The translations under genes and the position numbers were made by a program. The notes under the pieces are model-generated. The model had not been told where the DNA came from. It made no database searches and was given only the letters and a program-made list of their open reading frames with translations. This document shows, piece by piece, positions 1 to 51,312 of a DNA stretch of 51,312 nucleotides (its first letter is position 1; each line of letters starts with the position of its first letter). The stretch spans positions 1 to 51,312 of the forward strand of contig DYFC01000019.1 in the NCBI GenBank assembly GCA_020725385.1, read 5' to 3'. The DNA comes from Nitrospira japonica. GTDB lineage: Bacteria; Nitrospirota; Thermodesulfovibrionia; Thermodesulfovibrionales; SM23-35.

Positions 1-117
1 CTCGATAATTTTTATATCAAAAGATATTTATTGGCAATGAATAAAAAAGTTCATGGTAAATCATCTTTAAACGTACACTAAGGTATCGAAAAATAAATTT
101 TCTCGCAACATCTGCAT

Positions 118-143
118 TATTTCAAATGCATTTTTTGGGTTCA
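118..143. repeat. Degenerate copy of the ATGCAT-centred repeat
   Basis: This stretch holds TTTCAAATGCATTTTTTGGG followed by TTCA. It resembles one half of the 30-base palindromes at 15501-15530 and 41226-41255 and is closer to the copy at 4604-4636, which has the same TGCATTATTTCAA lead-in. It lies 86 bases beyond the stop codon of the minus-strand mglA, the same side and orientation as the other copies. Resemblance was judged by eye. Confidence 0.5.
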
Positions 144-145
144 TC

Positions 146-176
146 ATGATCGCGTATGAATATTTTCATGGATCAT
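146..176. other. Nested inverted repeat beyond mglA
   Basis: ATGATC (146-151) pairs with GATCAT (171-176), and inside it ATGAA (156-160) pairs with TTCAT (165-169) around a TATT loop. It lies about 50 bases beyond the mglA stop, on the transcript side. There is no clear run of U after it, so it is an RNA fold at the end of the mglBA transcript rather than a textbook intrinsic terminator. Confidence 0.3.
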
Positions 177-228
177 AAATATTGCAGATATTATTTCCGG
201 AAAATACAGGAAAAGAAATTACTTATCG

Positions 229-816
229 CTAATAATGTTTTTTCAGTTCAAATAGAACTTGTTTTGCAACAGCTTTTAATGTCTCAAAAACACCTTTTCC
301 TGTTACTGCCACAGCTTCAAATGAAGGAACATTTCTATAATTGAGGAGTTTCTCAAGATCAGCTACAGGAACAATATTAGGCAAGTCTCTTTTATTATAT
401 TGGATTGCAAAAGGAAGTTTATCGAGATCATATCCTTGTTCGGCAAGATTTATTTTTAAATCATCAAGACTTTCAATATTTGATTCTGTTCTTTCTATCT
501 GGCTGTCTGCAACAAATACAACGCCGTCAACTCCCTTAAGAATTAGTTTGCGGCTTGCAGCATAAAAAACCTGACCCGGAACAGTATATAGATGAAACCT
601 TATCTTAAACCCTTTTATATCACCAAGAGCAAGAGGAAGAAAATCAAAAAATAAAGTTCTTTCAGTCTCGGTTGCAAGTGAAATAAGTTTGCCCTTTTGT
701 TCTGGATTTGTCTTTCTATAGATAAACTGGAGGTTGGTGGTCTTACCACACAATCCAGGGCCATAATAAACGATTTTACAGTTTATCTCGCGGGAGGAGT
801 AATTAATGAAAGACAC
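229..816 (-). CDS. mglA: MglA-type small Ras-like GTPase
   Basis: This is a 195-residue cytoplasmic GTPase of the bacterial MglA family, which sets cell polarity and controls pili or gliding in bacteria where it has been studied. The sequence shows a P-loop GPGLCGKTTN at residues 19-28, the family-typical switch region FHLYTVPGQVFY, and an NKRD guanine-specificity motif. Length matches Myxococcus MglA. The start is a GTG at 816. It is preceded by AGGTAGGTG, which overlaps the stop of the roadblock gene 11 bases upstream, so the two are cotranscribed. That partner is the expected GTPase-activating protein. A likely output is the type IV pilus, whose minor pilin genes are also in this window (inference). 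Confidence 0.93.
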   Translation of the reverse strand: MSFINYSSREINCKIVYYGPGLCGKTTNLQFIYRKTNPEQKGKLISLATETERTLFFDFLPLALGDIKGFKIRFHLYTVPGQVFYAASRKLILKGVDGVVFVADSQIERTESNIESLDDLKINLAEQGYDLDKLPFAIQYNKRDLPNIVPVADLEKLLNYRNVPSFEAVAVTGKGVFETLKAVAKQVLFELKKHY

Positions 817-827
817 AGGGGATACAC

Positions 828-1322
828 CTACCTGAAAAGATTATCAATATCTTCATCACTAATTTCAGCAAAAAGGGCTTCTTCAAGCTTGCCTTCTCCT
901 TTTTCCTTTTCAACTTTTTTCGTAATCTCATCAAAAATTCCAGCAAGTGCCTCAGATGCTTTTTTCACCCTCAGTCTTACAAGTCCAAGAGATGTTCTGT
1001 TATCAAATATAACTACAAGAATAATTCTTTGTCCGATAAGTGAGATATGAATGTTGTCTTTTTCTCCTTCATGAAAAAGAATTGTAAATTCTTTTTCTCC
1101 AAGAAGTCTTGCTATACCGCCGGTAGCAGCTATATTGCCTGCTGTTAGAGATGCAAGGGAAGTGGTATCTATATCATGAGTTTCACCTGCGGAAGCGATT
1201 AGCTGACCATTTTTATCCACGAGGAAGACAACTTTAGCGTTTGCCTGATGATAAAGTTTCTTGAGTTCAGCGTCAATACGCTGGAACTCTTCTTCATACA
1301 TTATGAGGTCAGAACCCATCAT
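828..1322 (-). CDS. mglB: Roadblock/LC7 protein, MglB-like
   Basis: A 164-residue Roadblock/LC7-domain protein, the family of MglB, which forms dimers that activate GTP hydrolysis by MglA. The core runs from about residue 27 (VVFLVDKNGQLIAS) to about 130. A charged tail rich in Glu and Lys follows and ends in DEDIDNLFR. It is directly upstream of mglA with an 11-base gap. The start is uncertain: ATGs lie at 1322, 1319 and 1301 (MYEEEF) and none has a good Shine-Dalgarno. A TTGATA-17-TATGAT promoter ends 12 bases before the 1322 ATG, which favours that start or the next one on a very short leader. Confidence 0.88.
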   Translation of the reverse strand: MMGSDLIMYEEEFQRIDAELKKLYHQANAKVVFLVDKNGQLIASAGETHDIDTTSLASLTAGNIAATGGIARLLGEKEFTILFHEGEKDNIHISLIGQRIILVVIFDNRTSLGLVRLRVKKASEALAGIFDEITKKVEKEKGEGKLEEALFAEISDEDIDNLFR

Positions 1323-1334
1323 ATCTTAACAATT

Positions 1335-1363
1335 ATCATAACCAACTATCTTGTAATTATCAA
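1335..1363 (-). promoter_or_regulatory. Predicted promoter of mglBA
   Basis: Read on the minus strand, TTGATA (1358-1363), a 17-base spacer and TATGAT (1335-1340). The -35 box overlaps the porB stop codon. Only 12 bases separate the -10 box from the first ATG of mglB, so the transcript would begin about five bases before it. Confidence 0.5.
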
Positions 1364-2298
1364 GATGAAAAACAGGCTTCTTCTTTTTGCAGCCTTTCCC
1401 ATTCCCTGTCAATATCTTCCTGAATCTTTCTAAGAAGTTCTTCAGAATCGGGTTTGAAAAGATGCTTAAATCTTCCCTGTGGTTTAAGAAAATCAACAAT
1501 AGGTTTTTTCTCTTTTGGTTTGAAAGTTATTTTCGTTACCCCATTTTCAATTTCATATAATGGCCAGTAACATGTTTCTACAGCAAGCCTGCTTAGCATT
1601 ATAGCATCATCTGTTCTTGATCTCCATCCCCTATTGCATGGTGAGATAATATTCATAAATTTCGGGCCTGGAATTTCAAGAGCTTTTCTTACTTTTCTAA
1701 CAAGATCAGCCCAGTGGCTCGGAGATGCTTGAGCAGCATAAGGAATATTATGTGCTGCCATTATTTTTGTAAGGTTTTTTCTTTGCTCGGTTTTGCCTGG
1801 CACAACACTTCCAGCAGGTCTTGTTGTTGTATCAGCGCCAAATGGAGTTGCGCTTGAACGTTGAATACCTGTATTCATATATGCTCCGTTGTCATAGCAT
1901 ATATACAGCATATCATGACCGCGTTCCATAGCTCCTGAGAGACTCTGCAATCCTATATCATATGTTCCGCCATCACCACCAAAAGCAATAAATTTTATCT
2001 CTTTATCTATTTTACCCTGCTTTTTTAATGACCTGTACATAGTTTCCACTCCAGATATAGTTGCGGCAGCATTCTCAAAAGCATTGTGTATCCAAGGAAT
2101 CTTCCACGCAGTATAATCAGATATACAGCTTGATACTTCAAGACATCCGGTTGCATTTGATGCTATAACAGGATAATCTGATGCCAGTAAAACCATTTTC
2201 ACTACAATCGGCGCTCCACATCCTGCACATAATCTGTGTCCGGATGCTAATAATATCTCTTTCTTTGATAGTTCTTTTAATGTAACAGGCTTTGCCAT
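1360..2298 (-). CDS. porB: Pyruvate:ferredoxin oxidoreductase, beta subunit
   Basis: Thiamine-diphosphate-binding subunit, 312 residues, of a four-subunit 2-oxoacid:ferredoxin oxidoreductase. It decarboxylates the 2-oxoacid and feeds electrons to Fe-S clusters. An N-terminal CAGCGAPI (residues 22-29) supplies cluster cysteines, and GDGGTYDIG followed by a downstream Asn (about residues 108-140) is the ThDP/Mg motif. MNTGIQRSSATPFGA is typical of the pyruvate-specific branch rather than the 2-ketoglutarate or indolepyruvate branches. It follows porA with a one-base gap as the last gene of porC-D-A-B. The direction in the cell (pyruvate oxidation or synthesis) cannot be told from sequence. Confidence 0.93.
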   Translation of the reverse strand: MAKPVTLKELSKKEILLASGHRLCAGCGAPIVVKMVLLASDYPVIASNATGCLEVSSCISDYTAWKIPWIHNAFENAAATISGVETMYRSLKKQGKIDKEIKFIAFGGDGGTYDIGLQSLSGAMERGHDMLYICYDNGAYMNTGIQRSSATPFGADTTTRPAGSVVPGKTEQRKNLTKIMAAHNIPYAAQASPSHWADLVRKVRKALEIPGPKFMNIISPCNRGWRSRTDDAIMLSRLAVETCYWPLYEIENGVTKITFKPKEKKPIVDFLKPQGRFKHLFKPDSEELLRKIQEDIDREWERLQKEEACFSS

Positions 2299-2299
2299 T

Positions 2300-3481
2300 T
2301 TATTCCCTCACTCCTATATATTCCTTATAGCTTTTTACTTTTCCTGTCTCTGCAATATCTACAAGTTCATTAAGAACAATCTCAGCATGTTCAGGCAGAT
2401 AATCCCTTCCACCAAGTCCGTATATTTTATTTACCAATACAGGTTTATCTTTAAACGGATAAAGACTTGCAGCAATATCTGAATATACTGGCCCAAAAGA
2501 AGAACCAAAACAATCAGCTCTGTCAAGAACACATAAAGCTTTTAAATGTTTTAGAGCTTCTCCTGTTTCTTCATATGGGAATGGTCTGTATAAACGTGGT
2601 TTGAGTAATCCGGCCTTTATACCTTTATTTCTGAACTCATCAATCACATCTTTTGTTGTTCCGGCAGCAGAATTTAGAATAACAATTCCTATTTCAGCAT
2701 CCTCAAGTCTGTAAGTCTCAAATAAGCCATATTTTCTCCCTGACAATTTCTCAAAATCAGAAGCAACATCAAGAACTACTTTAGAAACTTTTGTATTAAC
2801 CTCTGCCTGTGCTCTTCTGAATTCCATATAATAATCGGGTAGAATAAGAGGGCCGTAACTTACAGGATGCTGAATATCAAGTAAAGGATAAAGTTGTTTG
2901 AAATCTCCTACAAAATTCTGAACCTGTTCGTCATCAAGATATTCTATCCTTTCAATTGAATGGCTTATTATAAATCCATCAAGACATATCATCACAGGGA
3001 GTCTTATATCTATATGCTCTGCAATAGGAAACGCCTGAATGGTATTATCATATGCTTCCTGAGCATTTTCAGACCATAGTTGTATCCATCCTGTATCTCG
3101 TGCATACATTGCATCTGAATGATCTCCGTGTATGTTTAAAGGTGCTGATAGAGCTCTGTTGACAACAGGCATAACAATGGGCAATCTTGTGCCCGAGGCA
3201 ATGTATAAAATCTCATTCATTAAAGCCAGCCCTTGTGAAGATGTAGCTGTGATAACCCTGCCTCCTGCTGCAGAAGCACCTACACATGCACTCATAGAAC
3301 TATGTTCGCTTTCAACAAGAATCAATTCTGTTTTGACTTTTCCATCAGAAACAAAACTTGAAAATCTCTGCATCATATCGGTTTGTGGAGTTATTGGATA
3401 TGCAGCGCATACATCAGGATTAACCTGTCTGAGGGCATTGGCTACAGCTTCATTCCCTGTTACAGCGACTATCTTTGCCAT
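2300..3481 (-). CDS. porA: Pyruvate:ferredoxin oxidoreductase, alpha subunit
   Basis: Alpha subunit, 393 residues, of the pyruvate-type ferredoxin oxidoreductase. The N-terminal pyrimidine-binding domain carries the family signature YPITPQTDMMQ (about residues 28-38) and ESEHSSMSACVGASAAGGRV. The C-terminal part (LNSAAGTTKDVIDEF to LYRPFPYEE) is the transketolase C-like domain. Its ATG shares one base with the porD stop codon (TAATG), a sign of translational coupling. Length and motifs are complete. Confidence 0.93.
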   Translation of the reverse strand: MAKIVAVTGNEAVANALRQVNPDVCAAYPITPQTDMMQRFSSFVSDGKVKTELILVESEHSSMSACVGASAAGGRVITATSSQGLALMNEILYIASGTRLPIVMPVVNRALSAPLNIHGDHSDAMYARDTGWIQLWSENAQEAYDNTIQAFPIAEHIDIRLPVMICLDGFIISHSIERIEYLDDEQVQNFVGDFKQLYPLLDIQHPVSYGPLILPDYYMEFRRAQAEVNTKVSKVVLDVASDFEKLSGRKYGLFETYRLEDAEIGIVILNSAAGTTKDVIDEFRNKGIKAGLLKPRLYRPFPYEETGEALKHLKALCVLDRADCFGSSFGPVYSDIAASLYPFKDKPVLVNKIYGLGGRDYLPEHAEIVLNELVDIAETGKVKSYKEYIGVRE

Positions 3482-3774
3482 TATTTGCCCTCCTCTACCA
3501 TAATAATTGCTTTGTTGCCTTTCTTACCCGGACATTCAAGCGCGCATATTCCGCAACCTTTGCAATATTCGTAATCAAATTCTCCGCGTTTGCCATCTTT
3601 TACTTTCACCGCATTATCAGGGCAATATATCCAGCAAAAAAGGCACTGGATACAATTTTCTTCTTTCCATACAGGTTTGGATGACCTCCATGAGCCTGTC
3701 TTAAATTTTTCAGAACTCCCCGGCTCTGTTATTACCGAGCCAGGATTAACTTCTTTCCAGTTCTTAAGTTTCAT
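3481..3774 (-). CDS. porD: Pyruvate:ferredoxin oxidoreductase, delta (ferredoxin) subunit
   Basis: A 97-residue two-cluster ferredoxin subunit. Two [4Fe-4S] motifs are visible: CIQCLFCWIYCPD (about 41-53) and CKGCGICALECPG (about 71-83). It relays electrons from the ThDP site in PorB to external ferredoxin. The N-terminal 35 residues, with W-K-EVNPGSVITEPGSS, are typical of PorD. It overlaps porC by four bases (ATGA) and porA by one base, so the operon is tightly coupled. Confidence 0.93.
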   Translation of the reverse strand: MKLKNWKEVNPGSVITEPGSSEKFKTGSWRSSKPVWKEENCIQCLFCWIYCPDNAVKVKDGKRGEFDYEYCKGCGICALECPGKKGNKAIIMVEEGK

Positions 3775-4352
3775 CCTTCTTTTACCTCCTCATATCCGCG
3801 CCTTGTTGCCTCGAGGTTCCCATCTATAATTTTTTGCGAGAATTTTTTACCAAAACTTTTCCTTACATCTTCAAGGAGGTGCTCAAGTGTTACAAGACCT
3901 GTAACTTTACATACTGCCCCAAGCATCGGCGCATTCGGAAGAGCTCTTCCTATATGTTCAAGAGCGATCTTTGTAGCATCTATTGTAAATACTTTTTGTG
4001 TAGGCAAAGCATTAAGTTTTTTCCTGATTTCCTGTGGATCTCTTGAAGTGTTTACTATAAATATAGCATCCTCTTTAGCTCCTTCAGTAACATTTACAGC
4101 ATCAAGCAACGTAGCATCAACTATGCTTACTACCTGTGGATGTAAAACAGGACAATGCATTCTTAATTCATGTGAACTTATACGGTTATATGCTCTTAAA
4201 GGTGCTCCTGCTCTTTCAGGTCCGTATTCGGGAAATGCCTGAACGTGTCTTCCACCGCTTAGACATGCATCAGCAAGAACTTTTGCTGCCGTAACTGTTC
4301 CCTGCCCCCCCCTGCCATGCCATCTGATTTCCAATGTATCAGCCATAGTCAT
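3771..4352 (-). CDS. porC: Pyruvate:ferredoxin oxidoreductase, gamma subunit
   Basis: A 193-residue gamma subunit and the first gene of the operon. The signature IRWHGRGGQGTVTAAKVLA near the N terminus and YGPERAGAPLRAYNRIS (about residues 43-59) are characteristic of this domain, which contacts coenzyme A in the family. CCGGAGGATGAC just upstream gives a good Shine-Dalgarno. An extended -10 TGCTAAAAT lies about 30 bases upstream. Confidence 0.92.
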   Translation of the reverse strand: MTMADTLEIRWHGRGGQGTVTAAKVLADACLSGGRHVQAFPEYGPERAGAPLRAYNRISSHELRMHCPVLHPQVVSIVDATLLDAVNVTEGAKEDAIFIVNTSRDPQEIRKKLNALPTQKVFTIDATKIALEHIGRALPNAPMLGAVCKVTGLVTLEHLLEDVRKSFGKKFSQKIIDGNLEATRRGYEEVKEG

Positions 4353-4657
4353 CCTCCGGGTATTTTTAAAGAAAGTTTTTTATTTTAGCATAAAATACAT
4401 TAAAAATTTCAAAAAAGAAATTACTAACTTGAGAAAAAAGCTATCAAGCTGGCAAGCCTTCAAGCGAATAAAGGCGTAAGCATTTGAAAAATGATCATGA
4501 TGAATAGCAAAGAGCGCAGAACAAAGAGCAAAAATCTTAAAACATGAGGTGTGAGCGCATTTTTCAACTACTTACGATTTACGATTCACGGAAAAATCTT
4601 AATATGCATTATTTCAATTGCATTTTCAGGTTAAGTAATATAAAAACAAATCTATTG
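4353..4657. other. Gene-free spacer between the por and nuo-like operons
   Basis: No credible ORF on either strand. It holds, on the minus strand, the likely porC promoter: TGCTAAAAT, with its -10 hexamer at 4382-4387, and a TTGAAA at 4407-4412 at a long 19-base spacing. At 4437-4467 is AAAGCTATCAAGCTGGCAAG, resembling the left arm of the hairpin at 49054-49087. At 4604-4636 is a copy of the ATGCAT repeat close to the end of the nuoG-like gene. Nothing else is recognised. Confidence 0.5.
4604..4636. repeat. Degenerate copy of the ATGCAT-type repeat
   Basis: TGCATTATTTCAATTGCATT followed by TTCAGGTTAAGTA. It shares the TGCATTATTTCAA lead-in with the copy near 118-143 and the GCATTTT..GGTTAA half with the palindromes at 15501 and 41226. 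It ends 21 bases beyond the stop of the minus-strand nuoG-like gene. Confidence 0.5.
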
Positions 4658-6682
4658 TTAAACAGCTACCGCAGTGACAGCTTCCTTAAGCCAGGCAAGT
4701 CTTCTCCCTTTTAAGACAGATGCATTTATTGATTCAATAAATTCTTTAGGAGTTATTTCGAATCCATCTCTTCTCACAAAAGGTGCAAAAGAAAGTTTTG
4801 GTTTAACTTTAACCAATTTATTGACCTCATTTTCAGAAGGTTTTTTCAAAGGTGATTTCATAATTTTTGATATAGCTATAAAAATATCCCTGTGATTTTT
4901 TGAAGTTCCTATTGGTTCAATTGCTTGATTCAGTTTCTTGAGTCTTCCAAGATAATCAATTATAGTTCCTTCGGTTTCATACTGGGTTGTTGAAGGCAGC
5001 ACAATATCTGCCTGTTCTGCAAGTTCTGTGAAATGTGAGGTCTGAACTATTAAAAATTCTGTACGGGGAGGTCTTGTATTTAAAGGAACTTCTCCGACTA
5101 CATATAGGACTTTCATCCCTTTATTAACCATATCTGAATAAGATTTACCTTCTGTTGTTAAACCGGATAAAGCTACCCCCCTTGCATTACTTTCGAATCC
5201 TACTGCAATTACTTTACCTTTGATTATTGCCAGATTTGCGGAGGAATCAAACAATGAAGGAGAAGTGAATATAACAGGGTTTTGAGCTTCTTCGATAATT
5301 TTAGCTGCTTTTTCAATATCTTCTGTTACAACCGCATCTTTAACAGCATTTTCAAGTTGAACATCTGCTTTAAGACCCCTGTCAATTAAAGATTTAATAA
5401 GACCTTTTAAGGTTGAAACTTCATCACCTTTAAGGGTTATAGTGGCTGCCTCTTCTATTTTAATGTCCGCTGAAGTTATAACCAGAAGTTTTCCTCCTCT
5501 ATTAACTCTTTTTCTTATAGATGCGTCAAGAGCAGGTAATACTCTATTCCATTGTGAAGGGTTGAGCCCGATAAGAATGATTAGATCGGAATTGGTTATT
5601 AAAGCAGATTGGGAATCTTTCATAGCGTGAATATCTGAATATAGACTTAAGGTTGTATCAAAATTTTTTGTCTTAACGACATTTTTTGCAAATCTCTTTA
5701 ATGCCAGAGCATCCTCATTTGTAATACCCGCAGTGCTTATAAAACCAGTTTCATTGCCTGCTTCTTTTAGTTTTGTAGCTACTATACTTAATGCTTCTTT
5801 CCATGTAGTTTCTTTTAAAGCATTATTTTCTCTTTTTAAAGGAGTTGTAAGCCTTGTTCTGTCTTCAACATAATCGTATCCAAAACGTCCATAAGCACAA
5901 ATATATTTCTTGGTTGAACCGGGTTTTTCACCTGTATTAATTTTTTGAATGCCACCGTCTTTTACACTTATTAAAATATCGCAACCATTCCCGCAAAAAA
6001 GACATACAGAAGGAATTTTTGTATATTCCCATTCCCTTCCTTTGCGCCATCTGTCTGCTTCAGGAAGCGCATTAACAGGACATGCATCAATGCAACTACC
6101 GCAAAAAGTACAACCTGATTCTCTTAAAGATTTGTTGTACGCTGTACCAATTTCTGCATTTATACCTCTTCCTATGAAATCCAGGACATTGGTTCCCTGT
6201 TCTTTACACATACGAACACATCTTCCGCATAGTATGCAATATTCAGGGTCTCTTCTAATAAACGGATTTATCTGGTCAATAGGATACCCCATTTTTTTCT
6301 TTATAAACGAAGTAGTCTTTAATTCATATTCATATGCATATTCCTGAAGTTTGCAAATGCCTGCCTTTGTGCAAGTCATGCAATCAAGAGGATGTATGGA
6401 AAGTATCAAATCAAGAATGAATCTTCTGATATTCCTCACTTTTTCTGTCTGGGTATGCACTACCATACCTTCTCTTACTTTTGTATTACAGGCAATAACA
6501 GGAGACTTTAAACCTTCTACTTCTACCAGACAAAGTCTGCAAGCACCAAAACCTTTCATGCCTTTGAGGTAACAAAGATTAGGAATAAACACATCAACCA
6601 GATGTCCGGCATCTAATATATTCATCCCCTCTGGAGCAATTACCTCTTTTCCGTCTATCTGAAGTTTTACCTTCTTTTCCAT
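4658..6682 (-). CDS. NuoG-like Fe-S/molybdopterin-fold subunit without a catalytic Sec or Cys
   Basis: About 674 residues from the ATG at 6682, which has GGAGG seven bases upstream (the codon before it is TTG). Domain order: a plant-type [2Fe-2S] domain with cysteines near residues 38, 49, 52 and 66; a His-Cys3 [4Fe-4S] site (H98, C102, C105, C111); two ferredoxin motifs CILCGRCVRMC and CTFCGSCIDACP; then a molybdopterin-oxidoreductase Fe4S domain (CLFCGNGC) and fold. This is the architecture of NuoG and of NAD-linked formate dehydrogenase or hydrogenase large subunits. At the place where formate dehydrogenases carry Sec or Cys no Cys is seen (residues read TLSLYSDIHAMKDS). The C-terminal part is short. 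It is therefore read as an electron-transfer subunit like NuoG. It follows the NuoF fusion in one operon. Confidence 0.82.
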   Translation of the reverse strand: MEKKVKLQIDGKEVIAPEGMNILDAGHLVDVFIPNLCYLKGMKGFGACRLCLVEVEGLKSPVIACNTKVREGMVVHTQTEKVRNIRRFILDLILSIHPLDCMTCTKAGICKLQEYAYEYELKTTSFIKKKMGYPIDQINPFIRRDPEYCILCGRCVRMCKEQGTNVLDFIGRGINAEIGTAYNKSLRESGCTFCGSCIDACPVNALPEADRWRKGREWEYTKIPSVCLFCGNGCDILISVKDGGIQKINTGEKPGSTKKYICAYGRFGYDYVEDRTRLTTPLKRENNALKETTWKEALSIVATKLKEAGNETGFISTAGITNEDALALKRFAKNVVKTKNFDTTLSLYSDIHAMKDSQSALITNSDLIILIGLNPSQWNRVLPALDASIRKRVNRGGKLLVITSADIKIEEAATITLKGDEVSTLKGLIKSLIDRGLKADVQLENAVKDAVVTEDIEKAAKIIEEAQNPVIFTSPSLFDSSANLAIIKGKVIAVGFESNARGVALSGLTTEGKSYSDMVNKGMKVLYVVGEVPLNTRPPRTEFLIVQTSHFTELAEQADIVLPSTTQYETEGTIIDYLGRLKKLNQAIEPIGTSKNHRDIFIAISKIMKSPLKKPSENEVNKLVKVKPKLSFAPFVRRDGFEITPKEFIESINASVLKGRRLAWLKEAVTAVAV

Positions 6683-6709
6683 CAAATCCTCCTCGATTTA
6701 GGAATATGC

Positions 6710-9409
6710 TTAAGTTTTAGCTAATATTTCTTCTTTAACTTTTGAAATAATCTCAATAGCTCCTGTCGGACAATATTTGACACATTCACCACAGCGGGCA
6801 CATGCTTTTTGTTTAATCTCGAAATATGTATATTCAGAAGGCCGCGATTCCGATGCTTTAGCCATGATCGCTTCAAATTTACATTTTTTCAAACATTCAC
6901 CACATCTGATGCAAAGGTCAGGATTTATTAAATAAGAAATTGAACTGATGCATTCTCTATTTGAACAAATACCCGATAAATGAAGCCTGAATTCCTCTTC
7001 TGATGAAGATAGTATTTCAGAAAGAAATCTTCCTGTATCTCTTCCTTTTTTACAAAAAGAGGCTTCAATCATGTTTGAGGCAATTGTTTTTAATGCATCA
7101 ATATCGTTTTCTCCTGCACCTTCAAGTTTTTGTGTAATTCTTAATAATCTTAATTTAGCTTCTTCTGTGCCAAATGAACATGGATAGCATCTACCGCACA
7201 TTGGTCCTTCAATAAACTCCTCGATAAAAGTAAGGGATTTTTGAACAGGGCATATCTTCTTTTCGACATCGTGGAATATTTCATCAAGAGGAATATCAAC
7301 AGGGACCTGTTCTTTTTCCTTTAACCCTTCATAGGCAATCTCAGCAGAAGCAACTTTTAAAAACTTGCCTATTTTTTCATACTTAATAGCTCCCATCGGA
7401 CAGACATTGAAACAATCACCACATTTTTTGCATATATTACTGTCAATGATAAAACCTGTTGAAGTTTCTTTTATAGCATCAACCCTGCATACATTTATAC
7501 AGCTTCTGCAGAAATAACAGAGTTCTTTGTCTATATAGAGAACAGGTTGTTCTTTGATTTCAATTGCTCCCAGAGGACACACACTAAAACATGCCTTGCA
7601 TCTCTGACACAGAACCTGATCAATATAAAAGAAACCTTCATTGGATTCCTTTATGGCTTCAAATGGACAGGCATCCATACAGCGTTTACATTGATAACAT
7701 ATATCAGTATTAAGATGAAGCTGTCCCAATCCCTGACATACAAAAGCTCTGCAATATTTATTTTTAATATGCTCTTCATATTCATCTCTGAAGTATTTTA
7801 TTGTGGTAAGAACAGGATTTGGAGCGCTTTTCCCGAGTCCGCAAAGAGAAGCACTCTTTATATAATTTCCAAGTTCTTCAAGTCTTTCTATATCTCCTTC
7901 TTCTCCATTCCCCGATGTAATCTTCTCGAGTATTTGTAGCATTTGGAAAGTTCCCACCCTGCAGGGGTAGCATTTACCACATGATTCGGATTGGCAGAAA
8001 GATAAGAAAAATTTTGCTACATCAACTATACAATTATCTTCATCAAGAACAACCATGCCCCCTGAACCCATTATCGAGCCAATTTTTGTCAGAGAATCAA
8101 AATCTATTGGTAGATCAAGATATTTTTCAGGAATACAACCTCCGGAAGGACCTCCTGTCTGTACTGCTTTAAACTTTTTATCTCCAATTATCCCGCCGCC
8201 AATGTCATAAATAATTTCTCTAAGGGTTATACCCATCGGCACTTCAACAAGTCCTGTATTCTTCACTTTTCCTGTAAGTGCAAAAACCTTTGTGCCGGGT
8301 GAATTTTGAGTTCCTGTCTTTAAAAACCATGTGGCCCCTTTTTCAATAATTGCAGGTACACATGCATAAGTTTCGATATTGTTCAAATTTGCCGGATAAC
8401 CCCATGGACCGCCGCCTTTTTCGGATAATCTGGGTGGTCTTGGTCTCGGAAATCCTCTTTCACCTTCTATTGAACTGACGAGAGCCGTAGCTTCACCACA
8501 AACAAAGGCTCCTGCACCTTCTCTAATCTGAATTGAGAAATTAAATCCTGTTCCAAGAACATTTTCGCCAAGAAGTCCGATTTCTTCTGCCTGCTTTATA
8601 GCAGTTGAAAGGTGTTTTACAGCAAGGGGATATTCATGCCTGACATAAATAATTCCATAATGAGCTCCAATTGCATATGCACAAAGCATCATTCCTTCGA
8701 GCAAGCTATGGGGGTCGCCTTCCATAATTGATCTATCCATAAAAGCGCCGGGGTCGCCTTCATCTCCATTTGCTATAACAATCTTTTCTGTACCCGAAGA
8801 ATTTTTTGTATGTTCCCATTTTATTCCAGCCGGAAAACCTGCGCCACCTCTGCCTCTTAAATTCGCTCTTTTTACTTCATCAAGAACCTGCTGGGGTGTC
8901 ATAACAGTAAGGGCTTTTTCAATAGCTCTGTACCCACCAACAGCGATATAGTGAATAATATTTTCAGGGTCTATTCTTCCATTATTCCTGAGTGCTATTC
9001 TAAGTTGTTTTCTATAAAAAGGAACATCTTTTATAAAATAAGCGGGCTTTTCACCAAGAGAACGCCTGAACAATAGATCCCATACAGGTCTTTCACCTTT
9101 CAAAGTGAAGGAAATTATGTCTTCAGATCTTTCAGGCTTAACTTTATGATAAAAATAGCCCTGAGGCTGAATAGTCATGACAGGACCTAATTGACACAAG
9201 CCCTGACAGCCGGTAGTTATTATTTCTGCATCAACTCCGGATTCTTTAATATCTTTTTTCAACTTATCAACAAGTTTAAGTGAATTATTCGCTCTACAAG
9301 CTGTTCCGCAACAAACTCTAATTCTTTTTTTGTTTGGAGCAAGGACACCATCTTTGAGTAATTTTTCGCGTAGAGACTTCAGGTCATCTAAACTTTTTAG
9401 TTTTTGCAT
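6710..9409 (-). CDS. NuoF-like NADH/FMN subunit fused to many ferredoxin domains
   Basis: An 899-residue fusion, far longer than NuoF (about 420) or HydB-type subunits (about 600). Order: thioredoxin-like [2Fe-2S] domain (about 28-110, CCGTACRAN and GCQGLC); NADH/FMN-binding core (about 190-450, RGRGGAGFPAG, NGDEGDPGAFMDRSIME, GEATALVSSIEG); NuoF-type 4Fe-4S domain (about 475, SCGKCYPC); four C-x2-C-x2-C-x3-C motifs (about 570-700); a second NuoF-type 4Fe-4S domain (about 720-800, MCGRCYPCSFG); then two more ferredoxin motifs (about 835 and 875). This gives motifs for one [2Fe-2S] and eight [4Fe-4S] clusters. It sits between the nuoE-like and nuoG-like genes. It probably accepts or donates electrons at NAD(H) and wires them to several ferredoxin-type partners. 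Bifurcating activity is possible but not shown. Confidence 0.88.
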   Translation of the reverse strand: MQKLKSLDDLKSLREKLLKDGVLAPNKKRIRVCCGTACRANNSLKLVDKLKKDIKESGVDAEIITTGCQGLCQLGPVMTIQPQGYFYHKVKPERSEDIISFTLKGERPVWDLLFRRSLGEKPAYFIKDVPFYRKQLRIALRNNGRIDPENIIHYIAVGGYRAIEKALTVMTPQQVLDEVKRANLRGRGGAGFPAGIKWEHTKNSSGTEKIVIANGDEGDPGAFMDRSIMEGDPHSLLEGMMLCAYAIGAHYGIIYVRHEYPLAVKHLSTAIKQAEEIGLLGENVLGTGFNFSIQIREGAGAFVCGEATALVSSIEGERGFPRPRPPRLSEKGGGPWGYPANLNNIETYACVPAIIEKGATWFLKTGTQNSPGTKVFALTGKVKNTGLVEVPMGITLREIIYDIGGGIIGDKKFKAVQTGGPSGGCIPEKYLDLPIDFDSLTKIGSIMGSGGMVVLDEDNCIVDVAKFFLSFCQSESCGKCYPCRVGTFQMLQILEKITSGNGEEGDIERLEELGNYIKSASLCGLGKSAPNPVLTTIKYFRDEYEEHIKNKYCRAFVCQGLGQLHLNTDICYQCKRCMDACPFEAIKESNEGFFYIDQVLCQRCKACFSVCPLGAIEIKEQPVLYIDKELCYFCRSCINVCRVDAIKETSTGFIIDSNICKKCGDCFNVCPMGAIKYEKIGKFLKVASAEIAYEGLKEKEQVPVDIPLDEIFHDVEKKICPVQKSLTFIEEFIEGPMCGRCYPCSFGTEEAKLRLLRITQKLEGAGENDIDALKTIASNMIEASFCKKGRDTGRFLSEILSSSEEEFRLHLSGICSNRECISSISYLINPDLCIRCGECLKKCKFEAIMAKASESRPSEYTYFEIKQKACARCGECVKYCPTGAIEIISKVKEEILAKT

Positions 9410-9445
9410 GGTTATTTGACCTTTCTAAAAAATGAGAATTAAAGC

Positions 9446-9934
9446 TTATTTTTTTCTAATAAATTTTATAAGTCCTTCAATTTTTCCTGTGCTTGTTATG
9501 TCTCCTACAACCTCGTCATTTACAGTAGTTACAGGAGCAAGCCCGCAACATCCGACACAACCAACAGTCTCAAGGGTTATGGAAAGGTCACTTGAGGTTT
9601 CACCATTTTTTAGCTGGAATTCATTTTCTAAAGTATTAAGAACTTTTTTTGAACCTCTGACGTAACAGGCGGTTCCAAGGCAGACTTTAACAAGTTTTTT
9701 CCCGCGTGGTGTAAAACGAAACATTTTATAAAAACTTGCTACACTGAATATCTCTGACATGGAAAGACTTAATTTTGAAGAGAGCTTTTTTACGATTTCT
9801 TCAGGTATATAACCATATTCTTCCTGAATTTGCTGAAGTAGATGAATTAATATCCCACGTTTTTTTTGTTTGCCACTTAATAGACTTCCAATACTTCCAA
9901 TTTGGAAGTTTTCGTTTACAGCTTCAATCTCCAT
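9446..9934 (-). CDS. NuoE-like [2Fe-2S] subunit
   Basis: A 162-residue thioredoxin-like [2Fe-2S] protein of the NuoE/HydC family. The N-terminal helical part has EEYGYIPEEIVKKLS and SFYKMFRFTPRGK. The cluster ligands are in CLGTACYVRG and VGCVGCCGLAP, the usual C-x4-C and C-x3-C spacing. It is the first gene of the nuoE-F-G-like operon, 36 bases before nuoF. The ATG at 9934 follows AGGGAG. A hairpin with a G-rich loop lies directly before that Shine-Dalgarno. Confidence 0.9.
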   Translation of the reverse strand: MEIEAVNENFQIGSIGSLLSGKQKKRGILIHLLQQIQEEYGYIPEEIVKKLSSKLSLSMSEIFSVASFYKMFRFTPRGKKLVKVCLGTACYVRGSKKVLNTLENEFQLKNGETSSDLSITLETVGCVGCCGLAPVTTVNDEVVGDITSTGKIEGLIKFIRKK

Positions 9935-9945
9935 ATCGACTCCCT

Positions 9946-9965
9946 TTCAGCCCCCCGACTGAAGC
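9946..9965 (-). promoter_or_regulatory. Hairpin adjoining the nuoE Shine-Dalgarno
   Basis: On the minus strand CTTCAG, a TCGGGGGG loop, then CTGAAAG runs straight into the AGGGAG ribosome binding site of the nuoE-like gene. The stem is only five or six base pairs. It could limit access to the start or bind a regulator. No regulator is known from the sequence. Confidence 0.3.
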
Positions 9966-10046
9966 AGTTTATATATTTTTCTTTTTAAGTAATTTTATAA
10001 CTCTATAATCAAAAAAGCAATAATTTTTTAATAATATCTTAAAAAT

Positions 10047-10075
10047 TTGACTTAATTCCTTTACTGCTATATATT
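10047..10075 (+). promoter_or_regulatory. Predicted promoter giving a leaderless yicC mRNA
   Basis: TTGACT (10047-10052), a 17-base spacer, and TATATT (10070-10075). The ATG of yicC is at 10083, only seven bases after the -10 box, where transcription would normally begin. No Shine-Dalgarno precedes the ATG. Confidence 0.6.
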
Positions 10076-10082
10076 TTATTAC

Positions 10083-10931
10083 ATGATACAGAGCATGACA
10101 GGATTTGGCAGTAGTTCAACAGATGTTTTCACGGTTGAAATACGCTCATTAAATCACAGGTATATGGACATTTTTATAAAACTGCCTTCTTACTTAAATC
10201 ATGCAGAGATGCAAATAAGAAATATTATCAAGGAAAGATTCAGTAGGGGCAGGTTTGATGTTACAATATCTATTAATCCTGAAAAGACATCCCGGTTTAC
10301 AATAAGTAAGAATGTTGCAGAAAATATATATAAAGCTCTTCAATCTTTGCAGAGAGAACTCATGATTCCAGGTGAAATTGGCATAGAGACACTTGCGGCT
10401 TATAAAGAAATATTGCTTGAGAAAGAACCTGAATATAATATTGATGATTTACTTTCTACGGTTTATGAGGCGATTAAAAATCTCGAAGCAATGCGTATAG
10501 AAGAAGGAAAGAATTTACAAAAAGAGCTTTTAAGTAGAATAGAGGTTTTAAGAGATTTAAATGATAAAATTAGGATTAAAGCTCCTGATGAAGTTCCAAA
10601 GCTTAAAGAAAAATTTACAGAGCGATTGAAACTTTTTTTAGAAACTGAAAATATTGAAAGCAATAGAATTTTGCAGGAAGCTGCAATACTGGCTGATAAG
10701 CTTGATATTTCAGAAGAAATATCAAGAATACAAAGTCATATAAAACAGTTTAAAGAAGTCATAGATAGCGGGACAGTTGTCGGGAAAAAACTTGATTTTA
10801 TTCTTCAGGAACTTGGAAGAGAAGTAAATACTCTTTCGTGCAAGTCTGCTGATTATGAAATTTCAAGCATGGTAATTGAAATGAAAACAGAAATTGAAAA
10901 AATAAGAGAACAGGTGCAAAATATACAATAA
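10083..10931 (+). CDS. yicC: YicC/YloC family endoribonuclease
   Basis: A 282-residue member of the YicC/YloC family, whose characterised members are RNA-cleaving enzymes. The N terminus MIQSMTGFGSS and the EIRSLNHRYMDIFIKLP segment (about residues 20-36) are family signatures. The C-terminal domain has VGKKLDFILQELGREVNTL and the Ser/Asp pair in KSADYEIS. It heads a cluster with remA, gmk, rpoZ and coaBC, a gene order conserved in many phyla. It seems to be read from a leaderless mRNA (see the promoter just upstream). Confidence 0.94.
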   Translation: MIQSMTGFGSSSTDVFTVEIRSLNHRYMDIFIKLPSYLNHAEMQIRNIIKERFSRGRFDVTISINPEKTSRFTISKNVAENIYKALQSLQRELMIPGEIGIETLAAYKEILLEKEPEYNIDDLLSTVYEAIKNLEAMRIEEGKNLQKELLSRIEVLRDLNDKIRIKAPDEVPKLKEKFTERLKLFLETENIESNRILQEAAILADKLDISEEISRIQSHIKQFKEVIDSGTVVGKKLDFILQELGREVNTLSCKSADYEISSMVIEMKTEIEKIREQVQNIQ

Positions 10932-10943
10932 TAGGGAGAAGTT

Positions 10944-11225
10944 ATGAAAAAAGGTGAAATTACAAATGTACTGGTTAATATAGGTTTTGGAAATGTTGTA
11001 GCTGCATCAAGAGTTGTTGCTATTGTAACTCCAGGATCTGCTCCGATGAAAAGACTAAGAGAGGAAGCAAAAAAAACAGGCAGACTTGTTGATGCTACAG
11101 AGGGAAGACGTACCCGCTCGATTATTGTCACTGATAGCAACCATATAATATTATCTGCAATACAGGCGGAAACTATTACCCAGCGTTTTATGGAAGGAAC
11201 TGAAATAGGTGCAGAAGAAGAATAG
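10944..11225 (+). CDS. remA: RemA-like DUF370 regulator
   Basis: A 93-residue DUF370/RemA protein. In Bacillus, RemA is a DNA-binding protein that switches on biofilm matrix genes; its role here is unknown. Signatures are the N-terminal [19 protein letters not shown], the central segment [23 protein letters not shown] split as [12 protein letters not shown] and [10 protein letters not shown], and the tail [10 protein letters not shown] clear GGGAG site precedes the ATG, 12 bases after yicC. Its last codons overlap the gmk start by 17 bases. Confidence 0.9.
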
Positions 11226-11835
11226 GGGCAGACTTTTTATTGTTTCTGCTCCTTCAGGTGCTGGCAAAACAACACTTTGTCAGAAAATAATCAAGAAACA
11301 TCCTCAGATTAAGTTTTCAGTATCTTATACTACCCGAATGCCCCGTAAAGGTGAAATAAATAATGTAGATTATACATTTATTGATAGGGAAGAATTTAAA
11401 AGAATGGTATCAGAAGGCAAATTTCTTGAGTGGGCAGAAGTCCACGGAGAATTCTACGGGACATCGCGTGAGAGAATAAAAAGCCTTATTGAAGAGGGTT
11501 TTGATGTTGTTCTCGATATTGATACACAGGGGGCTCTTCAATTAAAGGAAAAGGGAGAAAAAGGTGTTTTTATCTTCATATTACCTCCTTCAATGGAGGC
11601 CCTCAAGCAAAGACTTGTTCGTAGAATGACGGATTCTAAGGATCAGATTTTAAGGAGACTTAAAAGAGCTATAGAAGAAATAAGAACTTATAATTTATAT
11701 GATTATGTTATAATTAACGATATACTTGAAAATTCTATAAAAGAATTTGAAGCTGTTATTATCTCCAATAGGATAAAAACAGAAAATATTAATCCCTTAT
11801 GGATACAAGAGACGTTTTTAAATCAGGAGGTTTGA
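11209..11835 (+). CDS. gmk: Guanylate kinase
   Basis: A 208-residue guanylate kinase that phosphorylates GMP to GDP in nucleotide synthesis. The P-loop is [10 protein letters not shown] (about residues 13-22), followed by the GMP-binding [17 protein letters not shown] segment (about 39-55) and the lid region with [15 protein letters not shown]. The start is a GTG inside the end of remA, with AAGGAA ten bases upstream. This 17-base overlap implies coupled translation. Confidence 0.95.
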
Positions 11836-11842
11836 AAGAAGT

Positions 11843-12247
11843 ATGGACATTATTTCATTGCCAATCGAATACGATCACTCAAAGATAGACAGCAGGTTCA
11901 GGCTAATTGCAATTGCTTCACAGAGAGCAAAGGAATTGGCTTTGGGTGCAACACCAAGAGTTAAAACAAAGTCCAAAAAGGTAACTACAATCGCTATAGA
12001 AGAAACTATAAACAATACTGTAGAGTTTCTTGTAGGTGAAGAAGCTGTAAAAGCAAGAGAAGAAGCCAGTAAGTTTGATTACAGGAAACTCCTTGAAGAG
12101 AAAAAGAGAGAGGTTACATCAGAAGATCTTACTGAATTTGAAAAAGATCTGAAGGTTTATCTTAATGAAAGAGAAGCTCTTGAAAGGGACAAAAAGGCAC
12201 TTGAGGGGCTTTTCGGAGACAAACAAGAGGAAGGTGCTGAAGAATAA
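11843..12247 (+). CDS. rpoZ: RNA polymerase omega subunit
   Basis: A 134-residue omega subunit, which helps assemble and stabilise RNA polymerase. The conserved core is at residues 15-70 (DSRFRLIAIASQRAKEL, then TTIAIEE). The acidic, Lys- and Glu-rich tail from about residue 75 is longer than in many omegas (70-110 residues). AGGAGG seven to ten bases upstream sets the start. It lies between gmk and coaBC as in many genomes. Confidence 0.92.
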   Translation: MDIISLPIEYDHSKIDSRFRLIAIASQRAKELALGATPRVKTKSKKVTTIAIEETINNTVEFLVGEEAVKAREEASKFDYRKLLEEKKREVTSEDLTEFEKDLKVYLNEREALERDKKALEGLFGDKQEEGAEE

Positions 12248-13406
12248 AAATATACTTTTTGGCATTTCAGGCAGCGTTGCAGCCTATAAAACAATCGACC
12301 TGATTAGAAGGCTCAGAGACGAAGGCGCATCGGTCAATGTAATCATGACCGGTGCAGCCCAGAAATTTATAACTCCATTAACTTTTCAAGCAATTTCTAA
12401 CAATAAAGTTTATACAGACCTCTACAGTGAACCAATGTCACACATTTTACTTCCGGTGAGTGCAGATTTATTTGTGATTGCGCCTGCAACTGCAAACATA
12501 ATTGGTAAAATTGCTTCCGGTATCGCAGACGACTTACTCACAACATGTTTTATTGCAAGTACCTGCAAAAAAATTATTGCACCTGCTATGAACTTTAGAA
12601 TGTATGAAAATCCTGTTGTTCAATCTAATTTAAAATCTCTAATTGCGCAAGGAATAATTCAAATCGGACCTGAAAAAGGCTCTCTTGCATGTGGTGAAGA
12701 AGGGCTGGGCAGAATGTCAGAAGTTGGTGATATACTTGAAACTATAAAATCTACTCTTACAGAAAAAGACCTGACAAATGAAAAAATTATTATTACAGCT
12801 GGACCTACAAGGGAATATATTGACCCTGTACGATTCATCTCAAACAGGTCTTCGGGTAAAATGGGGTATGCTCTTGCAAAGGTTGCATTAAGACGCGGGG
12901 CTGAAGTTACGCTGATAAGCGGATATTCAAAGCTTTCGCCTCCATATGGTTCAAATTTTATTTCTATCGAAAGCGCGGAAGAGATGAACAATGCCGTTAA
13001 ATCCAGGGTTGCCTCATCAACTGTTCTCATTATGGCTGCTGCTGTATCTGATTTCAAACCATCTGATTTTTCGCATGATAAAATTGATAAATCTGAAATT
13101 GATATTTTAAGGCTCACAAGAACAATTGATATTATTTCTGAAGCCAGAAAAATTAATCCTGAAATATTTATAATCGGGTTTTCTGCCGAGACAGGCTTTA
13201 AACCTGAAAGGGCATTGAAAAAAATGAATGAGAAAAATATGAATATGATAGTATTTAATGATGTAACAGAAGCAGGTGCAGGGTTTGATACGGAAACGAA
13301 TAAAGTTATTTTAATTGACAGAAATAATCGGATAGAGTTGCCTTTAATGGATAAAGAATCTGTTGCAAATGAGATATTTAACAGAATGAAAAAAATCAAG
13401 GCTTGA
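12234..13406 (+). CDS. coaBC: CoaBC: phosphopantothenoylcysteine synthetase/decarboxylase
   Basis: Bifunctional enzyme of coenzyme A synthesis. The N-terminal flavoprotein decarboxylase (CoaC) has GISGSVAAYKTIDL, the motif APAMNFRMYENP and the catalytic Cys region GSLACGEEGLGRM. The C-terminal CoaB part has ITAGPTREYIDPVRFISN and SSGKMGYALA, then AAAVSDFKP and the KMNEKNMNMIVFND segment. The reading frame is open from 12165, but homology begins only at NILFGISG. The GTG at 12234, overlapping rpoZ by 14 bases, gives the usual N terminus and about 390 residues. An in-frame ATG at 12165 would add 23 unrelated residues. Confidence 0.9.
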   Translation: MLKNKNILFGISGSVAAYKTIDLIRRLRDEGASVNVIMTGAAQKFITPLTFQAISNNKVYTDLYSEPMSHILLPVSADLFVIAPATANIIGKIASGIADDLLTTCFIASTCKKIIAPAMNFRMYENPVVQSNLKSLIAQGIIQIGPEKGSLACGEEGLGRMSEVGDILETIKSTLTEKDLTNEKIIITAGPTREYIDPVRFISNRSSGKMGYALAKVALRRGAEVTLISGYSKLSPPYGSNFISIESAEEMNNAVKSRVASSTVLIMAAAVSDFKPSDFSHDKIDKSEIDILRLTRTIDIISEARKINPEIFIIGFSAETGFKPERALKKMNEKNMNMIVFNDVTEAGAGFDTETNKVILIDRNNRIELPLMDKESVANEIFNRMKKIKA

Positions 13407-13442
13407 CTTTTTTTTAAAATTGATTGAAAATTTTGTCATAAC

Positions 13443-14660
13443 ATGTCACTTGAAGATATAGAAAGACTAAAAGAAAAACTCGCTAAGGATCCTAACTCAA
13501 AATTGTTTGTTCCTCTGGCAGAGGAATATAAAAAAGCAGGGATGCTTGATGAGGCAATTGAGGTTCTCGTTAAAGGGCTCGAAAATCAGCCGGGGTATCT
13601 TAGTGCACGGGTTTCTCTTGGTAAGATATTTATTGAGAGAGGAATGCTTCATGAAGCTCAGGCTGAATTTGAGAAAGTAATCACAGCCATTCCTGACAAT
13701 CTTTATGCTCATAAAAAACTCGCAGAAATTTATAGGGAATTAGGAGAAAAGGAAAAAGCTATAAAAGAATTCCAGATGGTCTTAAAGCTTAATCCTTTGG
13801 ACGAATGGGCAGCAACATCCCTTTCAGAAATAAACAGGCAATCTGCTGAAATAATTGAAGAACCTTCAATTGAGGAAGAGCCTGTTATACAACCTGCATC
13901 TATTGAAGCACCTCCAATTGAAGGAGAACCAACTTTTGAATTGCCTGCAATCGAATCTCAGGAACAAGAAAAAGAGCCCGAAATTATTTATGCAGAAGCT
14001 GAACTTGAATCAATTCCTGATGTATCAGATTTATCATATCCAATTAAAGAAGAAAAAGACACAAATATGGAGCCTTCTGAAAATATACAGGAGGATATTT
14101 TAAAACAATGGGAACAATCCGAACACAAGGAAGAAGTATTGGAACCATCAATGCCTGAACCAACAATAAGTGAAGAAGACAAAGACATTTGGGAATCGCA
14201 TAAAGAATCTATGAAATCTATAAATGAGGCTGAATCTAAAGCTGATTTAAATGATATATGGAAACCTTTATATGAAAGTGAAAAGGAATTAAAAGAAGAA
14301 CAACCATTAGAATCAAAAATTCAAGAACCCGCTTTTCCTTCTGAATCTCCTTTATACGAAAAACCCCGGGAAGAAAGAGAAGAGCTTAAGACAGAAGAGC
14401 AAGAAGAAAGAATTTCTTATATTACAAAAGAACCTGAAGTAGAAGATGCTGATCCTTTTATTGTTGAAGGTAGATATTTTTCAGCAATGAATATTTACAG
14501 AAAAATACTCGAGAAAGACCCTGAAAATAAAAAAGCTATGCAACGCATTGAGGAACTCAGACTTTTAATTAAACTTGCCGGAAAAGATAAAGAAGAACTT
14601 ATTTCAAAACTTGACGGATTTCTTGATGCAATAAAAAAGAGGCGGGATGAGCTTCGCTGA
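13443..14660 (+). CDS. TPR protein with long acidic linker
   Basis: A 405-residue cytoplasmic protein with no signal peptide. Residues 1-130 hold three tetratricopeptide repeats (for example FVPLAEEYKKAGMLDEAIEV and YAHKKLAEIYRELGEKEKAI). Residues about 138-330 are a low-complexity, Glu/Pro-rich and probably disordered linker. Residues about 335-405 hold a further TPR-like unit (ADPFIVEGRYFSAMNIYRKI). It overlaps the roadblock gene by 14 bases, so the two are probably made together and interact. The exact role is unknown. A link to MglA or other polarity GTPases is inferred only from the roadblock neighbour. Confidence 0.82.
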   Translation: MSLEDIERLKEKLAKDPNSKLFVPLAEEYKKAGMLDEAIEVLVKGLENQPGYLSARVSLGKIFIERGMLHEAQAEFEKVITAIPDNLYAHKKLAEIYRELGEKEKAIKEFQMVLKLNPLDEWAATSLSEINRQSAEIIEEPSIEEEPVIQPASIEAPPIEGEPTFELPAIESQEQEKEPEIIYAEAELESIPDVSDLSYPIKEEKDTNMEPSENIQEDILKQWEQSEHKEEVLEPSMPEPTISEEDKDIWESHKESMKSINEAESKADLNDIWKPLYESEKELKEEQPLESKIQEPAFPSESPLYEKPREEREELKTEEQEERISYITKEPEVEDADPFIVEGRYFSAMNIYRKILEKDPENKKAMQRIEELRLLIKLAGKDKEELISKLDGFLDAIKKRRDELR

Positions 14661-15003
14661 GGTTCTAAAAGAAACAGTTGATAAAGTTGACGGTGCTGTA
14701 TCAGCCATGATAATTGGAGCTGATGGTATAACAGTACAGGAATATGTCAATGAGAAACTGATTGATCTGACAGAACTTAGTGCTGAAGCTTCTGCAATGA
14801 TAAAAGATATAAATCTTGCTGCTTTAAATCTTGGAATCGGCGAAGCAAGAGAATTCTCCATTATTTCGGATAAATGCGGCATAATTATGAGAAAGATTAC
14901 TTCTGATTATTATCTTGCTCTGATTATCCATCCTGACGGAAATTATGGCAAGGGCAGATTTATTCTTAAAACCGCAGTACCTAAATTAGCAAGTGAATTT
15001 TAA
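14647..15003 (+). CDS. Roadblock/LC7 domain protein
   Basis: A 118-residue single Roadblock/LC7 domain (VDGAVSAMIIGADGITVQEY at the N terminus, DYYLALIIHPDGNYGKGRF towards the C terminus). Such domains regulate small GTPases or act as scaffolds. Its start codon lies in the end of the TPR gene. It is the second roadblock gene of the window and differs clearly from mglB at 828-1322. No GTPase gene lies beside it, so it may serve the MglA encoded at 229-816 or a GTPase elsewhere. Confidence 0.85.
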   Translation: MSFAEVLKETVDKVDGAVSAMIIGADGITVQEYVNEKLIDLTELSAEASAMIKDINLAALNLGIGEAREFSIISDKCGIIMRKITSDYYLALIIHPDGNYGKGRFILKTAVPKLASEF

Positions 15004-15009
15004 CCCACG

Positions 15010-15441
15010 ATGAAAGTACTCGTAATACATGGCCCTAATCTTAATCTACTCGGCACAAGAGAAACAGGCATTTACGGTACTAAAACTCTTGAAGAAATCA
15101 ATAATGATATTTCTATTCTTGCATCTGAACTCGGAATAAGTGTCAGGGCAATTCAGTTAAATAGTGAAGGTGATATTCTCGATGTTATTCAGAAAAGCGA
15201 TTATGATGCTCTAATTATTAATCCGGCTGCATATACTCACACAAGCATTGCAATCAGAGATGCTATAGCAGCGGTAAATAAACCAGCGGTAGAAGTTCAC
15301 CTTTCCAATATTCATAAACGTGAAGAATACAGAAAAAAATCTTATATTGCTGAGGTTGCCGTTGGACAAATATGCGGCTTTGGCCCGGAAAGTTATCTCC
15401 TCGCCCTGCGTGCAATTAAAAATCTTTTTTTAAATAAATGA
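15010..15441 (+). CDS. aroQ: Type II 3-dehydroquinate dehydratase
   Basis: A 143-residue type II dehydroquinase, third enzyme of the shikimate pathway. Visible signatures are [19 protein letters not shown] (catalytic Tyr near residue 22-25), [31 protein letters not shown] and the catalytic His in these loops. It starts six bases after the roadblock stop with no clear Shine-Dalgarno, so coupling is likely. It is convergent with truA, with a palindromic repeat between them. Confidence 0.95.
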
Positions 15442-15500
15442 ATTTAAAACTTATTGAATCGAGTTGAATAAATTTTTGAACAATACATCCATTTTCCGGA

Positions 15501-15530
15501 TTAACCCGAAAAATGCATTTTCCGGATTAA
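15501..15530. repeat. ATGCAT-centred palindromic repeat containing the truA stop codon
   Basis: A 30-base near-palindrome. Its left half TTAACCCGAAAAATG is identical to that of the element at 41226-41255. Its right half, CATTTTCCGGATTAA, has two changes. The final TTAA supplies the truA stop codon (15527-15529, minus strand). A second CATTTTCCGGATTAA half lies at about 15490-15504, overlapping the left end. It lies in the aroQ/truA convergent spacer. Confidence 0.65.
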
Positions 15531-16294
15531 TAAAAAATTTTTTCTAAGAATAATCCTTGTGGGGGGGCTGTAGGTCCTGCGAGATTTCTATTACGAGACT
15601 CAAGAATATTTTTTAAGTCAGATTCAGAAATCCTTCCTCTTCCAACTTCAATCAATGTGCCTACAATAATTCTAACCATGTGTCTTAAAAAACCATTGGC
15701 TTCTATTCGTATTTTTATAAAGTTTCCCCTTAATTTTACAGTCATAAAGTCTATTTCATGAAGAGTTTCAACATTTAATGAATAAATTGTCCTTGTCGTA
15801 TTTTTTATCTTACTTCCTGTTCCCATAAATGCTGTAAAATCGTGCTCACCTATTAGATATTTTGAAGACGCAATCATAGAATTTATGTCCAAGTATTTTT
15901 TTACAGTAAATGTGTAACGTTGAAGAAAAACCGAAGATTTTCTTTCATTCGCTATGATATAAAAATATATTTTGCGTATCGCATCATCACGTGGATTAAA
16001 AGAAGCATCTATTTCATTGGCATTTAATATTCTAATATCAACCGGAAGAGTAGCATTCAATGCTTTTTTAATAGTTTCAATATCATGCGCTTTTGGAGTA
16101 TTAAATGCTGCTACCTGTGCAAGAGCATGCACTCCTGCATCTGTTCTGCTTGCACCATAAACTTTAGTTGGGACCCCATTTAATTTTTTTATCCTTTCTT
16201 CAATTATCCCCTGTATAGTAATCGCATCATCCTGAACCTGCCAGCCATGATAATTAGTACCATCATATTCTAAAACCAGCTTTATTCTTCTCAT
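15527..16294 (-). CDS. truA: tRNA pseudouridine synthase A
   Basis: A 255-residue pseudouridine synthase that modifies positions 38-40 of tRNA anticodon stems. The N terminus LVLEYDGTNYHGWQVQ and the catalytic Asp motif YGASRTDAGVHA (about residues 46-57) are diagnostic, and FLRHMVRIIVGTLIEVGRG is the conserved C-terminal segment. Full length. Its stop codon lies inside a palindromic repeat. Confidence 0.95.
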   Translation of the reverse strand: MRRIKLVLEYDGTNYHGWQVQDDAITIQGIIEERIKKLNGVPTKVYGASRTDAGVHALAQVAAFNTPKAHDIETIKKALNATLPVDIRILNANEIDASFNPRDDAIRKIYFYIIANERKSSVFLQRYTFTVKKYLDINSMIASSKYLIGEHDFTAFMGTGSKIKNTTRTIYSLNVETLHEIDFMTVKLRGNFIKIRIEANGFLRHMVRIIVGTLIEVGRGRISESDLKNILESRNRNLAGPTAPPQGLFLEKIFY

Positions 16295-16381
16295 TATCAG
16301 AATATTTAAACATAGATTAAAAAAATAGTCTAATTAATTGAAAAATATAATAATTTCTATTATTTTATTAATATTATTAAT

Positions 16382-16410
16382 TTGACAATAAAATAAAATA
16401 GGTATTTAAT
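16382..16410 (+). promoter_or_regulatory. Predicted promoter of the surface-protein operon
   Basis: TTGACA (16382-16387), a 17-base spacer and TTTAAT (16405-16410), close to sigma-70 consensus. Transcription would start near 16417, giving a leader of about 50 bases before the small membrane ORF at 16468. The stretch 16295-16467 is otherwise AT-rich with no gene seen. Confidence 0.55.
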
Positions 16411-16467
16411 AATTTAGTAGTTACAAGCTCCATTTAATTGTTTCTAATGAGAAAGAAAGGGAGTAAA

Positions 16468-16629
16468 ATGGGGGGAGCAAGTGTAGTAAACTTAGTAAAT
16501 GATTTTTATGAGAATCAATACATGATTTCATCTTTACTCTTATCTTTATTTTTAGCTTTAACAAACTTATCTCTCAAATTCTTTAAAAGTCAATCTATTC
16601 TTCATATTTTAAACAATATTATATTTTGA
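16468..16629 (+). CDS. Small membrane protein ahead of the surface operon
   Basis: A 53-residue ORF beginning MGGASVVNLVNDFYENQYM. The ATG at 16468 follows AAGGGAG by five bases, a good ribosome binding site, and the stop lies just before the AGGAGG of the next gene. Residues about 20-38 form a hydrophobic segment (ISSLLLSLFLALTNLSL), likely one membrane helix. I recognise no family. The reading frame is open from 16438, but that earlier ATG has no such site. It could be a true small protein or a leader peptide. Confidence 0.45.
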   Translation: MGGASVVNLVNDFYENQYMISSLLLSLFLALTNLSLKFFKSQSILHILNNIIF

Positions 16630-16651
16630 AAGGAGGTAGCAAATTATCTTT

Positions 16652-18160
16652 ATGAATAAAAAATTTTTAAGAGCAATTATTTTTATAGTCATTATTATTT
16701 TTACCGTCTGTATTGGAAAAACCTATGCAGATGTAAATTCCCTTGAAAAAGGGATAGAGAATTATAGAAGTGAAAATTATGAAGAAGCTCTTTCTTTATT
16801 CATTGAAGCAAGAAAAGAACAACCGGCCTCTTCTATAGCTGCATTTTATCTTGGTGTTACTTACAAGCAATTAAAAGAATATCAATTAGCAGAAAAAAAT
16901 TTAAGAGATTCTTTGCAATTGTCTCCACCTGTAAAAGACGCATATCTTGAACTGGCAGAAGTGCTTTATACGCAGGATCAGCTCAATGAAGCTGAAGGCT
17001 GGGCTTTGAAAGCAGAAACAGAAGGAATAAATCCAGCAAATGCAGTTTTTCTAAGAGGAATGATACTTTCAAAAAGAGGAATAACAGAAGATGCAATTGC
17101 TGCATTTAATAAAGCAAAAAAAATGAATCCGGCACTTGCCCAACCAGCAGATTTCCAGATAGCCCTAATTCAATTAAAGACTCGAAACTTTACTGATGCA
17201 CGGAAAACTTTTAAGGCTATTGAAGAAATTGACCCGACATCCGAGCTTGCTTCATTTGCAAAAGAATATGAGAAATCTTTATCAAGAACCCTCGATATCT
17301 ATAAAACATGGCGTTTTACTATTGGAACCGCATATCAATATGATGACAATGTAATTTTAAAACCAACAACAAGCATACCGGGGGTTGAGATAACAGGAGA
17401 AAGAGATAGCAGCATACTTGCTACACTTGGAATTATTTTTAGCCCTATTTTGAGAGAGCCGTTTTTTATTAACTGCCAATATAATCTTTACACAAACACA
17501 TATTTTGACACAAACACACACAATCTTATGACACATACTATATCTGTTAATCCTGGAATTAATATTAAGAATGGCAGTATTTTTCTTCCTGTCTCATATT
17601 CTCATATATGGGTGCATGAAAGAGAGTATATGAGTTTAATTTCTGTAAAGCCAGGCGTTCAATTTGCATTTCTACCACAACACATAGCAAGATTCTCAAT
17701 CGGATATGATAAAAGAGAACTTCTTAAAGCACCTATTGATAGTGATGAAGACAGGGATGCAAATATCTTCAACGCATCCACAGGATATATACATCCATTC
17801 TCGGGAGGAAAAGGCTTATTCAATTTAATTTATGAGTTTTCATATGATAATAGTGATGGCAAGAACTGGGATAATATTGGGAACAGAATTACAGCAGGCT
17901 TGCTTCTACCTTCATTGATTTTAAAAACAGATTTTATTCTTTCGGGTGAAGTTTTTCTCCAGAATTATAAAAACAACCATACAGTTTTCGATAAGAAGAG
18001 AAAAGATAAGAATTATACACTATCCATAAATCTTGTAAGGGAACTTGTAAGGGGACTGTTCTTGAATCTTCAGTACTCATATACAAGGGCAGATTCAAAT
18101 ATAGCAATTTATGACTACGACCGAAATATTTATACAGCCGGCGTAGAGTATAGATTTTAA
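16652..18160 (+). CDS. TPR protein with C-terminal outer-membrane beta-barrel
   Basis: A 502-residue exported protein. A signal peptide covers about residues 1-26 (hydrophobic IIFIVIIIFTVCIG, then cleavage after TYA). Residues about 30-200 contain five TPR-like repeats (for example AAFYLGVTYKQLKEYQLAEK). From about 215 (WRFTIGTAYQYDDNV) to the end it shows alternating beta-strands and closes with YTAGVEYRF, a barrel-type terminal Phe. The layout resembles Slam/DUF560-like TPR-barrel proteins that move or display surface proteins, but the match is structural and by eye. AGGAGG lies 15 bases before the ATG, a long spacing. It precedes the FecR-domain gene by 11 bases. Confidence 0.75.
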   Translation: MNKKFLRAIIFIVIIIFTVCIGKTYADVNSLEKGIENYRSENYEEALSLFIEARKEQPASSIAAFYLGVTYKQLKEYQLAEKNLRDSLQLSPPVKDAYLELAEVLYTQDQLNEAEGWALKAETEGINPANAVFLRGMILSKRGITEDAIAAFNKAKKMNPALAQPADFQIALIQLKTRNFTDARKTFKAIEEIDPTSELASFAKEYEKSLSRTLDIYKTWRFTIGTAYQYDDNVILKPTTSIPGVEITGERDSSILATLGIIFSPILREPFFINCQYNLYTNTYFDTNTHNLMTHTISVNPGINIKNGSIFLPVSYSHIWVHEREYMSLISVKPGVQFAFLPQHIARFSIGYDKRELLKAPIDSDEDRDANIFNASTGYIHPFSGGKGLFNLIYEFSYDNSDGKNWDNIGNRITAGLLLPSLILKTDFILSGEVFLQNYKNNHTVFDKKRKDKNYTLSINLVRELVRGLFLNLQYSYTRADSNIAIYDYDRNIYTAGVEYRF

Positions 18161-18171
18161 GGAGAGAAAAA

Positions 18172-20376
18172 ATGAGAGATAAAATCAGAAAAAATATTAT
18201 TTTCTCAAAAGGAATGGCTTTATATTTGTTCTGCTTTTTTATATTGGGTTATACACTATTCAACACTACATTGTCGAATGCAGCAGAACCAGCAGGAAAG
18301 TTCACATACGTTGAAGGTAAAGTGGATGTACTCAGAGGTGGTTCACCACCAGCTATTGCTGCAAAAGTTCCTGATAATGTTTTCCCAGGGGATATTATAA
18401 GAACAAAAAGCAACTCCAAAGCAGAACTTATTATGAAAGACAACACTGTTCTTCGTATCGGTCAAAGGAGCAGGATCGATATTAGTGAATATCTTTCTGA
18501 TGAGAAAAATTACAAGAGTTCTATAAAACTTCAAAGAGGACAGGTCAAGGCAGTTGTTGATAAGAATGTCTCCAGGAGAATTTCTCTATCTCCTGATGCA
18601 AATAGATTTGAAATACAGACACCAAATGCAGTGGCAGGTGTTAGGGGAACAGAGTTTTTTGTAGCATATGAGCAGAATACAACAACGGTACTTTTAAAAG
18701 AAGGGGAGGTTTGTGTTTATAACATAAAATCACCTGATCATATAGTGTGTCTTCCACCTTCATATATAGTGACAATTACAGGTGCTTTGATTCCCCAACA
18801 ACCGCGAAAAGCAACAGAAACAGAAATGCGCATTTTTGAGACAGCAACAGAGCCCGGCGCTCCATTTTCAAGAGTTTTCCCTGAAAATATTATTGCTGAT
18901 AGACCCGAAATTATCGGTGGAGAAACAGACAAAGGTATAACTCGCCATCCTGAAATACTTTCTCTTGCAGAAACACCTACAAATCTAACCGATATGCCTT
19001 TAACTTTGCCTATAACAGATATAATTACTCCGGAACCAGGACCGCAACCTGTTTATGACAGGTTCAGGAGTGTTTTCAGTACAAATGTTTGGTCAGCGTA
19101 TCCGTCTAATTCTGACGGAAGCATTGGTGCTGCAATGTTTGGAAATACATCACCATGGACTTCTTCCTCTTCAGCCAAAATAACCGGTTCATATCTCACA
19201 AACAGCAATTCACCCCATATCTGGTTTGATAATAATGTTTATAGTTTCAATGGAAAAAATTCTACAAATACAACTCTTGATGGAGGTGCATACAGAGGAT
19301 TTCTCTCAGGAAAGGAAATTAATGGGTCTTCGGATGCAAGATTTAATGGTCTTTATATTGATCCGTCAGGAAATATAGGAATATTAAGAGGAAGCTTTAC
19401 AGGTACAACAGGAAATAACTCTATTGATTTAAACGGAGAACTTTCTGCAGTTCAACTTGGAACTTCTTCAATGAACGCCTCTGATTTTTATAATAATGTT
19501 TCATCCTTCAGCGCTCCATTCTCTGTAAACAGTGAAGCAGGAATAACAGGTTCCGGTATTTTTAACTCAATGAATATATCCGGGCAAAATGACTGGGGGA
19601 TAGCACAGATTGAACTGGGAGGTTCATATTCAGATACTCCTCAAAATTCATGGCTATTTGCCGCATCAGGTTCTGGCGGTGGTTTTACTTTTGAATCAGA
19701 TATAACAGGTTCACAATGGTCTTCTAACAGAGTATCCGGTTCTGCCAGAGGTTACTGGATAGATTCAAGAACATCTTCTCCTGCAACTGGAATTTATATC
19801 GGAGAAACAACAGGGACTTTCAATCCATCCGAGCATACATGGCAGACAATAACAACAGGAACATGGCTTGAGACAAGCAAGTTTTTACAAATGGCTTCAG
19901 ATGCAGCGGGAAGAAGCAAGCTCCAGCAGTTAAATATACCTGCTTTTGAAGTTGGAAGAACAGACCTTTCAGGTTCTTTAATTGCAGGTTCTGAGTCATC
20001 AATTGATTATGTAAGCGTTACAATGAACAATGTTGCATTTTTTGCTCCATCGACAGGTGGCAAACCTTCAATATGGGCAACAGATGATATTACAGGCCAG
20101 TATAATTTCAGCAATGGCTTCTTAAGCGCCGGTAATATTACAAATGCAGACAATACTTTTACTTTGAGCAATGGAGATAGCATTAGCGCGGATTTCCGTT
20201 TTACTCAATGGAATACCTCAAATAACACATGGTCTGCAAATATTTCTAATGGAACAGGCACCTTAAGCGGAGGTTCATACAATGGACCGGTTTCATTCAG
20301 AGGTGGAGCTGCTGGAACATTAACAGGCACAAACTCCGGCAATCTTTCAGGAACAGGAGCAGGAATTGTAAGGTAG
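18172..20376 (+). CDS. Exported FecR-domain protein with long beta-rich tail
   Basis: A 734-residue protein with a signal peptide at about 1-40 ending in SNAAEPAG. Residues about 42-190 are a FecR domain: VEGKVDVLRGG, FPGDIIRTKSNSKAEL, KDNTVLRIGQRSRIDI and TPNAVAGVRGTEFFV. Such domains sense or bind in the periplasm. From about 290 to the end it is Ser/Thr/Gly/Asn-rich with repeated short beta motifs of the G-T-W/S-G-S type, like a secreted repeat or passenger region. No membrane helix other than the signal is seen, so it is not a classical anti-sigma factor. AAGGAGAG lies ahead of the ATG. Confidence 0.78.
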   Translation: MRDKIRKNIIFSKGMALYLFCFFILGYTLFNTTLSNAAEPAGKFTYVEGKVDVLRGGSPPAIAAKVPDNVFPGDIIRTKSNSKAELIMKDNTVLRIGQRSRIDISEYLSDEKNYKSSIKLQRGQVKAVVDKNVSRRISLSPDANRFEIQTPNAVAGVRGTEFFVAYEQNTTTVLLKEGEVCVYNIKSPDHIVCLPPSYIVTITGALIPQQPRKATETEMRIFETATEPGAPFSRVFPENIIADRPEIIGGETDKGITRHPEILSLAETPTNLTDMPLTLPITDIITPEPGPQPVYDRFRSVFSTNVWSAYPSNSDGSIGAAMFGNTSPWTSSSSAKITGSYLTNSNSPHIWFDNNVYSFNGKNSTNTTLDGGAYRGFLSGKEINGSSDARFNGLYIDPSGNIGILRGSFTGTTGNNSIDLNGELSAVQLGTSSMNASDFYNNVSSFSAPFSVNSEAGITGSGIFNSMNISGQNDWGIAQIELGGSYSDTPQNSWLFAASGSGGGFTFESDITGSQWSSNRVSGSARGYWIDSRTSSPATGIYIGETTGTFNPSEHTWQTITTGTWLETSKFLQMASDAAGRSKLQQLNIPAFEVGRTDLSGSLIAGSESSIDYVSVTMNNVAFFAPSTGGKPSIWATDDITGQYNFSNGFLSAGNITNADNTFTLSNGDSISADFRFTQWNTSNNTWSANISNGTGTLSGGSYNGPVSFRGGAAGTLTGTNSGNLSGTGAGIVR

Positions 20377-20418
20377 AAATATAATCTTAAGAGAATAAAA
20401 TTAGAGGAGTGATAAAAC

Positions 20419-23400
20419 ATGAAGAAGAATTTTAAGCATAGGTTTTTAATCTGTCTTTCCTTCATAATAAGCTTTTTATTTTTAACATGTACAGATAATT
20501 TGTTCGCGGATAATCCTGTTAACCAGAAAATCAAGCCACTGACAAATAAAATACAGTTGCCTTTTATTGCCAATGAAGGACAGATTGATAAAAGTGTCAA
20601 ATACTATGCACGCACTTTTAGCGGGAATGTTTTTATCACTAAGGACGGAGAGATTATCTACTCAATACCGCAAATAGAAAAAGAGATTGAAGCTAATGCA
20701 AAAACTTCCGGCCTGATAATAAAAGAAATATTCGCAGGTGAAACTTTAACCCCCTCTTTTAAAGGTGAAGGAAGAAGCACAAAAATTAGTATATTTAAAG
20801 GAAATGAACCTTCTAAATGGAAAAAGAATATACCATCATATCAGCAACTCAGTTTAGGAGAGATTTATAAAGGGATTGAACTTAAGTTAAAAGCTTATGA
20901 TGAAACAATCGAAAAAATATTTTTTGTAAAACCCGGTGCTAATCCGGATGCTATTAAACTTAAGATTGAAGGAGTACAAAAACTTAATGTTAATGAAAAA
21001 GGTGAACTTGAAGTCTATGTTGAAAACAATAAGATAATATTTAGTAAACCCGTTGCTTATCAGAAAAAAATAAATGGTGAGAAGGAAAATATTCAGGTTT
21101 CCTATCTTGCATATGAAAATCAATATAGTTTTAAGGTTGGAGATTATGACAAAAGCCGTGAACTTATAATTGACCCCTATGTTGGAGTAAAAATAAAAGG
21201 TTCTGCTGAAGACAGAGCTTATGCAATTATGACATATTTTGATGGTGATGTGAATCGTGTTTTTGTCGCAGGATATTCTTATTCGTTTGACTTCCCGGTA
21301 AATGGATTTTATGGAATACCGGGTATAAATGATGCCGATGCTTTTGTAGCAAAACTTTCTTATGATCTCAGTTGGGCTCAAAACATTGTTTTTATAGGAG
21401 GCACTGCAGATGATTTTGCATACTCAATTGCAATGGACAGCGCTCAAAATGTTTATATAGCAGGAACTACAAATTCTTCCAATCTTCCTCTACCTAATGC
21501 CAATGCTTATGATCAGGAAAGTAATGGAACAGATGCTTTTATTGCAAAACTTTCTTATGATCTTGATGACCTAATATCTCTTACATATCTCGGTGGAGTT
21601 TCACTTGATGCTGTTAATACAGATTCACTTCTAATAAATGGATATGATATTGTGGTAGCAGGTTATACAAATTCTACAGATTTTCCAACTCCTGACATTT
21701 ATGCATATGATAGAACACATAATGGAGGTGAAGACGTCTTTATTGCAATATTAAATACAGGTCTTGAAGGAGACCCGCCTACAAGCGGCCTTGAAAATTT
21801 AATAAGCTCAACTTTCTTAGGTGGTTCGGGTAACGAAAGACCATATGGTTTATCTGTAAGACAGGGATATAATGAATATTATGTTGCGGGTTATACAACT
21901 TCAAGTAATTTCCCAACAACCGGTAGCGCATATGATACATCTTATAATGGTGGGAGCAGTGATGCTTTTATATCAAGGATAATGAATCTGGGATATAGCC
22001 CTCTTCAATCTCTTGTTTCTTCCACTTTTCTTGGAGGAAATGGTACGGATGAAATTCACGGACTTATGGTAAGTGGCTCACCTGACTATTATGTATATGT
22101 AACTGGCAATACAGATTCTTCTAATTTCCCAGGTACATGCGATCACGGCAGTTGTGGCGGGATGGATGCTTTTATAGCTCGTTTTGAAAGTTTTCTTTCA
22201 AATAGTCCTACACCTGTATTTACAAAACTTGGCGGCACAAGTTCTGATTACCCGAAATCATTGATTTTAAACGGAGGTATGGTTTATGTTTCAGGAGTAA
22301 CCTATTCGAATGATTTTCCAACAACCATAAATGCTTTTGATCAAACATTCGGCGGGACTCATGGAACAAATTCAGATGGCTTTATATTAAGATATGACAG
22401 TAGTTTAGTGAATTTTGATGCATCAACATATCTTGGCGGGTCGTTAGATGATTTTGCGCCTGCAATTGCTGCAGATACTTCAAATAATATTTATGTTGCT
22501 GGAAGTACAAATTCTTCAGATTTCCCTACTACATTAAATTCAATCGGAAGGGCAAGCGGAAATTTTGAAGCTTTTGTTGCAAAATTTGATAGTATGCTCG
22601 TCGGCACTTCATGCATATATACACTCAATTCTGAAGAAACAACTATTACTTCAGGAGGAGGAAATTTCAGTATTAACATTACAACCACATCGGGTTGTTC
22701 ATGGGAAGCTTATACCGAGGATTCCTGGATAAATATAACATCAGGAAGCGGAACCGGAAGTGGAACAATAAATTATACAGTTGCTCCCAATTCAGGGAGA
22801 GTAAGAAAAGGTGTCATTTATATTGAAGGTAAGTATTTTGATATTTATCAAACAGGAGTCAATTCCGCAAGAATTACAAATCCTTCTAATAGTCATCAAT
22901 ATCAGAGATTTGATTTATTAAGAAGTTTTGACGGTGCAAAGTCTTATTGTGAAAGTCTTGGTGGTTATCTTGCTACAATTACTTCAACTGCTGAGCAAAG
23001 CTTTGTTTATAATAATTTGGTTTCAGGGATAAACATGGAGTTTCAAGAATGCTGGATAGGTGGTTTTCAAACTGCCTGTACACCGGAGCCTTCATGTGGC
23101 TGGCAATGGGTAACAGGTGAGACTTGGGGATTTACAAACTGGGGAGAATCTGAACCAAATAATGTTGGTGGGATCGAAGACAGCGTTTTGATGATAGGAG
23201 GCGGAGCATGGAATGACCTATACAAGCTGCATTTGAGAAGTTTTGTATGTGAATGGGATAGAACTTATGTGCTTACAGTAAGCAAAACAGGTACCGGTAC
23301 AGGCACTGTAACCAGTAATGAGACAACAAATCCGAAAATAAATTGTGGAAGTGTATGTGGCGCTATATATAATGCAGGTGAGAATGTAACTTTAATCGCA

Positions 23401-24744
23401 ACTCCTGGAACAAATTCTGAATTTAGCGGTTGGGATGGAGCAGGATGTAGCGGCACATCTTCCTGCACAATATTAATGAATGAAAGCAAAGCAGTAACAG
23501 CAATATTTACAAAAAACAAGTTTACTGTTACTCCTATTTTCGATGAACACGGGACAATGAATCCTTCAACACCACAACTTGTGAATTCAGGTGCAACAGT
23601 TCAATTTACCATAACACCAAATTCCGGCTATAGAATACAATCTGTAAGTGGCTCATGTGGTGGCACTCTTAATGGTAACACTTATACAACAAATCCTGTA
23701 ACAACAGATTGCGATGTAAGAGTTGTTTTTGCAAGTAATGTAATAAATATCTCAGCAAGTGCAGGCCCGGGAGGTAGCATAAGCCCGACTTCTGCTACAG
23801 TTAATTATGGTGAAACAGTTGAATTTATTGTTACACCTGATGACACATACCATATTTCATCTGTCACAGGATGCGGGGTAACAAAGAAGACAGGACAGGC
23901 AGCAGGCGCTAAAAAGAAAAAGAAACCAAAGATTACGGCAGCTTCCGAGACATATATAACAGCTCCAATAACAGAAACATGCACTGTCACAGCGACTTTT
24001 GCGATTAATACATTCACAGTTACTCCTCTGGCAGGAGAACACGGAAGCATGACTCCATCAACACCCCAGACAGTTAATTATAATGATATAATCACTTTCA
24101 ATGTAAAAGCAGATGAGGGCTATCACATATCATCAGTATCAGGATGCGATGGTACAGCTTATACAGAAGCTAAAAAGAAAAAGAAGAAAAAACTTCAAGC
24201 AGTAAGCGAATATGTTTATACTACAGGAAAAATAACAGGTGATTGTACAGTTGAAGCAACATTTGCAATTAATAAATATACAGTAACCCCGAAAGCAGGC
24301 GAACATGGGAGCATAAGCCCGTCAACACCCCAAAGTGTAAATTACAATGAGAAGGTTTCTTTTACTTTGACACCTGATGCTCACTATCACATTTCATCTG
24401 TCACAGGCTGCGGAGGAACCCTTTCAGATAATACATATACCACAGGAAACATTACAGGCGACTGTACAGTTGAAGCTAAATTTGGTGGAGATACATTTGG
24501 TGCTACAATTCAACAGACCGGTGGAAGTGGAACAATATCAGGCAATGGATTTTCTTGTGAAGGAAACACATGTTCGGGATCATTTGAATATGGTTCAAAA
24601 CTTGTAATTAAAATAAAACCTGATCCAGGATATAGGATAAAGGATATTAAGATAAATGGTGTTTCAATTGGTGCAATTTCTGTAATTACAATAAAACAGG
24701 TTTTGAGTGCTTATAACATCGAAATTATATATGAGCCAGTTTAA
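20419..24744 (+). CDS. Giant SBBP/BACON/C-type lectin surface protein
   Basis: A 1441-residue exported protein. Order by eye: signal peptide 1-30; SBBP-associated N-terminal domain (about 45-255, FIANEGQIDKSVKYYA); SBBP beta-propeller repeats (about 260-725, with recurring STFLGGSGNE and VAGYTNSTDFPT); a BACON-type domain (about 732-812, SGCSWEAYTEDSWINI); a C-type lectin domain (about 816-945, WIGGFQ, WGESEPNNVGG, FVCEWD); four to five InlB-type beta repeats (about 948-1355, recurring TVTPxAGEHGSxSPSTPQ); and a short C-terminal domain. Two repeats carry lysine-rich inserts near residues 1164 and 1251. A large adhesin or sugar-binding surface protein is likely. The substrate is unknown. Confidence 0.85.
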   Translation: MKKNFKHRFLICLSFIISFLFLTCTDNLFADNPVNQKIKPLTNKIQLPFIANEGQIDKSVKYYARTFSGNVFITKDGEIIYSIPQIEKEIEANAKTSGLIIKEIFAGETLTPSFKGEGRSTKISIFKGNEPSKWKKNIPSYQQLSLGEIYKGIELKLKAYDETIEKIFFVKPGANPDAIKLKIEGVQKLNVNEKGELEVYVENNKIIFSKPVAYQKKINGEKENIQVSYLAYENQYSFKVGDYDKSRELIIDPYVGVKIKGSAEDRAYAIMTYFDGDVNRVFVAGYSYSFDFPVNGFYGIPGINDADAFVAKLSYDLSWAQNIVFIGGTADDFAYSIAMDSAQNVYIAGTTNSSNLPLPNANAYDQESNGTDAFIAKLSYDLDDLISLTYLGGVSLDAVNTDSLLINGYDIVVAGYTNSTDFPTPDIYAYDRTHNGGEDVFIAILNTGLEGDPPTSGLENLISSTFLGGSGNERPYGLSVRQGYNEYYVAGYTTSSNFPTTGSAYDTSYNGGSSDAFISRIMNLGYSPLQSLVSSTFLGGNGTDEIHGLMVSGSPDYYVYVTGNTDSSNFPGTCDHGSCGGMDAFIARFESFLSNSPTPVFTKLGGTSSDYPKSLILNGGMVYVSGVTYSNDFPTTINAFDQTFGGTHGTNSDGFILRYDSSLVNFDASTYLGGSLDDFAPAIAADTSNNIYVAGSTNSSDFPTTLNSIGRASGNFEAFVAKFDSMLVGTSCIYTLNSEETTITSGGGNFSINITTTSGCSWEAYTEDSWINITSGSGTGSGTINYTVAPNSGRVRKGVIYIEGKYFDIYQTGVNSARITNPSNSHQYQRFDLLRSFDGAKSYCESLGGYLATITSTAEQSFVYNNLVSGINMEFQECWIGGFQTACTPEPSCGWQWVTGETWGFTNWGESEPNNVGGIEDSVLMIGGGAWNDLYKLHLRSFVCEWDRTYVLTVSKTGTGTGTVTSNETTNPKINCGSVCGAIYNAGENVTLIATPGTNSEFSGWDGAGCSGTSSCTILMNESKAVTAIFTKNKFTVTPIFDEHGTMNPSTPQLVNSGATVQFTITPNSGYRIQSVSGSCGGTLNGNTYTTNPVTTDCDVRVVFASNVINISASAGPGGSISPTSATVNYGETVEFIVTPDDTYHISSVTGCGVTKKTGQAAGAKKKKKPKITAASETYITAPITETCTVTATFAINTFTVTPLAGEHGSMTPSTPQTVNYNDIITFNVKADEGYHISSVSGCDGTAYTEAKKKKKKKLQAVSEYVYTTGKITGDCTVEATFAINKYTVTPKAGEHGSISPSTPQSVNYNEKVSFTLTPDAHYHISSVTGCGGTLSDNTYTTGNITGDCTVEAKFGGDTFGATIQQTGGSGTISGNGFSCEGNTCSGSFEYGSKLVIKIKPDPGYRIKDIKINGVSIGAISVITIKQVLSAYNIEIIYEPV

Positions 24745-24782
24745 TAGCAAGAAATACTATAAGAATGTGAAACAGGAGTATA

Positions 24783-25340
24783 GTGGCGGGAAATCTGAAT
24801 CCAATTTCTATAATTAAGAAATATTATCATCCTGATACGAGAGCATATTATTTTCTTGTCCATCATAGCTGGATGGTTTCTCAAAAGGCCTTAACAATTG
24901 CCAAAAGAATGAGTCACCTGACCCCTGACCTTAAATTTATCGAAGAGGCTTCTATGTTACATGATATTGGGATACTTGTTACCAATGAACCGTCAATAGG
25001 TTGCTTTGGAAATAAGCCTTATGTGTGTCACGGTTATTCGGGGAGAGAAATACTCGAGAATGAAGGATTACATCAACATGGTCTTGTGTGTGAAAGACAC
25101 ATAGGTGTTGGTATTTCACTTAAGGATATAAAAGAAAAAAGGCTGCCATTGCCTGAAAGAGATATGATACCTGTTACAATAGAAGAACAGATTATATGTT
25201 TTGCAGATAAATTCTTCTCAAAAAATCATGAATTCCTTCTCAAAGAAAAACCGGTTGAATTAGTGCTTAAAGGGATTTCAAAATATGGAGATGAGAAGCT
25301 GGAGATTTTCAAAAGCTGGTTAAAACTCTTTAAAGAATGA
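24783..25340 (+). CDS. HD-domain hydrolase
   Basis: A 185-residue HD-domain protein of the metal-dependent phosphohydrolase superfamily. Metal ligands are in HHSWMVSQKAL (about residue 28) and MLHDIG (about residue 58-63). Later His residues are in CHGYSGREIL and CERHIGVG. ADKFFSK at about 140 is also family-like. The start is a GTG at 24783, five bases after AGGAG. It follows the giant surface gene by 38 bases and may be cotranscribed. The substrate cannot be told. It resembles a general HDIG-type phosphatase family. Confidence 0.82.
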   Translation: MAGNLNPISIIKKYYHPDTRAYYFLVHHSWMVSQKALTIAKRMSHLTPDLKFIEEASMLHDIGILVTNEPSIGCFGNKPYVCHGYSGREILENEGLHQHGLVCERHIGVGISLKDIKEKRLPLPERDMIPVTIEEQIICFADKFFSKNHEFLLKEKPVELVLKGISKYGDEKLEIFKSWLKLFKE

Positions 25341-25375
25341 GCCCGGGCAGTTTTCTTAATTGGTAAATATAGCTT

Positions 25376-26386
25376 TCAATTTGAGCTCATTTTTATCTCG
25401 TAGCATTTATGCGCAAGTTCTATAAGATCATCTAATCCCCATGTTTGCCTGTCTGTCAGGTATTTTGTAAGACTTGAAGGTATTGCATCAATGCCGAGAA
25501 ATGCTCCACTGATAGCTCCTGCCATGGCAGCAGTTGTGTCAGTATCCCCTCCACCGGAAATTGCAGTACATATTGTTTCCATGTAATCATATGGATTCTT
25601 TAAAAAAGAATATAGACTCCAAAGAACACTGCTTACAACGTATCCTGAAATTCCTTTCCATTCATCATCATCGATAAACTCTTTGTCATATCCTGCTTTG
25701 GATATTTCTTCAAAAGCATCATTATATGATAGGTTCAACCATAAAGAAAGTTTTTTAAGTTCAGATGAGAATATATTAGAAATTCTTCCTGTCCATTCTT
25801 CAAGTTTCAAGAGAAAGTAGTTTTGGTCAAAAGTTTTTTGGGTTAATACAAGAGCAACAGCTCCGCTAATTGCAACAGCTCCTGCTGAACTTCTTGGATC
25901 TTGATGTGTTATTCTTCCTTGATCATGAGCTGCTTTGACAAGCATTTCTGGATTATCATAAAAAAATAATCCTATTGGCGCTGCTCTCATTGCACTTCCA
26001 TTACCAGCAGCAGGTGGAGGTGCACCTGATTCTTCCCATGAAATTCCTCTACAGAGTCTTTTTGCAGCTTCCTTTGTAGAGTATCCAAAAGCAACTATTC
26101 TTTTCTCTACAAATGTCATTGCAATCCTTCTTGCATAGTCAGCAGGGTCAAATTTTCTGCAGATAACGTAACTTTGCATTAGTTCACGTGCAAGTTGTGA
26201 ATCATCTGAATATTGTCCGAAAGAAAACGGTAATCTGCCAAGCTCTGTAGCAAGACCTGTTTTCAGATAATCTTCTACATAACGGATTGATGCCTGAGGA
26301 GAATAGCCCTCTGTAACAAATCCTGCAGCATCACCAAGACACTGTCCAATGATGCAACCGCTAAATTTATCTTTTAGCTCTACCAT
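25376..26386 (-). CDS. ADP-ribosylglycohydrolase (DraG-like)
   Basis: A 336-residue ADP-ribosylglycohydrolase fold protein, predicted to remove ADP-ribose from proteins or small molecules. Metal-site motifs are SDDSQLARE (about 60-68), GNGSAMRAAPIG (about 126-137), ITHQDPRSSAGAVAISGAVA, and GGGDTDTTAAMAGAISGAFLG (about 283-303). It is the last gene of the hemA operon, one base-pair from the hemC stop. In diazotrophs DraG reactivates nitrogenase, but no nif genes are present here, so the target is unknown. Confidence 0.88.
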   Translation of the reverse strand: MVELKDKFSGCIIGQCLGDAAGFVTEGYSPQASIRYVEDYLKTGLATELGRLPFSFGQYSDDSQLARELMQSYVICRKFDPADYARRIAMTFVEKRIVAFGYSTKEAAKRLCRGISWEESGAPPPAAGNGSAMRAAPIGLFFYDNPEMLVKAAHDQGRITHQDPRSSAGAVAISGAVALVLTQKTFDQNYFLLKLEEWTGRISNIFSSELKKLSLWLNLSYNDAFEEISKAGYDKEFIDDDEWKGISGYVVSSVLWSLYSFLKNPYDYMETICTAISGGGDTDTTAAMAGAISGAFLGIDAIPSSLTKYLTDRQTWGLDDLIELAHKCYEIKMSSN

Positions 26387-27334
26387 CTATCTCTTGTAAA
26401 CTTCATCGAGTATTAACTTTGCACCTCTGGATAAGATATCTTCAGCAAGTTCAATACCGATTTTCTCTGCATCGGAAATATGACCTTTTTTATTCCCTTT
26501 AATTATCCTGTCACCTTCTATACTGCCGACAAGTCCGTCAAGTGAAATCTTATCCTGTTCTACAAATACTGCATGGGCTGCAATCGGAACCTGACATCCT
26601 CCTTCGAGTTTTTTTAAGAATGCTCTTTCTGCTTTTACACAAATTGCAGTTTCAAAATGATTCAAAGGCAATATTATTCTATTAACAAATTCGTCATCTT
26701 CTCTACATTCAATACCAATAGCGCCCTGTCCTATTGCTGGGAGGCTTACTTCAAATGACAGGAATTCTGTAATTCTGTTACCAAGCCCCAATCTTTTAGC
26801 ACCTGCAGCAGCAAGTATGATTGCATCATACTTGCCTTCGTCAAGTTTACGAATTCTTGTATCAACATTGCCTCTTAATTGTTCGATTATTAAATCAGGT
26901 CTTATATTTAAAATCTGGCAGGAGCGTCTTAGGCTGCTTGTCCCGATTTTTGCCTTATGAGGGATTGATTTGAAATTTTGAATCTTGAATTTTGAGCCCT
27001 GAACTCTTGATATAAGTACGTCTCTCGGGTCTTCCCGCTTACAGATTACAGCAAGATGAAGACCCTCGGGAAATTCTGTAGGAACATCCTTCATGCTATG
27101 CACCGCTATATCAGCTTCTTTTCTTAATAATGCTTCTTCTATTTCTTTGACAAAAAGTCCTTTACCACCAACTTTTGCGAGCGGTACATTAAGAATTTTA
27201 TCTCCAGTGGTTTTTATTTTATTTAATTCTATATTGATTTCAGGATAAAGTTTCTGAAGTTCGGCTTTAACAAACTCTGCCTGCCAGAGGGCAAGTTTAC
27301 TGCTTCTTGTGCCAATAATTATCCTATTTCTCAT
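26387..27334 (-). CDS. hemC: Porphobilinogen deaminase (hydroxymethylbilane synthase)
   Basis: A 315-residue enzyme joining four porphobilinogens into hydroxymethylbilane. The N terminus IIIGTRSSKLALWQAEFV, DIAVHSMKDVPTEFPEGL, GTSSLRRSCQ, QLRGNVDTRIRKL and the cofactor Cys in LEGGCQVPIAAHA are all present. A roughly 12-residue insert, VQGSKFKIQNFKS, sits at about residues 110-122 between DPRDVLIS and IPHKAKIGTSSLRR. There E. coli has a shorter loop. The insert is encoded by a simple repeat. It follows hemA by 16 bases. Confidence 0.95.
   Translation of the reverse strand: MRNRIIIGTRSSKLALWQAEFVKAELQKLYPEINIELNKIKTTGDKILNVPLAKVGGKGLFVKEIEEALLRKEADIAVHSMKDVPTEFPEGLHLAVICKREDPRDVLISRVQGSKFKIQNFKSIPHKAKIGTSSLRRSCQILNIRPDLIIEQLRGNVDTRIRKLDEGKYDAIILAAAGAKRLGLGNRITEFLSFEVSLPAIGQGAIGIECREDDEFVNRIILPLNHFETAICVKAERAFLKKLEGGCQVPIAAHAVFVEQDKISLDGLVGSIEGDRIIKGNKKGHISDAEKIGIELAEDILSRGAKLILDEVYKR
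26970..27003. repeat. Simple repeat inserted in hemC
   Basis: Tandem-like TTTGAAATTTTGAATCTTGA followed by ATTTTGAGCCC on the plus strand. It encodes SKFKIQNFKS-type residues in frame in hemC. Repeats of this FKIQN type are often seen between genes and inside permissive loops of other bacteria. Confidence 0.45.
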
Positions 27335-27350
27335 AAATCAAAAAAGTCTT

Positions 27351-28619
27351 TTATCCTTTCTTTCCGTCCATTCCATATAATTTTCTTATAGCAGCAACCA
27401 AAACATCTCTATCTTCAGAATCTTCTTTTAAAGCTGCTGTTGGCGGATGAATTAACTTATTTACTATAGCAGTAGCCATATACTCAATAGCTTCCTTCTC
27501 TTTTTGTCCTAAGCCAGGTATTTTATGCATTAATTTTTCAAGTTCTTCCTTTTTTATCTCTTCAGCTTTTTCTCTGATGGCAATAATAGTTGGCACTGAA
27601 TCGAGAGACTGAAGCCATTTTGAAAAAGTCTCAATCTCTTCTTCAATAATCTGTTCAGCTTTTTCAGCTTCTTTTTTCCTCTCAAAGAGATTTGTATCAA
27701 CAATTCCCTGAAGGTCGTCAACATTATAGAGATAGACATTATCAAGCTCGTTTATTTCAGGGTCTATATTTCTCGGGACAGAAATATCAATTATAAAAAC
27801 CTGTCTTTGCTTTCTTTCTTTCATTACTTTTTGCATCTGATTTTTTGAAAGGATATAATGTGATGCACCAGTTGAACAGATTATTATGTCAGCCCTGTGC
27901 ATTTCATCTATAAAATTATCAAATTTTACAGGCCTTCCATTGAATTCTTTTGCAAGGTCACAAGCACGTTCAAAAGTTCTATTTGCAACAAGAACTTCTC
28001 GGACGCCGTTATTTATGAGATGCCTTGCAGCAAGTTCTGCCATTTCACCTGCTCCGAGTAACATGAAAACTTTTTTTGAAAGATCAGTAAAAATTTTTTT
28101 CGCTAATTCAACTGCTGCAAAACTTATTGAGACAGCATTTTCTGCTATCTTTGTTTCTGTCCTCACCCTTTTCGCAACTGAAATGGACTTTTTCATTAAT
28201 TTGTTCAAAAGTATGCCTGTAGTTTTTTTAGCGAGAGCGAGTTCAAAGGCATCTTTCAATTGTCCAAGTATCTGGGGTTCGCCAATTACCATCGAATCAA
28301 GACTTGAAGCAACTCTAAAGACATGTTTTACAGCATCCATACCGGCATGTATATATAAAGACCTGTCAAGGGCTGTTCTATCGATTTTATGATAGTCTGA
28401 AAGAAAAACCCTTATTGCCTCTTCTGCTTTTTCAGCATCATCTACATTTGCATAGAGCTCAACCCTATTACAGGTTGACAAAATAATGCTTTCCTTAATA
28501 TGCGGAAGTTTGTGAAAAAGCAATAAACCTTCTTCAAGTTTCGGTCCGTTAAAGGCGAGCTTCTCTCTCACATCCACATCTGCAACCTTATGATTTAAGC
28601 CTACTACAAGAACTTTCAT
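27351..28619 (-). CDS. hemA: Glutamyl-tRNA reductase
   Basis: A 422-residue GluTR, first enzyme of the C5 heme pathway, reducing glutamyl-tRNA to glutamate-1-semialdehyde. The catalytic Cys lies in LSTCNRVELYA (about residue 50). SSLDSMVIGEPQILGQLK (about 108-125), GAGEMAELAARHL (NADPH site, about 190-202) and VFIIDISVPRNIDPEI are diagnostic. The start overlaps ccsA by four bases (ATGA), so synthesis is coupled. Confidence 0.96.
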   Translation of the reverse strand: MKVLVVGLNHKVADVDVREKLAFNGPKLEEGLLLFHKLPHIKESIILSTCNRVELYANVDDAEKAEEAIRVFLSDYHKIDRTALDRSLYIHAGMDAVKHVFRVASSLDSMVIGEPQILGQLKDAFELALAKKTTGILLNKLMKKSISVAKRVRTETKIAENAVSISFAAVELAKKIFTDLSKKVFMLLGAGEMAELAARHLINNGVREVLVANRTFERACDLAKEFNGRPVKFDNFIDEMHRADIIICSTGASHYILSKNQMQKVMKERKQRQVFIIDISVPRNIDPEINELDNVYLYNVDDLQGIVDTNLFERKKEAEKAEQIIEEEIETFSKWLQSLDSVPTIIAIREKAEEIKKEELEKLMHKIPGLGQKEKEAIEYMATAIVNKLIHPPTAALKEDSEDRDVLVAAIRKLYGMDGKKG

Positions 28620-29440
28620 AGAAAAACGTGGAGACCTTTCTTTAGGAGTTTAATACCAAAGAAAGCTATCAGTATTGTTAAGAATCCAACAATTGATAAA
28701 ATTGCAGCTCTTTTACCACGCCAGCCAGCTATAAGACGGGCGTGAAGGATAATCGCATAGATAAACCATGTTACTAAAGACCATGTCTCTCTTGGATCCC
28801 AATTCCAGTAACTTCCCCACGCAGTCTGCGCCCATAATGCCCCTGTTATTATTGCAAATGTAAGTAACGGAAAACCAAAAGTTATGAGTCTATAATTTAT
28901 TTCATCAAGACTTTGTAAGCTCGGAAGTCTTTCAAATAATCCTGATATTTTTTTGGCCTTTACATAATGTTCCTGCACAAGATACATAATACCTATTCCA
29001 AAAGCAAGAGCAAAAGCTGCATTTCCAAGAAAAGCAAAAACAGTATGAATACCAAGCCAATAACTCTGCAAAACCGGGCTTAAAGGTTTGATTTCTCTTG
29101 GCAGCATTGATGAGGATAACATTAGTAATAAAACAAAAGGCATTATAAAAGAAGGAAGAAGATTTATTTTGTATCTAAAGTTAAGTATAAAAAAAATAAG
29201 TACTATACACCACGAGAAAAAAGATGTTGCTTCATGGGGATTAGTTATTGGTATATGGCCTGCTGCAACATAACGGTAAATAATATTAACTGTATGGATG
29301 AAAAACCCTACAGCAGCAGAAAAAAGCATTATTCTGTGAGTAATTTTTGACTCTTTGAAGATTTCCGTAATACTTACTATTGCTGAAGCAAAATAGCAAG
29401 TGAGAGCAAGTTCAAACAGAATTACATCCATTAGAAACAA
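28616..29440 (-). CDS. ccsA: Cytochrome c biogenesis protein CcsA/HemX type
   Basis: A 274-residue integral membrane protein with about eight hydrophobic segments and the heme-handling WGSYWNWDPRETWSLVTW motif (about residues 207-224) of CcsA/CcsB family proteins. In system II cytochrome c maturation these deliver heme to apocytochromes. Related HemX proteins affect GluTR level. Histidines at about residues 133 and 236 could serve as heme ligands. No ResB/Ccs1 partner is in the window. Coupled to hemA. Confidence 0.88.
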   Translation of the reverse strand: MFLMDVILFELALTCYFASAIVSITEIFKESKITHRIMLFSAAVGFFIHTVNIIYRYVAAGHIPITNPHEATSFFSWCIVLIFFILNFRYKINLLPSFIMPFVLLLMLSSSMLPREIKPLSPVLQSYWLGIHTVFAFLGNAAFALAFGIGIMYLVQEHYVKAKKISGLFERLPSLQSLDEINYRLITFGFPLLTFAIITGALWAQTAWGSYWNWDPRETWSLVTWFIYAIILHARLIAGWRGKRAAILSIVGFLTILIAFFGIKLLKKGLHVFL

Positions 29441-29601
29441 CCAAGCTCACAATTTATTATTTTGACTTTCAGTTCATCAGCAGCTTTGCCGACTTCGCGA
29501 TAGGAAACCGAAAGGTCTTCAGCTATTTTTCTCGCTACCTTGCAGGGTATTTTATTATTAATAGCTGTCTTTTTTATTTCTTCAAAAATTTTCTCTTTCA
29601 T
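29431..29601 (-). CDS. Small conserved-looking protein heading the heme operon
   Basis: About 56 residues from the ATG at 29601 (MKEKIFEEIKK...). The reading frame is open from 29634, but those extra residues look unconvincing. Predicted helical, with a possible winged-helix-like segment (VARKIAEDLSVSYREVGKAADEL) split as VARKIAEDLS and VSYREVGKAADEL. The end KIINCELGCF has two Cys. It overlaps ccsA by 10 bases and is probably cotranscribed. I do not recognise a named family. A small DNA- or metal-binding role is only a guess. Confidence 0.6.
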   Translation of the reverse strand: MKEKIFEEIKKTAINNKIPCKVARKIAEDLSVSYREVGKAADELKVKIINCELGCF

Positions 29602-29848
29602 GACGGTATATAAAAATATTACACCATAAAGCATTTAAAACTCAAATATGTATACTCATTCACAACATATGAGACGATAGAAGGATTTAAAAATCATCAA
29701 TAATGCCAAGTTTAATTGCAAAGAGTTATATTCCTTAATGAATGATGTGGTCTGCACAATTATAGATGTATTTATCTCAGGTTCTTCGTTAGTAAAGGGG
29801 AGTTAGTTAACGAAGGAAATTAAAGATTTTATGATTATATTGTTTAAT

Positions 29849-30187
29849 TTAAAGCAGATTAAGCTTTTTGAGAATTTCTAAACTTTCAATAATAAAGTTT
29901 TCTATATCCATTGGTTCTGCTTCAATATGTAGCAAAGGATTTTCGAATGGATGTTTATGATAGAAACCTCCTTCTTTATCTATCCCGTATATTCTTTCGC
30001 CAGCAACTACAAGAGCCATGTTGAGTTTTTCTTTTGTTTCATTGGCATAAATTTGTATAAAAACTTCACGAGAAAAACCAATCCTTGCAATCAGGGTAAC
30101 ATTTGTATGGTCCAATTCTAATAGTTTTAAGCTATATCTATCGAGAATATCTTTTATGGTTTGAGTAACTTTTCTAATTGTTATCAT
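29849..30187 (-). CDS. Toxin-like protein, TumE/DUF6516-type
   Basis: A 112-residue small protein resembling TumE-type (DUF6516) toxins by the segment YGIDKEGGFYHKHPFENP (about residues 67-84), which matches their Y-DN-HG-HHHP pattern, and by its size and pairing. It starts four bases before the end of the upstream small gene (ATGA overlap), a typical coupling. The assignment rests on pattern memory. No activity can be inferred from the sequence alone. Confidence 0.5.
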   Translation of the reverse strand: MITIRKVTQTIKDILDRYSLKLLELDHTNVTLIARIGFSREVFIQIYANETKEKLNMALVVAGERIYGIDKEGGFYHKHPFENPLLHIEAEPMDIENFIIESLEILKKLNLL

Positions 30188-30453
30188 TCGTTTATTTCTC
30201 GAATCTTTTTTATTTTATCCTCAAGATATCTTATGCTTTCTATGGCATGTTCCCAGTTCATAGAGTCCAACTCTATATCCCATGCAAAGTCCTTTTTTGC
30301 TACGAGATTCTTTTTGTCAAATTCCTGAAAACTCATACCATATTTCTTTCTAAATTTCTCGTCAGTCAGCTTAAATAAAGCAAGGCGTTTTTCATATTCA
30401 CTTAAAACAGCTTCTTTTATTTCTTTCTCGGGAAGCAAATCAATAAGTTTCAT
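30184..30453 (-). CDS. Small antitoxin-like partner
   Basis: An 89-residue protein, charged and helical (MKLIDLLPEKEIKEAV..., with KIKKIREINE at the end). I recognise no named domain with certainty. It is preceded by a strong AGGAGG and coupled by four bases to the TumE-like gene, the order expected for an antitoxin and toxin pair. Confidence 0.5.
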   Translation of the reverse strand: MKLIDLLPEKEIKEAVLSEYEKRLALFKLTDEKFRKKYGMSFQEFDKKNLVAKKDFAWDIELDSMNWEHAIESIRYLEDKIKKIREINE

Positions 30454-30962
30454 TTAAATTACCTCCTTTTGTTTAACATAGTATAACAATATTTTTATCC
30501 ACTTTCTGTTACAATTGCAATCTCTACATTATATGTATTTTCAAAATGTAATCCTTATAATTATTGGAAAAATCATGCATACTAACTATACACCAGATTT
30601 ATTGCATTTTGAGTATGCGCTACATGCAATAACAGATGAGACAATATAACAGTTGCAACAATATGCTATTTAAGCAAGATCTGTTGGACTATATATAATC
30701 CCTATTACCGAACCAGTGCTAGTAATACTTCTGACCGTTTTTTCTGATTAAAAGTGCTTGTTCACAGCATTTGAGACAAAAAGAGAAGGTCTCAATTATA
30801 TTAAAAAGTTACCCTCTATTTTATCTTTTTTTGTTTATGTGTAAACATGTTTAATTCAATAAAATAAATTTTTAAATAATTTTGTCTTAAATCTTAATTA
30901 TAGAAATTTAAAGGCTCAAACTTTTATCGAATATTGTAAAAATACCGGTTATATGTATCCTT
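30454..30962. other. Gene-free accessory spacer
   Basis: About 509 bases with no credible ORF. The minus strand holds a TATACT-like box near the antitoxin-like gene. An inverted repeat TTGAGAC (30771-30777) with GTCTCAA (30789-30795) lies inside, followed on the plus strand by TTATATT. On the minus strand it could lie beyond the restriction gene's end. Nothing else is recognised. Confidence 0.4.
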
Positions 30963-31736
30963 CTATTTGAATTTTAAAAAATATTCATCCATCTCAGGTC
31001 TTAATTCCAAGCCTACTCTCTCAAAGCAATCTAATAATTCTGAGTATGCTCCTTTCCCTCCAAGAAAGTCCCAAAATTCTTCCGCAACTTTTAGTTCATT
31101 ATTCAAATCAAGCATACCTTTTAATGTCCATCTTTCATAGGGTTTTGGTTCATAAGGATTATATGGAATTGCAATATAAGAATGTACATCTGAAGTAGGA
31201 TGACCTGATAAATAAATTGCTATCCATTCTAATAATGTTCTCTTAAAATCCTTGAAATTACTGATATTAGGCTTAGCTGTTTTTAAATCGAATAAATGGA
31301 CAGTTCCGTCTTTGCCTTTAACAAACAAATCAACCTTTACAGTTTTTAATTTATTCATTGTGCCCTTATTGCAGACTTTTCTTATCCTTGCAATTTCTTC
31401 CACTTTATTAGGTACGTTTCCAATAGTCAGTTCATTCATGATGTGTTGAATTTCTGTCTGTGCCTGTTCGCTTATTGTATTACCCACTACGAATTGTTTC
31501 TGTGCAACAGGGAAGTTTAAGCTTGCCAAAGTTTCTGCCACAGGCTCAAAAATAGAAGTGCCGAAAGTGGTATTCAAAGAATGGATGAAAGAAAATAATG
31601 CCATTCTATCCTGCCCGAGTAAGCGATAATGGAACGGCATATTATTGGTCTCGGGTTTATAAGATAGAAATTTATTTTTTAGGCTCTCCTTGATGGTATT
31701 TTCAACTCTCTTTATTTGTTCTTTTGAAAGGGCCAT
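30963..31736 (-). CDS. TdeIII-like type II restriction endonuclease
   Basis: A 257-residue protein resembling TdeIII/MjaII-family type II restriction endonucleases. The segment KVDLFVKGKDGTVHLFDLKTAKPN, read as KVDLFVKG then FDLKTAKPN, has the Asp...Asp-x-Lys spacing of a PD-(D/E)xK nuclease (about residues 134-156). It starts one base after the methyltransferase gene ends. The recognition sequence cannot be read off. Related enzymes cut GGNCC-type sites, but that is not established here. Confidence 0.68.
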   Translation of the reverse strand: MALSKEQIKRVENTIKESLKNKFLSYKPETNNMPFHYRLLGQDRMALFSFIHSLNTTFGTSIFEPVAETLASLNFPVAQKQFVVGNTISEQAQTEIQHIMNELTIGNVPNKVEEIARIRKVCNKGTMNKLKTVKVDLFVKGKDGTVHLFDLKTAKPNISNFKDFKRTLLEWIAIYLSGHPTSDVHSYIAIPYNPYEPKPYERWTLKGMLDLNNELKVAEEFWDFLGGKGAYSELLDCFERVGLELRPEMDEYFLKFK

Positions 31737-31737
31737 T

Positions 31738-33351
31738 TTATATTTCCTTTAAGTGAAAAATTGTTTCTGCATAGGCGGTATCTCTGTCTTTTTCTACTCT
31801 GTTAAGAACAGGCCGTTTAAATCTATTAACTATTTTCATCTCTGCCGATTCTGCTATCTTGGGATAGAGATTGAATTTATCGTTAGCAACTAAGAAAATA
31901 TCATAGTCAGACTGAAGATATCTTTTACAATTTTTTAAGACTTCTGCTATGCCCTGTGTGTAGAACTCCCTTGCTTCTTTCCCCTGCCCCTTGAATAAAT
32001 GTCCTATTTCCAGTTCATCTTTTCGCTTAAGACCAAACATTTCATATGCATAGGCATGTTGTTCATGATAAGCAATTAGCCCAACATAAGGAGGACTCGA
32101 AAAGATTCCTCTTATTTTTTGTTTTGATAAAATTTCTGCAAGTTCGAGATTTAATTTCTTAGTTTCTTCAAAAATATCAATTGTTCTGCTATCCCCCACT
32201 AAGCAAAGTTGATAGGTCTCTGTCCTAAACTTGTTAAACTCATCGAGGCGATTTAATGTATCTACAGTATAAGTCTGCCACCAATTGGCAATAGTAAAAA
32301 TTGGCTTACAGATTTTTCCATGTTTTTTACAGTAATATGTAGTTGTAATGGGCTCTCTTAGAGTAGCTAAATCAGCATGTGTAGTCGCTCTGCAAGAACG
32401 AACTGTTCTACTTAAGATAACTGCTAAAACTCTCTTAATATCTTCATTCGCTATAGTAGTTTTCAATTCGTTAGATAAAAAATCAATTTCTTCTCTCACA
32501 GGCAATAAAAACCACCTATCCAAAAAAGTATCATTTCTATTCTGTTTTATTTTAATTTGATATTTTTCTACTAGAGCATAGTAAATATCCAGAAATTCCT
32601 TTTCTCTTATACTGGCATACTTACTCTCGTTGATTTCACCTCTTGCAACTTTTCTCTTATATTCTGGTGATGGGAAATATTTAGCATTGAATTTTGCAAG
32701 TTCTGATAATAGATGCTCTTCAAAAATAATATTGTTTCTGGTTTTCTGGAAGTCCTTTAGTCGTGATGTTAGTTTATGTATTGCATTTGCGATTAAAGGT
32801 AGATTATGTTTCTTTATTTTGATATTGGTAATCAATGCATTGAAGGAAGATATATCTATTCCAATAGCATGCATTCCAAGTTCATTTGCCTGTACTAGTG
32901 TTGTCCCGCTACCGCAAAAAGGATCTAATACTATATCGCCTTCATGAAAATAAATCTCTCTTTTAAATTCATCAGTATGAGAGTCAAGAAAATATTCTAC
33001 TAACTGAGGGATAAACTTTCCTTTATACGGATGTAACCTATGTACATGCTTTGTCCTTTCTGATTCTGTATATTCTATAAAAGACAAGTGCCAATTGAGG
33101 TCATCTCCCAATATCTTTTTAAGCCGCTTCTCTTTATTATTAAGCGAGTCATAATAGTCTTTTAGCTCTTCTACATTTAACAGAGGGTTGCCGTTGTTAC
33201 CATATTTGTTTATTCTTCCATATTGAATAAGATAGAGAATGTTTGAAATGGTAACTTTACGATTCAGATATTGAGAAGCCCATTCGCTGGCTTCTTTTAA
33301 ATTAAGCATTTTTATATCTTTTTTTTCGAAGAATGTTAACTGGTTCATCAT
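31738..33351 (-). CDS. DNA methyltransferase of a type II system
   Basis: A 537-residue modification enzyme. The SAM motif DPFCGSGTTLVQANELG lies at about residues 143-159 and the catalytic SPPY motif near 417. SPPY and the motif order are typical of N4-cytosine methyltransferases, though N6-adenine cannot be excluded. Residues 1-60 look like a short helix-turn-helix or DNA-binding start (NLKEASEWASQYLNRKVT). The start is open to choice (33351, 33348 or 33309). The 33351 ATG is placed six bases after a perfect TATAAT box. It is cotranscribed with the endonuclease gene. Confidence 0.82.
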   Translation of the reverse strand: MMNQLTFFEKKDIKMLNLKEASEWASQYLNRKVTISNILYLIQYGRINKYGNNGNPLLNVEELKDYYDSLNNKEKRLKKILGDDLNWHLSFIEYTESERTKHVHRLHPYKGKFIPQLVEYFLDSHTDEFKREIYFHEGDIVLDPFCGSGTTLVQANELGMHAIGIDISSFNALITNIKIKKHNLPLIANAIHKLTSRLKDFQKTRNNIIFEEHLLSELAKFNAKYFPSPEYKRKVARGEINESKYASIREKEFLDIYYALVEKYQIKIKQNRNDTFLDRWFLLPVREEIDFLSNELKTTIANEDIKRVLAVILSRTVRSCRATTHADLATLREPITTTYYCKKHGKICKPIFTIANWWQTYTVDTLNRLDEFNKFRTETYQLCLVGDSRTIDIFEETKKLNLELAEILSKQKIRGIFSSPPYVGLIAYHEQHAYAYEMFGLKRKDELEIGHLFKGQGKEAREFYTQGIAEVLKNCKRYLQSDYDIFLVANDKFNLYPKIAESAEMKIVNRFKRPVLNRVEKDRDTAYAETIFHLKEI

Positions 33352-33357
33352 AAAATT

Positions 33358-33363
33358 ATTATA
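33358..33363 (-). promoter_or_regulatory. TATAAT box six bases before the methyltransferase start
   Basis: On the minus strand TATAAT (33358-33363), then AATTTT, then ATG at 33351. No good -35 hexamer lies 16-18 bases upstream, so this is weaker than the other predicted leaderless promoters. Confidence 0.35.
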
Positions 33364-33607
33364 TTGATTTTTTACGGATATTATATCTTAATTTTTTATA
33401 AAGATGCATGTTTTTGCTACTTCTCGATCCTACAGAAAGTTCGAAACGTTTTGCTTTAAAATATTTTTTAATTTCTTGCATTAAAAGATATAGAATTTGA
33501 AAAATCTTTTCATTTATTGCCACGAGACGTTATGTGATAATATATATCAGTTGATTCGCATTAGGCCATTGAACTTGTTCATATCAATTTATTAAGTATA
33601 TAAATTA

Positions 33608-36600
33608 TTACTTCTTAAGCCAGTGCATTATTCTGGAATAAACAGAAAACAGCGGTTTGTTTTCTACTTCTGCCACAGCTCCTGTTGTAAGCTGAATCTT
33701 CTTTCTAATCTGCTCTTTACGCTCCTGTGTTCCTGCTGTCAGAATAGCCTCTCCATATGCAGGCGCACCGCTTCCTATCTTAATATTACTTTTAATAATA
33801 ATTTCAGAACTGCCTGTTTCAGCTATTGAATCGGGTGAAAGTATCGCAATATTTGAAGGAGCAATTCCTGTATTATACTCAATCGCATAAAGATAAGAAC
33901 TCCCGCCGTATGAACAAGGGTCTGATTCTGGCTCGTAACTTATAAAATCTGCAAGGCCACCATAGAGTATTGGCCGTGAGATGATTCGCTGGCCTGAGGG
34001 AAGATATATTTTCCATCCATTTTTCGGTTCATAATGTTTTCCTGAAACAAGTTTTACTGTTGAAGGCATTTCTTTTAAAATGAATTTCTTTGCTGAAGAA
34101 TCATAAATACAGACCAGCTTTTTATTTAAAACTTCAACCCGTGTTTTATCATTAGTTGTATCAATGAAATCATCTTCATTAAATGTCTTTCCAGTATTCT
34201 TGAAGCCAATAAATATCTGGCGAGATTTATCTATTTCATCAATATCACTATAATATTTGCCCGAACCAGCATAGACCCATAAATCTCCTTTTGCATCTTT
34301 AACACCAACAGGTGAGGCAGTAAAAGGATAATCTCCTTCAAAAAGAACCGACCCCGCTCCATTAATAGAAATATCGCTCCATGATATATACTTTTTAGAA
34401 CCTGTTACTTCCATTATTTTTTCGATATTAAGGCTAAAAATATTTCCTTTCCAGTTGGTTGATGTTTTATATGCTGTCCCAAAATATATTTTTTCCGAAG
34501 TATAATTCATATCAGAATCTATTGATGAGATGTCGCTTACAATATGATTTACTCCTCCATAATTCAAAGAAATTTTTTTTATGAGTTCGCCTGAATAAAG
34601 ATCAAGCAAATATAAGTAACCTTTTTTATTTCTTCCAATATCTATATTTGCTTTTGGCAATATGTTCGACCCGGAGCCGATAACAACAAACCATTTCCCG
34701 TTTCTGTTCATTTCACCAATTCTTACAACCGCGGGCATACTTGTTGTATAGCCAAGGTCTATATCACTAAATTCCCATAAAGGTACAGGTTTTTCAAAAT
34801 TTGTTATATCTATCGCAAAATAAGAAGAAAGACCTGTATTTAAATTTTTGTCGGTTTGTATATTAGGAAATGTACCATCACATTCTGTTGTACCTCCAAA
34901 TCTCATACCACCTATAAGTATTGAACGCCAGCTTTCCTTCGTTTTCTCAGCATATTCACCTCCATAAATACTTGCATCAATAATCTTCACAGAAAGATCA
35001 ACATAAGGGATATGACAATAATATGGATTTGCAAGATATTTCAGGAAGGGGAATGCGTTATAAGGAACAAATGCCCATATCTCTTCACCAATATCTCCGT
35101 GATCATCTTCACCCGAACTGAAAGCTCTTTTAAATACTGCTTTGATATTATCTAAGAGTCCTGAATTCTGAAGGTATCCTGCTCTAAAAGCATGGAGCAT
35201 TCCATCATTTGAGCCTGCAAAGATAACGGAGAAACTTTTACTATAATTATCATCCGAGATAAATTCATAATATGAAAAATCTCCATAATCTGTATGAAAT
35301 GTATTCACCGGTCCAGCATGAAATATTTTTGGTGAAGAATTCACTATATCACCAAGTTTCCAGACACCTTTGTTTCCATTAATATTGACTCTTCTATCTC
35401 TAAATAAAGGATTTCTTTTCTTTCCACAGCTTCCACCTTCAGAATTAAAAGTTTCAAGACATTCACCTCTAACATATTTGATGATTGAATCAGCAGTGTA
35501 AAACCGTTCGGAATTTAGAGATTCTTTCATTTTGCTGCTCATTCCAATATTGAAAAACACTATGCCTGAACCTGAGATAATTTTATTCTCGCCGCTTATT
35601 ATATTTGAGGATGTATAAATGACTCTTTCAGAAGGACTTTTTTTGAAAAGTCTTTCACCTGCTTCCCAAATAGCTTTAACTTCTTCTAAACTTTTTGGAG
35701 ACCCGCTCTCTGAAGGACAACCCATTCCCCCGGTACCTGTAGAAAATAATGAAACAGATGAGTTTAAATCTTCAGAATTATAGCGAACTATTTTATCCTG
35801 GTCCAGAATCAATTTAAAATCATTTGAAGTATCCTCTCTAATATTTTTATCAGGGTCAAGCCAGAGACTTTGCAAATATCCAAGCCATCTTATTTCATTA
35901 GCGCCATCATACTTAATAGGTGAATAAAAAGCCTGATAAATTCCACCTGCTCTATCTCCTCCATTAGCCAAAATAGTAACCGCTGTTCCAGAAGCAAAAC
36001 CTGCAGCAATGTCCTGAATGATATTTTCAATCGAAGCTAAAAAATCTTCTGCATCGGTAGCCTCAAAATATGTATCTGGTATGTTATCTTCATTCATATC
36101 CCATTCTGATTCATCAGGTGCATTGTTTTGGTTTATATCTATGAACCCCCCATTCTTAGCAATTTCTTTCAAAAAATCTTTACCGTTTTCTGTTCCGGAA
36201 ATATGAATACTGTAAAAAGTAATATTTTGTATGCCTTTAATGTCATTTCTTATATCAACCACATGGCTTTCTCTTATTAAATTACTTAGATTATATATGT
36301 AATCTGTTGCTTCGCCACTTCCTATTACAACTACAACATTCTTTCTGCAATGCACGGATGAAGAAGGGTCTTTTTTACAGGAACAATTACTGCATTTATT
36401 TTTAAAATAATCAATTGATTTTTGAATTGCATTATAAAGCGGTGCTTCTATTACATTCCTGTCAGGAAAAGGAATACTCTTATTAATAAACTCTGCAATG
36501 TTTCCTGAATGCTCTGTACAACAGGCGAGCATTTCTGTTTGATTTGAAGAATAGCTTATTATTCCAATTCTCGGGCTTCCATTATCCCAGATTCCATCGT

Positions 36601-37219
36601 GGTCAGAATCTCCGAGATTCTGAATGATGCCGGTATATTTGCTTTTTACATCTTCTTGCAAAGATAATTCAACAGGTACACCCTGAGGAGATGTTTCGGG
36701 CAATTTACAACTTCCATCACTTGAAATAATTAAATTACCTTCATCGGTTATTTTAAAAATGCAGCCGGAAAAAACTGTTGTTTTTTTCTCCCATGCTTGA
36801 TTTAGGCCTTTCAACCTTTTCCTCGAAGCAGTCTCCGGTGTTCCCAATCCCCCTATTAAAACTTTCATCATAATATCGTATCTGCTCATTGTTGCCCAGT
36901 TAAGAAGACTGCCCGGATATGGTCCTTTATCAGGATATTCACATTCTTTAGCCTCATAAAATCCTGAAGAAGATGCACAGTATTTTTTATCAACTTCAAA
37001 GTAACCAGAATAATTGTAAGCTTTTTCTGGTATATACTCTCCAGTATAAAAAGGTTGAAGCATTGAGGAGGAATTATCAACAATAAACATTATATTTGGT
37101 GGGACAGAACGGGTTACATAAGGAGGTGAAGTACAATAATCCTTCATTGATTGAGTGTATAAAACAGAGGGAATGAAACCAATTAATACAATAACAAATA
37201 TAATTTTAATCTTACACAT
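33608..37219 (-). CDS. pilY1: PilY1-like pilus adhesin
   Basis: An exported protein of about 1203 residues. A signal peptide begins MCKIKIIFVIVLIGF from the ATG at 37219. The frame is open to 37303, but the extra 28 residues are encoded by a nested inverted repeat. Residues about 40-430 are von Willebrand factor A-like with a MIDAS motif DNSSSM. EF-hand-like Ca-binding loops are DSDHDGIWD and DINQNNAPDE. From about 570 to 1140 a bowl-shaped beta-propeller is expected (FAGSNDGMLHAFRAGY is typical of PilY1). PilY1 primes pilus assembly and mediates adhesion. It is the last gene of a minor-pilin operon. Confidence 0.9.
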   Translation of the reverse strand: MCKIKIIFVIVLIGFIPSVLYTQSMKDYCTSPPYVTRSVPPNIMFIVDNSSSMLQPFYTGEYIPEKAYNYSGYFEVDKKYCASSSGFYEAKECEYPDKGPYPGSLLNWATMSRYDIMMKVLIGGLGTPETASRKRLKGLNQAWEKKTTVFSGCIFKITDEGNLIISSDGSCKLPETSPQGVPVELSLQEDVKSKYTGIIQNLGDSDHDGIWDNGSPRIGIISYSSNQTEMLACCTEHSGNIAEFINKSIPFPDRNVIEAPLYNAIQKSIDYFKNKCSNCSCKKDPSSSVHCRKNVVVVIGSGEATDYIYNLSNLIRESHVVDIRNDIKGIQNITFYSIHISGTENGKDFLKEIAKNGGFIDINQNNAPDESEWDMNEDNIPDTYFEATDAEDFLASIENIIQDIAAGFASGTAVTILANGGDRAGGIYQAFYSPIKYDGANEIRWLGYLQSLWLDPDKNIREDTSNDFKLILDQDKIVRYNSEDLNSSVSLFSTGTGGMGCPSESGSPKSLEEVKAIWEAGERLFKKSPSERVIYTSSNIISGENKIISGSGIVFFNIGMSSKMKESLNSERFYTADSIIKYVRGECLETFNSEGGSCGKKRNPLFRDRRVNINGNKGVWKLGDIVNSSPKIFHAGPVNTFHTDYGDFSYYEFISDDNYSKSFSVIFAGSNDGMLHAFRAGYLQNSGLLDNIKAVFKRAFSSGEDDHGDIGEEIWAFVPYNAFPFLKYLANPYYCHIPYVDLSVKIIDASIYGGEYAEKTKESWRSILIGGMRFGGTTECDGTFPNIQTDKNLNTGLSSYFAIDITNFEKPVPLWEFSDIDLGYTTSMPAVVRIGEMNRNGKWFVVIGSGSNILPKANIDIGRNKKGYLYLLDLYSGELIKKISLNYGGVNHIVSDISSIDSDMNYTSEKIYFGTAYKTSTNWKGNIFSLNIEKIMEVTGSKKYISWSDISINGAGSVLFEGDYPFTASPVGVKDAKGDLWVYAGSGKYYSDIDEIDKSRQIFIGFKNTGKTFNEDDFIDTTNDKTRVEVLNKKLVCIYDSSAKKFILKEMPSTVKLVSGKHYEPKNGWKIYLPSGQRIISRPILYGGLADFISYEPESDPCSYGGSSYLYAIEYNTGIAPSNIAILSPDSIAETGSSEIIIKSNIKIGSGAPAYGEAILTAGTQERKEQIRKKIQLTTGAVAEVENKPLFSVYSRIMHWLKK

Positions 37220-37253
37220 TTTTTTTACCCTAAAAACTATCATCTTAATCGTC

Positions 37254-37325
37254 ATTCTCTGGCTCTCCGGTTCCGCCAAACAGATGGCGGACAAGCAAGC
37301 CATAGGGTAAACTTGACCAGAGAAT
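37254..37325. repeat. Nested inverted repeat between pilX and pilY1
   Basis: ATTCTCTGG (37254-37262) pairs perfectly with CCAGAGAAT (37317-37325). Inside it TCCGCC (37272-37277) pairs with GGCGGA (37286-37291) around AAACAGAT. It occupies most of the 123-base pilX/pilY1 spacer. It lacks a U run, so it is more likely an RNA-processing or stabilising fold or a dispersed repeat than a terminator. Confidence 0.5.
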
Positions 37326-37342
37326 CTTGATATATTTTTGCC

Positions 37343-37840
37343 TTAGTGAACATACCTATATAAAACTGTTGTTTCTGCTTTAGCTGTATCAGGTCCTGTA
37401 ACAATAGTATTTATTTTGTAGAAAACTGATGAACCTTTGTTCTTAGTAAAATCTAAATCAGAACCCGGAGATTGAATTGAATAAAGTCGTTTAACTGTTA
37501 TATCAGCATGATAAGATTTGAATATTTCAGTACCAGGCAGCCTTAGAGAAACAGTACATTCTTTGTCCCCTACTATAATTGATTTAACAAGACATGATGA
37601 ACTGTCGGAAATGGGCATGCCTTCAATTTTATCGCCAATCATTAAAAGGTTTATAACATCTTTCATTACCTGAACTGCACCATCTGCTGCTTCTTCTGCA
37701 GTAGAATATCTTTTGCCCGCACCTGCAATTCCTGTTGATATTATAAGGAAATAAATAGTACCTGATATAAGTAACATTACTACAAGACTTATAACAAGTG
37801 CTGTAACAAGAGCTATACCGTTTTTATTGTAAAAATTCAT
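37343..37840 (-). CDS. pilX: PilX-like minor pilin
   Basis: A 165-residue membrane protein with a prepilin-like N terminus NKNGIALVTALVISLVVMLLI (cleavage after NG), read as NKNG then IALVTALVISLVVMLLI. It lacks Glu at position +5, as PilX-type pilins do. A hydrophobic helix is followed by a soluble domain from about residue 38. It lies in the order fimT-pilV-pilW-pilX-pilY1. Minor pilins of this set form the pilus tip complex that PilY1 needs. Confidence 0.8.
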   Translation of the reverse strand: MNFYNKNGIALVTALVISLVVMLLISGTIYFLIISTGIAGAGKRYSTAEEAADGAVQVMKDVINLLMIGDKIEGMPISDSSSCLVKSIIVGDKECTVSLRLPGTEIFKSYHADITVKRLYSIQSPGSDLDFTKNKGSSVFYKINTIVTGPDTAKAETTVLYRYVH

Positions 37841-37841
37841 A

Positions 37842-38861
37842 CTATAGATTTCTTGGTGATATACTGAAAGAAATTAATCTCCAATGGTAATTTTTTTGGT
37901 CACTTCTAAGGATTACTTTTCTATCTTTACTACCAACATATATGGTCTCTGGAGAATCAGGGTTATCGGGATTTTTGTAAGTATAATCAGGATCATAATT
38001 GCCTTTTTGTACTAATAAATAGACTTTCACTTGTTTGATTCTTTGTTTAAGAGTTTTTGTACCATACTCGCTTGATTTGATTTCACCATCTTTCGGGTCC
38101 CAATGGTCAATTATTCCATCATCATCTTCATCGAGTCCTAATACTACCTGAAAATCCCTGACACAACTGAGCAAAGGTCTTCTAACAGAAAATGAAGGAG
38201 GGTCACTATCTTTGCTTTCTGCTCTTAAAAGACTGTAAGTTTTAGGAGCACATCTTGAAGGAGAAGTTCCACCAAGAAGATATTGAACTGTATAATAAGG
38301 TAATTTTGCATCTTCAGAATGGATACCATAAACTAAAGTGCCATCTTCATATGAAGAAGGACTTTCTTTTGGATATTTGAAAACAGCCTTTCCATCTTTA
38401 TCAATGAGTTTTCGGCTAACAGGTTCAATAAATATTACAATATCATTTTTATTTATGTTTTCCCTTGCATCATTCCATTTATATAACTTCAGAAAATTTG
38501 CATTTTCTACGTAAGACCAGGCCTGAGATGCTCTTGAAAATATTCCAATTGCAGTTCCTCTTAACGTTAGAATATCAAAATCATTTTTTGAACTCTCATT
38601 GATGAGTTCAACGGGTCTAGGATTGTAACTCAAATTTCCATAATCATCGGCAAGTCCATAACCGGCCATCATTATGTCCCTTGAGATAATATCTCTGGCA
38701 ACTGTTAATTCAGAATCGGATTCAGCAAAACAATACTGTCTCGTTGAATGCCTGACAAGTGTGGAATAAATTATTAAAACAGAACCCATCACGACTGAAA
38801 ACATTGTGAGAGTGATAAGAAGTTCTGTAAGAGAAAAGCCATTTCTATGATTTATTTTCAA
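37842..38861 (-). CDS. pilW: PilW-like minor pilin
   Basis: A 339-residue protein with a prepilin peptidase motif RNG/FSLTELLITLTMF (Glu at +5) at about residues 6-19. The mature protein has a large C-terminal region (YGLADDYGNLSYNPRP and others) like PilW. It overlaps pilV by four bases, so it is coupled. Length is on the long side for PilW. Confidence 0.82.
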   Translation of the reverse strand: MKINHRNGFSLTELLITLTMFSVVMGSVLIIYSTLVRHSTRQYCFAESDSELTVARDIISRDIMMAGYGLADDYGNLSYNPRPVELINESSKNDFDILTLRGTAIGIFSRASQAWSYVENANFLKLYKWNDARENINKNDIVIFIEPVSRKLIDKDGKAVFKYPKESPSSYEDGTLVYGIHSEDAKLPYYTVQYLLGGTSPSRCAPKTYSLLRAESKDSDPPSFSVRRPLLSCVRDFQVVLGLDEDDDGIIDHWDPKDGEIKSSEYGTKTLKQRIKQVKVYLLVQKGNYDPDYTYKNPDNPDSPETIYVGSKDRKVILRSDQKNYHWRLISFSISPRNL

Positions 38862-39340
38862 ACCCTGCTCCTGTAAATTACAGATTGTGTTGAATGAGAA
38901 ATTCCATTGTGAATATAAGAAGTTGTAATAATTATCTGCATTGCTGAATTGTTGAAAACTTGTATATCCCAGACAATATTAAATTTTTTCTTAATTGTAT
39001 TAATCGTCTGTTCCGGGTAAGGATATTGCATATAAGAATTTTCATTTGTGCCGAGACATTTATTGCTATTATCATAAATATAAGAACTATTATAATTAGG
39101 TGCTTCAGGATCCAAAGTTATTCCACATGTCGAAATTTCATTATAAGGTACGGTCATTAATATTTCCGCTGTTTGTGTATTTAATCTTGACGCAGTGTTT
39201 TGCATCTCATTTTCGAGATTTATATTAATTGCGCTTACCATAACTGCTGATAATGCAAGAAAAGAAATTGAAATAATTACAAAGGCGATCATCATTTCAA
39301 CGAGTGAAAAACCTTTACTGTTCAAGACAATCTTTTCCAT
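38858..39340 (-). CDS. pilV: PilV-like minor pilin
   Basis: A 160-residue pilin-like protein with the motif SKG/FSLVEMMIAFVIISISFLALS (processing after SKG, Glu at +5), read as SKG, FSLVEMMIAF and VIISISFLALS. A short soluble domain has two Cys (STCGITLD and NKCLGTN), perhaps a disulfide. It overlaps the FimT-like gene by 26 bases. Confidence 0.82.
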   Translation of the reverse strand: MEKIVLNSKGFSLVEMMIAFVIISISFLALSAVMVSAININLENEMQNTASRLNTQTAEILMTVPYNEISTCGITLDPEAPNYNSSYIYDNSNKCLGTNENSYMQYPYPEQTINTIKKKFNIVWDIQVFNNSAMQIIITTSYIHNGISHSTQSVIYRSRV

Positions 39341-39926
39341 TCCATAGCCCCTCTCTAATTCTATTGAATGCGATGCTTATACATTTTTTCTGGGCATTAT
39401 TATCAATTATGCTTTCAACAACTAATGTCATCATTTGAAAAGCTCCGGAAGGTTGTCTTGGAAGTCCGTGATTGTCGTATATGAGAACATTGTCTCGGGG
39501 ATTATTAAGATCATCTTTTTCTTTGATTTGAATCCTTAAAGTTTGGGGGATTTCTTTTTTCTTCGATTCACTTTCTCCATTTAAAGGTGCTTCTTCATTG
39601 GTTCCGCTATAAAAGAAATCCTGATTTTTATCATTAACTCTGAATAAATAGTAAGTATTAGAATCCTGAAATCTTATTCCGTATCCTCTCAAATTGGGCA
39701 TGTTTTTGTCATGACCGCTTGTCATTGATAAATACCTTATTTTTATTAAATCCCCGTATAATTCTTTTGAAAAACTTTTTATTTTGTCTTCACTAATAAA
39801 GCTATTGCTTATAGTTGCAATAAACAAAACAACACTCACAACAGCAAGGGAAATCATTAATTCAAGGAGAGATTTTCCATTATTTTCTAACCATGTGAAT
39901 AATATCGCATTCTTAATTCTTAACAT
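39315..39926 (-). CDS. fimT: FimT/GspH-type minor pseudopilin
   Basis: A 203-residue GspH/FimT pilin-like protein, first gene of the minor-pilin operon. The motif NNG/KSLLELMISLAVVSV has Glu at +5 but Lys rather than Phe at +1. The helix is followed by a beta-rich GspH-like domain (FSKELYGDLIKIRYLSMTSG, split as FSKELYGDLIK and IRYLSMTSG). AGGAT precedes the ATG by eight bases. A sigma-70-like promoter lies 30-60 bases upstream. Confidence 0.82.
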   Translation of the reverse strand: MLRIKNAILFTWLENNGKSLLELMISLAVVSVVLFIATISNSFISEDKIKSFSKELYGDLIKIRYLSMTSGHDKNMPNLRGYGIRFQDSNTYYLFRVNDKNQDFFYSGTNEEAPLNGESESKKKEIPQTLRIQIKEKDDLNNPRDNVLIYDNHGLPRQPSGAFQMMTLVVESIIDNNAQKKCISIAFNRIREGLWNGKDCLEQ

Positions 39927-39957
39927 ATTTCACATCCTAAAGAATTAGAATTAATAT

Positions 39958-39986
39958 AATATAAGCATTTGCTAATTATTAGTCAA
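39958..39986 (-). promoter_or_regulatory. Predicted promoter of the minor-pilin operon
   Basis: On the minus strand TTGACT (39981-39986), a 17-base spacer, and TATATT (39958-39963). The transcript would start near 39951, about 25 bases before the FimT-like ATG. Unlike the leaderless cases this leader carries a Shine-Dalgarno (AGGAT). Confidence 0.6.
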
Positions 39987-40087
39987 GTGGATTGGAGTGG
40001 TAAAAATAAGTTATATACAAACTTAGACAAGAATGGTTTTTAATGAATCAATATGAATTATTCGGAATTTGAGAATATTGAAATATT

Positions 40088-40185
40088 TGGCGGGAGAGTG
40101 TGGGAATCGAACCCACCCTGCCCGTTTGTAACAGGCAACACCGGATTTGAAGTCCGGGAGGGACACCAGAGCCCTATACACTCCC
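40088..40185 (-). tRNA. selC: tRNA-Sec (anticodon UCA)
   Basis: A 98-base tRNA with encoded CCA. The anticodon stem CCGGA/TCCGG encloses CTTCAAA, giving the anticodon TCA, which reads UGA. The acceptor begins GGGAGTGT and ends ACTCTCCC then G and CCA, an eight-pair stem with one T-T mismatch. The variable arm (TGCCTG/CGGGCA) is long. The T-arm is GTGGG TTCGATT CCCAC. The long variable arm, eight-base acceptor and UCA anticodon distinguish tRNA-Sec from tRNA-Ser. It implies that the genome uses selenocysteine. No selA, selB or selD is in the window. Confidence 0.93.
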
Positions 40186-40236
40186 TTTGTGCTACAATTA
40201 TTTATAATATCATATTTATGGTGAGGAATTGCTACT

Positions 40237-40578
40237 ATGACTATAGAGCATTATTCTTTCGGTAAAATATTAATTCAAGGTAAACAATATAATTCTGATG
40301 TTATCATTTATCCTGATAGAGTTGACGCTTCATGGTGGAGAAAAAAGGGGCATGAACTTCATATCGATGATTTAAAAGATGTTTTTGATGCAAAACCAGA
40401 GATTCTTGTTATCGGGACAGGCTATCTCGGCCTTATGAAAGTTCCACAAAAAACAATAGGATATGTTGAAACAAAAGGAATTAAGATTTATATAGAACGT
40501 ACAAGCAGAGCTGTTGATCTCTACAATAGATTACATAAAGACTCAAACGTTATTGCTGCCCTTCATCTTACCTGTTAA
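40237..40578 (+). CDS. Mth938-like (DUF498) protein
   Basis: A 113-residue protein of the Mth938/NDUFAF3-like fold. Signatures are IEHYSFGKILIQGKQY at the N terminus, WWRKKGHELHIDDL and the P-loop-like VIGTGYLGLMKVP. Eukaryotic relatives help assemble complex I. Bacterial roles are unclear. GAGG lies ten bases before the ATG. Its end lies 11 bases before the pyrE promoter. Confidence 0.82.
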   Translation: MTIEHYSFGKILIQGKQYNSDVIIYPDRVDASWWRKKGHELHIDDLKDVFDAKPEILVIGTGYLGLMKVPQKTIGYVETKGIKIYIERTSRAVDLYNRLHKDSNVIAALHLTC

Positions 40579-40589
40579 ACCCGAAAAAC

Positions 40590-40618
40590 TTGACTTATCT
40601 CTGTCTATATTGTATCTT
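40590..40618 (+). promoter_or_regulatory. Predicted promoter giving a leaderless pyrE mRNA
   Basis: TTGACT (40590-40595), a 17-base spacer, and TATCTT (40613-40618). The pyrE ATG at 40625 is six bases after the -10 box and no Shine-Dalgarno is present. Confidence 0.6.
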
Positions 40619-40624
40619 CAAACA

Positions 40625-41206
40625 ATGAAAAATAGACTAATCGACCTTATCATTAAAAAAGCTTTCAAATACAGCGATGAGCCAATCTTTAAATTAGTTT
40701 CAGGTAAAATGAGCAATTACTATTTTAATTGTAAAGCTGTAACACTTCATCCAGAAGGAATGTATCTGATAGGAAATATAATTTTTGATATTATTTCAGG
40801 ACTTAATATTCAAGGCATTGGTGGTTTAACTCTTGGAGCAGATCCAATCGCAAATGCTGTTGCATACACCTCTTTTTTAAAGAACAAACCCATAGAAGCT
40901 TTTGTTGTAAGGAAAACACCTAAAACACATGGAACAATGTTATGGATTGAAGGAAATATATCTTCAGGAGATAATGTTGTAATTGTAGATGATGTTATAA
41001 CCACAGGACAATCAACTATTAAAGCAATAGAAAAAGCAAATGAGGCTGGATTTGATATAAAAAAAGTAATTGCATTAATTGACCGCCAGGAAGGTGGAAG
41101 GGAAGCTATTGAATCTATTGGCTATGAACTTCATCCAATTATTACAAAAGATGAAATCATGGCTGTTTATACAAAAAAGCTAAGAGCGAATAGTATAGGA
41201 TATTAA
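40625..41206 (+). CDS. pyrE: Orotate phosphoribosyltransferase
   Basis: A 193-residue enzyme of pyrimidine synthesis that joins orotate to PRPP. The PRPP-binding motif VVIVDDVITTGQST lies at about residues 117-130. FKLVSGKMSNYYFNCK and GGLTLGADPIANAVAY are family segments. The frame is open from 40514, but residues before MKNRLIDLI have no homology. A promoter at 40590-40618 lies inside that extension, so the ATG at 40625 is chosen. It is convergent with zapB-zapA, with a palindrome between. Confidence 0.95.
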   Translation: MKNRLIDLIIKKAFKYSDEPIFKLVSGKMSNYYFNCKAVTLHPEGMYLIGNIIFDIISGLNIQGIGGLTLGADPIANAVAYTSFLKNKPIEAFVVRKTPKTHGTMLWIEGNISSGDNVVIVDDVITTGQSTIKAIEKANEAGFDIKKVIALIDRQEGGREAIESIGYELHPIITKDEIMAVYTKKLRANSIGY

Positions 41207-41225
41207 GCGTAAAGCAATAAAAACC

Positions 41226-41255
41226 TTAACCCGAAAAATGCATTTTTCGGGTTAA
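41226..41255. repeat. Perfect 30-base ATGCAT-centred palindrome containing the zapA stop
   Basis: TTAACCCGAAAAATG followed by its exact reverse complement, centred on ATGCAT at 41240/41241. The final TTAA supplies the zapA stop codon (41252-41254, minus strand). It lies 20 bases past the pyrE stop, between convergent genes. The same left half is found at 15501-15515. There is no U run, so it may end transcription both ways by a different means, or act as a dispersed repeat or protein site. Confidence 0.7.
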
Positions 41256-41518
41256 TCAAACAATGAGGCTAATGTAGTAGCTTTTTCTTCGATATTTCTT
41301 GCAAGTTCTTCCTGCTGATTCCTCATTTTAAAAAGTTCATCAGCAATATCAAGAGCTGCAAGAATTGAAGCTTTAACAGGAGTTAGATTCGGAGCAGCAT
41401 TATAAACTTCCTTAAGCTTCATATCAACATATGAAGCAAGGTCTTTTATATATTGCTCCGGTGCATCGCCTTTTATTGTGTATTTCTGACCTAATATATA
41501 AACTTCTGTGCTACCCAT
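41252..41518 (-). CDS. zapA: ZapA-like cell division protein
   Basis: An 88-residue ZapA-type protein, a dimer that promotes FtsZ assembly at the division site. The N terminus STEVYILGQKYTIKGDAP and the helix DVKL-x-NAAPNL are typical, followed by a coiled coil (ADELFKMRNQQEEL). It follows zapB by one base-pair gap. The stop codon lies in the palindrome at 41226-41255. Confidence 0.82.
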   Translation of the reverse strand: MGSTEVYILGQKYTIKGDAPEQYIKDLASYVDMKLKEVYNAAPNLTPVKASILAALDIADELFKMRNQQEELARNIEEKATTLASLFD

Positions 41519-41519
41519 T

Positions 41520-41819
41520 TTAATCTGCTTCTATTGATTCTATTTCACCAAGAAGTGTCTCAAGCTGACTTTTAACAAGATTTTTTTCAGCTTTAAGCTT
41601 TTCAATTTCCTGATTCTTTTCATCAAGGAGTTGTTCAAGTTCCTTAATTCTTCTATCTGTAATAATTTTTTCTTCTTTAAGTGTTTTAACTCTTTCAATT
41701 GCTACCGAAATTTTATCCTCAAGGTTTTTGAATTTATCCAAAGGCAAAACCTCCTTTTTTACACTTTTAGATTTTTCTGTTTCTTTATTATCATCAAAGA
41801 GGGTTCTCATAAAAACCAT
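41520..41819 (-). CDS. zapB: ZapB-like coiled-coil protein
   Basis: A 99-residue protein predicted to be one long coiled coil (residues about 33-99, LEDKISVAIERVKTL to LLGEIESIEAD). The zapB/zapA order is common in related bacteria, so ZapB, a division ring component, is the likely identity, but coiled coils are weakly diagnostic. The ATG at 41819 is preceded by a TAGACA-18-TATTTT promoter with only seven bases between. Confidence 0.65.
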   Translation of the reverse strand: MVFMRTLFDDNKETEKSKSVKKEVLPLDKFKNLEDKISVAIERVKTLKEEKIITDRRIKELEQLLDEKNQEIEKLKAEKNLVKSQLETLLGEIESIEAD

Positions 41820-41826
41820 CGTTCAT

Positions 41827-41856
41827 AAAATAACAGATTTTATTTGATAATGTCTA
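41827..41856 (-). promoter_or_regulatory. Predicted promoter giving a leaderless zapBA mRNA
   Basis: On the minus strand TAGACA (41851-41856), an 18-base spacer and TATTTT (41827-41832), with seven bases before the ATG at 41819. No Shine-Dalgarno is seen. Confidence 0.45.
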
Positions 41857-43785
41857 TAACTTTTCTATCGGGATGCCGGACATTAAATTGTCGGATGAAA
41901 AAATGCGTTTGTACTCAAAATATGACGAAAGAACTTTTTTTACATAATTCCTTGTTTCCTGATAAGGAATATCTTCAATAAATTCATCGGCTGATTTATA
42001 TCTTCCTTCTTTAAGCCATTTTCTAACTATGTCTTCTCCTGCATTATATGAAGCTATTGCAGGCGCAAATGAGTCAAAGTCTTTTATAAGGTTGCTAAGA
42101 TAATATATTCCGATATTAAGATTATTTCGAACATTCAGAATATCATGAGAGTTCCTTATGCCGATTTTTAATTTTTTATCAAAACGAAAAGCAGTATTTG
42201 GCATAAGTTGCATTAAGCCGAGCGCGCCCGCAGGCGATCTTGCGTCAGAATCATATCGACTCTCTTCCCTTATAACAGCGAGTATTAATAAAGGATCGAG
42301 CTTGTAATTATCAGAAAATTTTTCTACAATTTCCCAGTGAGCAAGGGGATATAGGAATTCTATCATTCTCTGAATTTCTGGCATTTTTGAAGCAAGTCTT
42401 ACAGAGTGATTGTAATATCCAAGTTCATTAAGCTTTGTGCAAATATAATAAATATCATCTGTTGAATTTGTTTTTCTTGAAATATAAAGCATTTCCGATG
42501 CTGCTTCTTTCTGAAATCCGAGTTCAAGAAGGTATTCGATTCTTTCAAGTTTTTTTGATAAATAGCTCTTAGGACTTAAAACAGGCTTTTTAATTTTAAT
42601 TGTTTCAGAAGAAGTTATAAGATTGATGGAAGAATTAAGTCTTCTGCCTGCAATAAGACTATAAAAATCTTTTTTATTTTCAACAAGCCTTTTATATTTA
42701 TCCGATGCATTTTCACCCGACATATCAATGCTACGCGCATACCAGTAAAGATATTTTGAGTCATTATACTTATCATAAAGATCTTTAAATATTTCTGATG
42801 ATTTTTTATATTCTCCTGACATAAAGTAAGTCCAGCCAATTCCCCAGATTGCTTCTTCACGTTCAGATGGATATTTATCTTTAATTTTTCTGAATAATTC
42901 TATTGCTCCATCAAAATCGGCCTCTCTTCTTTTATCAGAAGCAATAGCAATCAGCACATTAGCCATTCTTCTATCATCGGAATTTAGCATTTCATTAACA
43001 TAAGATAAAACTGTTTCTTTTTCCCTTGCACGGTATCTTGACCGTAATTCCCAGTATTTATCCCGTGATTGACTATAAACTTCTGCGGCTTCTGAATATC
43101 TTTTTTGTTTAAAAAGACAATGACCTAATTCTGTCAATAGCTGTCTTCTTAATATGCCTTCAGATTTTGTTAAAGCCATTCTAAGCGTTTTTTCAGCACT
43201 TTTATAATCATAATTGTTCATTAAATTCTTAGAGCGCTTTAAAAGGTCTTCAGGGGTTAAATCATATGGTTGAAGTTCACTGTATGCTATATCAGAATAA
43301 GAGTTCCCGGAAATATAAAGTTCTTTAAAAATTTTTTTTGCTATCTCGGGTTCATTGTTTTTCTTTAACCATCTGGCATAAAGATATTTGATGTCAGAAT
43401 CATTTTGATAATCTTTTAAATATGATTCAAAAAGTTTTTGAACATTGCTTTCCAACATTTCATCTGCTTCTTTTATTTCTCTAATGCGCGCTTTTCTCTC
43501 AAGAGGAGAATCCGGATATTTTTTAAGCATTAATCTTATTGTTGTAAGAGATTTTTCATGTTCACCGGATTCATGCAGGGCATCAGAAAGCCATAGGAGA
43601 GCGTAATCTCCAAGCAAGGTAAATTCATCTGCTGCTTTTGTTAAAAGTTCAATTGCTTCGGAATACTTCTTTTGCTCAAGGAAGGCTTTTCCTTTTTTAA
43701 GATACTCTTTACCTGCACTTTCATCGGCGTAGGAAGTCTGGAAAAATATAAGAATAAAAAGAAAGAAAATAATACAACGTTTCAT
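41854..43785 (-). CDS. Lytic transglycosylase with helical N-terminal domain
   Basis: A 643-residue exported enzyme of the Slt type. Residues 1-20 are a signal peptide (IIFFLFILIFFQTSYA). Residues about 22-475 are TPR-like helical repeats (for example AIELLTKAADEF and YWYARSID). The C-terminal SLT domain (about 490-620) has AVIREESRYDSDARSPAGALGLMQLMPNTA, split as AVIREESRYD and SPAGALGLMQLMPNTA, with the catalytic Glu in REES, and APAIASYNAGEDIVRKW. It cleaves glycan strands of peptidoglycan. Promoter and start suggest a leaderless transcript. Confidence 0.92.
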   Translation of the reverse strand: MKRCIIFFLFILIFFQTSYADESAGKEYLKKGKAFLEQKKYSEAIELLTKAADEFTLLGDYALLWLSDALHESGEHEKSLTTIRLMLKKYPDSPLERKARIREIKEADEMLESNVQKLFESYLKDYQNDSDIKYLYARWLKKNNEPEIAKKIFKELYISGNSYSDIAYSELQPYDLTPEDLLKRSKNLMNNYDYKSAEKTLRMALTKSEGILRRQLLTELGHCLFKQKRYSEAAEVYSQSRDKYWELRSRYRAREKETVLSYVNEMLNSDDRRMANVLIAIASDKRREADFDGAIELFRKIKDKYPSEREEAIWGIGWTYFMSGEYKKSSEIFKDLYDKYNDSKYLYWYARSIDMSGENASDKYKRLVENKKDFYSLIAGRRLNSSINLITSSETIKIKKPVLSPKSYLSKKLERIEYLLELGFQKEAASEMLYISRKTNSTDDIYYICTKLNELGYYNHSVRLASKMPEIQRMIEFLYPLAHWEIVEKFSDNYKLDPLLILAVIREESRYDSDARSPAGALGLMQLMPNTAFRFDKKLKIGIRNSHDILNVRNNLNIGIYYLSNLIKDFDSFAPAIASYNAGEDIVRKWLKEGRYKSADEFIEDIPYQETRNYVKKVLSSYFEYKRIFSSDNLMSGIPIEKL

Positions 43786-43791
43786 ATTTTT

Positions 43792-43820
43792 ATGATAGCT
43801 AAATAATTATTTTTGAGCAA
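43792..43820 (-). promoter_or_regulatory. Predicted promoter giving a leaderless transglycosylase mRNA
   Basis: On the minus strand TTGCTC (43815-43820), 17 bases, and TATCAT (43792-43797), with six bases before the ATG at 43785. The -35 box matches consensus at three of six positions, so confidence is modest. Confidence 0.4.
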
Positions 43821-43868
43821 GAATAAACATATATTTAAATGTTAGGGTAAATAATTTTTGGCAATAAA

Positions 43869-43897
43869 AAAGGCGGGTCATTACTTGACCCGCCTTT
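43869..43897 (-). terminator. Intrinsic terminator of the porin gene
   Basis: A perfect 12-pair stem, AAAGGCGGGTCA with TGACCCGCCTTT around a five-base loop, ending 17 bases from the porin stop at 43914. On the minus strand the stem is followed by a short T run (TTTTTATTG). Confidence 0.88.
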
Positions 43898-43913
43898 AAA
43901 TTACATTTAATAA

Positions 43914-45386
43914 TTAGAATGTGAGTGAAAGACCGTGTACTGCCTGTGTTACAGTCTTATCTTCTGTACCGAATGCATCTTCATAGAAGTTACCCGGTTT
44001 GAAGATACCAGCTTCGATGAAATATGTTAGATTTTTCCCAAGCTTGTAAGAAATTTTTGTGTCAAGTTCCCATCCGAGGCTCTTGGAAACACTTACTTTT
44101 TCGCCGGCTGCTTCGCTGAGTATATCTTCGATTGCGCCAGTTTCAGTTGCTCTGAGTAAGAACCCATCAAGAGATATTGAAAGCTCTTTCATCGGATTTA
44201 CATCAAAACCAAGATTGTAATAGGTTGTGTTAGCAATACCTGTATTTGTTGTGTTGCCACCTGGTTTTGTTGTAAGAGCTGCAAAAGCTGCTGCTGTTCT
44301 TACTGTACGCTCATAGATCTGTGTGTAGTGTACGAGTCTTGCAGTTGCACCATAATCAGGTCCCTGAAGGGTCTGGAATTCTTTGCAATCTTTATCGGTT
44401 GCGTCATCATCACCGCTACCCATTGCAAAAGCTGCTCTTAAATTAACTGGGTCGAGTTGATAACCGAGTTTTGCCATTACTGCCCAGCCTTTTGCTTTAA
44501 GGTCACTTGTAGGGAATACTATATCGCCCGGATCTTTAAGGGCTTCGAGTTTACCAAACTGGAAATCTGCTTCTGCTGCATATGTGATTCCTGCAACTTT
44601 ACCATTAGCATGAAGTCCAACATTGTGGAAATTAAGTTTGTCTATATTCGGAGATGCTGAAGGAACAAGTATAGGATTGCCATCATCATCTGTATCACCA
44701 GAGTCTGTTAATGAAGATGGGCAGTTACCATCACTGTGTGCCCATACCCAGTTTGCACCGATTGTGTTGTCTTTATCAAGAGCGTAAGTTGCAAGTAATA
44801 CATAACCATCAAGGTCATCAGTATGTGAAAATACATTCCCTTCGTTCAATTTAACTGTTCCTGCTGCGATATGTAATTCTTTTGTCGGGTCAATCCAGAC
44901 AAGAATAGCATCGTCGCCGAATCTTTCATTATTGAGGAACTGTTTTTCACCAATAGAAATTGGCATGTGACCTATTTTAATACCTGCCGGCATACCAAGA
45001 CCAGCGCCTGTGTACTGAATCCATGCCTGTCTGATTAATATGTCAGCATTGGCTTTTGAGTCATAACCGTAGCCTTTATCACCCCAATAGAAAAGACCGC
45101 TATTTTTACTTCCAGCGCTTGCTGTTTCAAGTTCTACCAAACCACGAATGTTATCAGCTACTTTTGCGTCAACAGTAAGATTTACATTTGTGGAATATGC
45201 AGCTGCTGATTCACCATCAACCGGAAGAACATTGGAGCCAGATGCACCGGATACATTATTCCAGTACCACCCTCTAATAAGGATTTTACCGCCTATTGTA
45301 ATATCGGTTTTATCTTCAGCAAAGGCGGTTACTGCGAAACTTAATATAAGAAGTACGCCTAATAAAACAGCAAAATATTTTCTCAC
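43914..45386 (-). CDS. Outer-membrane porin-like beta-barrel protein
   Basis: A 490-residue exported protein with a signal peptide (residues 1-23, ending AVTAFAE) and a beta-barrel-like mature part: many alternating strands, few long hydrophobic stretches, and terminal GLSLTF with a final Phe. It begins DITIGGKILIRGWYWNNVS, typical of alginate/OprD-like or sulfate-reducer porins. It has a Gly/Asp-rich loop DSGDTDDDGNPI. Strong tandem promoters and a strong terminator suggest high expression. The substrate is unknown. Confidence 0.78.
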   Translation of the reverse strand: MRKYFAVLLGVLLILSFAVTAFAEDKTDITIGGKILIRGWYWNNVSGASGSNVLPVDGESAAAYSTNVNLTVDAKVADNIRGLVELETASAGSKNSGLFYWGDKGYGYDSKANADILIRQAWIQYTGAGLGMPAGIKIGHMPISIGEKQFLNNERFGDDAILVWIDPTKELHIAAGTVKLNEGNVFSHTDDLDGYVLLATYALDKDNTIGANWVWAHSDGNCPSSLTDSGDTDDDGNPILVPSASPNIDKLNFHNVGLHANGKVAGITYAAEADFQFGKLEALKDPGDIVFPTSDLKAKGWAVMAKLGYQLDPVNLRAAFAMGSGDDDATDKDCKEFQTLQGPDYGATARLVHYTQIYERTVRTAAAFAALTTKPGGNTTNTGIANTTYYNLGFDVNPMKELSISLDGFLLRATETGAIEDILSEAAGEKVSVSKSLGWELDTKISYKLGKNLTYFIEAGIFKPGNFYEDAFGTEDKTVTQAVHGLSLTF

Positions 45387-45604
45387 TTGCTAACCCTCCT
45401 TTTGAGAAATCTGAATTGAAAAATTTTCAATTCTTTCCGCCAAAGACGGAATTACTCGATTCTATACCTTGAATATTTCTCTGTCTTTGTTATCACCTCC
45501 TCTTAAATAAATAAAAATCTGGCCTTCAATGAAGACCCCTTAACACCTAAAGCTCTTTTTGAGCATACTTATAGCTCTATCTATAGTGAAATAAACATGC
45601 AAAA

Positions 45605-45634
45605 TTTATAGCATTACTTTGGCTGATTTGTCAA
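45605..45634 (-). promoter_or_regulatory. Downstream (P1) promoter of the porin gene
   Basis: On the minus strand TTGACA (45629-45634), 18 bases, and TATAAA (45605-45610). The -35 box matches consensus exactly. A leader of roughly 210 bases would precede the ATG at 45386. Confidence 0.62.
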
Positions 45635-45638
45635 GAAA

Positions 45639-45667
45639 TTTATATCATCCCAGAGTTTTTTTGTCAA
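45639..45667 (-). promoter_or_regulatory. Upstream (P2) promoter of the porin gene
   Basis: On the minus strand TTGACA (45662-45667), a 17-base spacer, and TATAAA (45639-45644). It lies just upstream of P1 with the same boxes, so tandem transcription starts are expected. Confidence 0.62.
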
Positions 45668-45907
45668 GCTATAGTCATGCTTAGCAAAAAAAAGGCCATT
45701 CTTCTATGAGAAAATAAGGTTTTTAATTTTTCGCAATAACTAATTGAAAAATAGAAATTATTTTCGGTGAAATTTTAATTTTACGAAAAAAAGTCTTCAA
45801 TTATCTGGTTCTATTTATTTTATTTATATGTATATTTTTTACAACACCGGTGTATAAGTTAAAGTAAGAGTGCATTTAGAATAACACAGGCTATCAAGTT
45901 CAATAAT

Positions 45908-47106
45908 ATGATACAATGTCAAATGCCCGACTTAATAAAAGTTTCAGCTGTTTTTCTCATAATATTAATTTTGCTTAGGAGAAAAATCCATGTTGGAATT
46001 GTTATGCTTATTGCTGCAGTTGCTCTAATTTTTCTTTATAGAATGTCCTGGCCTTCAATAAAATTAACCACATGGAATTTTATTTCTGAACCGGTGTTGA
46101 TAAAGTTAACATTTGCTCTATCTTTTATTAGAATGTTTGAATTAATTTTGAGGGAACAAAATATTCTTTCTGATATGATGGATACAATAAAAAATATTTT
46201 CAGGAATAAAAAAATTGTTACTGTATCAATGCCTTTACTTATAGGGCTTGTACCATCGGTAGGTGGTGCGTATTTTTCAGCTCCAATGGTTGATGAGGCA
46301 ACACGCAATACAAATATCAGCGCTGAAGAAAAAGGTTTTATAAATTACTGGTTCAGACATCCATGGGAATATATTCTTCCATTATATCCTGGAATATTGC
46401 TTGCTTCAGCTATTACTAAAATAGAATTGCATAATCTAATAATCGCAAACCTTATTTATGCTGTTCTGATTGTTATAACAGGTTTTCTTTTCGCCATGCA
46501 TGACTTAAAAGGTTCTACTGTTTCAGAGAAAAAATTATCATTAAAAGGTCTATGGAGCTTTTTTCCCCTCGCTGCTGTTTTATTGCTTGTAGTAATTTTT
46601 CATGTTGAATTGCATTATACCCTACTTGCTGCTGTGATATTTTTATTGCTTTTTTATAGATACAGTCTGCGGAATATTTTCAAAGTAATAAAACATGGTT
46701 TTTCATTGGACATGATCTTGCTTATACTTGGAGTTATGTTTTTTAAGGAGGTGATTGAAAATTCAGGAGCGGTTAAAAATTTAAGCAATTTTTTCCTTCA
46801 AGAAGGAATCCCTGTTTTACCGCTTCTCTTCATCCTTCCATTCATAACCGGAATTCTCACAGGTTTAACTTTAGGATTTGTTGGGAGTACTTTCCCGTTT
46901 GTTTTGAGTATTGCTGGCCCATCGGTTAGCGCTATATCATTTGCATTTTGTGCAGGATTTCTCGGGGTATTGTTATCTCCTGTACATATATGTCTTGTTC
47001 TTACAAGAGAGTATTTCAAAGCTGATATAGGCGGTATATACAAAATGATGGCACCCGGCTGTTTTATAATTTTTGCTGCTTCAATTCTTCAATATTTCAT
47101 CACGCA

Positions 47107-47110
<4 letters not shown>
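45908..47110 (+). CDS. DUF401 family membrane protein
   Basis: A 400-residue integral membrane protein of the DUF401 family, with about ten or eleven hydrophobic helices. The loop LIGLVPSVGGAYFSAPMVDEA (split as LIGLVPSVGGAY and FSAPMVDEA, about residues 110-130) and TGLTLGFVGSTFPFVLSIAG are typical. It resembles ion/organic-acid transporters, but the function is not established. The ATG at 45908 and one at 45923 are both possible and neither has a good Shine-Dalgarno. Its stop overlaps that of rtcB by three bases (convergent genes). Confidence 0.8.
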
Positions 47111-48552
<1,442 letters not shown>

Positions 48553-48563
48553 ATTAACTCCTT

Positions 48564-48980
48564 TTATATATCAAAAATAACATCTATTTCCCAAACCCCG
48601 TTTTTCTCCTCAATTCGAAGCTTATGATATGTAGCGGCTTTTATCAAAAGCTTTCCCTTATGGCGCACGGGATCAAATTCTTCTCCAAAAACTGAAGCCT
48701 TTAATTTATTTTCTGAGAATTCATTTATAGCTATTTTTTTACCAATAAATCCATATGTATCGAAATGAAAAATTAACTCATTCAACCACGAAACTAATAG
48801 CCCCTCAATAGATTGGTTTTCAACAATAATATCAATTGATTTTATCTCTCTAATTTTATCAAGATCAGTAATCAGGCTATACATTCCGGTGGCTGCATTT
48901 ATAAAAGCCTCTTCAATTGTTCTTCCAAAAGCAGTAATTCCAGCATCGCCCGATATATCAAGGATTTTAAAGGATTGCAT
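48564..48980 (-). CDS. Archease
   Basis: About 138 residues from the ATG at 48980 (MQSFKILDISGDAG). An upstream TTG adds two residues. Archease helps RtcB turn over by promoting guanylation. Family segments are AFGRTIEEAFINAATGMYS (about 17-35), LLVSWLNELIFHFDTYGF and GKLLIKAATYHKLRI. The gene pair is a classic RNA-repair cassette. A promoter with its -10 box six bases upstream predicts a leaderless mRNA. Confidence 0.9.
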   Translation of the reverse strand: MQSFKILDISGDAGITAFGRTIEEAFINAATGMYSLITDLDKIREIKSIDIIVENQSIEGLLVSWLNELIFHFDTYGFIGKKIAINEFSENKLKASVFGEEFDPVRHKGKLLIKAATYHKLRIEEKNGVWEIDVIFDI

Positions 48981-48986
48981 ATTCAA

Positions 48987-49015
48987 AGAATATCATCTGT
49001 TTATATCAGAGTCAA
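48987..49015 (-). promoter_or_regulatory. Predicted promoter giving a leaderless archease mRNA
   Basis: On the minus strand TTGACT (49010-49015), a 17-base spacer, TATTCT (48987-48992), then six bases to the ATG at 48980. No Shine-Dalgarno is present. Confidence 0.55.
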
Positions 49016-49053
49016 CAGATTATTCCAACCCTTAAATGTATTATAGAAAGCTA

Positions 49054-49087
49054 TCAAGCCCGCAAGCTGTATAACTTGCAGGCTTGA
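49054..49087 (-). terminator. Hairpin beyond the FadL-like gene
   Basis: TCAAGCCCGCAAG (49054-49066) pairs with CTTGCAGGCTTGA (49075-49087) with one mismatch in 13. It lies about 85 bases beyond the FadL-like stop. The following minus-strand bases (TAGCTTTCTATAAT) make only a weak U run, so termination is plausible, not sure. The left arm resembles the sequence at 4441-4458. Confidence 0.5.
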
Positions 49088-49171
49088 CCGGAAAATCGGA
49101 GAACAAAAAATTATAATTCTTCGCTTAAAATTGAAGGCAGTATTATGCCATCATTTTTACATCAAAATTCA

Positions 49172-50446
49172 TTAAAACTTCCATGCATAACCAATAGAAA
49201 ATTCCCATTGATTCATTTTTAGCTCGATTGTCTGCTGCCCCGGGGCCTCAAGCTTATTTGGTCCTTTCACACTATTTGAAAATGCATGCATAAGAGCAAA
49301 TTTTATTTCCTGATTATTGCCAATTGCTTTTGTAACACCAACTGAAGCATGCTCTTTTATAATACCCGGGGCAAGGATATTGAAAAGAACTTCACTGTCG
49401 GATATTGGTTGTTCCCCTATTGAATATCCTGCGCGCCATGTCCAGTCTTTACTGCTTTTCCATTGAACTCCGAGTTTGAGAACAGTAATATCATCCCAGC
49501 CAAATCCTGCTCCGTTATCTTTCCCGAGAAGACTTTTTTGTATATTTGGTAGTAGAGGATTATTCACTGATTTCACATCGCTATAATATATCTTCTGGAC
49601 ATCGATAAGAAAAACAAGATCTTTCATTGGTTTTATAGCAACTCCTGCTGTCCATGTTGAAGGAATATCAAAATCTCCTTTTTCTGCGAAAAGCCCTTTG
49701 TATTCATCAAATTCACTCATATAGATTTTTGTCTGATATACCAGACCAACATTTAAATAAGGTAAAACTTCACCCATATAACCTATTTTAGCCCCATATC
49801 CAAAAGAACTATCATGTCCGTTATTGGTCAGATTATCAGGACTACTTGAAAAAGCTGAAAATGCTTGTAAGCCCTTTGCTTCAAATCTTTGATATGCAAA
49901 AATTGGAGAAATTGCAAGAGCATGTTTTGAAGCAATCTTTCTTGCATAAGTTGGAGCTACAAAGAGTTGCATTAAATCAACCCCTGTGGGTGATGAACCA
50001 TAAAAAGTCTTTTTATCATAGTCTGTGTTCATTCCACCGTTGCCGTAAATCGATATTCCAAAGGAATTTTTATCATCATATTGCCAGTTAGCTCCTGCCG
50101 AAGGGACAATAAACCATCTTGAATCACTTTTTACTGTGCCCGGAGTAGGACCAAAAGTGCCCGGAAATCCCGATGGATTCCCTGAAATTTTATATTGTCT
50201 GTTTGGATTGAAAATACTTACTCCCAGATCTATGCGATTGCCTACAAAAGCCATTGTAGCAGGGTTCAGTGATGCATCAAGAGCACCCTGTGGCAATGCC
50301 ACGCCTGCACCTGCCATTCCTTTATTTTCTGTGCTGTAACCATTAGAAAAATATCCGTTGGTTGCATTGGCTGTTCCTGTAAAAATTAATAGAACTAAAA
50401 TTGATAAAATGTTCAATGAAATATGTCTGTTCCTTATATGTTTCAT
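49172..50446 (-). CDS. FadL/OmpP1 family outer-membrane channel
   Basis: About 424 residues from the ATG at 50446, which has GGAGGG four bases upstream; the frame is open from 50458. A signal peptide (ending GTANA) is followed by the FadL-type start TNGYFSNGYSTENKGMAGAGVALPQ, read as TNGYFSNGYS then TENKGMAGAG, and the barrel ends in SIGYAWKF. FadL-type channels take up hydrophobic compounds. The actual substrate is unknown. Confidence 0.88.
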   Translation of the reverse strand: MKHIRNRHISLNILSILVLLIFTGTANATNGYFSNGYSTENKGMAGAGVALPQGALDASLNPATMAFVGNRIDLGVSIFNPNRQYKISGNPSGFPGTFGPTPGTVKSDSRWFIVPSAGANWQYDDKNSFGISIYGNGGMNTDYDKKTFYGSSPTGVDLMQLFVAPTYARKIASKHALAISPIFAYQRFEAKGLQAFSAFSSSPDNLTNNGHDSSFGYGAKIGYMGEVLPYLNVGLVYQTKIYMSEFDEYKGLFAEKGDFDIPSTWTAGVAIKPMKDLVFLIDVQKIYYSDVKSVNNPLLPNIQKSLLGKDNGAGFGWDDITVLKLGVQWKSSKDWTWRAGYSIGEQPISDSEVLFNILAPGIIKEHASVGVTKAIGNNQEIKFALMHAFSNSVKGPNKLEAPGQQTIELKMNQWEFSIGYAWKF

Positions 50447-50494
50447 TAGTCCCTCCATTCTTTAAGTTAATTGTTTTATTAACTAAAATTATAA

Positions 50495-50529
50495 AAGACA
50501 TGGATACATACTTTATATATCCATGTCTT
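50495..50529 (-). terminator. Terminator of the DsrE-family gene
   Basis: A perfect 12-pair stem: AAGACATGGATA (50495-50506) with TATCCATGTCTT (50518-50529), loop of 11. On the minus strand it is followed by TTATAATTTT. It lies about 13 bases past the DsrE-family stop at 50542. Confidence 0.78.
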
Positions 50530-50541
50530 CACATAAATCTC

Positions 50542-50979
50542 CTAAGTAAACAGACATATTTTGCAATCTTTTGCATACTTTAAAAATTGCTCTGCTGGCT
50601 CGATAACAACACCTTCTATGAAATCATCCTGCTTAAGACCCATCATATCAACTGTCATCTTACAAGCAACGAATTCAACTCCTTCAAGCTGGGCCATTTC
50701 GATGAGATCGGGCAAAGCCGGTATTTGTGCTTTTTCAATTTTACCTTTCATCATCCATGTAGCAATTGCAGACATGCCGGGAATTGCAGCCATCAATCCG
50801 GGTGGATAAAATTTTGCCTTTTCAGTCCATCCTTTTCTTATTACATTTATTCCCATAAATGTATAAAAGACTTTGCACTGCATTCCGAGACGTCTTGCAT
50901 TTATACCCAAAATTAAGCCAGGATATGCTCCATCAAGAGTGTCCCTTGATGTTATGAAAGCAGCAGTTTCCTTTTCCAT
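50542..50979 (-). CDS. DsrE/DsrF-like family protein
   Basis: About 145 residues from the ATG at 50979, which follows AGGAG by seven bases; the open frame begins at 51006. The DsrE-like pattern includes ITSRDTLDGAYPGLILGINA at the start and QLEGVEFVACKMTVDMMG near the C terminus with a conserved Cys (about residue 110). Such proteins handle sulfur or act as peroxiredoxin-like small proteins. The actual role is unknown. Two later Cys (DCKICLFT) end the protein. Confidence 0.82.
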   Translation of the reverse strand: MEKETAAFITSRDTLDGAYPGLILGINARRLGMQCKVFYTFMGINVIRKGWTEKAKFYPPGLMAAIPGMSAIATWMMKGKIEKAQIPALPDLIEMAQLEGVEFVACKMTVDMMGLKQDDFIEGVVIEPAEQFLKYAKDCKICLFT

Positions 50980-51000
50980 AGTGACTCTCCTTTCTTTTTT

Positions 51001-51014
51001 AAACAAAATTGTTT
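51001..51014. promoter_or_regulatory. AAACAA-TTGTTT palindrome in the DsrE-gene leader
   Basis: AAACAAAATTGTTT, two six-base arms and two central bases, 22 bases upstream of the DsrE-family ATG and downstream of its promoter. It could be an operator or weak hairpin. No known regulator is assigned. Confidence 0.35.
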
Positions 51015-51024
51015 ATTTATTTTA

Positions 51025-51052
51025 ATTATACCAATTCTGAAAACAAAATCAA
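51025..51052 (-). promoter_or_regulatory. Predicted promoter of the DsrE-family gene
   Basis: On the minus strand TTGATT (51047-51052), a 16-base spacer, and a perfect TATAAT (51025-51030). It faces the promoter of the gene at 51143, so the spacer is a divergent regulatory region. Confidence 0.6.
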
Positions 51053-51076
51053 ATATCTTTAAAATCATACAATTTT

Positions 51077-51105
51077 TTGACTTTACATATTTATCCTGAT
51101 ACTAT
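51077..51105 (+). promoter_or_regulatory. Predicted promoter of the gene at 51143
   Basis: TTGACT (51077-51082), a 17-base spacer, and TACTAT (51100-51105). Transcription would start near 51112, leaving about 30 bases that include the AAGGAG site of the gene. Confidence 0.55.
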
Positions 51106-51142
51106 TATTTTTATGATATTTTAATTTAAAAAGGAGAATGAT

Positions 51143-51312
51143 ATGTTAAATAAAGCAATCAATATAGTTTTGTTGTTTTCTTTAATAATCATTCCTGCAA
51201 TAGCGATGGGCTCATACAATTCATTTCAATATCCGTCATTACCTTCATTCAATGAAAATAATTCAAATGGAGTATTTGATGTTTATGTAGAAAAAGTAGG
51301 CGAATGGAAAAA
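51143..51312 (+). CDS. Exported protein, N-terminal part only
   Basis: The gene runs off the window, with 56 codons visible. AAGGAGAATGAT precedes the ATG. The N terminus MLNKAINIVLLFSLIIIPAI and then AMG looks like a signal peptide. The mature part begins SYNSFQYPSLPSF and GVFDVYVEKVGEWK. Too little is present to name a family. Confidence 0.7.
   Translation, partial: MLNKAINIVLLFSLIIIPAIAMGSYNSFQYPSLPSFNENNSNGVFDVYVEKVGEWK

Follow-up and report, generated by a model that had tools for sequence, protein, structure and literature searches.

A conserved gene pair for a TPR beta-barrel protein and a FecR protein at a Nitrospira locus: a candidate Slam-like surface display module

The window, a stretch of 51,312 nucleotides from Nitrospira japonica (contig DYFC01000019.1), carries three closely spaced genes on its + strand. 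The first (16652-18160), identified by its ORF, a Pfam match and a structure model, encodes a 502-residue protein with a TPR domain and an outer-membrane beta-barrel, a candidate Slam/T11SS-like (SlipAM) exporter. The second (18172-20376) encodes a putatively exported FecR protein of 734 residues, in which a FecR domain (PF04773, 18394-18711, + strand, E = 6.3e-19) is followed by a beta-rich C-terminal region; we presume it to be the exported partner. The third (20419-24744) encodes a presumably secreted protein of 1441 residues with DUF7948 (E = 2.2e-49), SBBP (1.1e-14), BACON (25.7 bits; cut-off 25) and C-type lectin (Lectin_C, 7.4e-11) domains and four divergent InlB B-repeats. An earlier note on this DNA had described the barrel and FecR ORFs and the SBBP, BACON, lectin and InlB-like parts of the giant protein, and the family matches bore this description out. 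The gaps of 12 bp between the barrel and FecR genes and of 43 bp between the FecR gene and the gene for the giant protein make a single transcript plausible.

The close spacing had originally been claimed for four genes, the first being a 53-residue membrane ORF (16468-16629, + strand). It holds for the three genes above. The 53-residue ORF matched no family, and the aligned frame of a same-genus relative has only the starting M-G-G in common with it, so we do not treat it as genic. The idea that it might be a conserved leader peptide was rejected on the same alignment. In the 14 kb examined there are 53 ORFs of at least 45 residues, which mostly lie within the three genes or run antisense to them. 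A single promoter had been proposed for the four genes. Promoter-like sites numbered 34, compared with 32.5 (sd 6.1) in shuffled sequences; a TTGACA-17-TTTAAT arrangement at 16382-16410, spotted by eye, is absent from the list of 34. The sole Rfam match over the window and the leader was a selenocysteine tRNA gene away from the locus (40092-40185, - strand; RF01852, 72 bits), a SIB_RNA match (E = 1, far under the gathering score) being taken as chance. No NCBIfam model exceeded its own cut-off.

The barrel protein starts with TPRs (TPR_2, E = 2.8e-16), and in the AlphaFold2 model (pLDDT 92.5, pTM 0.69) helices at residues 30-216 precede the barrel. Residues 220-494 matched positions 1-280 of the 288-position SlipAM profile with 31.9 bits against a cut-off of 22 (E = 1.3e-7). 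SlipAM (PF04575, DUF560) is the Slam/T11SS domain, and the score above its cut-off gives substance to the previously noted resemblance of the TPR barrel to Slam. In the genome of the window this barrel alone exceeded the SlipAM cut-off, and 10 of the 12 SlipAM rows from 61 related genomes were barrels of this group. TPR_Slam scored 22.6 bits on the window barrel, under its cut-off of 35.2. Among 45 family members, matches at E <= 0.001 were found to SlipAM in 20, TPR_Slam in 23, BBP2_2 in 26 and DUF2860 in 19. POTRA was absent from the 18 families matched by these members at that threshold. The adjacency of a barrel gene and a gene for a large secreted protein is reminiscent of two-partner secretion (TpsB/TpsA), but the barrel here carries TPRs instead of POTRA domains and Pfam detected no TPS domain in the partner.

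Structure comparison of the barrel with VIA-align gave CymA (Z 21.8 over 276 aligned residues, rmsd 4.2) and OmpG (Z 20.1 over 259, rmsd 3.9) as the best matches, both of them 14-stranded barrels. DSSP assigned 16 strand elements to the model, compared with 14 strands in Slam, which the portions of PMC5449769 available to us describe as a TPR domain plus a 14-stranded barrel. In a PDB sequence search, the best 60 of 225 matches all fell in the TPR part. Foldseek ranked BcsC structures first (9b8a, E = 1.7e-12) and also returned PelBC. The Foldseek result and the frequent BBP2_2 matches in the family speak for an exopolysaccharide exporter of the BcsC, PgaA or PelB kind, which likewise combines TPRs with an outer-membrane barrel; the FecR protein would then bind polymer or cell wall in the periplasm. 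However, SlipAM spans the whole barrel, no polysaccharide synthase or glycosyltransferase gene is recognisable next to the pair in the window, and what constantly accompanies the barrel is a FecR protein with a large beta-rich region of its own. We consider a polysaccharide exporter unlikely.

The barrel and FecR genes are a real, conserved unit, which the four-gene set is not, and the pair recurs in several bacterial phyla. Named isolates with the pair include Geobacter sp. OR-1 (L154) and Desulfobotulus alkaliphilus (L155). For the named scan, ten close barrels were aligned and genome contigs were searched with the result. This led to 62 named loci, whose titles refer to Nitrospirae, Thermodesulfobacteriota or Deltaproteobacteria, Omnitrophota and a few other groups. 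Five duplicate loci remain in this listing and were removed before the chaperone count and upstream control described below. Fifty loci include at least 1 kb of sequence downstream of the barrel gene. In 49 of them a FecR gene follows in the same orientation, no more than 2.1 kb away, at a median gap of 33 bp and within 150 bp in 35 loci. In the lone exception (L153), a FecR-type C-terminal region lies upstream of the barrel. For a broader sample across the phylum, barrels were found over 295 genomes and 80 regions were taken, in which 78 barrels were recognised, 73 of them with at least 1 kb downstream. A FecR gene was adjacent (within 600 bp) to 51 of the 73, and to 48 of the 57 barrels with matches better than 1e-95; the other 22 of the 73 had no adjacent FecR gene. 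In many of the most distant members, among them L287, L288, L289, L291, L293 and L294, the FecR gene is about 3 kb away on the opposite strand, at a near-constant distance. A first set of relatives had the FecR gene adjacent in 26 of 31 cases. The three neighbourhood sets overlap in genomes, and their counts are not summed. Only three FecR genes are present in the genome of the window, and chance adjacency should therefore be rare.

Scattering of the genes in relatives, which the earlier note had named as evidence against the set, was found for the giant protein and not for the barrel and FecR genes. DUF7948 had 20 matches in 14 of the 61 related genomes, and only 2 of the 20, in the window and in a same-genus relative, adjoin the pair. 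Proteins with the repeats of the giant protein followed the pair at 3 of 57 loci, with the FecR gene in between in all three. These counts speak against a four-gene cassette with the giant SBBP/lectin protein as the export substrate of the barrel, an arrangement suggested by the tight spacing of the FecR and giant genes (43 bp here, 16 bp in the same-genus relative) and by the pair in G011, which is also followed by a protein with similar repeats, split into two ORFs. We regard such a cassette as very unlikely, and on the DUF7948 counts the giant protein was rejected as the main cargo. The earlier proposal that it is the main partner of the barrel thus gives way to the FecR protein, which is the constant neighbour and bears a large beta-rich region of its own, the presumed cargo. 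The giant protein is best seen as a lineage-specific, separate secreted neighbour, and may be an extra cargo of the same exporter.

Judged by eye, the FecR protein seems to start with a signal peptide and to lack a cytoplasmic part. Its C-terminal region ends in two units, U1 (residues 355-571; 19234-19884, + strand), a lobe of which relatives have as many as five copies, and U2 (residues 572-734; 19885-20373, + strand), a constant C-terminal beta module with the end SGTGAGIVR. In window-like loci, the FecR domain, single or double, is followed by zero to five U1 and these by a terminal U2. The end of U2 lies at most 25 residues from the C-terminus in 37 of 44 untruncated ORFs with U1 or U2, and the remaining ORFs with U1 or U2 but no C-terminal U2 are mostly parts of split ORFs. 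Most window-like FecR proteins are long, up to 2305 residues in one that is cut by a contig end.

FecR itself reads the state of FecA. The family name, and the PF04773 domain shared with FecR anti-sigma and cell-surface signalling proteins, would fit an ordinary channel or receptor barrel whose state is sensed in the periplasm by the FecR protein, the beta-rich part being a periplasmic binding domain. Elsewhere in the same genome (L102, 2037-5669), a LysM-like FecR protein is followed by what looks by eye like a CHASE2/HD-type sensor-like protein, which is also in line with sensing. Unlike the anti-sigma proteins, though, the FecR protein of the pair has the signal peptide-like N-terminus and the large C-terminal beta region, and no sigma factor gene was found among the neighbours translated or scanned around the pair. 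Relatives reach five tandem units and lengths above 2000 residues, which fits a surface protein better than a sensor, and we think sensing rather unlikely.

The model of FecR residues 295-734 was of high confidence (pLDDT 91.4, pTM 0.90) and all beta except for short helices, with eight strand elements in the last unit. VIA-align placed TbpB (ten rows) or HphA (one row) in 11 of the top 12 rows (Z 4.0-4.5), and TbpB, HphA or fHbp in 17 of the best 50 (Z 3.2-4.5), in a range where, according to the tool's own warning (Z below 8), a match may reflect merely a common arrangement. TbpB, HphA and fHbp are Slam/T11SS cargo or close homologues of such cargo, and the TbpB-like fold of such cargo consists of a handle and a C-terminal barrel of eight strands. 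Foldseek returned nothing at E <= 0.001 for this model (best E 1.3e-3, TM at most 0.22) and no TbpB among its best 50 rows. Sequence comparisons were negative as well. Pfam assigned no family to the FecR C-terminal region in 30 homologous stretches, and neither TbpB_B_D nor Lipoprot_C matched these regions at E <= 0.5; TbpB_B_D had no match in the genome of the window. Profile comparison with TbpB_B_D proteins of Nitrospirota detected no relation (probability at most 1.3%), and a PDB sequence search gave one match, at E = 0.96. The TbpB_B_D or Lipoprot_C sequence domain is frequent, not universal, in Slam/T11SS cargo. Slam cargo of known structure is reported to have a common fold without sequence similarity, in the portions of PMC5449769 available to us. 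The predicted likeness of the C-terminal region to the TbpB fold is a weak one, a lead and not proof.

The pairs fall into two locus types. In the second type, a FecR protein of about 200-330 residues is followed by a lipoprotein. All 16 of the second-type lipoproteins tested have a shared N-terminal domain (leave-one-out E of 6e-27 or better), behind which varied surface modules are found, such as fn3, Big_2, Big_5, beta-helix and DUF5122 propellers. Among the 51 adjacent pairs of the phylum sample, a lipoprotein came next in 25, the fused form was present in 7, and no pair had both. At one locus (L281), the barrel gene is followed at 16 bp by a gene for a 1401-residue protein that carries the N-domain of these lipoproteins, and a FecR gene was not found.

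Chaperone genes were associated with the window-like type. Thirty-nine window-like loci had room for such genes downstream of the FecR gene (33 from the named scan, the window, L070, L075, L076, L079 and L080). Skp (OmpH) or SurA-like genes were found there, at most 2.5 kb from the FecR gene and in the same orientation, in 16 of the 39, several of the 16 being near relatives, and in none of 18 lipoprotein-type loci. As a control, the region upstream of the barrel held such genes in 1 of 94 cases. At the window locus, no chaperone gene adjoins the pair. Skp is described as a holdase for the Slam export of TbpB in the portions of PMC9090332 available to us. In Omnitrophota loci L161, L171, L175, L188, L190 and L191, the SurA-like gene is followed by a gene for a small membrane-type protein (about 190 residues) that looks similar across these loci, and some of these loci also have a protein of about 160 residues near the SurA-like gene. 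One protein of each size was searched with Pfam, without a match.

The data show directly that the pair is conserved, in what order the domains lie, that the C-terminal region is modelled as all beta with high confidence, and that relatives have chaperone genes nearby; export, its direction, the surface location and the role of the FecR protein are what we infer. We propose, at about an even chance of being right, that the barrel and the FecR protein constitute a two-gene, Slam/T11SS-like display module which exports the C-terminal region of the FecR protein, and in which the giant protein is not the main partner. The FecR protein would leave the cytoplasm by Sec, and its beta-rich C-terminal units would not yet fold in the periplasm; in relatives, the Skp or SurA-like chaperone probably holds them in that state. 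The TPR-barrel protein would then recognise U2 and pass the chain through the outer membrane, so that the U1 and U2 units could fold on the cell surface. The FecR domain would serve as a constant N-terminal adaptor, perhaps as an internal tether. The SlipAM match, the TbpB-like lead, the terminal unit and the chaperone genes are each moderate evidence, and all agree.

The proposed module resembles Slam/T11SS in its N-terminal TPR domain and outer-membrane barrel above the SlipAM cut-off, in the adjacent gene for a beta-rich protein with a C-terminal module, and in the Skp genes of relatives. It differs in that the pair occurs outside Proteobacteria, that the FecR partner has no lipobox and no TbpB_B_D sequence signal but up to five tandem U1 lobes, and that no TonB receptor was seen beside the pair in the window. 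A more specific version, which we put forward tentatively and with a low probability, is a Slam-like system beyond Proteobacteria whose exporter, through its TPR domain, grips the FecR domain as a dedicated tether in the periplasm. The tandem barrel lobes would be threaded to the surface C-terminus first and the cargo anchored without lipid, while at the sister loci a FecR protein of like kind would serve a separate lipoprotein cargo.

T11SS has been described as a proteobacterial system. If the display module is real, its range would widen to Nitrospirota, Thermodesulfobacteriota and Omnitrophota, FecR domains would gain a new role, and uncultured lineages a means of building large surface proteins; the reading also predicts a specific, testable cargo. 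The portions of three T11SS papers available to us (PMC8406197, PMC5449769, PMC12282271) do not mention FecR. A search of mainly open-access literature returned nothing on Slam with FecR, on Slam with Nitrospira or on a TPR-barrel secretion system with a FecR domain, and papers retrieved for FecR domains together with TPRs, the outer membrane and the surface concerned other subjects, judged by title. We found no published description of such a pair, which is unusual; the earlier note could not put a name to the combination either.

Two loci deviate from the simple pair in gene number. In L139, one barrel gene is followed by genes for two long FecR proteins in tandem (10534-14667 and 14970-19518). 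In L087, two copies of the barrel and FecR genes of equal length and with the same start (5219-7342 and 11142-13265) lie 5.9 kb apart in one genome, with a separate lipoprotein-type gene behind each copy; a recent duplication may be the cause.
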